DNA from: Desulfobacteraceae bacterium
Lineage (GTDB): Bacteria > Desulfobacterota > Desulfobacteria > Desulfobacterales > Desulfosarcinaceae
Reading direction: 5' to 3'
DNA length: 34,608 nt
Assembly (NCBI GenBank): GCA_024230435.1
Contig: JAAERL010001148.1
Coordinates: forward strand, 1-34,608
A program made the position numbers and the translations under genes. Positions within the stretch are counted from its first letter, which is position 1; every line of letters starts with the position of its first letter. Shown in pieces: positions 1 through 34,608 of the stretch. A model generated the notes under the pieces. The model worked only from the letters and a program-made list of their open reading frames with translations. It did no database searches and was not told where the DNA came from.

Positions 1-1227
1 ATAAGCTTTGTTATGACCGCCAAGAGCCTGAGTATTTGCATAGCCGGTAAAAAGGTGACTAAGCCTTTCTATTAGGTGCGGCTTACCAGCCTCATTAGCT
101 TTAGTGTACAAATGGCCGTAGACCTTTTTGGAGCATCCATTTAAAACAATCTCTTGAATGGAATACACATCATTGTTGTCTACAAGCCGATCTAAATACC
201 TGCGCGCGCGTCTGCCAATATCAATCTCAGGGCGCGATAGCAGCAATTTTACAACATCAACGTGGCCTTCTATTGCTGCCGCATGTAGCGCTGTTTGGCC
301 GAATATATTAGTCTGATTCATCTCAATTTCAGGATGCGATAGCAGCAATTTTACAATCTCAACGTAGCCATATCTTGCTGCCCAAAGCAGGGGTGTCCAG
401 CCATCGTTATCAGCACGATTCACATCAATACCAGGATGTGATACCAGCAATTTTACAACCTCAGCGTGACCATTGATTACCGCCCAAAGTGGGGGTGTCC
501 AGCCACCGCTATCAGCATGATTCACATCAATACCAGGATTCGATAGCAGCAATTTTACAATCTTAACGTGGCCATTGATTGCCGCCCAAAGTGGGGGTGT
601 CCAGCCATCGTTATCAGCATGATTCACATCAATATTAGGATGCGATAGCAGCAATTTTACAACCTCGAAATGGCCCTTCCTTGCTGCCCAATATAGCGGT
701 CTATCCTTATTCACATCAATTTCAGGATGCGACAGCAGCAATTTTACAACCTCGAAATGGCCCTTTTTTGCTGCCCAATATAGCGGTCTATCCTTATTCA
801 CATCAATTTCAGGATGCGATAGCAGCAATTCTACAACATCGGTGTGGCCTTTCCATGCCGCCCTGCATAGTGGTGTTATGCCGTTTCCATTAACATGATT
901 CACATCAGCACCGGCCTCTAACCACTTCTTTGCCCACTTAACATCTCCATTTTTTACTGCCTCGTAAAAGAACTTACTTTTATTATTCTGTGAATAAGCG
1001 ACTTTTCTAATAGTCTGTCTTGCAAGCTTTCTTAACTCGAACCCTTTAGATTTCGCACCATCAATATTTTTATTATTACAAGCTCTCGCTTTAGGAGGTT
1101 GCTCTTGCTTTAAGGATTTCAACCTTCCTGATAGCTGATTGTTTTGATTTGTCCTATTATCGGTGTCATTTTGCCCGCTCTGGTAAACGTTGTAGTTGTT
1201 TAAAGATTGTGCTGGATCAAATGCCAT
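1..1227 (-). CDS. Ankyrin-repeat protein (3' end outside window)
   Basis: The reading frame is open for 409 codons from ATG at 1227 and runs off the left edge, so the protein is partial. The first ~100 residues are polar, rich in Asn, Gln and Lys, with no signal peptide. About eight ankyrin units follow, built on the pattern DVNHADNDGWTPLLWAA..GH..VVKLLLSHPEI. Five to six units have the usual ~34-residue period. Two consecutive units are only 29 residues because the DNDGWT turn is missing (DVNKDRPLYWAA). The last visible ~75 residues no longer fit the repeat. Ankyrin repeats are protein-binding scaffolds; nothing here shows an enzymatic domain. The start is supported by AAGGA about 11 bases upstream. 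Location is probably cytoplasmic or exported by an unrecognised route. The repeat family is certain; the role is unknown. Confidence 0.85.
   Translation of the reverse strand, partial: MAFDPAQSLNNYNVYQSGQNDTDNRTNQNNQLSGRLKSLKQEQPPKARACNNKNIDGAKSKGFELRKLARQTIRKVAYSQNNKSKFFYEAVKNGDVKWAKKWLEAGADVNHVNGNGITPLCRAAWKGHTDVVELLLSHPEIDVNKDRPLYWAAKKGHFEVVKLLLSHPEIDVNKDRPLYWAARKGHFEVVKLLLSHPNIDVNHADNDGWTPPLWAAINGHVKIVKLLLSNPGIDVNHADSGGWTPPLWAVINGHAEVVKLLVSHPGIDVNRADNDGWTPLLWAARYGYVEIVKLLLSHPEIEMNQTNIFGQTALHAAAIEGHVDVVKLLLSRPEIDIGRRARRYLDRLVDNNDVYSIQEIVLNGCSKKVYGHLYTKANEAGKPHLIERLSHLFTGYANTQALGGHNKAY
661..834 (-). repeat. Two tandem 87-bp copies inside the ankyrin gene
   Basis: Positions 661-747 and 748-834 are the same 87-bp unit with four mismatches. 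They encode the two shortened 29-residue ankyrin units. Neighbouring ankyrin units are far less alike at the DNA level, so this pair looks like a recent in-frame duplication. Confidence 0.9.
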
Positions 1228-1535
1228 GGAATATAATTCCTTTTCAATAGTGTTTATTGTTTCTGAAATTTTCTTAAATATTAGCCTAATATGAGCCTGA
1301 TATGAGCCTGATAATTTGTCGTTCAGCTCTAAGTTCATAACATTTGGCAACAAGCATGCCATGTGACATTAGTTTGCTCTACTGGTGTGCTATCAGCTTA
1401 TTTGGTTAATCGATAATGGCGGAAATATCGTAGACTTGTGTCAACTTTGTTGTAAGTTTATAGCAACTTTGTTGGCGCTGCTGTTTAAAATTATCCAGTG
1501 AGGATTCCCGGCACGACATGAAAAGGGCTTTGCCG
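1228..1535. other. Intergenic region with tandem short repeats
   Basis: No gene is seen. An 11-bp unit TATGAGCCTGA occurs twice in tandem near 1290-1312, preceded by a related TTAGCCTAA. The dyad CAAC-TTT-GTTG occurs at 1442-1452 and again at 1464-1474, so its copies are spaced 22 bp (two helical turns). These could be regulator sites for the ankyrin gene, but there is no independent support. Confidence 0.4.
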
Positions 1536-1597
1536 TTAGGCGATTGACAGAAAAAAAGACATGCAAGATAGTATTTTATTTAACACAAATCGCCTAA
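1536..1597 (+). mobile_element. MITE-like element, internally deleted copy A
   Basis: A 62-bp element with perfect 10-bp inverted ends, TTAGGCGATT at 1536-1545 and AATCGCCTAA at 1588-1597. Its interior matches only the right ~50 bp of the longer copies at 7290-7468 and 8591-8770 (shared GAAAAAAAGACAT.CAAGAT.GTAT). It is therefore a copy that lost about 120 bp of interior. No coding capacity. The right end overlaps the 3' end of truD and contains its TAG stop codon. Confidence 0.75.
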
Positions 1598-2676
1598 TTT
1601 TCCGAACGTATGAACTCGCGCATCACAATGGTGGCATAAGAGCCTGAAGGCAAAGAAAAACTGAAAATCAGCCCGTCATCTGTTTCCCTGATGTTCAGAT
1701 CGTCCATAAAAACAATCGCCGGGCGTCTAGATCCTTTAGCGCGAAGAGGTTTAAAACTTGGAAGATCCAGGTCAAAGGCGTCCAGCACGGCTGTTTCCCT
1801 TTCTTGGGCCGGGCCGTCGCCGGTTTTCATTTTATGACCATAGATAGGGCCGGTAAAAGTAATTTTACCTTGGGAAAAACGCTCATTGGCCTCTTTTTCA
1901 TCATCGACCACGAAAATGCCGCCGGTATCGGTTTTTTTAACGATATCGCCCTTGATAATGTTATTGTAAAGCCCATCTTGAATGCGCCGTTGCAACCAGA
2001 TATTAAACAAGGCGCTTTGTAAGGCTGAAAGCACAAATTGGCTGGACTTTCCCCTGAAAAACTTTTTTTGTTTCAGACAATGCGCGGCGCGATCCAAATT
2101 GCGCATATCAATGCCGAATCGCTGGGGCCCAAAAAAGTTTGGCAATCCTTTTTCTTTTAGAATAGCTGCTATGGATTGGGCCTGGGACAATGCACCGGGC
2201 GCAGTTTGGGATAATAGAATCCGGAAGCGATTGCTGGCCACATGGCCTGTTTTTAATTTGTTTTTGTGCCGCGCAATTTTCAGGATTTCAAATGGCAGTG
2301 TTTTTAACATCCGGCTGACATCTTGCAAAGTTTTGTTCAAGGGCAAATGCACTGAAAACGTCTGGGTGGTTACGGCCTGTTTGTCTTTGCGGCCGCCCCA
2401 TCCCACATCGCCAGCCCTGACTTTCATGGCTTCGGCCAACATCCGGGCGGCATCAACGGTATTCCAGCCGCTGCGACGCAGGGTGACAAAAACATGTTCT
2501 CCCTCTCCGCAGGGTTCGTAAGGCAATACTTCTTCTACCTGAAAATGCTCCGGTTGCGCTTTTATTACACCGCCGATTGGCTCTATTTCAGATGCAACAA
2601 AAGGCAAATTCGCCATGCAGCGTTTGAGTTCGGCAGCAATATTTTCTTCTTTTTCCATTAAATTTTCAGATGACAT
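1594..2676 (-). CDS. truD: tRNA pseudouridine(13) synthase TruD
   Basis: TruD converts U13 of certain tRNAs to pseudouridine. The 360-residue protein has the family signature GRKDKQAVTTQ with the catalytic Asp at about residue 98. Other TruD blocks are also present: TGHVASNRFRILL, GLPNFFGPQRFG, SALQSALFN and a C-terminal SYATIVMREFI. I chose ATG 2676 because GAGGA lies about 5 bases upstream. An in-frame ATG at 2724 would add 16 residues but has no such site. It lies 51 bases after the sigma-54 activator gene and is probably co-transcribed; no functional link to that system is apparent. The TAG stop lies within the inverted end of a MITE-like repeat. Confidence 0.95.
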   Translation of the reverse strand: MSSENLMEKEENIAAELKRCMANLPFVASEIEPIGGVIKAQPEHFQVEEVLPYEPCGEGEHVFVTLRRSGWNTVDAARMLAEAMKVRAGDVGWGGRKDKQAVTTQTFSVHLPLNKTLQDVSRMLKTLPFEILKIARHKNKLKTGHVASNRFRILLSQTAPGALSQAQSIAAILKEKGLPNFFGPQRFGIDMRNLDRAAHCLKQKKFFRGKSSQFVLSALQSALFNIWLQRRIQDGLYNNIIKGDIVKKTDTGGIFVVDDEKEANERFSQGKITFTGPIYGHKMKTGDGPAQERETAVLDAFDLDLPSFKPLRAKGSRRPAIVFMDDLNIRETDDGLIFSFSLPSGSYATIVMREFIRSEN

Positions 2677-2727
2677 ACTTTTCCTCAATGTTTGTAGAAT
2701 TCCAGAATCGTATTTGCAAAGCAATCC

Positions 2728-4107
2728 TCAATATTGTTTTGTTTCCAGCTTTTCGAGCCGATATCGCAGTGTCGGTCTGGTCAGGTTAAGCAAGCGGGCA
2801 GCCTTGGAGACATTGTTACCGGCAACTTTCATGGCATGGGTTACAATACGGTTTTCAAGATCCTCTATGTCAATTCCGTCATTGCTCAACAGAAAAGGTA
2901 CGATTTGATCTATAGCCATTTTGTCCAATTGGGCTTCAGGTGAATCGTTGAGTATGAGATGCTCGGGACGGATTTCATTTGCCTTAGCCAAAATCATGGC
3001 CCTTTCGATCACATTGCGCAATTCGCGAACATTGCCATTCCAGGGATGACGTTTCAGGCAGGCCATGGCGGTTTCTGAAATCCAAGGTGCTTTGCGCCCG
3101 AAGTTAAGGCTGAACTCTCTGACAAAAAAGGAGGCCAGTTCAGGAATGTCGTCCCGATGTTCACGAAGGGGGGGCAGATTTATAGGAAAAACATTAATTC
3201 GGTAGTAAAGGTCGCTTCTGAACAGTTTTTGCTCCACCATACTTTTCAGATTGCGGTTGGTTGCCGCGATAATACGCACATTGGCGGCAATAGGCCGATT
3301 GCCCCCCAGACGCTCGAAACGCCTGCCTTCTAATACCCTCAATAGCTTGGCCTGGACATCTATGCTCATGTCGCCGATTTCATCTAAAAAAAGCGTTCCT
3401 CCCGCGGCCGCCTCGAACTTGCCTTTATGCGGCCCATGAGCGCCGGTAAACGCTCCTTTTTCATATCCGAATAATTCGGCCTCCAGTAGTGTAGATGGAA
3501 TGGCCGCGCAGTTCACCGGCAAAAAAGGCCCGCCTGAACGCTCGCTGTTGTAATGCACCGCCCTGCTGATCAATTCTTTTCCGGTACCGCTTTCACCGGC
3601 AAGTAAAACCGTTGTGTCCGTGCGGGCAACCTGTCCGGCCAGCTCCAGCACTTTGCAAATGGGAGGCGAATGGCCGATGATATTATCAAAATTGTATTTG
3701 TTTTCTATTTCTTTTCTCAGGTAGCGCACCTGGGATGTTAACCGGCTGATCTTAAGGGCCTTTTTAACACAACCGATCAGATGATCTTCTTTAAAGGGTT
3801 TGGTTACATAGTCAAAAGCACCTTTCCGGATGGCGTTTACGGCATTATCGATAGACCCGAAAGCCGTGATCACAATTACCGGCAATTCAGGATCGCTTTG
3901 CTTGATATGCGCGAGAACTTCCATCCCGTTGGAATGTGGCAGCTTTATATCCGTTATGATTAATTCAAAAGAATCAGCATCAAATGTTTCAATAGCTTGA
4001 CGGCCATCTGCAGCCTCGACAAAATCAAGGGGCATATCACTTAACATCATTTTAATCACGGCCCTCATGCGGGCCTCATCTTCTACCAGTAAGACTTTTG
4101 CATTCAT
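2728..4107 (-). CDS. NtrC-family sigma-54-dependent response regulator
   Basis: A 459-residue three-domain activator. Residues 1-120 are a receiver with the acidic pocket VEDE and phospho-acceptor Asp53; Lys103 is the conserved switch lysine. Residues ~140-380 are the AAA+ domain with Walker A GESGTGKE (171-178), the sigma-54 contact loop GAFTGA (218-223) and Walker B TLFLDE (238-243). A Fis-type helix-turn-helix ends the protein (AGNNVSKAARLLNLTRPTLR). The intact GAFTGA loop means it should open sigma-54 promoters. It starts 10 bases after the sensor kinase gene, so the two are a cognate pair. Two sigma-54-type promoters at 7118-7132 and 7203-7218 are natural targets. Cytoplasmic. Length is normal for the family. 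Confidence 0.95.
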   Translation of the reverse strand: MNAKVLLVEDEARMRAVIKMMLSDMPLDFVEAADGRQAIETFDADSFELIITDIKLPHSNGMEVLAHIKQSDPELPVIVITAFGSIDNAVNAIRKGAFDYVTKPFKEDHLIGCVKKALKISRLTSQVRYLRKEIENKYNFDNIIGHSPPICKVLELAGQVARTDTTVLLAGESGTGKELISRAVHYNSERSGGPFLPVNCAAIPSTLLEAELFGYEKGAFTGAHGPHKGKFEAAAGGTLFLDEIGDMSIDVQAKLLRVLEGRRFERLGGNRPIAANVRIIAATNRNLKSMVEQKLFRSDLYYRINVFPINLPPLREHRDDIPELASFFVREFSLNFGRKAPWISETAMACLKRHPWNGNVRELRNVIERAMILAKANEIRPEHLILNDSPEAQLDKMAIDQIVPFLLSNDGIDIEDLENRIVTHAMKVAGNNVSKAARLLNLTRPTLRYRLEKLETKQY

Positions 4108-4117
4108 AAATTTACTT

Positions 4118-5962
4118 TCATTTCATACATGGAAAAGTCAGTATAAATGTCGTACCCTGTTCAATTTTACTATTAACCGCTATCTTGGCGCGGTGTATTT
4201 TCAACAACTGACGGACAATGGAAAGTCCAAGCCCGACGCCGTCGTCTCTTAAGCTTACAAACGGATCAAAAATCCGGTCCAGGTCTTTTGGACAAATACC
4301 TTTGCCGGTATCTGAAACGGTAATCTCCAATACACGCTCTTGCTCTGTGCTCAAATTGGACGATTTGGAGCCTGAATTCGGATTTGCGTTTTTGATATAC
4401 TTTGCCTTAATGGTTAATTGCCCGCCTGAGGGCATGGCCTGGGCGCCATTAAGAACGATATTCCAGAACACTTGCCTGATCTGATCTTTGTCGGCCAGGC
4501 AAAATCCTTTTTCATCCGTGATCTTTTTTCTTACGTCAATACCGCTTTGATTGAACTGCGATTCCGTGGCGGCCAAAATTTCTTCCAAAATCTGTATCGC
4601 ATCAATTGGTTTGAAAACCGGAGACGCCGGCTTGGCAAAGGCTAAAAACGAATTCAAGGTCTTGTTCAAGCGCTCGGTTTCATCAACGATGAAACGGGCG
4701 GCTTCTTCGCGCATCGATAGCGGCCGTTCGGAATTGGCCACGACCTGGGCCGATCCGAGTATCACCCCAAGGGGATTTTTGATTTCATGGGCGATACCGG
4801 CTGTCATTCGGCCTATTGCCGCAAGCTTTTCTTTTTCCGACAATTCAATGTAGGTTTGCTTGAGAGCCTTTTGACTCTGCTTTAAAGAAGCGGCCATTTG
4901 GTTGAACGAGTATGCAAGCGAATCGGCAATATCAAGACCGGTTGGATATACCTTATGATCCAGGTTTCCATCACTGATACGCTCAATACCCTGGCGCAAG
5001 GCATTTAACGGCTTCACGATGGTCAGGCTCAACAGGTAACTGAGCACGGAGCACAACACCATACCCGCCAATACCAGTGAAAGGGTCGTTTTTTTGATGT
5101 TCTGTATTTGAACCAAAAATTCAGTCATTGGTAAGGTAACGCCCACAGTCCAATCTCTGCCGGGGTAATCGGCGTAAGCCGTGAAAAAGTATTCTCCTTC
5201 AAAAGCGCTTAGCCCGAATTGTTTATTTGCCGCTTTCAGATCTCTCAGACAAGTGCTTAAAAGCTCTATATGCCCGGGGTCCCAGGTCTGCTGCACCAGG
5301 TCCGGATGGGCAATAACCCGCCCTTGACGGTTTTCGATGATATAGGCATATCCTTTGTTTTCAAAATGGATGTTTTGTAAAAAACGGGAAAAGGTAGACA
5401 GGTCGATATCTATGCCGCAAACACCCTGAAGCTTTCCCAAATTGTCATATATGGGAATCGATGCCGTAATTCCCGGATTTTGTGTAGATGCGTAAAGATA
5501 TACATCGGTCCAATGAGCAACTTCAGCCTTAGCAGCGCCTTTATACCACGGGCGGCTGCGCGGATCGAAGATTTTATGGATTTCAGGTTTCTGGGGCGGG
5601 ACCATGGTGAAGTTGCCTTTTTCGTCCCCCAAATAAATATTCACAAAGTCCGAATGATCTCCCCTGAGTAACTTAAAGTAGTGAATCAGGGCTTTTGTGT
5701 CTTCAATGTCAATTGTATTGTTTTGAATAAAAGCTTTGATCAATTTAGCGGTATCCATATGCTGGGAAAGAAACTGGCGGATGCGCTCGGCGATCTGGGA
5801 AGCCGTGCTGATCGAGTAATGCTGCATCTGTTTTTCCAACGCCTTGCAGCCCTGAATGTATGAAAAATAGCCCGAGCCCGGTATAAAAATAAAAATGATT
5901 AGCGCCAGGGCCAAAAATAGCCGGCTGCGAAAAGACTGACGCATGGCGGGAATCAATTTCAT
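4118..5962 (-). CDS. dCache sensor histidine kinase
   Basis: A 614-residue membrane sensor. An N-terminal membrane segment (LFLALALIIFIFIPG) is followed by a periplasmic domain of ~250 residues with the dCache signature FDPRSRPWY and a later GVCGIDIDL. A second membrane segment lies near residues 295-320 (TLSLVLAGMVLCSVLSYLL), then a HAMP linker, a HisKA domain (IAHEIKNPLG, phospho-His ~392) and a HATPase domain (N box GAQAMPSGG, G box DTGKGI, GLGLSIVRQL). ATG 5962 overlaps the TGA of the upstream gene as ATGA, which favours it over an in-frame ATG at 5977. The dCache fold typically binds amino acids, carboxylates or amines. The ligand is unknown; the divergent TRAP transporter suggests its substrate. 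It should phosphorylate the NtrC-type regulator encoded next. Confidence 0.93.
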   Translation of the reverse strand: MKLIPAMRQSFRSRLFLALALIIFIFIPGSGYFSYIQGCKALEKQMQHYSISTASQIAERIRQFLSQHMDTAKLIKAFIQNNTIDIEDTKALIHYFKLLRGDHSDFVNIYLGDEKGNFTMVPPQKPEIHKIFDPRSRPWYKGAAKAEVAHWTDVYLYASTQNPGITASIPIYDNLGKLQGVCGIDIDLSTFSRFLQNIHFENKGYAYIIENRQGRVIAHPDLVQQTWDPGHIELLSTCLRDLKAANKQFGLSAFEGEYFFTAYADYPGRDWTVGVTLPMTEFLVQIQNIKKTTLSLVLAGMVLCSVLSYLLSLTIVKPLNALRQGIERISDGNLDHKVYPTGLDIADSLAYSFNQMAASLKQSQKALKQTYIELSEKEKLAAIGRMTAGIAHEIKNPLGVILGSAQVVANSERPLSMREEAARFIVDETERLNKTLNSFLAFAKPASPVFKPIDAIQILEEILAATESQFNQSGIDVRKKITDEKGFCLADKDQIRQVFWNIVLNGAQAMPSGGQLTIKAKYIKNANPNSGSKSSNLSTEQERVLEITVSDTGKGICPKDLDRIFDPFVSLRDDGVGLGLSIVRQLLKIHRAKIAVNSKIEQGTTFILTFPCMK

Positions 5963-6879
5963 GGCTTTGTCCCGCAAGCGGCCGGACCAAGCGCTTTGTT
6001 TGCTCCAGGTTTATTTAAAACCGATGCGATATCGCTTTTTAGACAATGGCTGATTTTGTTTTCTTTGATTAGAATGTGTGCAAAAGGAGCCGCCTTGAGG
6101 GCCAATTTTTCGGTGTTAAGCAACTTGCGCACCGCATAGCCGATGGCCGGGCTGTTGCGATAGCCGTCCCATAGTCTTTTAAACGCCCGCCATCGCTTAC
6201 CGTCATCCTTGCAATGACGAATGATCTCAAGCAGCGCAATGCTACCCCAGGAATAATTTGGATTTTCATTAACCGCTGGCGTTTTAGTCTCGATTTGCGG
6301 CAAAACCAGGCTCACCCAGGGAACCGGCGGCTCGATATGCAAAAGAGTTTCGCCATAGTTGTTTGCAATAAAATTATAGTAAATCAGGCCCTCTTGCTTG
6401 CGGCCCAGCAAATCCGCGTATATCCAGCCCAGGTACCAGGCGGCTTTTGCGCATACGGCAGGCTGATTGGCATAAAGCTTGAGAATGTTACTCAATAGCG
6501 CAATGGATAGATCACAGTCTTTTTCGGTGGCTACTCGATAATCATCGCCCAGGGCAAGATAAGCCAATTCAAGGTGTGCTTCTGCGCGAATGGAAACGGG
6601 ATGGTCAAAATGTTCCAGCAGGACTTCGAAAGCCGCCCGTTTGGCCTCCAAATTGGGAAACCACGATTGGCAATAACGAAGTTGCTCTTCAGGCGTATTG
6701 AAAAGCTGAACTGAATGCCCCTTATGCTCCACAATTTTTGAGATTGAAGTACCTGCTGTTGCAACCGGCGCCAATACCGCCCATAAAAAAAAAACCGCAC
6801 CCGCCAAGGTAAGGGCCATAGCAAATATACCTGAGGGCCTACAGCCGGTTTGCTTAATTCGATTCTTCGTTGCTCTCAT
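5959..6879 (-). CDS. Secreted helical-repeat (TPR-like) protein of unknown function
   Basis: From ATG 6879 the product has 306 residues, with a basic N-terminus and a hydrophobic signal segment (IFAMALTLAGAVFFLWAVLAP) ending in VATAG. The rest is helical, with TPR/Sel1-like pieces such as AEAHLELAYLALGDDY and AWYLGWIYADLLGRK. It is probably periplasmic. The frame is open to a codon at 7233, which would add 118 residues. I reject that start because it buries the signal peptide and would put the palindrome and the minus-strand sigma-54 promoter inside the gene. The TGA overlaps the sensor kinase ATG, so the two are translationally coupled. An accessory role in sensing or ligand handling is inferred from position only. 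No ribosome-binding site is obvious before 6879. Confidence 0.7.
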   Translation of the reverse strand: MRATKNRIKQTGCRPSGIFAMALTLAGAVFFLWAVLAPVATAGTSISKIVEHKGHSVQLFNTPEEQLRYCQSWFPNLEAKRAAFEVLLEHFDHPVSIRAEAHLELAYLALGDDYRVATEKDCDLSIALLSNILKLYANQPAVCAKAAWYLGWIYADLLGRKQEGLIYYNFIANNYGETLLHIEPPVPWVSLVLPQIETKTPAVNENPNYSWGSIALLEIIRHCKDDGKRWRAFKRLWDGYRNSPAIGYAVRKLLNTEKLALKAAPFAHILIKENKISHCLKSDIASVLNKPGANKALGPAACGTKP

Positions 6880-6964
6880 ACTATTGCGCTCATTTTTTTT
6901 TAAGTCTGTTTTTGACCTGTTCTTTAGCCTGTTTTGCATCTGATCAATCGTCTTATAGGACAAA

Positions 6965-6998
6965 TTGATGAAATCATCAAATTTGATGATTTCATCAA
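6965..6998. promoter_or_regulatory. 34-bp perfect palindrome: two tandem 16-bp dyads, candidate activator site
   Basis: Two dyads of the form TTGATGA-N2-TCATCAA (6965-6980 and 6983-6998) are separated by AT, and together form one uninterrupted perfect 34-bp palindrome. Dyad centres are 18 bp apart. Paired dyads of this size are typical of NtrC-family enhancer sites. It lies about 230-260 bp upstream of the start expected from the rightward sigma-54 promoter, and about 110-140 bp downstream of that from the leftward one. Assigning it to the adjacent regulator is an inference. Confidence 0.6.
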
Positions 6999-7117
6999 AT
7001 CGGCCGTGATTCAAGCCAGCCAATCCGGCCCATTCTTTAATTACCTCTAAATAAAGCGATCCCGAGCAATTACAAGCGATATCCATCTTGACCGGCGCCT
7101 CAGATAGTATTCTTCTC

Positions 7118-7132
7118 GCAAAGAAAGTGCCA
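7118..7132 (-). promoter_or_regulatory. Sigma-54 promoter for the sensor/regulator operon
   Basis: Read on the minus strand the sequence is TGGCAC-TTTCT-TTGC, an exact match to the -24/-12 consensus (TGGCAC-N5-TTGC). Transcription should begin near 7106 and run into the TPR-like/sensor/regulator/truD operon with a leader of about 225 bases. Confidence 0.75.
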
Positions 7133-7202
7133 CAGTATGCGGCAAAATAAAAAAACAAGAAATTATTTATGTTCAGTGACTTATAACTTGTTTGACGTGC
7201 CG

Positions 7203-7218
7203 TGGCATAAGGATTGCA
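7203..7218 (+). promoter_or_regulatory. Sigma-54 promoter for the TRAP-TAXI operon
   Basis: TGGCAT-AAGGA-TTGCA matches the sigma-54 consensus with one change in the -24 box, and GG and GC are 12 bases apart as required. The start is expected near 7229, about 260 bases before the binding-protein gene. The leader would contain MITE copy B. Confidence 0.75.
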
Positions 7219-7289
7219 TTTTGGCTTCAACACCGGCGCAACCGGATAAAACTATTAACCCCCCGTTTCCGGCAGGGGTGAAACATTTT

Positions 7290-7468
7290 TTAAGGCGATT
7301 GGCGAAAAAGAATATACCAGATTGAGCTTCGATTTTTTTTTGTATTCAAGGCGCGCCAAAGTGTGCTGATCAGTTTGCATACTTAACGTATTCGCACCTT
7401 TGGCATAACGCACAAGACGGAAAAAAAGACATACAAGATGGTATATTCTTTAACTGCAAATCGCCTAA
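7290..7468 (+). mobile_element. MITE-like element, long copy B
   Basis: About 179 bp, very similar along its whole length to copy C at 8591-8770. The left end is slightly altered (TAAGGCGATT) and the right end is intact (AAATCGCCTAA). The interior has an inverted repeat, CGCCAAAG near 7343 and CTTTGGCA near 7399. It encodes no plausible protein. It sits in the 5' leader of the TAXI binding-protein gene and ends 22 bases before its ATG, just before the ribosome-binding site. Confidence 0.8.
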
Positions 7469-7489
7469 AACACAGAAAAGGAGACACGG

Positions 7490-8461
7490 ATGATGAAAAA
7501 AGGTCGTATTCTTACTGTATTTGCTATTTCACTCGTAGTGGCATTTGTTTTTTCAACCCCGGCCCTGGCAAGACCGGAGTTTTTCGCCATCGCCACCGGC
7601 GGCACTGGCGGCACCTACTACCCGCTTGGCGGCGTACTTGCCCAGGCCCTTTCCAAAAATGTTCCTAAGGTCATTGTAACCGCCCAGTCCGGAAACGCTT
7701 CGGTGGCCAACTGCAACCTGATTAAAGAGCATGAAATCGAGTCGGCTTTTGTACAAAACAACGTGGCTTTTGCAGCTTATAAAGGGCGGGCTCAGTTTAA
7801 AGGCAATCCAATTCAAAACATCCGCGGTATCGCTTCATTGTATCCCGAGACGATACAGATCGTCGCCCGGGCTGACGCCGGTGTTAAAACCACCGATGAT
7901 ATGAAAGGCAAACGTCTGGTGCCCGGCGACCGCGGCAGCGGAGCCGAAGTGGATTGTAAAAGTATTCTTAAAAGTCACGGCCTGAACTATAAAGATTTTA
8001 AAAGCGTGGATTGGCTTAGCTTTTCCGGAGCGTCCCAAAGGCTCAAGGACAAACAGGCAGACCTGGCTTTTATCACTGCCGGATGGCCCACCGCCTCGAT
8101 TACTGAATTAGCCACTCAAACCGGCGTCAATCTGGTATCCATAAAAGAAGATCATGTCAAAAAGCTGATAAAGATGTTCCCTTTTTACTCTAAAATAGTC
8201 ATTCCGGCCAATACTTACCCAGGCGTGGGAAAAGATACCACCACCATTACCACCATGGCCCAATGGATCGTTGATGAAAAAGTATCTGAAAAGACGGTTT
8301 ACCTTTTGACTAAGGCACTGTGGGAAGGCGGTTCGGCAACAATGGCCAATGCCCATGCCAAAGGCAAGGAAGTAACCTTGGAAACGGCGCTCAATGGTAT
8401 GGCGATCCCTTTGCATCCGGGCGCGGAAAAATACTATCGTGAAAAAGGCGTTTTAAAATAA
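7490..8461 (+). CDS. TAXI-family TRAP transporter solute-binding protein
   Basis: A 323-residue periplasmic binding protein. The signal peptide covers residues 1-27 (ILTVFAISLVVAFVFSTPALA). The mature start FFAIATGGTGGTYYPLGG is the hallmark of the TAXI (TRAP-associated extracytoplasmic immunogenic) family. QSGNASVANCNLI and the late TKALWEGG also fit. It captures a small organic acid or amino acid in the periplasm and passes it to the fused permease encoded at 9443. AAAGGAG lies 6 bases before ATG 7490; ATG 7493 is an alternative. The gene follows a sigma-54 promoter divergent to a dCache sensor/NtrC pair, and direct-repeat MITE copies flank it. The substrate cannot be read from the sequence. 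Confidence 0.95.
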   Translation: MMKKGRILTVFAISLVVAFVFSTPALARPEFFAIATGGTGGTYYPLGGVLAQALSKNVPKVIVTAQSGNASVANCNLIKEHEIESAFVQNNVAFAAYKGRAQFKGNPIQNIRGIASLYPETIQIVARADAGVKTTDDMKGKRLVPGDRGSGAEVDCKSILKSHGLNYKDFKSVDWLSFSGASQRLKDKQADLAFITAGWPTASITELATQTGVNLVSIKEDHVKKLIKMFPFYSKIVIPANTYPGVGKDTTTITTMAQWIVDEKVSEKTVYLLTKALWEGGSATMANAHAKGKEVTLETALNGMAIPLHPGAEKYYREKGVLK

Positions 8462-8590
8462 ATCATTAGGAATAGGAATTAAATTTAGGGCTCGATGATC
8501 AAATTTGGTATTAACGTCAGGGCGTCGTTAAAAAATTATGATCATCGGGCCATAAATTCTCTGATTACAGTGAAAAAAAATATCAACACT
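8462..8590. other. Intergenic spacer after the TAXI gene
   Basis: No gene is seen. ATGATCA.. near 8494 and TGATCAT near 8540 form a loose dyad; there is no T-run. The segment continues into MITE copy C. Confidence 0.4.
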
Positions 8591-8770
8591 TTAGGCGATT
8601 GGCGCAAAAGAATATACCAGATTGAGCTTCGATTTTTATTCGTCTTCAAGGCCCGCCAAAGTTTTGCTGATCAGTTTGCATACTTTACGTATTCGCATCT
8701 TTGGCATAACGCACAAGACGGGAAAAAAGACATACAAGATGGTATATTCTTTAACTGCAGATCGTTTTAG
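8591..8770 (+). mobile_element. MITE-like element, long copy C
   Basis: About 180 bp in the same orientation as copy B and nearly identical inside (ATACCAGATTGAGCTTCG, CTGATCAGTTTGCATAC and ACAAGATGGTATATTC are shared). The left end TTAGGCGATT is intact. The right end has decayed (GATCGTTTTAG instead of AATCGCCTAA). It lies between the TAXI gene and the DUF1850 gene. Confidence 0.8.
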
Positions 8771-8800
8771 CATGGAGTAATAAGGATTGTTGCATCTCCA

Positions 8801-9412
8801 ATGGTATTTAAATTACACAGGCCAGCTTTAAAAAAAATGCCGGTAAAAAAACGTACCGTTTTATTTGTGTTTATCTTATTGGCTGCAACGGCGCTGATAC
8901 CTGTGCGGGTATTGAGCATAACGGCAGTAAAAAAAGAAAGCGTTGTATTTCTGCGGAAAATGCGGGCAGGGCAAAAAATCGCTTATCACAACATTCATTC
9001 TGTGGAGCTTTCACCGGTTTGGGAATACTTCCGTATCAGCGGCAATGACAATATGATTCTTTATGAAACACGCTTTCAATCTTCCAATGTGGGTTTGCCC
9101 TATGCGGCTTTCGGTCAGGAAAAATTTATCTGCGAACCCGATGGTTACCGGATAAGCAATATGCACCGGGTTATCCCGGAACTTCTAATCTGGGCAAATA
9201 ATCGTTATGACAACCGTTTGGAGATAGACAACTATAGCTTAAGGTTATGTGATTTGGCCGGCGATACCCTTTTGCGCATCAAGGCGGACACTTGGCCTGC
9301 CTATAAATATGTTATCTTCAAGATTATTACACTCAATTCATTACGCTTGCAGCAGGCTGCAACCGGCAACGCCCCGTCTTCCGGCGATAGCAGCCAAGAA
9401 TCTGCAAGCTGA
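8801..9412 (+). CDS. DUF1850 protein of the TRAP-TAXI operon
   Basis: A 203-residue protein with one N-terminal hydrophobic segment (TVLFVFILLAATALIPVRV), then a small extracytoplasmic domain. IAYHNIHSVELSPVWEYF followed by GLPYAAFG matches the DUF1850 pattern of a His-Ser motif and a Gly-Leu-Pro motif. DUF1850 genes usually lie between the TAXI binding protein and the fused permease, as here. The molecular role is unknown; it may be an accessory subunit. ATG 8801 has AAGGA rather far upstream. ATG 8837 would still keep the hydrophobic segment, so the start is uncertain. The gap to the permease gene is 30 bases. Confidence 0.82.
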   Translation: MVFKLHRPALKKMPVKKRTVLFVFILLAATALIPVRVLSITAVKKESVVFLRKMRAGQKIAYHNIHSVELSPVWEYFRISGNDNMILYETRFQSSNVGLPYAAFGQEKFICEPDGYRISNMHRVIPELLIWANNRYDNRLEIDNYSLRLCDLAGDTLLRIKADTWPAYKYVIFKIITLNSLRLQQAATGNAPSSGDSSQESAS

Positions 9413-9442
9413 TACTCGAATTTGAATAAGGACTGAAAGGAT

Positions 9443-12169
9443 ATGCAAGAAAAACAGATACCCCTTAACGAGAACGAAGAGATCAAAAAATACGATCCTG
9501 AAATGCGCTTTCGGCAAATCAGCGGATTTAGTTTGAAGCTCGTTTTTGTGATGACCCTGATTCTCTCCCTATTTCATATTTACACAGCCGGATTCGGTGT
9601 GTTGCAGGAGTGGCGCCACCGGGCTTTTCATTTGGCATTCGTTTTACCTCTGGTTTTTATGTTTTATACCATCCGCAAAAAAAACACAGAGGGAAAAAAG
9701 CATTTTATCCATGATATCATTTATGCACTCATTGGCAGCACCCTGCTTGCCGTCATGTTTCATGAAATATTCAAACTGGAAACAGGTGCTATCCTTGCAA
9801 CGGGTATTGCGGCCTTTTGTTTTGTTCTCTATTTTAAGCGCAGAGAATTTTTAAGCCCTAAACTGACGTTAACCGTGGACCTGCCAATTTTCACGATTAT
9901 GGCCGGATCGCTTGTCTGGATTATACTCTGGGGTATTAAAAACATTGACTACGGCGTTGCCTTCCAGGATCTGAATGCAACCATGTTTTTTTGGAGTGTC
10001 TTTTTATTCGGTACCCTGGCGGCCCTGATTTTTATTTTTATCATTCAGTGGATTTATACCATCTTTGCCGCTTTTAACCGAAAAAGTGTGAACTATGTCA
10101 ACGACAACATTCCCTACTTCGATGTTTTTTTTGCCGTGCTGGCCGCAATTGCATCCATTTATATCTTTTTAGAATTCAACAGCCTGGTATTCCGTGCGGG
10201 GCTGCCCGTCAAGGCTGACCTGGTGGTGGGCTGCTTTGCCATTTTACTGGTTCTGGAAGGCGCCCGGCGAAGCGTTGGACCGCCCCTGCCGCTGATTGCC
10301 TTCATTGTGTTGATCAACTGCTACCTGGGGCCCTATTTTTTTGACATTCCGGGACTTAGCTTTTTCGCCCATCGAGGTTACTCTGTTCACCGGATTATCG
10401 AGCATATGTACTTGGGAACCGAAGGCATCTTTGGTATTCCCCTGGGAGTTGTAGCAACCTTTGTTTTTCATTTTGTACTTTTCGGAATTTTTATTTCCAA
10501 AACCGGATTGGGCGGGCTTTTCATGGATCTGGCCATGGCTGTCGCCGGAGGAACCGTGGGCGGACCCGCCAAAGTCTCGGTGGTTTCCAGCGGCTTTTTA
10601 GGATCAATTAACGGAAGCTCGATTGCCAATACCGTGACTACCGGCGCTTTTACCATACCGCTGATGAAGCGGGTGGGATACAAACCCGTGTTTGCCGGAG
10701 CCGTGGAGGCGGCAGCATCCACCGGCGGTCAATTGATGCCGCCCATTATGGGGGCCTCGGCCTTTATCATGGCCGAATTTTTAGGCATACCTTATATTAA
10801 AATCGCCGCCTGTGCCGTGATTCCATCGTTTCTGCACTTTTTCGCCGTGGGCTGGATGGTTCACCTGGAAGCGAAAAAGCAGGGCCTGTCCGGTCTGCCC
10901 AAGGATCAACTGCCAAAAGTAATGGCCGTTTTAAAGGAAAAAGGTCTGCTCGTATTTCCCCTGGTTATCATCGTATTCTTGCTGATTTCCGGCGCCAGCC
11001 CCTTCCTGGCGGCCTACTGGGGCATTTTTTACGCGGTGGCCATTGGACAAATTCACCGCAGAACCTACACCATGCTTGTGGCCATGTTCTTGTCAGCGCC
11101 TTTTGCAACGTTATGGATCAACCCGTTGGCAGGCTCGTCTGGCTGGGCCGCAGCCTGGCTGATCTTCATGGCGGCAGGTCTGATGATTACCTTCAAAATC
11201 TCAGATCGCAAGGATTGGCTCATAGGATTGATTCCCAGCGCCGGCCTGTTGATAGCCGCCCTGGCGAAACTGGGTCCTGCAGAGTGTGCTATGGCGGGAC
11301 TTTTACTGGTCATTTCCATCGGAGTATTTTACGAAGAGAGTACAATGCGCGTGCCCGCCATCATGGATACGTTGGAATGGGGCGCCCGTAACGCCCTGGC
11401 CATCGGCGCCGCCTGTGCGTGTGTAGGATTTATCGTGGGCGCTACTACCCTGACAGGACTTGGTTTAAAATTCGCCACTGCCGTTATCGAACTGGCCGGA
11501 AATGTCGCCGCGTTCATTGACGTGGTGGATTTTACCAATACACTGGGCCTTGAGCCGTTAACGCTTTTCTTTACACTGGCCTTTACTGCTGTGGCCTGCT
11601 TTTTATTGGGAATGGGTATTCCTACAACCGCCCAGTATATCATCGCATCAATGATTGCCGCCCCGGCCCTGACCCAATGGGGAATCTCTCCTCTGGTCTC
11701 GCATATGTTCGTGCTTTTTTATGCCGTACTTGCCGATGTTACTCCTCCGGTGGCCCTGGCGGGATATGCCGCCGCCGGAATATCGGGAGGCGACCCGTTT
11801 AAAACGGGCTTTATGTCTTTTGCCCTATCGTCGGCAAAACTCTATGTTCCGTTCGCATTCGTTTATTCACCGATTATTCTGTGGATGCCCTGGATTTTAG
11901 ATCCCAATGTAAGCTTTAACTTACTAGAATTTCTTGTCGTGTTTAGCGGTGTTGTGCTGGGAGTTATGGCCCTGGGGGCGACCATCATCGGCTATCTCAG
12001 TGATAAGTCAACTCCATTGGAGCGCCTTGGCACGACCGCAGCCACCTTGCTGTTGCTGATACACGGTTTTACAACATCGCTAATTGGATTTGGCATCTTA
12101 GCGGGCGTCTATTTTGTGCAATACTCACGGCGCAAAACGCTTGAATTGAGTGTACAGGCCGCGGCTTAG
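9443..12169 (+). CDS. TRAP transporter 4TM/12TM fused permease
   Basis: A 908-residue polytopic membrane protein with about 18-20 hydrophobic segments. The N-terminal ~270 residues correspond to the small (DctQ-like) subunit with extra helices. The middle is the DctM-like transport core, with GGTVGGPAKVSVVSSGFLG, SIANTVTTGAF and EAAASTGGQLMPPIMGA. A second repeat half has LLGMGIPTTAQYI and LADVTPPVALAGYAAAGI. These are characteristic of TAXI-partner permeases driven by an ion gradient. GAAAGG precedes ATG 9443. It is longer than many relatives because of the extended N- and C-terminal membrane regions. The TAG stop lies inside a TTAGGCGATT motif shared with the MITE ends. Confidence 0.95.
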   Translation: MQEKQIPLNENEEIKKYDPEMRFRQISGFSLKLVFVMTLILSLFHIYTAGFGVLQEWRHRAFHLAFVLPLVFMFYTIRKKNTEGKKHFIHDIIYALIGSTLLAVMFHEIFKLETGAILATGIAAFCFVLYFKRREFLSPKLTLTVDLPIFTIMAGSLVWIILWGIKNIDYGVAFQDLNATMFFWSVFLFGTLAALIFIFIIQWIYTIFAAFNRKSVNYVNDNIPYFDVFFAVLAAIASIYIFLEFNSLVFRAGLPVKADLVVGCFAILLVLEGARRSVGPPLPLIAFIVLINCYLGPYFFDIPGLSFFAHRGYSVHRIIEHMYLGTEGIFGIPLGVVATFVFHFVLFGIFISKTGLGGLFMDLAMAVAGGTVGGPAKVSVVSSGFLGSINGSSIANTVTTGAFTIPLMKRVGYKPVFAGAVEAAASTGGQLMPPIMGASAFIMAEFLGIPYIKIAACAVIPSFLHFFAVGWMVHLEAKKQGLSGLPKDQLPKVMAVLKEKGLLVFPLVIIVFLLISGASPFLAAYWGIFYAVAIGQIHRRTYTMLVAMFLSAPFATLWINPLAGSSGWAAAWLIFMAAGLMITFKISDRKDWLIGLIPSAGLLIAALAKLGPAECAMAGLLLVISIGVFYEESTMRVPAIMDTLEWGARNALAIGAACACVGFIVGATTLTGLGLKFATAVIELAGNVAAFIDVVDFTNTLGLEPLTLFFTLAFTAVACFLLGMGIPTTAQYIIASMIAAPALTQWGISPLVSHMFVLFYAVLADVTPPVALAGYAAAGISGGDPFKTGFMSFALSSAKLYVPFAFVYSPIILWMPWILDPNVSFNLLEFLVVFSGVVLGVMALGATIIGYLSDKSTPLERLGTTAATLLLLIHGFTTSLIGFGILAGVYFVQYSRRKTLELSVQAAA

Positions 12170-12190
12170 GCGATTTTACCATTCGCCTTA
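12166..12190. repeat. Short inverted repeat resembling collapsed MITE ends
   Basis: TTAGGCGATT (12166-12175) is followed within five bases by ATTCGCCTTA (12181-12190), close to the inverted ends of the MITE-like family with no interior. The permease stop TAG is inside it. It may be a remnant of the family or a simple hairpin at the gene end. Confidence 0.4.
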
Positions 12191-12232
12191 AAACTCCTAA
12201 TAAAAATCTGTTGCCAAATTTCAAATAAAAAA

Positions 12233-12265
12233 AATGCCTCTTGCGCCAAGCGTGCAAGAGGCATT
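12233..12265 (-). terminator. Intrinsic terminator facing left
   Basis: A perfect 12-bp stem, AATGCCTCTTGC (12233-12244) and GCAAGAGGCATT (12254-12265), has a 9-base loop. On the minus strand the hairpin is followed by a long U tract (complement of the A-run 12223-12234). On the plus strand only ACTATTT follows. It should stop leftward, antisense transcription entering the permease gene, and may act weakly rightward. Confidence 0.65.
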
Positions 12266-12313
12266 ACTATTTCAAACGCTAGAGAGTTCCAAATCCGTCA
12301 TTTGAAATAGTAA
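12264..12313 (+). promoter_or_regulatory. Leader inverted repeat, 13-bp arms
   Basis: TTACTATTTCAAA (12264-12276) and TTTGAAATAGTAA (12301-12313) are perfectly complementary with a 24-base spacer. The left arm overlaps the end of the preceding hairpin by two bases. The structure lies in the leader of the transaminase gene. Confidence 0.55.
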
Positions 12314-12315
12314 CG

Positions 12316-12368
12316 GTCAACAACTTCTCGGCTAAAGACCGGCGGGTTGTTGACAAAATAAAGGGGGG
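12316..12368 (+). promoter_or_regulatory. Leader hairpin just before the transaminase ribosome-binding site
   Basis: GTCAACAAC (12316-12324) pairs with GTTGTTGAC (12346-12354), with a small inner CGG/CCG pairing. The strong ribosome-binding site AAGGGGGG follows at 12361-12368, before ATG 12372. The spacing would let a folded leader affect translation. Confidence 0.5.
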
Positions 12369-12371
12369 CCA

Positions 12372-13214
12372 ATGCCTGAGCTTGCCTATATCAATGGAAC
12401 CATTTGCGCTATTGAAGAAGCCAAAGTGCCGATAGAAGATCGGGGTTACCAATTCGGTGATGCAGTTTATGAATTTCTGGCCACGTATAACGGCAAAATT
12501 TTTGCCCTGGATGACCATTTTTCCCGACTTGAAAGATCCTTAAGAGAACTTAAATTTCCTACAGTTGATCTGACTCAACTGAAATCAGCCAGCCTGGAAT
12601 TACTTAAGCGGTCCGAAATTTCAAGCGCAGGGATTTATATTCAAATTTCACGAGGTGTTGCCCCGCGAGACCATAAATTCCCGGTAAAGGCGCAACCGCA
12701 ACTTGTCATGACCATCCGTGAGCTTGCTCAAATCCCTCAAGCTGTGCGCACCAACGGAGCCAGAGTGATCAGCATGGAAGATGCCCGCTGGGGCCGTTGC
12801 GATATTAAAAGTGTGCAATTGCTTGCCAATGTCCTGGCCAAGCAAAAAGCCATTGAAGCAGACGCTGACGAAGCCATTCTTATCAGCCCTGCCGGAAACG
12901 TTCGGGAAGCAGCCTCATCAAACGTGTTTATCGCTATAAATGGCGAGTTGCACACCCATCCATTGACCCGGCAAATACTGCCGGGCATAACCCGTAAGAT
13001 TACCATCGAAATTTGTAAGGAAGAAGGGATAAAGGTTAATGAAAACCTGTTTACAAAAGAGCAAATGCTGTCCGCCGATGAAGTCTTCTTAACCGGAACC
13101 GTAACCGAAGTGCTGCCGGTTTGCCAAATTGACGGCAAGCTTATCAACGACGGCAGGCCCGGCCCAATTGCTGAAAAGCTTTATAAACGTTTGTGCAGGC
13201 GAACCGGCCAATAA
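12372..13214 (+). CDS. dat: D-amino-acid transaminase (class IV, PLP)
   Basis: A 280-residue fold-type IV aminotransferase. It starts with YINGTICAIEEAKVPIEDRGYQFGDAVYE. WGRCDIKSVQLLANVLAKQ holds the PLP lysine at about residue 146. The block EAASSNVFI and the late TGTVTEVLPV are also present. The WxRCDIKS-LLxNVLAKQ form is that of D-amino-acid transaminases rather than branched-chain ones, which usually carry a longer N-terminus. It interconverts D-amino acids and 2-oxo acids, for example D-Ala/2-oxoglutarate to pyruvate/D-Glu. Cytoplasmic. The gene follows the TRAP operon by about 200 bases and has its own structured leader. A branched-chain or aminodeoxychorismate lyase activity is less likely but not excluded. 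Confidence 0.85.
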   Translation: MPELAYINGTICAIEEAKVPIEDRGYQFGDAVYEFLATYNGKIFALDDHFSRLERSLRELKFPTVDLTQLKSASLELLKRSEISSAGIYIQISRGVAPRDHKFPVKAQPQLVMTIRELAQIPQAVRTNGARVISMEDARWGRCDIKSVQLLANVLAKQKAIEADADEAILISPAGNVREAASSNVFIAINGELHTHPLTRQILPGITRKITIEICKEEGIKVNENLFTKEQMLSADEVFLTGTVTEVLPVCQIDGKLINDGRPGPIAEKLYKRLCRRTGQ

Positions 13215-13225
13215 ATTTCTTTAAT

Positions 13226-13265
13226 GATGCTATTCGGGTTTGCTAAACTCAGCCCAAATAGCATC
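13226..13265. terminator. Hairpin between convergent genes
   Basis: GATGCTATT (13226-13234) plus GGG pairs with CCC plus AATAGCATC (13257-13265), around a loop of about 14 bases. It fills the 51-base gap between the convergent transaminase and trpA genes. There is no clear T-run on either strand, so it may act as a shared weak terminator. Confidence 0.5.
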
Positions 13266-14030
13266 CTAATCCCGTAAAGACCGCAAAAATTCACCCGCGG
13301 CGGGGATTGTCTTTTTATCCACTATCCGAATGGTCTGACTGCCGATGACAGCGATATCCACTTTGCCTTTCAGAAAATCCACGTCTGCTTTTTCCTTTAC
13401 TCCAAACCCCAGGGCCAATGGTAATTGAGTAGACTTGCGGCAACGCGCCAGATAGCTTTCCAGTTCGTTGGAAAATGACGTTTGCTGGCCGGTAACGCCT
13501 TTGCGGGCCACACAGTAGATAAAACCGCGTGCATACCCCGCAATTTTTTGCATCCGCTCCAGGCTCGAAGTTGGTGCATAGATAAAGATGGGAGCCAATT
13601 TATGATCGTCCATGGCTTGAAGATAGCTTTGGCCTTCCTCGGGAGGAAGGTCGGGAACAATTGCGCCCCGTATTCCCATGGCTGCCATCTTATCGGTAAA
13701 TGCTTCCACACCGTACTTGTAAAGAATATTATAATAAGTCATCAGCAAAAACGGAATCTTAAACATCTTGGCCGCTTTGTCTGCAAACTCAAGGCACTGC
13801 TTTACAGTTACTCCATTGGCCAGGGCCTTCTGGTTGGCCCGCAAAATCACCGGCCCGTCAGCTATGGGTTCGGAGAATGGAATCTGTAATTCCATCAAAT
13901 CCACCCCTGCATCCACCATGGTGCTGATGATCTCGAAAGAAGCATCCAGGCTAGGATAACCGATGACGATATGGGTCATCAACAAAATGTCTTTATGCCG
14001 TCTTTGCTCACGCAGATAAGATTCAAGCAT
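13266..14030 (-). CDS. trpA: Tryptophan synthase alpha subunit
   Basis: A 254-residue TIM-barrel enzyme that cleaves indole-3-glycerol phosphate to indole and glyceraldehyde 3-phosphate. The catalytic Glu47 and Asp58 are both present in LMELQIPFSEPIADGP. GAIVPDLPPEEGQ, FIYCVARKGVTGQ and the phosphate loop IAVIGSQT complete the pattern. The start is ATG 14030, which overlaps the end of trpB by 8 bases. An upstream in-frame ATG at 14114 would add 28 residues lying wholly inside trpB and is rejected. Co-translated with trpB. Confidence 0.95.
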   Translation of the reverse strand: MLESYLREQRRHKDILLMTHIVIGYPSLDASFEIISTMVDAGVDLMELQIPFSEPIADGPVILRANQKALANGVTVKQCLEFADKAAKMFKIPFLLMTYYNILYKYGVEAFTDKMAAMGIRGAIVPDLPPEEGQSYLQAMDDHKLAPIFIYAPTSSLERMQKIAGYARGFIYCVARKGVTGQQTSFSNELESYLARCRKSTQLPLALGFGVKEKADVDFLKGKVDIAVIGSQTIRIVDKKTIPAAGEFLRSLRD

Positions 14031-15249
14031 TGTATTGCTCCGCTTTTTGTTTGATGAATTGCTGCCATGCCGGATCGTTAAAGGCATCGGCCACTGTAAA
14101 AATATCCTTGTCACCCCGGCCGCTTTGGTTGATGATCAAAGAATCCTCAGGGTTCATTTCAGCAGCTTCCTGAAAAGCCCTGGCAAACGCATGGGCCGAT
14201 TCCAGGGCCGGAATCAATCCTTCCTTGCGCATGGCCAGATCTACTGCCGCAACCACTTCGCTGTCCGTGGCGGCCTCAAAACGGGCCCGGCCATTTTCTT
14301 TAAGATCGGCCAGGATGGGAGACACCCCGACATAATCCAGCCCTGCGGCAATACTATGGGTATCGAGCATCTGGCCGTCACTGTTTTGCAAAAAATAGGT
14401 TTTATATCCTTGTGCAACACCCACACTGGCGTCTTGGGAACATAGCCGGGAGGCATGTTTGCCGCTGTTTAAACCATGGCCTCCGGCTTCAACACCCACC
14501 AGTTGAACCGGATCGTTGAGAAAACCGGAAAAAAGCCCCATGGCGTTTGACCCACCGCCTACACATGCATACACCCGCTTGGGCAAACAGCCCTGCGCCT
14601 CTAAAATCTGGCTTCGCACCTCCTTGCCAATAATGCTTTGAAAATAACTTACCATTTCAGGAAACGGGTGGGGGCCGCAGGCAGTTCCCAGCACGTAATG
14701 TGTATGCTCCATGTTGCTCACCCAATCCCGAAAAGCCTCGTTAATGGCGTCTTTTAGAATACGTGTGCCGTCTTTTACAGGTATAACTTCAGCGCCCAGA
14801 CGTTGCATCCAAAATACGTTAGGCCGCTGGCGCTGCACATCCACCTCTCCCATATAAATGGTGCAATCGAATCCATAACGCGCCGCCATGGTGGCAGTTG
14901 CGACACCATGCTGGCCCGCACCGGTTTCCGCGATAACCCGGGATTTACCCATGCGCTTGACCAACAGCCCCTGGCCCATGACATTATTGGCTTTATGCGC
15001 GCCGGTATGGTTGAGATCTTCACGTTTAATATAAATTTTGGCGCCGCCAAAATGGCGTGTCAGATTTTCAGCAAAGGTCAGGGGAGTGGGCCTGCATGAA
15101 TACGTGGACATCACATGTTCATATTCTTTCCAGAAACCGGGATCAGCCTTGGCGTCTTCAAAGACCTGCTCCAATTCATCAAAGGTGGCGGTAAGCACCT
15201 CTGGCAGAAACGCTCCGCCAAAATTAGAAAAATACCCTCTTTTAAGCAT
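14023..15249 (-). CDS. trpB: Tryptophan synthase beta subunit
   Basis: A 408-residue PLP enzyme that joins indole and L-serine to give tryptophan. The PLP lysine is Lys86 in LNHTGAHKANN. AETGAGQHGVATA carries the catalytic Glu. GGGSNAMGLFSGF binds the PLP phosphate, and the C-terminal NQSGRGDKD is typical. The start at ATG 15249 follows TTGGAGGGG by 6 bases. A 75-residue upstream extension exists but runs antisense-like through the regulator gene and has no family similarity. trpB overlaps the regulator gene by 8 bases and trpA by 8 bases, so the three are one translationally coupled unit. Confidence 0.96.
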   Translation of the reverse strand: MLKRGYFSNFGGAFLPEVLTATFDELEQVFEDAKADPGFWKEYEHVMSTYSCRPTPLTFAENLTRHFGGAKIYIKREDLNHTGAHKANNVMGQGLLVKRMGKSRVIAETGAGQHGVATATMAARYGFDCTIYMGEVDVQRQRPNVFWMQRLGAEVIPVKDGTRILKDAINEAFRDWVSNMEHTHYVLGTACGPHPFPEMVSYFQSIIGKEVRSQILEAQGCLPKRVYACVGGGSNAMGLFSGFLNDPVQLVGVEAGGHGLNSGKHASRLCSQDASVGVAQGYKTYFLQNSDGQMLDTHSIAAGLDYVGVSPILADLKENGRARFEAATDSEVVAAVDLAMRKEGLIPALESAHAFARAFQEAAEMNPEDSLIINQSGRGDKDIFTVADAFNDPAWQQFIKQKAEQYNA

Positions 15250-15973
15250 AAACAGCCCCTCCAATAGTTTGAGAAAAAGCAAATTTATCGCCGCGGCACC
15301 ACAGCTCGGCAAAAACACCTGCCTGGGTTTGGGGAAAGTGCAGCAAGCGGTGCACCAATAATATCGGCGTTTGAGCCGAAATATCCAGCAGCTTTGCCCT
15401 GCGCCCCTGCGCATACCCAATACTGAAAAGTTGTTTGCCGCCTGCCGGGCGAAGGTAAAACTGTTCTTCGGCAATGGCGGACAAAGAGTACCCCTCCAAG
15501 TCCATATTTTCGATCCCGGAAAATAAATCCAAATTCAGGTAAAAATCTTCCAATAGTACGGGGGCTTGATCCACCTCGGTCAAACGTGAAAAATAATACG
15601 CCTCATGACCGGAAAAAGGATTGTGGGGATGCGCGGCGACCTGTTGGCGGTTGATGGGCGTTACCAGCCGCGTTGATGGCGTTACCCCCTTTTTTTGAAA
15701 TGACGCCAAGGTGCCTTCCAGGCTGAAAAGGTCAATCTCCTGCTGGGATTCGCATACAAACGTGCCCGAGCCCCTTTTCCGGGTCAACAGGCCCTTGCGC
15801 ACCAAAGTTTCAATAGCTTGGCGCACTGTTGGACGGCCGATAATGAATTGTTTTGCCAATTGGGGCTCACCCGGAATTCTGGCGCCGGATGGGTATTGTC
15901 CTGTACGAATCCTGGTTGTAATCAAATCGGCCAATTGCCGGTAAAGCGGTATAGGAGATTGTGGGTTGAGCAT
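15242..15973 (-). CDS. GntR-family (HutC/UTRA) regulator linked to trpBA
   Basis: A 243-residue regulator. Residues ~1-75 are a GntR winged helix with IPLYRQLADLITTRIRTGQYPSG, LAKQFIIGRPTVRQAIETL and GLLTRKRGSGTFV. Residues ~90-240 are a UTRA ligand-binding domain (HutC subfamily), with YYFSRLTEVDQAPVLLEDFYL and LLVHRLLHFPQTQAGVFAELWCRGD. It is the first gene of the trpBA unit and probably controls it, with a tryptophan-related or other small ligand. This is inference, as GntR control of trp genes is not the common scheme. The ligand and operator are unknown. Start ATG 15973 agrees with the normal N-terminus of the family. Confidence 0.9.
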   Translation of the reverse strand: MLNPQSPIPLYRQLADLITTRIRTGQYPSGARIPGEPQLAKQFIIGRPTVRQAIETLVRKGLLTRKRGSGTFVCESQQEIDLFSLEGTLASFQKKGVTPSTRLVTPINRQQVAAHPHNPFSGHEAYYFSRLTEVDQAPVLLEDFYLNLDLFSGIENMDLEGYSLSAIAEEQFYLRPAGGKQLFSIGYAQGRRAKLLDISAQTPILLVHRLLHFPQTQAGVFAELWCRGDKFAFSQTIGGAVYA

Positions 15974-16335
15974 TATCTAAAATCCAATCCATGTTAAATT
16001 GCATGCCAATCAGATGAACTACATATGAACCACACATGTAAAGTTGTCAAGACAAATTATCAGGCTATTTGATTAACAATTGATAATCAATACTCTAAAA
16101 ACAGACCTTGATTTTTCTTAACTCATTTACGCCAAAACTTCGAAGCTGAGTTAACATTTTAATTATTAAACTAATATCGATGGTATTGGAAACCTTTTCG
16201 GCGGCGAACTCCGGCAACTGAAAAAATACCTATAAATTCAGCAGGTTTTGAAAAATAGTAGTAGACTTTAAAAAAACCATCTTAATTGCTTGATTGTAAG
16301 AATTGACACCTATATTATAGGTAAATGGAAGACAA
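15974..16335. promoter_or_regulatory. Divergent intergenic region with dyads
   Basis: No gene is seen in these ~360 AT-rich bases. Two dyads stand out: TTAACTCA (16118-16125) with TGAGTTAA (16147-16154), and the 15-bp palindrome ACCTATA-T-TATAGGT (16308-16322) adjoining a TTGACA at 16303-16308. The first could be an operator of the GntR regulator; neither assignment is proved. Confidence 0.35.
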
Positions 16336-16353
16336 TTGGGAGATCAATTTCAA

Positions 16354-17647
16354 ATGTCTGCATCATCTAATGAAACTTATGCGGCACAAATTCTGGTGGT
16401 GAACGACTCTCGGTTTAGTTTGAAACTTCTTCGAGAAATTTTAGTCCAGCATAGTTACACAGTTCGGATCGCTTTGAGCGGAAGGCAAGCGCTTGAGCCG
16501 GTAGCTATCAAAATTTATGATCTGATTTTGCTGGATGTGAAAACGGGTGATCTTAACGGATACGAAGTATGCCGTAGACTCAAAACGCAGGCAGTCAGCC
16601 GGGATGTACCGGTGATTTTCATCAGCAGTGGTGTTTTCAGGGATCACCAAAGAAATCCTATTGGTCTGGTTGCAAACCTGACGGACATTACGAAAACCAA
16701 ACAAGCCGAAAAAAAGATTCGCCAACTTAACGAAGATCTGGAAATACGGTTGGCCGAACGTACCGGAGCGCTGGCCCAGGGTACGGATCTGACCAGGCAA
16801 CAGGCAGACTATTTGCCGGCCGTTAAAATATCCGCCGATCATCTTCTAAAAATATCCCCCGGTCATCTTATATATATTATCAATGAGATCCTCGACTTTT
16901 CCAAAATGGAAGCCGGTTATCTTGATTTGGAACAAATTGGCTATAGAATGCGCGAGATCATGGAAGACGCCGTGGACACCCTGGCAGTAAATGCGCATAA
17001 GAAAAATCAGGCGCTTAAATTGGACGTAGCCCCCGAGGCGCCGAATTGCCTTATTGGCGATCCCGTGCGGCTGCGGCAAATCCTGGTCAATCTGCTCAAC
17101 AATGCCATTAAATTTAACGCGGCCGGCAAGATTGCCGTCAGTTGTCAAGCCGGTGAGGCAGACGGCAAATCTGCGCTGCTGGATTTCAAGGTCCCGGATA
17201 CCGGAACCGGTTTCCCTAAAAATCAAATAAAACAAATATTCGAAAGTTTCCAACAGGCCGATGACACACAAACAGACCGGCAAAAATCTAACCTTAACAC
17301 TTTTTTGAAGGAGGACAACTATATTATATTAGCCAGCAAATGACCTTCGCATTGCTTAGGGTCACCAGGCGACTATTGCCAAAAACGGTCTAATTGCCGT
17401 GAATTATCTGTCCGGCTATCAGTTTGATATCGTATTGATGGATGTTCAGATGCCGGCAATGCCAGGCTTTGAAGCGGCCCGGACCATCCGTGCTTCGACA
17501 AATTGCCAGAATCGCAATTTGCCGGTTACCGGCCGCACAGCCCATACGTTTTCCAAAGATCGTGAAAAGCGCCTGCAGGCGGGTATGAGCGATTACCTGT
17601 CCAAACCCGTTGATCCGGAAAAGCTTTCCGCCCTGCTGAACAAGTAG
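16354..17647 (+). pseudogene. Decayed hybrid histidine kinase (REC-HATPase-REC remnants)
   Basis: The frame 16354-17343 starts with a receiver (ILVVNDSRFSLKLL, LILLDVKTGDLNGYE) that ends early at VPVIFISSG. It then jumps to what looks like the tail of a PAS domain (LVANLTDITKTKQAEKKI). The HisKA segment lacks the H box: the coil runs straight into YLPAVKISADHLL and INEILDFSKMEAGYLDLE, so the phosphorylated His is gone. HATPase N and G1 motifs survive (GDPVRLRQILVNLLNNAIKF, DTGTGF), but the G2 box is lost and the frame stops at 17341. A second receiver fragment (GHQATIAKNG, then LMDVQMPAMPGFE, ending LSKPVDPEKLSALLNK) continues in another frame to 17647, with a third-frame piece between 17334 and 17360. 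The large intact kinase at 19023 has the same domain style. Loss of function is strongly supported. Confidence 0.8.
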
Positions 17648-17664
17648 AGTATGGAGATGAGCAA

Positions 17665-18888
17665 ATGAAAATTAATTCGCTTAGAACAAAGCATTGGCGC
17701 TATGCGGCAATGCTGATATCCATTTCTGCATTCGTTTTAGCAGCTTTGTGTGTAACAGTTCACGCAGGCAATGGCTCTAAGGTTATTCACAAGTCGGCAA
17801 AGCAAAATGCGCTGTGCGGCTCAGGCGCGGCAGATCCGCTAGACGCATCCTGGGTGACAATAAATCCTGCGGGCATGGTCCATCTGGATCCGCAATTGAA
17901 TTTTTCATGGGACATTTATAGCTATGACTACCTGCTTGAGCCCGATGGCCCTTATGCCAACGATGCAGATGGGGACATCACTGCCGGCAAGAGCGTTTAC
18001 ATGCAGAACATCAGCCTGGTCACGGACCTGAACGAAAAAAATTACCTGTCTCTGGGCGTCAATATAGCCGGAGGACAGGGCGCGAACCTCAGCGCCAGTC
18101 GCACGACCTTCGGCAGCATGGGCGGATTTGACACTGAAACTGAGTTTGGATTGTTTAATGCCGCCATTGATCATGGATACAAGCTAACCGATACTGTGTC
18201 GTTCTCCTACGGCTTGGTGGGAACCTATTCCCGATTTAAAACAAATGCGCCCAACGCGAGTTTTGTGATGACCGCCGGAAATAATGAAACCGATGAGAGC
18301 TTTGGCTATGGCTTTAAACTCGGAGTTTACAAAACCTATGGCCGCTTTGCATTGAGCCTGTATTACCAATCACGGCAGTGGACACAACGCTTTGACAAAT
18401 ATGATGATGTACTTATGGACTCGTTAGATTTTCCGCAATTGGCTATTTTTGGTCTGGCATGGCATCCAAACACGGTGCTGTCACTGTACCTGGACTATGA
18501 ATGGATCAACTGGAGCGGTATAAAGATTTACAGCAATAAGGTCAGCGAAGGCGGATATGGATGGACGCAGGATCAGCACGTTTTTAAAGCCGGGATCAAA
18601 TGGACTGTTAACGAGCGCGCAATGTTGCTGCTTGGCTACAACTACGGTAAATCTCCCATTGGACCAGAAGATGCATTTGCCCATGCAGGCGGACCAACCA
18701 TGATTGAGCATCATGCCGGCATCGGATTCAGCTACCGTATTTTTGAATCTTTTGTTTTGGATCTATCCTATCAGAAGATGTTTAGCAACAGTGTTACCGA
18801 AAATGGCGAGGATGTTCCGATGGGTGTCGGTTCCAAGCTTACATTAGAGGCCGAGGTAATCTCAATTGGCTTCAATTACGAATTTTAA
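17665..18888 (+). CDS. FadL/OmpP1-like outer-membrane transport protein
   Basis: A 407-residue outer-membrane beta-barrel. The signal peptide (MLISISAFVLAALCVTVHA) ends near residue 34. The early AADPLDASWVTINPAGM is a degenerate form of the FadL-family start (S-A-T-FNPAG), usually part of the hatch. The rest alternates short aromatic strands and ends in Phe (FNYEF), the usual signal for outer-membrane assembly. FadL relatives carry hydrophobic compounds such as fatty acids or aromatics. The substrate here is unknown. GGAGATGAG lies just upstream of ATG 17665. The gene follows the decayed kinase by 17 bases and precedes the giant kinase by 134 bases; a functional link is only possible. Confidence 0.8.
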   Translation: MKINSLRTKHWRYAAMLISISAFVLAALCVTVHAGNGSKVIHKSAKQNALCGSGAADPLDASWVTINPAGMVHLDPQLNFSWDIYSYDYLLEPDGPYANDADGDITAGKSVYMQNISLVTDLNEKNYLSLGVNIAGGQGANLSASRTTFGSMGGFDTETEFGLFNAAIDHGYKLTDTVSFSYGLVGTYSRFKTNAPNASFVMTAGNNETDESFGYGFKLGVYKTYGRFALSLYYQSRQWTQRFDKYDDVLMDSLDFPQLAIFGLAWHPNTVLSLYLDYEWINWSGIKIYSNKVSEGGYGWTQDQHVFKAGIKWTVNERAMLLLGYNYGKSPIGPEDAFAHAGGPTMIEHHAGIGFSYRIFESFVLDLSYQKMFSNSVTENGEDVPMGVGSKLTLEAEVISIGFNYEF

Positions 18889-19022
18889 GGGGTGTGAAAG
18901 ATACAAATATGCCACTTGCGCCCGGCCTGATTTAAATGGCTTTTGCCTGTATTGTCCTTGAATTCATTTTCGTTTGTTTCGCCAATGAGCAAAGACTTTG
19001 AGCATGCACCCATCTTTGCTTT

Positions 19023-22000
19023 TTGAAAACGAATCCAAATCAGGCGCAACAACCTTCGATACCGGCATATTTCAAGACCCTAAAGATCCAACTTATGAAA
19101 TACCAAGACGACAAACTGCCGAACATCCCCGGCTATCGGATTAGCGCACGGATACACGAGAGCTCCAACTCGCTGGTCTATCGGGGCGTGCGGGACAAGG
19201 ACGGGCTGCCGGTCGTTCTCAAGGTCCTGAAACAAAGTCATCCGTCGTTAGAAGAGCTGACAAACTACCGCCAGGAATATGATATCATGGCTGGCCTGGC
19301 GGATATAAAGGGTGTTGCCGGGGTGTTAAGCCTCGAAAAATACATAAACACATTGATGATATGCCTGGAAGATTTTGGGGGTGAGTCCCTGAGACACTGG
19401 ATCAATGAACGCGGGATGAGTCTGGCCGGGCAACTGGAATTTGCAATCCGCGCCGCTGAGATTCTGGGGCAAATTCACAGGCGCAATATCATTCACAAGG
19501 ACATCACTTCCGACAACCTGGTTTTGAACCGGACTACCGGACAACTCAAGTTCATAGACTTCGGGATCGCCACGCGGCTGCCCAGGGAGCAACCCACTCT
19601 GATAGATCCTGATGCGCCAAAGGGGTCCCTGATGTACATGTCCCCGGAACAGACCGGGCGCATGAATCGCACTTTGGACTATCGCACCGACTTGTATTCT
19701 TTCGGTGTGACATTGTACGAACTGTTCACTGGGAAAAGGCTCTTTGAATCCGAAGACCCCATGGAACTGGTGCATTCTCATATTGCCGTAAAACCGGTTG
19801 CCCCCTGCAAGGTCAATCCCGAACTACCGGCCTCAATTTCCAACATTATACTCAAATTGCTGGAAAAGGCAGCCGAGGAGCGCTACCAGAGCGCCTGGGG
19901 CATCAGAGCCGATCTGGAAAAATGCCTGGCCGACTTGAACAAAAGCAGCACACCGGCGCCGTTTGCCCTTGCCCAAGAAGACATCCCGGATCGTTTACGG
20001 ATTCCGGAAAAACTTTACGGCCGCGAAAAAGAGACCGGCGCCCTGCTGACCGCATTTGAGCGTGTGGCCCACAGCGGCGATGCCCAGATCATAATGGTCT
20101 CCGGCTATTCAGGTATCGGCAAGTCCTTGCTTGTTAAAGAGGTGTCCCACACGCTTGCCCCAAAAATAGGATATTTTATCTACGGCAAGTTCGACCTGTT
20201 CCAGCGCAATATTCCATACAGCGGTCTGGTCAGAGCTTTTAGAGAACTGGTCCGGCAATTGTTGACAGAAAAGGACGCAAAGCTTTCGCACTGGCGGGAA
20301 AAACTGCTCACCGCCTTAGGGCCCAACGGCCGGATTATCATTGATGTGATCGCCGAAATCGAACTGATTATTGGACCCCAGCCTGAAGTGCCAAGTCTAA
20401 GGCCAACTGAATCTGAAAATCGCTTTAATTTAGTATTTCAAAACTTTATGCAGGTGTTTTGCCGGAAAGAACACCCCCTGGTCATTTTTCTCGATGACCT
20501 GCAGTGGGCTGATTCAGCAACACTCAGACTGCTTGAACACGCGATAACTGATCAAGACAACATTGGTCTGCTTCTGATCGGGGCCTTTCGGGACAGCGAG
20601 ATCGACCCGTCCCATCCCCTGGCTAAAACACTTAACAGTATGCACAAGGCAAATATCCCGGTTAACCTGATTCATCTAAAACCTCTGGAGCACGAACATG
20701 TCAACCAACTGATTGCCGATAGCCTGCATCAAAACAGGGAAACGGTCCGTCCCCTTACGGATCTGGTGATACGCAAGACAGGCGGAAATCCGTTTTTTAT
20801 AAACCGGTTTCTTCATACGTTATACGATGAAGATCTGCTAATATTCGAAATGAACTCTAAAGGGCAATACGGATGGCAATGGGACATTGACCGGATCAAG
20901 GCTGTTAATATCACAGACAATGTAGTGGAGCTGATGATCGGCAAGCTGAAAAAACTGCCTGAATCCGCACAGAAGACCTTGTGCCTGGCAGCTTGTGCGG
21001 GAAGCCTTTTTGATCTGGAAACCTTGTCTGCCATTTATAAAAAAACGGCTGCCGATACCTTTAAGGATTTGAAACCCGCTATGATCGAGGAGCTGATCCT
21101 GCCTCTGTCAAAGCTGGAAATTAACGATGACGTCCCCCAATCTCCGGCTATGATCGTCAGGCGCATGCGTTTTTTGCATGACCGGGTCCGGCAGGCGGCC
21201 TACGCTATAATTCCAGAAGACCAAAAACAGACGGCTCACCAGCAGATCGGCCGGTTGATGTTGCAAAATATTGCGCCGGTTGATCGGGATGAAAAGATAT
21301 TTGATATTGTCAACCAGCTTAACTTGGGAATCGGCCTGATTAAAACTGATGCTGAACGCAGCGAGCTAGCCTCGCTGAATTTGACAGCGGGCAAAAAAGC
21401 AAGATCCTCGATAGCCTATGCACCCGCGTTTGAATACTTAAAAAATGCTATCTCTCTTTTGGAAAAGGACTGCTGGGAAAAGCAGTATCAATTGACTTTG
21501 GATATTCATGTGGAAGCTGCCAAGGCAGCGTACCTGAACTCGCAGTTCGAGCAGATGGAGACCATTGCACGGTCTGTAGAGGATAAAAGTAAGACCCTGC
21601 TTGACGAAGTTATAATTCATAATGTCCGCATTATGTCCTATATTGCCCAGAACAGGTTGCAGGATGTCATCAAAATCTGTCTGTCCATGCTGAAACAATT
21701 GGGTGTGCGAATACCGGAAAAACCAAATAAATTTTACATATTATTACAGCTTCTGAAAACAAAGCTGATAGTGGGGGCTAAAAAGGAAAAGAATTTTATC
21801 GATCTTCCTGAAATGACTGACCCGGTCAGGCTCGCATCAATGCGGCTTTTGGTGAGACTTCTTAGTTGTGCTTATTATGTCACACCTGAGCTGCTCCCGC
21901 TGGTTGCGTTTCATATGACCAATTTATCGATCAAACATGGCAATTCCGCCTATTCCTCGTTTGCCTATGCTATTTACGGAGTGATTCTTAGCAATGTGAC

Positions 22001-25000
22001 CGGAGAGATTAATTCCGGGCAGCGGTTCGGCAGGATCGCGTTAACGCTTATGGAGCGATTTAAAGCCGGAGAAATCGAAATAAGGACAATAGTGGCTATT
22101 AACTCCGGCATCAGTATTTTTACAAAGCATCTCAGACAAACCTTGAAATCTCTGCAAAAAAACTATCAAAGCGCTCTGGAAGCCGGAGATCATGAATATG
22201 CCGCTCTTTGTGCGCACATGTACTGCTATAATTCGTTCTACGCAGGCAAAGAAATGACAGCTCTCGAACATGAGATTGCTCAATACGATACGGACATAAG
22301 CCGTTTAGGCCAAAAAACCTATGTAAATTACAATAAAATATTTCACCAGACTGTGTTGAACCTTTTAGGCGAAAGTGATGATCCGTGTGAACTTGCCGGC
22401 AAGGTGTACGATGAACGGATCATGCTGCCTTTGCATGAAAAAGCAAATGACCAGAATGCAATCTGGACAATATACAATACTAAAATGATACTTTGGTATC
22501 TGTTCGGAGAGTATTCAAAAGCTTTTGACGCTACGGAGCTGGCTGCAAAATTATCAAAAGACAACATGGTTACGGCTATTTATTTTATATTTCATTTTTA
22601 TGATTCCCTTATCCGGCTTGCCAATTATAGCTACGCAGAAAAATCAAATCTTAAAAAAACGAGTCTAAAAAAGACCCTGCGAAAAGTGGATGCGAACCAG
22701 AAAAAAATAAAAAAATGGGCGCCTCACGCTCCCATGAATTATCTGCACAGATGGAATTTGGTCGAAGCCGAACGCGCACGGGTGCTTGATCATTATGAAA
22801 AAGCCGAGAACTATTACAATCAGGCCATTGCCCTGGCAAGCGAACATGAATACACCAATGACGAAGCACTGGCCCTGGAACTGGCAGGCCGGTTTTATCT
22901 TGAAAACAACCGTCCCAGGATCGCAAAAGCCTATCTTAGGGACGCACATTATACCTATCAAATATGGGGGGCCAATGCCAAAGCCCGGCATTTGAAAAAT
23001 GAATTTCCCTTAATACAGGATACCCTTATACCCTGGCATGACACGAAAACGGTAAGCATTAGTACATCAAACTCTGCTTTGCAGCGCATGGACCTGAACA
23101 GTGTCATAAAAGCAGCCCAAACCATGTCCGGAGAAATCGTTCTGGACCGGTTGTTATCAAAAATGATGAGAATTGTGATTCAAAGTGCGGGCGCTCAAAA
23201 AGGGTATCTTCTTTTGCAAAAGCAGAGGCAATGGCTCATTTACGCCGAATGTGACCTTAATAAAGACGATGTGCAGGTCCTCCAATTGGTTGACGTTGTA
23301 AAAAGCGGCGACCTGTGCGCCTCCATCGTCCAGTATGTGGCCCGTACGCAGCAAACCGTTGTGCTCGATGACGCTGTCAACCAGGGGGATTTTAGCGGAG
23401 AAGCATACATTCGCAAGCGCGGCATCAGGTCTTTATTATGCATGCCGTTGCTTCATAAAGGCGAGTTGAACAGTATTTTGTACTTAGAGAACAACTTGAC
23501 CGCCCGGGCGTTTACACCCAAACGGATTCAACTTCTCAAAGCGCTGGCTTCCCAGGCCGCCATTTCATTAGAAAACGCGCTGTTGTATGAAAACCTGGAA
23601 GAAAAAGTCGTAGAGCGTACAAAGCAGTTGGAAAAGCAGAATGTAAAATTGGAGATTCAAGCCGAGGAGCTACGTCAGTCGCGGCAGGAAGCGCAAGCCG
23701 CCAATAAAACAAAGAGCGATTTTCTGGCCAATATGTCCCACGAAATCCGCACCCCCATGAACGCGGTAATAGGTCTGACCAATGTCGTGCTCAAATCTGA
23801 GCTGACGGTCAAACAACGCGATTATCTGGAAAAAGTGGGGATCGCTTCGAAAGGCCTGTTGAATGTGATCAACGACATTCTGGATTTTTCTAAAGTAGAA
23901 GCCAACCAACTGGTACTGGAGTGCATGCCTTTCGATCTGGGCCATGTGATGGAACAACTAACCGATCTGTTCAGCAACCGGGTGGCAGACAAGGACCTGG
24001 AGATGATTGTCACCGTGGCTCCGCATACGCCTGGAAAGTTTTTCGGCGATGCCGGCAGGCTGGCCCAGATACTGACCAACCTGGTGGCCAATGCCATCAA
24101 GTTCACCGAAAGAGGTGAAATCGTCGTAGCTGTGGCGTTGGCCACCGGGCAGCCGGTGGATCGGACGCGCCTTGAATTCACGGTCAGCGACACGGGTATC
24201 GGCATTGATCCCAATGCGATACCCGGGCTGTTCTCCCCTTTTACCCAAGTCGAAACTCATTTGGCACGGCAACATGAGGGCACCGGCCTCGGGCTGGCCA
24301 TATGCCGCAAACTTACCGAGCTGATGGGCGGCCGGATCTGGCTCGAAAGCACACCCGGCAAAGGCAGCAAGTTTTGCTTCACGGTTAACCTGGAGCAGCA
24401 AAAAGCCGAACAAGCCCCCATTCCCATGCTGGCGGACCTGCGGGGGCTCAGGGCCCTGGTTGTGGATGACAGCGCCACGTCCCGGCAGATGCTGGTGGAA
24501 ATACTGGAATCTTTCAACTTTGAGGTTTCGGCGGTGGACAGCGGCCCAAAGGCCCTGACAGCCCTTAAACAAAAGAGCGCCACCGGCCAGACCTGCCAAC
24601 TGGTGATGCTGGATTGGAAAATGCCCGGCATGAGCGGTATTGAAACCGCCCAGCGCATCCGCGAAATGAGGTTGACGGCAGCCGAGCACGCCCATCAGCC
24701 CGGATTCTCAAAACCGGAACCCTTGATCATCATCATGGTCACCGCCTACGGCCAGTTGCTGGTGCAGGAGCAAACCGGTCTGGCAAATGTGGATCGCCTG
24801 ATGCTCAAGCCAATCAAGCCTTCCGCGTTCTTCGACATCCTGATTGAGTTGTTCAATCAGACAAAGGCCGCTGGTCCGCCTCTGGTCAAACGCGCCGAGT
24901 ACAACCAGATGCTGGCCGGCCGGCGATTGCTGGTGGTCGAAGACAATGCGCTCAACCGCGATGTGGCCTTGGCCCTTCTCAGTGAGATGGGCGCCGTGGT

Positions 25001-25958
25001 TGAGTTGGCCGAAAACGGCAGCATCGGCCTGGACAAAGTGACCGGCGCACAGCAAGGCTATTACGATGCCGTACTCATGGACATCCAGATGCCGGTCATG
25101 GACGGCTACGAGGCTACCGGGCGAATCCGCATGTGGGAGTCGGGCCGTCAGCAAAAAGCAATTCCCATCATCGCCCTGACGGCCCATGCCTTAAAGGGCG
25201 AAGACGATAAATGCCGGTCCGCGGGCATGGATGATTTTATTACCAAACCCATTGACGACAACGATTTACGCCGGGTGCTGGCCAAATGGATTACCCCAGG
25301 CAAAAAGATTACGGATCGTGCCCGCCATGACGAACCGGGGCAAAAACCGGACGAAGACAGTATAACCCTGGATACTCAAGGCGCCATAAAGCGGCTTGGA
25401 GGACGAAAATATATCTATCTTAATATTATGCGTGAGTTTGCGTCTGAATTCGATGGGACTGACAAGACCATCGGGCGGTTGATGGCCGATGGAGACACGA
25501 CTGGTGCAAAACGCATAGCCCATAGCTTAAAAGGCGCCGCTTCCCAGACCGGCGCGGTAGCGCTTTCCAAAGCCGCCTTCGAAGTTGAAAAAGCCGTTGC
25601 AGATCAAAGCAACGATTGGCAAAAAGCCTTGGCCCAGCTCAAAACCCGGCTCAAGATTGCCCTCGGCGCCATCAGCGCATACCTGGACACAGAAGACGAG
25701 ACTAAGGTGTCCGGCCCTGGTGATATGCAAGAGCAAACTTCGGACGGCCAAAGTCCCGAACAGGTATTAAGCCACCTGGCCAATTTGCTCGAAACCGGCG
25801 ATATTGAGGCCATAAGTACCTGGAAAACAGCCAAAAGCTTGCTGATCAACTGCGCTGATAACCAGCTGGTGGCTGAATTGGATCAAAAAATCGAACGGCT
25901 CAATTTTCCCGACGCACTAAAGATTTTACGAAAAGTGGAAAAAGTCGAAACAGAATGA
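19023..25958 (+). CDS. Giant STK-ATPase-GAF-hybrid histidine kinase with two REC and HPt
   Basis: A protein of ~2311 residues (numbering from TTG 19023; ATG 19095 gives 2287, and neither start has a good ribosome-binding site). Residues ~34-300 are a Ser/Thr kinase domain with Lys67, HKDITSDN (Asp160) and DFG Asp179. Residues ~331-650 are an AAA-type ATPase with Walker A GYSGIGKS (Lys367) and Walker B VIFLDDLQWAD. Residues ~700-1340 are a long helical, TPR-like region. A GAF domain covers ~1368-1525 and is followed by a coiled coil. HisKA has phospho-His1573 in NMSHEIRTPMN, then HATPase (DTGIGI, GTGLGLAI). Two receivers have Asp1864 and Asp2020. The HPt domain has His2167 in AHSLKGAA, so a full phosphorelay is present in one chain. 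No membrane segment is visible. All key catalytic residues appear intact. Input and output partners are unknown. Confidence 0.92.
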   Translation: MKTNPNQAQQPSIPAYFKTLKIQLMKYQDDKLPNIPGYRISARIHESSNSLVYRGVRDKDGLPVVLKVLKQSHPSLEELTNYRQEYDIMAGLADIKGVAGVLSLEKYINTLMICLEDFGGESLRHWINERGMSLAGQLEFAIRAAEILGQIHRRNIIHKDITSDNLVLNRTTGQLKFIDFGIATRLPREQPTLIDPDAPKGSLMYMSPEQTGRMNRTLDYRTDLYSFGVTLYELFTGKRLFESEDPMELVHSHIAVKPVAPCKVNPELPASISNIILKLLEKAAEERYQSAWGIRADLEKCLADLNKSSTPAPFALAQEDIPDRLRIPEKLYGREKETGALLTAFERVAHSGDAQIIMVSGYSGIGKSLLVKEVSHTLAPKIGYFIYGKFDLFQRNIPYSGLVRAFRELVRQLLTEKDAKLSHWREKLLTALGPNGRIIIDVIAEIELIIGPQPEVPSLRPTESENRFNLVFQNFMQVFCRKEHPLVIFLDDLQWADSATLRLLEHAITDQDNIGLLLIGAFRDSEIDPSHPLAKTLNSMHKANIPVNLIHLKPLEHEHVNQLIADSLHQNRETVRPLTDLVIRKTGGNPFFINRFLHTLYDEDLLIFEMNSKGQYGWQWDIDRIKAVNITDNVVELMIGKLKKLPESAQKTLCLAACAGSLFDLETLSAIYKKTAADTFKDLKPAMIEELILPLSKLEINDDVPQSPAMIVRRMRFLHDRVRQAAYAIIPEDQKQTAHQQIGRLMLQNIAPVDRDEKIFDIVNQLNLGIGLIKTDAERSELASLNLTAGKKARSSIAYAPAFEYLKNAISLLEKDCWEKQYQLTLDIHVEAAKAAYLNSQFEQMETIARSVEDKSKTLLDEVIIHNVRIMSYIAQNRLQDVIKICLSMLKQLGVRIPEKPNKFYILLQLLKTKLIVGAKKEKNFIDLPEMTDPVRLASMRLLVRLLSCAYYVTPELLPLVAFHMTNLSIKHGNSAYSSFAYAIYGVILSNVTGEINSGQRFGRIALTLMERFKAGEIEIRTIVAINSGISIFTKHLRQTLKSLQKNYQSALEAGDHEYAALCAHMYCYNSFYAGKEMTALEHEIAQYDTDISRLGQKTYVNYNKIFHQTVLNLLGESDDPCELAGKVYDERIMLPLHEKANDQNAIWTIYNTKMILWYLFGEYSKAFDATELAAKLSKDNMVTAIYFIFHFYDSLIRLANYSYAEKSNLKKTSLKKTLRKVDANQKKIKKWAPHAPMNYLHRWNLVEAERARVLDHYEKAENYYNQAIALASEHEYTNDEALALELAGRFYLENNRPRIAKAYLRDAHYTYQIWGANAKARHLKNEFPLIQDTLIPWHDTKTVSISTSNSALQRMDLNSVIKAAQTMSGEIVLDRLLSKMMRIVIQSAGAQKGYLLLQKQRQWLIYAECDLNKDDVQVLQLVDVVKSGDLCASIVQYVARTQQTVVLDDAVNQGDFSGEAYIRKRGIRSLLCMPLLHKGELNSILYLENNLTARAFTPKRIQLLKALASQAAISLENALLYENLEEKVVERTKQLEKQNVKLEIQAEELRQSRQEAQAANKTKSDFLANMSHEIRTPMNAVIGLTNVVLKSELTVKQRDYLEKVGIASKGLLNVINDILDFSKVEANQLVLECMPFDLGHVMEQLTDLFSNRVADKDLEMIVTVAPHTPGKFFGDAGRLAQILTNLVANAIKFTERGEIVVAVALATGQPVDRTRLEFTVSDTGIGIDPNAIPGLFSPFTQVETHLARQHEGTGLGLAICRKLTELMGGRIWLESTPGKGSKFCFTVNLEQQKAEQAPIPMLADLRGLRALVVDDSATSRQMLVEILESFNFEVSAVDSGPKALTALKQKSATGQTCQLVMLDWKMPGMSGIETAQRIREMRLTAAEHAHQPGFSKPEPLIIIMVTAYGQLLVQEQTGLANVDRLMLKPIKPSAFFDILIELFNQTKAAGPPLVKRAEYNQMLAGRRLLVVEDNALNRDVALALLSEMGAVVELAENGSIGLDKVTGAQQGYYDAVLMDIQMPVMDGYEATGRIRMWESGRQQKAIPIIALTAHALKGEDDKCRSAGMDDFITKPIDDNDLRRVLAKWITPGKKITDRARHDEPGQKPDEDSITLDTQGAIKRLGGRKYIYLNIMREFASEFDGTDKTIGRLMADGDTTGAKRIAHSLKGAASQTGAVALSKAAFEVEKAVADQSNDWQKALAQLKTRLKIALGAISAYLDTEDETKVSGPGDMQEQTSDGQSPEQVLSHLANLLETGDIEAISTWKTAKSLLINCADNQLVAELDQKIERLNFPDALKILRKVEKVETE

Positions 25959-25987
25959 TATGCAAGATTGATATGCAAGAATAGTAT
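25957..25987 (+). repeat. Tandem GATATGCAAGA and possible MITE fragment
   Basis: GATATGCAAGA occurs at 25957-25967 and 25970-25980. The second copy continues as ATAGTAT. This resembles the right part of MITE copy A (GACATGCAAGATAGTAT). The stretch lies between the stops of the convergent giant kinase and mntP genes. It is too short to be sure of origin. Confidence 0.35.
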
Positions 25988-25998
25988 CCAAAATTGAT

Positions 25999-26577
25999 TT
26001 ACATGGCATTGAACACACCGTGCTCACGCAAGATGTTCAACCCAATCAAAATTAACACCAGCGCGCCAAAGGCATCTGCATAACGCCGCATAAAATCAGC
26101 TTTGGCAGCATGCTTTCCAAGATGCATACCGATTGTGGTAAAAACACAGGCCACTGCCCCGATCACAGCCGCAGGCGCCCAGATCGAAACATTTATCATA
26201 GACAGCGTCAGGCCAACCGCCAAAGCGTCAAGACTCGTTGCCACTGAAAGCATGACCATGGCAACGCCTTTTGTAGGATCTTTAACACGCTTATCATCTT
26301 CTTTCTTACTCAGAGCCTGCCGTAGCATTCCCTGGGATATAAAAAGCAATAGCCCAAATGCAATCCAATGGTCATACAGGGCAATCATGTCTCGAACCGT
26401 TAGCCCCGCATACCAGCCTATTACAGGCATAGCAGCCTGGAAAAAACCGAAATGCCAGGCCAGCCTGAAATTCTGGCGGAATCCAACCCTTCCCAGAGTT
26501 ATACCTGCTGCAATGGCAACGGCAAATGCATCCATCGCAAGTGCGACAGCTATTGCGCATATGTTAATCAGACTCAA
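25999..26577 (-). CDS. mntP: Manganese efflux pump MntP
   Basis: A 192-residue inner-membrane protein with six predicted membrane segments. The two family repeats are clear: ALAMDAFAVAIAAG near the N-terminus (Asp16) and SVATSLDALAVGLTL in the second half (Asp near 116). These acidic residues are part of the metal pathway. It exports Mn2+ and protects against excess manganese. The gene is monocistronic and convergent with the giant kinase. I looked in the ~120 bases upstream for the yybP-ykoY manganese riboswitch and do not see it; a TATAAT on the minus strand at 26644-26639 could be a -10 box. Confidence 0.95.
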   Translation of the reverse strand: MSLINICAIAVALAMDAFAVAIAAGITLGRVGFRQNFRLAWHFGFFQAAMPVIGWYAGLTVRDMIALYDHWIAFGLLLFISQGMLRQALSKKEDDKRVKDPTKGVAMVMLSVATSLDALAVGLTLSMINVSIWAPAAVIGAVACVFTTIGMHLGKHAAKADFMRRYADAFGALVLILIGLNILREHGVFNAM

Positions 26578-27102
26578 ATTTAAACCTCAAATACTCCGAC
26601 CCTGGTGGCGCCTACATATATAATGCTTATCATAGCACATTATAGTTTATTGCTCTGGTAACATAGTGTCACAAAAACAACAATAACGCGTTTTTCGCAC
26701 CCCAGGGCAATCGCATGCAGCGCCTTGACGCTTAACGCGCCTAATACAACCTGCAATCGCAAGATGCGAACATTTGGTGTGAAATACCAAAAATTAACTT
26801 CGAGCGCAAACGCCCAACCAGACCGTATTAACGCACTATTTCAGGTGCTAAGATCGTAGGCCGAATTAACGTTCCATCAATCCGGCAAAGGCAGTCCGCG
26901 AACTTAAAAACTGGTGATCACTGGCAATGTTGGCGGGCAGATAAAACAAAAAACACGTTGCGTAAACCAAATACATTTTTTATTAAACGTTTAATATCCT
27001 AAAGAAGATGTTTTATGATGCCAAAAAGGCCCGCGCGAAAATGCCTGATCAAACCGTATTTACCGAATCCGGCCATCCGGCCAAAAAGAAAAGGATGGAA
27101 AA
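26578..27102. other. Long intergenic region without a recognised gene
   Basis: About 525 bases between mntP and the small Cys-rich gene. No convincing reading frame, tRNA or terminator is visible. A short basic frame (27014-27121, about 35 residues) overlaps the next gene start and is probably chance. The palindrome GGCGCC and several GCGTTAA/TTAACGC words between 26685 and 26875 are the only notable patterns. Confidence 0.4.
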
Positions 27103-27366
27103 ATGGACCAATGGGAAGATAAATTATCGTGTGCAACCGCCTGCCAACGTTGCAGTGCGCCCTTGAAAAATGATCAAAAACGCATTTTATCCGTATACGA
27201 CCATGAGCCGATATGCATGCAATGCAAGCAAGAGGAAGAAAGCCGCCCCGACTTTGAGGACGTATCAAAACAAATGATTGGCGCATGCATGGCCGAAACC
27301 GAAATATTATACGGCGATCCCGGCGGATACTGCTATCATCATTTCTATCCGTTTACATGCAAATAG
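27103..27366 (+). CDS. Small Cys-rich protein, probable metal-binding
   Basis: An 87-residue soluble protein. Two Cys pairs, CQRC near residue 14 and CMQC near residue 38, are about 24 residues apart, a zinc-ribbon-like arrangement. Additional Cys and His residues lie at the C-terminus (GYCYHHFYPFTCK). AAAGGATGG lies just before ATG 27103. The central MIGACMAETE and the GDPGGYC motif look conserved in style, suggesting a real lineage-specific family. I do not recognise a named family with certainty. Possible roles include metal storage, regulation or a small assembly factor. No operon partner is nearby. Confidence 0.7.
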   Translation: MDQWEDKLSCATACQRCSAPLKNDQKRILSVYDHEPICMQCKQEEESRPDFEDVSKQMIGACMAETEILYGDPGGYCYHHFYPFTCK

Positions 27367-27375
27367 GCGGAACCT

Positions 27376-27449
27376 TTTGCCTGCCGCTGCCTAAAAAACC
27401 AGGCAAACCAAAAATATTTATTAGGGGCCTGCGCCGATAAGCGCGGCCC
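27376..27449 (+). terminator. Two hairpins after the Cys-rich gene
   Basis: TTTGCCT (27376-27382) pairs with AGGCAAA (27401-27407). Further on, GGGCC-T-GCGC (27425-27434) pairs with GCGC-GGCCC (27441-27449) around CGATAA. The second is a strong GC stem followed by only TT. They probably help end transcription of the small gene, but neither is a textbook intrinsic terminator. Confidence 0.45.
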
Positions 27450-27638
27450 TTGAATCGGTGTTACCAAAACCCGGACCTATGACACCTCTTCCAAGCTGTG
27501 GTTCCAACCCCTGCCTCTTGCGAATACAAAGTATCGTAGCATTGATATGTTTGTCAGGCTAACAGCCATGCATGTTTCGGCGAACTGCCAATAGCTTATC
27601 CAAGGGGCAAAAAACTATAAAAAAGCAAAAAATTGTTA

Positions 27639-27665
27639 TTGACATATAATCGTCATTATTATAAA
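27639..27665 (+). promoter_or_regulatory. Possible promoter of a long capsule leader
   Basis: TTGACA (27639-27644) and TATAAA (27660-27665) are 15 bases apart, shorter than ideal. If used, it would start a ~500-base leader before kdsB. Confidence 0.3.
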
Positions 27666-27870
27666 AATCCAGATGCTGTTATTCAGAGATATAACAATTA
27701 AGTGACGATGATTTTTAGGCAAGCGTTAAAATTAGTTAAATAATAGTGAATATTTGGGTTGATTATTTGAACCTGGTGGTATTGCTTGTGCAGATTGGAA
27801 ATATGATTTTCATACATTAAAAAGTATTTCCATTAAGTCTAAATGCTAATCATAAGGGAAAAATTGAAAC

Positions 27871-27904
27871 CTTGTTTGGCAACGGCGCCAACGCACAAAA
27901 CAAG
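27871..27904 (+). ncRNA. Candidate structured leader element
   Basis: CTTGT-TTGGC (27871-27880) pairs with GCCAA (27887-27891) and ACAAG (27900-27904), giving a two-stage hairpin with an internal loop. It lies ~70 bases before a terminator in the gene-free region upstream of kdsB. I compared it by eye with the cyclic-di-GMP (GEMM) riboswitch core and it does not match. Whether it is a functional RNA is unknown. Confidence 0.3.
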
Positions 27905-27973
27905 CAGTCCTACCGATTTATCAGGTTTGGCAATTACTTAATTTAAAAAATAGCCCATGAATACCATAAGCGG

Positions 27974-28008
27974 AAATGGGTAGTGTCGATTGAAATACCC
28001 GTTTTTTT
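27974..28008 (+). terminator. Intrinsic terminator upstream of kdsB
   Basis: AAATGGGTA (27974-27982) pairs with TACCCGTTT (27996-28004) with one G-T pair, followed by a T tract to 28008. No gene ends here, the nearest upstream stop being at 27366. It therefore ends either a leader or a small RNA, and kdsB starts 173 bases later. Confidence 0.6.
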
Positions 28009-28051
28009 ATGAATAGGTGTATTTATGGATGTTGCTTTAATCTAATACCGT

Positions 28052-28084
28052 ATAGCGGGAGAAGTGTTTTCATGATACCGCTAT
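28052..28084 (+). promoter_or_regulatory. Inverted repeat upstream of kdsB
   Basis: ATAGCGG (28052-28058) and CCGCTAT (28078-28084) form a 7-bp stem with a 19-base loop. Possible operator or leader hairpin; function unknown. Confidence 0.35.
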
Positions 28085-28136
28085 TACAAAAACTCTATTT
28101 TAGACTAAAGCGAAACAGGCAAGATCTTTGCTACAA

Positions 28137-28172
28137 TTGGTTATAAAATTGGTTGTAGAACTGGTTGTTACA
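28137..28172 (+). repeat. Three tandem 12-bp repeats before kdsB
   Basis: The pattern TTGGTT(A/G)TA(A/G)AA begins at 28137, 28149 and 28161 (the last as CTGGTT), an exact 12-base period. It ends 8 bases before ATG 28181. It covers the place where the ribosome-binding site should be, and no strong Shine-Dalgarno is visible. Confidence 0.5.
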
Positions 28173-28180
28173 GGCTAATT

Positions 28181-28978
28181 ATGCGTACATTGATTGTTAT
28201 ACCGGCTCGCTATGCTTCTTCACGGTTTCCAGGCAAGCCCTTGGCGGATATTTGCGGCAAACCCATGATTCAACATGTCTATGAACGCGCTTGTTGCGCA
28301 CGATCAGCAGACAGAGCCATTGTCGCCACGGATGATAATCGCATTGCCAATGCCGTTAAGCGCTTTGGCGGTGAAGCAATGATGACATCGCCTGACCATC
28401 GATCCGGTACGGATCGTGTGGTGGAAGTGTCTAAAAAAATTCAAGCCCAGGTCTACATCAATGTCCAGGGTGATGAACCGCTGATCAGGCCGGACGATAT
28501 TGATCGTCTCGCTGATGCAATGCACGCATCTGCTGAGAATAAGATTATGACGCTATACCATCCTATTGACGCCCAGGAAGCGCAGGATATCAATACGGTA
28601 AAGTTAATAACAACCCATAGCGGCAATATTTTATATTTCAGCCGGCTGCCAATACCTTTCATGGCCCCGCATGCTCAAAAATCCAGATACATGAAGCATA
28701 TCGGAATTTATGCTTATCGTTCCGAGCTGTTATGCAAATACAGCCAGATACCGGCTTCAGAACTGGAAAGCATGGAATGCCTGGAACAGCTGCGGTTGCT
28801 GCAAGCCGACGTACCGATTGGCGGCATACAAACCAGGCGCACCGGACCGGGAGTGGATACGCCTAACGATATTGAGCAAGTAGAGAAAATGATACACTCA
28901 GAGTTTTATGATGCCAGCAGTGCGGAAAACGGCATTTGCATTAATAAGAATCAAAAAACAGTCATGACGGCATTTTAA
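28181..28978 (+). CDS. kdsB: CMP-Kdo synthetase (3-deoxy-manno-octulosonate cytidylyltransferase)
   Basis: A 265-residue nucleotidyltransferase that activates Kdo with CTP to CMP-Kdo. It opens with VIPARYASSRFPGKPLADI, then has IVATDDNRI, HRSGTDRVVEV, YINVQGDEPLI and MKHIGIYAYR, all KdsB signatures. The metal-binding Asp is in QGDEP. In group-2 capsule loci this enzyme is called KpsU and provides Kdo for the linker on which capsule chains are built. Here it heads a kpsM-T-E-D-like export set, so the capsule role is more likely than general lipopolysaccharide synthesis. It may be a second copy in the genome. Start ATG 28181 matches the family start. Confidence 0.93.
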   Translation: MRTLIVIPARYASSRFPGKPLADICGKPMIQHVYERACCARSADRAIVATDDNRIANAVKRFGGEAMMTSPDHRSGTDRVVEVSKKIQAQVYINVQGDEPLIRPDDIDRLADAMHASAENKIMTLYHPIDAQEAQDINTVKLITTHSGNILYFSRLPIPFMAPHAQKSRYMKHIGIYAYRSELLCKYSQIPASELESMECLEQLRLLQADVPIGGIQTRRTGPGVDTPNDIEQVEKMIHSEFYDASSAENGICINKNQKTVMTAF

Positions 28979-29052
28979 ATTATTATTCTATCAATAATCG
29001 TAATTCGAATTCATCCACCGTTGATAAAAACGGATTATGGTGGAATCTGGAA

Positions 29053-29832
29053 ATGGAAACTAGAACTTGCTGGCAAATACAAAAAGCAGTCGTTAATGCC
29101 CTGTTTTTACGCGAGCTGAAAACAAGGTTCGGCTCTCAAAAATTCGGCTATTTTTGGGCCATCATGGAACCGGCGGCAATAATTGCCGTGTTTTGGGTCA
29201 TGTTCGGTCTTTCTTTACGCAAAACACTGCCGGGAATTGATTATCCCATGTTTCTTATGACTGGCATGCTTCCATGGCAGCTTTTTGCAAATATTACCAA
29301 TCGATCAATGGCGGCGTTTGAGGCAAACCGGGGGTTGTTCAACTACCGTCAGGTCAAACCTATCGATCCCTTGATAGCAAGGGTATTTGTTGAAGGCTTG
29401 GTCTATTTCACCGTTTTTTTGCTATTCATGTCGCTTGGTAAATTCCTCGGATTCGATGCAGCTATAGATGATATCTTTGGCCTGTCTTTAATATTGGCGC
29501 AATTGCTCTTTTTTTCTTTCAGTTTTGGATTGTTGTGCGCCGTGATTGGCACATTTTCGGAAAATTATACAAAAATAATTAAGATTATGTTGCGTCCCCT
29601 CTTTTTTTCATCGGGGATTTTTTTTACGGTCGCCACTGTGCCAGATAAGTACAAATGGTTGCTCTTGTGGAATCCGATACTTCATTTTATGGAGCTGATA
29701 AGAACTTACTACTTTGCGGCATTTCAAACCCAGGATGCCAGCCGGATATACACGATATTCTGGACTGTAGGCGTTTCGATCCTTGCACTGTGGCTATACT
29801 CTAAACTGAAAAATAAAATCATAGCATCATGA
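29053..29832 (+). CDS. kpsM: Capsule ABC transporter permease (KpsM-like)
   Basis: A 259-residue ABC-2-type permease with about six membrane segments. The N-terminal FLRELKTRFGSQKFGYFWAI and the following MEPAA motif are typical of polysaccharide exporters. LTGMLPW-like MTGMLPWQLF and the C-terminal WNPILHFMELIR are further family marks. It carries capsule polysaccharide across the inner membrane together with the ATPase encoded next. Its TGA overlaps the ATPase ATG as ATGA, so the two are translationally coupled. The gap to kdsB is 74 bases. Confidence 0.92.
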   Translation: METRTCWQIQKAVVNALFLRELKTRFGSQKFGYFWAIMEPAAIIAVFWVMFGLSLRKTLPGIDYPMFLMTGMLPWQLFANITNRSMAAFEANRGLFNYRQVKPIDPLIARVFVEGLVYFTVFLLFMSLGKFLGFDAAIDDIFGLSLILAQLLFFSFSFGLLCAVIGTFSENYTKIIKIMLRPLFFSSGIFFTVATVPDKYKWLLLWNPILHFMELIRTYYFAAFQTQDASRIYTIFWTVGVSILALWLYSKLKNKIIAS

Positions 29833-30488
29833 TCCGTCTTGAGAAAGTAACGAAATATTTTCAAACCAAAACCGGCCGCAAGTACATCATGAAAGATGTT
29901 TGCCTGGATATACCATCGGGAGTCAATATAGGTATTCTGGGCCTGAATGGAGCAGGAAAATCAACATTATTAAAAATGGTAGGCGGAATTGATTTTCCCA
30001 ATTCAGGAAAGATTGAATCGGATATGAATCTTTCCTGGCCTTTAAGTCTTACAGGCGGATTTCAGGGCAGTCTTACCGGCAAAGAAAATGCAAAACTTAT
30101 ATGCCGGCTTTATAGTAAAACAGACAAGGATGTTAAACGCGCTCTTGATTTTATATTTGAATTCAGTGAGCTGGGAGACTATTTCGCCATGCCGGTAAAG
30201 ACTTACTCATCAGGTATGCGCGCCCGCCTTGGATTTGCCATGAGCTTGGCGTTTGATTTCGATTGCTACCTTATTGATGAAATTCTTTCTGTAGGGGACA
30301 AAAAATTTAAAAAAAAATGCATGTCGGCTTTCAACGACCTCACTGTAAAACGCTGTATAATGCTGGTTAGCCACAATACTAAGGTGCTTAAAAAAATGTG
30401 TAATGCCGGAATAGTTTTGGAAAATGGAGAATTAAACTATTTCGAAGATATGGATAACGCCGTAAAATATTATCAAAGTCAATTGTGA
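29829..30488 (+). CDS. kpsT: Capsule ABC transporter ATPase (KpsT-like)
   Basis: A 219-residue ATPase subunit. Walker A is GLNGAGKS (38-45, Lys44). The ABC signature is the shortened SSGMRAR (127-133) typical of polysaccharide exporters. Walker B is YLIDE (147-151, catalytic Glu151) and the switch His is in VSHN. Its length fits KpsT, without the extra C-terminal carbohydrate-binding domain of Wzt-type proteins, so chain-end recognition by this subunit is not expected. It partners with the overlapping permease gene product. Confidence 0.94.
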   Translation: MIRLEKVTKYFQTKTGRKYIMKDVCLDIPSGVNIGILGLNGAGKSTLLKMVGGIDFPNSGKIESDMNLSWPLSLTGGFQGSLTGKENAKLICRLYSKTDKDVKRALDFIFEFSELGDYFAMPVKTYSSGMRARLGFAMSLAFDFDCYLIDEILSVGDKKFKKKCMSAFNDLTVKRCIMLVSHNTKVLKKMCNAGIVLENGELNYFEDMDNAVKYYQSQL

Positions 30489-30570
30489 ACGCTGCTTTAC
30501 TTGAAGTTGCGCGGAGTTCTTAATAGAACGGGCTACAGACATCATTTGTGTTAAGGATATTGTAAGAAAA

Positions 30571-31698
30571 TTGTTTTCTTTTAAAAGATACATCAATAAA
30601 GAAAAAATAAAAAATATCAAAAAAAAGATAAAAAAAAGGCAGGCTATTATTATAATACCTTTTTGCCTGGTCCTCATTTATCTTATCTTGATTTGCGTCG
30701 AAAAATATCGCTCGGAATCAAGTTATATTATACGGGATTTATCATCTCCGGAAAATTTCGGAATCGAACTTGGAATATTCGGCGGCGGGTTATCCTCTCA
30801 GCAGCAAGACGCCAATATCGTTGTGGAATATTTACAATCAATGGATATGCTTAAAAAAGTCGAGCAGAAATTCAAACTCCGCGAACACTACACCAGTGGA
30901 CAAACGGATATTTTGGAACGGCTGTTTTATTTTTCTTCAGACGAAGATTTTTTAAATCTATACCGGAAACATCTTAGTATCATTATTGATGAGTTGTCGG
31001 GCATAACTCATATTTACTTTGAAAGCACGGACAGGCGGCTATCCAGACAAATATTGTCATTTTTATTAAAAGAAGGTGAGGCTTTTCTTAACAGTCTGAA
31101 TCACCAACGCGCTGAGAAAAAAATAACCTTTGCAGCCTCACAATTGACTCAGAACAAAGTCAAACTGGACCAGGCCATATCCCGGCTGAAGGAATTCCAG
31201 AACCAGAACAGTATCGTAGATCCTTCAGCAGATGTTGCCGTAAATAACAGTATTATTTCAAGTCTTGAAGCTTCTATCGTTGAAAAAACGGCTGAATACA
31301 ATCAGCTAATCAGCTATATGGCGCCGGATACCATAGACGCCTTGAAATTGAAAAAATTAATTCAAGAGCTCAAGACGGCCCTGAGAAAAACCAAATCCAA
31401 ATTATCAGGCTCTAAAAATGTCCAATTAAACGACCTGATATTTGAATTTCAGAAACTGAAAAACGAGGTCGATTTTGCAACGGAGGTTTATAAAAAAACC
31501 ATTGTTCAACATGAAATCAGCAAAATTGAAGCTCTGCAGATATCAAAAATTTTCGAAGTAATTGCTGCTCCAAGCCTCCCTGATGGGCACATTTACCCAA
31601 ACAGACTTAAAATCCTGATGATGACAGCTCTGCTTTTAGCTGGAACAAATAAAATAGCTGGACTGATTTGGGCGATTATAAAAGATCACAAGGATTAA
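30571..31698 (+). CDS. kpsE: Capsule polysaccharide co-polymerase (KpsE-like)
   Basis: A ~375-residue inner-membrane protein with a periplasmic coiled-coil core. There is a basic N-terminus, a first membrane segment (IIIIPFCLVLIYLILICV), and long helical stretches around residues 160-310 (ASQLTQNKVKLDQAISRLKEFQ). A second membrane segment near residue 350 is preceded by the proline-rich PSLPDGHIYPNR, as in PCP-family proteins. It is thought to link the ABC exporter to the outer-membrane exporter. The start is TTG 30571, since no ATG or GTG lies in frame nearby; AAGGA lies 13 bases upstream, so the start is somewhat uncertain. The gap to the next ATG is three bases. Confidence 0.88.
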   Translation: MFSFKRYINKEKIKNIKKKIKKRQAIIIIPFCLVLIYLILICVEKYRSESSYIIRDLSSPENFGIELGIFGGGLSSQQQDANIVVEYLQSMDMLKKVEQKFKLREHYTSGQTDILERLFYFSSDEDFLNLYRKHLSIIIDELSGITHIYFESTDRRLSRQILSFLLKEGEAFLNSLNHQRAEKKITFAASQLTQNKVKLDQAISRLKEFQNQNSIVDPSADVAVNNSIISSLEASIVEKTAEYNQLISYMAPDTIDALKLKKLIQELKTALRKTKSKLSGSKNVQLNDLIFEFQKLKNEVDFATEVYKKTIVQHEISKIEALQISKIFEVIAAPSLPDGHIYPNRLKILMMTALLLAGTNKIAGLIWAIIKDHKD

Positions 31699-31701
31699 TT
31701 G

Positions 31702-33351
31702 ATGCGTTTTATTAAGTTAATTTCTTTTACTCTTGCTATTATTTTAAGCATTACCTGTTTTGCCATACAAGCAGCGGAAATTTCTGTTGGTGAATCCATA
31801 ACTGCTGATAGTGATTTATCACCGAACCTGAACACACCATTTAATAATGACATTCCAGTTTTTGGAAGCACTCTTTTTCAAGGAAATTTCAGTAAAAAAA
31901 TAGCTCCCCACTTCAATCCTGAATACAGGATCGCCATCGGTGACACCATCAATCTAAAAATTTGGGGGTCCCTGGAATATCAGGCTAAAGTTACTGTAGA
32001 CAGCCAGGGGTACATATTTATCCCCAAGGTTGGTGTTGTGCCGGTTGCCGGGGTGGCAAATAAAAACTTGATAAAAATTATAAAAGCCGCTGTTCATCAA
32101 AAATATAATCAAAAATTATATGTTTATGCCAATGCAGTGGACCCCCAACCCGTCTGGGTTTTCGTCACCGGGAATGTTAACAAGCCCGGTCTTTACCAGG
32201 GCATGGCCTCGGACTCAATATTACAGTTTATCGATAAAGCAAAAGGCATTAATTTAAAGTATGGAAGTTTTCGCAAAATAGACCTGATTCGCAATAACCA
32301 GGTTAGTAAAAGTTTCGATCTTTACCGCTTTCTGATTCAAGGCAAACTGGAACAAGTACAATTTCATGATGGCGACTCCATCGTTGTGGGTGATCTTCAG
32401 CATCGAGTTACCGTTGCAGGTGATGTCAAAAGACCTTTCCTATTTGAATTTCCATCTGCTGAAATTCAATTGACAACGGTCCTGTCTTTATCTCTTCCAA
32501 ATCCAACCGCAACCAATGTCACAATAACCAATTGGACTTCCAAAAATAAAAAGGTAATCCATACGTACCCTCTGGACGCAGCCCCCAAAGTCAAGGTGAA
32601 AAGAGGCACTGAAATTAACGTTATGGCCGACCACAACTATGACTTTATAACCGTTACCATAAGTGGCGAACATGATGGACTTCACAGCCTGGTATTACCG
32701 AAAATGATTCCACTTGACGAGTTAATACCCCGGCTGAATTTAACATCGTTATCACAGATTGAAGCCATCCAGGTTTTCCGTAAAAGCGTTGCAAAAAAAC
32801 AAAAACAGCTATTGCTGGCCAAACTGCAAGAATTAGAATCTTTAGTATTGACATCGTCCTCTGTAACAAGAGAAGAAGCTGAAATGCGCAGCGCCGAAAC
32901 CAAATCCGTTTTGAATTTTATAGAACGTGCAAAAAAAATTGAACCCAGGGGACAGATCATTATCAATGAAAAGACCAGCTTCAAAGAAATAATAATTGAA
33001 GATGGCGATCAGATATATATTCCACGTAAAAACAACATTATCGTTGTTCAGGGAGAAGTTGCATTTCCCGGCGCACACACTTATGTAAAAAATAAAAATT
33101 TAAAAGAATATATTGAACAATCAGGAGGTCTTAACGAACGCGCGAATAAAAAGCGCATCCTCCTGGTTCGTGCAAGCGGCAAAGTTTTAAAATGTGATTC
33201 CTGGTTTAAATTAAAAAATACAAAAGTTAACGGAGGCGATTCAATCTTGGTCCTTCCCAAACTCAAAGGCAAGTATTTGCAAGTGGGCAAAGATTTAACT
33301 CAAATCATATACCAAATTGCGGTAGGGGCAGGGGTAATTATGGCTCTGTGA
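31702..33351 (+). CDS. kpsD: Capsule polysaccharide export protein (KpsD/Wza-like)
   Basis: A 549-residue exported protein. The signal peptide (LISFTLAIILSITCFAIQA) has no clean lipobox, as in KpsD of group-2 systems. A polysaccharide-export (PES) domain follows with YRIAIGDTINLKIWG and VDSQGYIFIPKVGVVPVAG. SLBB-like beta-grasp units come next (VFVTGNVNKPGLYQG, VTVAGDVKRPFLFEF and IIVVQGEVAFPGAHTY). A hydrophobic end (IIYQIAVGAGVIMAL) may sit in the membrane. It should form or gate the outer-membrane channel for capsule. ATG 31702 is preferred to the TTG one codon earlier because AAGGA lies 8 bases upstream of ATG. Confidence 0.9.
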   Translation: MRFIKLISFTLAIILSITCFAIQAAEISVGESITADSDLSPNLNTPFNNDIPVFGSTLFQGNFSKKIAPHFNPEYRIAIGDTINLKIWGSLEYQAKVTVDSQGYIFIPKVGVVPVAGVANKNLIKIIKAAVHQKYNQKLYVYANAVDPQPVWVFVTGNVNKPGLYQGMASDSILQFIDKAKGINLKYGSFRKIDLIRNNQVSKSFDLYRFLIQGKLEQVQFHDGDSIVVGDLQHRVTVAGDVKRPFLFEFPSAEIQLTTVLSLSLPNPTATNVTITNWTSKNKKVIHTYPLDAAPKVKVKRGTEINVMADHNYDFITVTISGEHDGLHSLVLPKMIPLDELIPRLNLTSLSQIEAIQVFRKSVAKKQKQLLLAKLQELESLVLTSSSVTREEAEMRSAETKSVLNFIERAKKIEPRGQIIINEKTSFKEIIIEDGDQIYIPRKNNIIVVQGEVAFPGAHTYVKNKNLKEYIEQSGGLNERANKKRILLVRASGKVLKCDSWFKLKNTKVNGGDSILVLPKLKGKYLQVGKDLTQIIYQIAVGAGVIMAL

Positions 33352-33403
33352 TTACTTTGCATATGAATATGTAAAAATATTTTAAATAATTAACGGATAC
33401 AAA

Positions 33404-33793
33404 ATGAAAAATTTTCGAACCTTAATAAAATTAAACAGAACCTATTGTCGGATAACTTTGAAAGATCTACATTACACCGTTCGTCCGAGCTTCGGAATGC
33501 AATATTTGACAAAATTGGTTAAAATTGTTGAGAAATCACCTTTTTTGAGAAAATTTGTCGTTCCATTATGTGCGATAGTCTACTGTTATGGCAAATATTC
33601 CACCTTCTGGTACCGATTAGAAACTATGTTGGAACGAAATAGCCTCTTTGGCACTACAATTAAATCTTCAGCACTGGAAGTGGCAAAGGAAAAACATACT
33701 AAGCTCAGAAAAAAACGCTCATATTATTCTGCAGCATCTTATTATCCGAATTTATATCGCACAAGCAGTATGCTTAACCGATTAATGCAATAA
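33404..33793 (+). CDS. Hypothetical 129-residue basic protein downstream of kpsD
   Basis: I do not recognise this protein. It is basic and rich in Tyr, Lys and Arg, with one weak hydrophobic stretch (FVVPLCAIVYCYGKYSTFWY, around residues 51-70). There is no signal peptide. ACGGAT lies shortly upstream of ATG 33404 and the gene begins 52 bases after kpsD in the same direction, so it may belong to the capsule unit. The very AT-rich composition suggests a recent arrival. A truncated reading frame (33794-33853) begins directly after its stop. Confidence 0.5.
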   Translation: MKNFRTLIKLNRTYCRITLKDLHYTVRPSFGMQYLTKLVKIVEKSPFLRKFVVPLCAIVYCYGKYSTFWYRLETMLERNSLFGTTIKSSALEVAKEKHTKLRKKRSYYSAASYYPNLYRTSSMLNRLMQ

Positions 33794-34044
33794 ATGGATC
33801 GTTATTTTTTAAATACGCAGTATTTTGATGGAAAATTGTGTCTTCAACTTTAAATATAAGAGGCTGGTCACTAATTCAATATTTTGCGTCCTTTAATAAA
33901 AGACCCCAGTTGTTATATAGGGCTTCCTGAAAGACGCATAATAGCTTATAATTGTAAATAAAATGTGACATATTGATAGGTCTGAGGTGCTTGAAAAACT
34001 CTGTAAAATCAACAAAAACCTTTGTACTTTTTACCAGGAAACTT
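33794..34044. other. Junction between capsule cluster and IS element
   Basis: No full gene. A 19-codon frame (33794-33853) ends at TAA. ATTTTGCGTC near 33881 and GACGCATAAT near 33935 are an imperfect inverted pair. The left end of the IS that carries the transposase must lie here, but I cannot place its terminal repeat without the right end. Confidence 0.35.
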
Positions 34045-34608
34045 ATGTATAAACACAATTTAAAGCAGATGGGATTCGAAAATTTTAATCTTCCCTTTGA
34101 AGAACGGTTGCGCAGTGATAATCGTTGGGTGAAGTTGGCTAAGTTTAATCCCTGGAAAGAATTTGAAATAGCTTATGCCAAGAACTTTTCAAGTTCCGGA
34201 GTAGGTCCACCCGCTAAGTCAGTGCGAATTGCTTTGGGTGCTCTGATCATAAAGGAAAAACTTGGGACCTCCGATGAAGAAACGGTTGAGCAGATTCGTG
34301 AAAATCCTTATCTGCTATACTTTTTAGGTTTTACTGATTACAGCGATAAAGAACCGTTTTATCCAACAATGTTTGTTCATTTTAGAAAACGATTTGGTAA
34401 AAAAGCTATTTGCCGGATCATCGAAACGGTGAACCAAAAAGCAAGAGTGACCAAAAAAAATGCTAAGAATGACGACAAGGATAACAATGGTGGTTCTGCA
34501 ACTTGGGATACCTCCAATAAAAGACACTTGCTAATCGTTGCCACCTCCACACCGGCCGATATTACCTATCCAACCGTTCTGACGATTCTAAATGGGGCCA
34601 GAGAAAAA
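34045..34608 (+). CDS. IS5/IS1182-type transposase, 3' end outside window
   Basis: The frame is open for 188 codons from ATG 34045 to the right edge. The N-terminal domain (FEERLRSDNRWVKLAKFNPW, ALGALIIKEKLGTSDEETVEQIRENPYLLYFLGF, FVHFRKRF) is the InsH/DUF772-type N-terminus of IS1182-like transposases. The first catalytic block should read close to LIxDATxAPxDIxYPT. Here it is LLIVATSTPADITYPT, with Val where the first Asp of the DDE triad is expected. The element may therefore be inactive. The alternative is that the alignment register is off. Confidence 0.82.
   Translation, partial: MYKHNLKQMGFENFNLPFEERLRSDNRWVKLAKFNPWKEFEIAYAKNFSSSGVGPPAKSVRIALGALIIKEKLGTSDEETVEQIRENPYLLYFLGFTDYSDKEPFYPTMFVHFRKRFGKKAICRIIETVNQKARVTKKNAKNDDKDNNGGSATWDTSNKRHLLIVATSTPADITYPTVLTILNGAREK

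Follow-up and report, generated by a model that had tools for sequence, protein, structure and literature searches.

A divergent pair of sigma-54-type promoters probably links a dCache kinase/NtrC-type regulator operon to a TAXI-TRAP importer in a Desulfobacteraceae bacterium

The closest described systems include the AauS/AauR-RpoN-AatJQMP and DctB/DctD-RpoN-DctPQM systems of Pseudomonas, both of the DctBD type (PMC7962211). In the sigma-54 regulons of D. vulgaris, EBP genes lie beside or divergent from their targets and the regulons are mostly small; a few operators lie downstream of the promoter, at 40-70 bp (PMC4641369). An association between TPR proteins and TRAP transporters is described for TatT/TatP of Treponema, the TPR-protein-associated TRAP transporter or TPAT, in a 2018 review whose section on TAXI-TRAP transporters, headed ‘the neglected group’, gives few substrates (PMC5812351).

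The window analysed here is a stretch of 34,608 nucleotides from a Desulfobacteraceae bacterium and contains two divergent operons:

2728..4107, minus strand: NtrC-type response regulator with receiver, AAA+ domain with GAFTGA and Fis-type HTH (Pfam Response_reg, Sigma54_activat, HTH_8)
4118..5977, minus strand: dCache_1-HAMP-HisKA-HATPase sensor kinase (Pfam; amino-acid motif positions)
5959..6879, minus strand: exported member of the TPR family, encoded at the head of the regulator operon (ortholog alignment, TPR_6, model)
7490..8461, plus strand: TAXI solute-binding protein, SBP (TIGR02122, 344 bits, cut-off 84)
8801..9412, plus strand: DUF1850 protein (PF08905, E 7e-16)
9443..12169, plus strand: fused TRAP permease (TIGR02123, 652 bits, cut-off 321)
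12236..12266, no strand assigned: terminator-like hairpin 3′ of the permease (by eye from the sequence, unscored)

An earlier note, made from the sequence alone, had read this gene content in the same way, and the profile searches bore it out for the GAFTGA-bearing NtrC-type regulator, the dCache kinase, the TAXI SBP, the DUF1850 protein and the fused TRAP permease. The regulator has the NtrC/DctD-type architecture of receiver, GAFTGA AAA+ domain and Fis-type HTH, and GAFTGA is also present in all 15 listed orthologs. The transporter combines a TAXI SBP, whose nearest solved structures were 1us4/1us5, with a fused permease, both above their TIGR cut-offs, as in TAXI-TRAP transporters. To judge from the hairpin at 12236-12266, the aminotransferase gene at 12372 may form a unit of its own. 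No Rfam family matched the window at gathering thresholds. A very long ORF (2311 aa) was seen at 19023-25958.

Two candidate promoters lie between the operons:

7118..7132, minus strand: -24/-12 sigma-54-type promoter towards TPR-HK-RR (TGGCACTTTCTTTGC, TGGCAC-N5-TTGC)
7203..7218, plus strand: -24/-12 sigma-54-type promoter towards the TAXI-TRAP operon (TGGCATAAGGATTGCA, TGGCAT-N5-TTGCA)

On re-reading the sequence, both sites were present where the earlier note had placed them, with the required GG-to-GC spacing. The leftward site matched 10 of 11 consensus positions (base 7117 included) and the rightward site all 11 (consensus TGGCAYN5TTGCW); from these positions, transcripts are predicted to start at about 7106 and 7229, respectively. 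Single sites in the window were at chance level, TGGCAYN5TTGC with up to one mismatch giving 9 matches against 8.2 expected; exact TGGCN7TTGC gave 6 against 2.8, and 6 was reached in 4 of 100 shuffles. Across the genome (6.13 Mb), in which one rpoN gene exceeded its cut-off, the exact pattern was enriched, with 41+44 = 85 matches against 4+11 = 15 in the reversed control. The sites at 7118 and 7203 were the only pair less than 100 bp apart among these 85 (by listing). Since a single site is unremarkable and the pair is unique in the genome, we turned to a comparison across relatives. Elsewhere in the window, a site at 1347-1361 (minus strand) falls at the start of an ankyrin-repeat-like ORF (1-1362, by eye). 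Its sequence, TGGCATGCTTGTTGC, recurs at seven places in the genome site listing, and looks like a leader common to a gene family rather than a promoter.

The named relatives of the host are mostly sulfate reducers. Orthologous loci were sought with the TPR protein, so that the search covers TPR-bearing loci and the frequency of HK-RR pairs without a TPR gene lies outside its reach. Ninety-seven relatives were searched, from which two matches (G012, G022) were dropped from the counts; G012 also served as one of 14 non-triad control genomes. Among 389 genomes of the order there were 20 matches, 15 of them strong (window included), and the five weak partial matches were dropped before counting. 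The window was the only match at E <= 1e-10 among 395 genomes of the phylum, a sample that contained none of the known triad genomes. A scan of named genomes found nothing with the single TPR protein as query; with the TPR alignment it returned 16 loci, 13 already in hand and three new. The named hosts were Desulfobacula, Desulfosarcina, Desulfobacteraceae, Desulfobacterales, one ‘Deltaproteobacteria bacterium’ and one Desulfobulbaceae.

In total, the TPR-HK-NtrC triad was located at 17 orthologous loci besides the window (about 18 genomes altogether). The TPR gene was followed by HK and RR genes in 15 of these, and the contigs of the other two stop just inside HK. A TAXI protein was encoded near the triad in 10/17 loci; at locus L089 an apparent TAXI start is interrupted by the contig end (by eye), and in genome G248 the TAXI gene sits on a different contig from the triad. 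An enoyl-CoA hydratase (ECH) gene was found at 9/17 loci, accompanied in eight of the nine by a gene for an ADP-forming acyl-CoA synthetase (ACD), and an M20 peptidase gene stood immediately before TPR in four (L092, partial; L098, L099 and L109). The window has neither ECH/ACD genes nor an M20 peptidase gene. The description of the circuit as self-contained in the earlier note holds for the window but not for the nine relatives in which an ECH gene, mostly with ACD, belongs to the locus. The regulator most similar to that of the window (68.7% identity) belongs to a triad in genome G068 (L039), where the operator described below, the TAXI gene and the rightward promoter were all absent from the stretch read.

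Several further observations concern these neighbourhoods. A second TAXI-like binding protein is encoded near the triad at L091 (10914-11885, TIGR02122 over cut-off), without a permease of its own, and at L037 (2381-3379, by similarity); such proteins may have a signalling role. The region 9538-10482 of L096, as oriented, is the same locus as 7920-8861 of L103. The opening residues of the TPR frame in L096 look, by eye, like the N-terminus of the M20 peptidase encoded before TPR at other loci, as though the M20 gene had been deleted, and tblastn at E <= 1e-3 reported no M20 remnant there. The window’s own genome encodes an acyl-CoA synthetase of 65% identity away from the circuit (G000:C21:40991-43111, L124), preceded by an enoyl-CoA-hydratase-like ORF. 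Upstream of that pair, neither the operator (up to two mismatches) nor a sigma-54 site was present in the stretch read.

Promoter and operator counts were made on 16 loci (8683 bp), several of them closely related so that the counts are not independent events, with L092 (contig ending inside the M20 gene, without a divergent gap) and L115 (truncated TPR) excluded. Sigma-54 sites matching at least 10/11 positions numbered 23, against a mean of 0.37 and a maximum of 3 in 500 dinucleotide shuffles. The earlier note had held that absence of the promoter elements from orthologous loci would speak against the circuit, and they are present: the rightward promoter, leading to a TAXI or an ECH-ACD operon, is kept in 15/16 loci, and the leftward one, leading to TPR-HK-RR, reaches 10/11 in 7/16. 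An eighth leftward site, in L039, was left uncounted because it lies beyond a 143-aa ORF. By these counts both elements are conserved, the leftward one more weakly.

The earlier note had overlooked a paired motif, TTGATGAWATSATCAA at 6965-6998, which is a probable enhancer:

6965..6980, plus strand: putative regulator operator (UAS), copy 1 (TTGATGAAATCATCAA)
6983..6998, minus strand: second copy of the putative operator, 18 bp from the first, with which it forms an inverted repeat

L037 and L038 have the same 16-mer in their gaps. The window and these two loci supplied a first-form consensus, TTGATGAAATSATCAA; once further loci had been seen, one position was relaxed to W, giving TTGATGAWATSATCAA. 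With up to two mismatches, the operator was found 22 times in the 16 loci, against a mean of 0.086 and a maximum of 2 in shuffles, and 15 of the 22 copies belong to the 13 loci outside the first derivation. It was present in the regulatory gap of 11/16 loci. In L091, L093 and L097 it is found instead in the gap that precedes SBP, and in G248 (L090) on another contig, which leaves L039 as the only locus without it. Further operator and promoter sets lie between ACD and SBP in L091, L093, L096 and L097. Copies were frequently paired, 18 bp apart (19 in L037). Among promoters with an operator in their gap, the nearest copy lay 41-55 or 122-135 bp before the rightward -24 element in 14/15 cases. 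The window is the exception, with 204 bp between operator and rightward promoter and no promoter-proximal copy. Operator and promoter of the same type also precede the ECH/ACD pair in relatives; the gaps of four pre-ECH promoters (L090, L091, L093 and L097) had no operator.

Beyond the loci themselves, exact operators were found in 11/14 triad genomes against 1/14 non-triad genomes, two sets unmatched in base composition because all 14 controls came from the window’s family and most triad genomes did not. Eleven of the 14 distinct exact places in triad genomes were in regulatory gaps, spread over 10 of the 14 genomes, and the remaining three, like the single non-triad one, were intragenic; exact operators in regulatory gaps thus occurred in 10/14 triad and 0/14 non-triad genomes. 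One of them, at G248:C21, was an unsought genome-wide match lying between acyl-CoA synthetase and TAXI SBP genes and preceding a sigma-54 site of 10/11. The off-locus exact operators (G384:C81, G023:C129, G088:C201 and G019) were all intragenic. That at G023:C129:12544 (L131) lies in a kinase gene adjoining another NtrC-type regulator (39% identity), and is the only one of them near even a weak sigma-54-like site (9/11, 216 bp away); we took it as probable background. A wider regulon in the window’s genome was considered and rejected, the first-form operator being exact at this locus only. The widened form added one exact place, C303:2968, which is intragenic, and none of five one-mismatch places (L062-L066), C303:2968 included, had a sigma-54 site of at least 9/11 at operator distance. 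The putative operator co-occurs with the triad and is conserved with it, and as a shared motif it connects the regulator with the promoter of the transporter.

The sensor domain of the kinase was closest, among solved structures, to that of the amino-acid receptor PctA. The amino-acid dCache motif comprises, in PctA numbering, an aromatic residue at 121, R126, W128, Y129, Y144 and D173 (PMC10104139, PMC11245519), and the window kinase has F137, R142, W144, Y145, Y160 and D190 at these positions. The motif was retained in 16/16 kinases (the window and all 15 orthologs checked), with F at 121; the L095 and L109 kinases, interrupted by contig ends, were excluded from this count. At position 146 all 16 have Y or F in place of the D of PctA. 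We also compared the purine and amine dCache motifs and rejected them, R126 and D173 fitting the amino-acid motif better. Judging by these residues, signal and cargo would most likely be an amino acid or a closely related compound.

We infer the following scheme, to which we assign a probability of roughly 0.77. The dCache domain of the kinase would bind an extracellular ligand, such as an amino acid or something closely related, and the kinase would then phosphorylate the NtrC-type regulator. The regulator would assemble on the paired operator TTGATGAWATSATCAA at 6965-6998 and, by DNA looping, open sigma-54 polymerase at 7203, switching on the TAXI-TRAP importer. The leftward promoter at 7118-7132 would probably provide positive autoregulation, from an enhancer that here lies downstream of it. 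The wiring of regulator to transporter, as the earlier note had proposed it, is well supported by the comparison, given the rightward promoter in 15/16 loci and the common operator. Its claim of autoregulation stood in part: a leftward site is kept at a minority of the loci, and in the window and L037 the operator is downstream of that site.

The alternative that survives best keeps the rightward promoter and operator as real and has no positive autoregulation of the regulator operon, the leftward site being weak or silent. A live form of this alternative is negative autoregulation, in which the regulator, bound in the leader of the left operon, blocks or limits transcription. That the window and L037 have their operator 3′ of the leftward promoter agrees with it, as does the lack of a leftward site at 10/11 in 9/16 loci, L039 discounted. 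However, eight leftward sites (L039 included) were counted where chance predicts about half of 0.37, the shuffle mean for both strands, and in L109 the operators are upstream of both promoters. Downstream EBP sites are also described for some D. vulgaris promoters, though at 40-70 bp (PMC4641369). We regard the absence of positive autoregulation as the less probable, though live, reading.

The leader of the transporter operon contains an element that the earlier note had also overlooked, present twice in the window:

7288..7472, no strand assigned: 185-bp palindromic MITE-like repeat inside the transporter leader (sequence, alignment, genome counts)
8589..8772, no strand assigned: second MITE-like copy, between SBP and DUF1850 (sequence, alignment)

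The repeat has the ends AGGCGATT...AATCGCCT and is flanked by TA. Its 22-base core has 146 matches in the genome at up to one mismatch, against 0 in the reversed control, and diverged copies were found in 4/29 other genomes of the family. Remnants were noted by eye near 1537-1596 and 12166-12190, the latter overlapping the permease stop codon. Folded as RNA, 7288-7472 forms a hairpin of about -61 kcal/mol (leader z -5.9), and on this folding prediction the repeat could dampen some parts of the transporter mRNA or stabilise them. It could also have uncoupled the importer, transcription of SBP starting inside or after the repeat or being cut off by the hairpin, with the upstream promoter a relic. 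The size of the repeat, its stable hairpin, its end 17 bp before the SBP start codon and the atypical operator spacing of the window are in keeping with such a loss. Both promoters and both operator copies are nevertheless still near-consensus, and a consensus scan found no sigma-70-like sites in the leader (weak evidence), so that we hold uncoupling to be unlikely.

It is more improbable still that the inverted repeat at 6965-6998 acts as a leader RNA hairpin of the left operon (an attenuator or terminator) and not as a DNA operator. A scan did flag a terminator-like minus-strand site of 15 pairs there, but in orthologs the 16-mer can also be single or repeated in tandem on one strand at 18-bp spacing, and it recurs in ACD-to-SBP gaps at set distances before a sigma-54 promoter. 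Finally, although single sites are at expectation in the window, we rejected a chance origin of the paired sigma-54 sites as scarcely credible, given the uniqueness of the pair in the genome, the 23 sites against 0.37 expected in orthologous gaps and the set operator distances.

The exported protein encoded ahead of the kinase had been called TPR-like in the earlier note, and this description was upheld. The window protein on its own had no Pfam match; TPR_6 was matched at E <= 1 by 11/16 family members (best 2.2e-8), and AlphaFold predicts a helical solenoid of TPR-like form (pLDDT 82.6). Its start codon at 6879 agrees with the ortholog alignment. A lipobox-like Cys is present in 14 aligned orthologs and missing from the window copy (by eye). 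The TPR profile found nothing credible among solved structures, and the fold search returned generic TPR proteins (best Foldseek E 5.6e-3; top VIA rows tied at Z ~13). TatT gave no sequence match and was not among the fold matches listed. In the window and the orthologs, the TPR gene precedes HK on the HK/RR strand, i.e. outside the TRAP operon. Since it belongs to the sensor operon, we do not claim membership of the TPAT group. The protein is a conserved, probably periplasmic partner. That it is a membrane-anchored third component, physically coupling the TAXI protein and the dCache kinase or presenting ligand, is a more speculative suggestion that we consider rather doubtful. If true, it would make this a three-part sigma-54 sensing system with amino-acid-type input, of which we found none described.

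The component types are already known; the module with its operator TTGATGAWATSATCAA was not found described in the literature searched, subscription papers being outside its scope. The locus offers a handle on a TAXI importer. The sensor motif predicts a ligand class, the 16-bp operator finds target promoters genome-wide and the adjoining acyl-CoA and M20 peptidase genes hint at a catabolic route. The substrate and regulon of such an importer thereby become directly testable.

In comparison with known systems, the likeness to TPAT is the genetic linkage of an exported TPR (lipo)protein to a TRAP importer, as that system is presented in PMC5812351; here, however, the TPR gene is in the kinase operon and the SBP is of the TAXI type. 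The sensor shares its motif positions with the dCache_1AA sensors of the PctA type (PMC10104139, PMC11245519). PctA is a chemoreceptor, whereas the sensor here is a histidine kinase with F at 121 and Y or F at 146. The regulons of D. vulgaris resemble the locus in having EBP genes beside or divergent from target operons, although the downstream operator of the window lies farther from its promoter than the 40-70 bp given there (PMC4641369). D. vulgaris belongs to a different bacterial group, and the words TAXI and TRAP are missing from the main text of that paper. With the DctBD-type systems, as set out in PMC7962211, the locus shares a kinase with periplasmic input, an NtrC-type regulator, a sigma-54 promoter for uptake (of amino acids or dicarboxylates) and an inverted-repeat operator, and the proposed course of activation would be the one described for them. 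It differs in its operator (TTGATGAWATSATCAA instead of TTCGG-N4-CCGAA), in its importer, which is a TRAP transporter of the TAXI type, in the exported TPR gene before the kinase, in the divergent sigma-54 pair and in the acyl-CoA genes that accompany 9/17 of its relatives.
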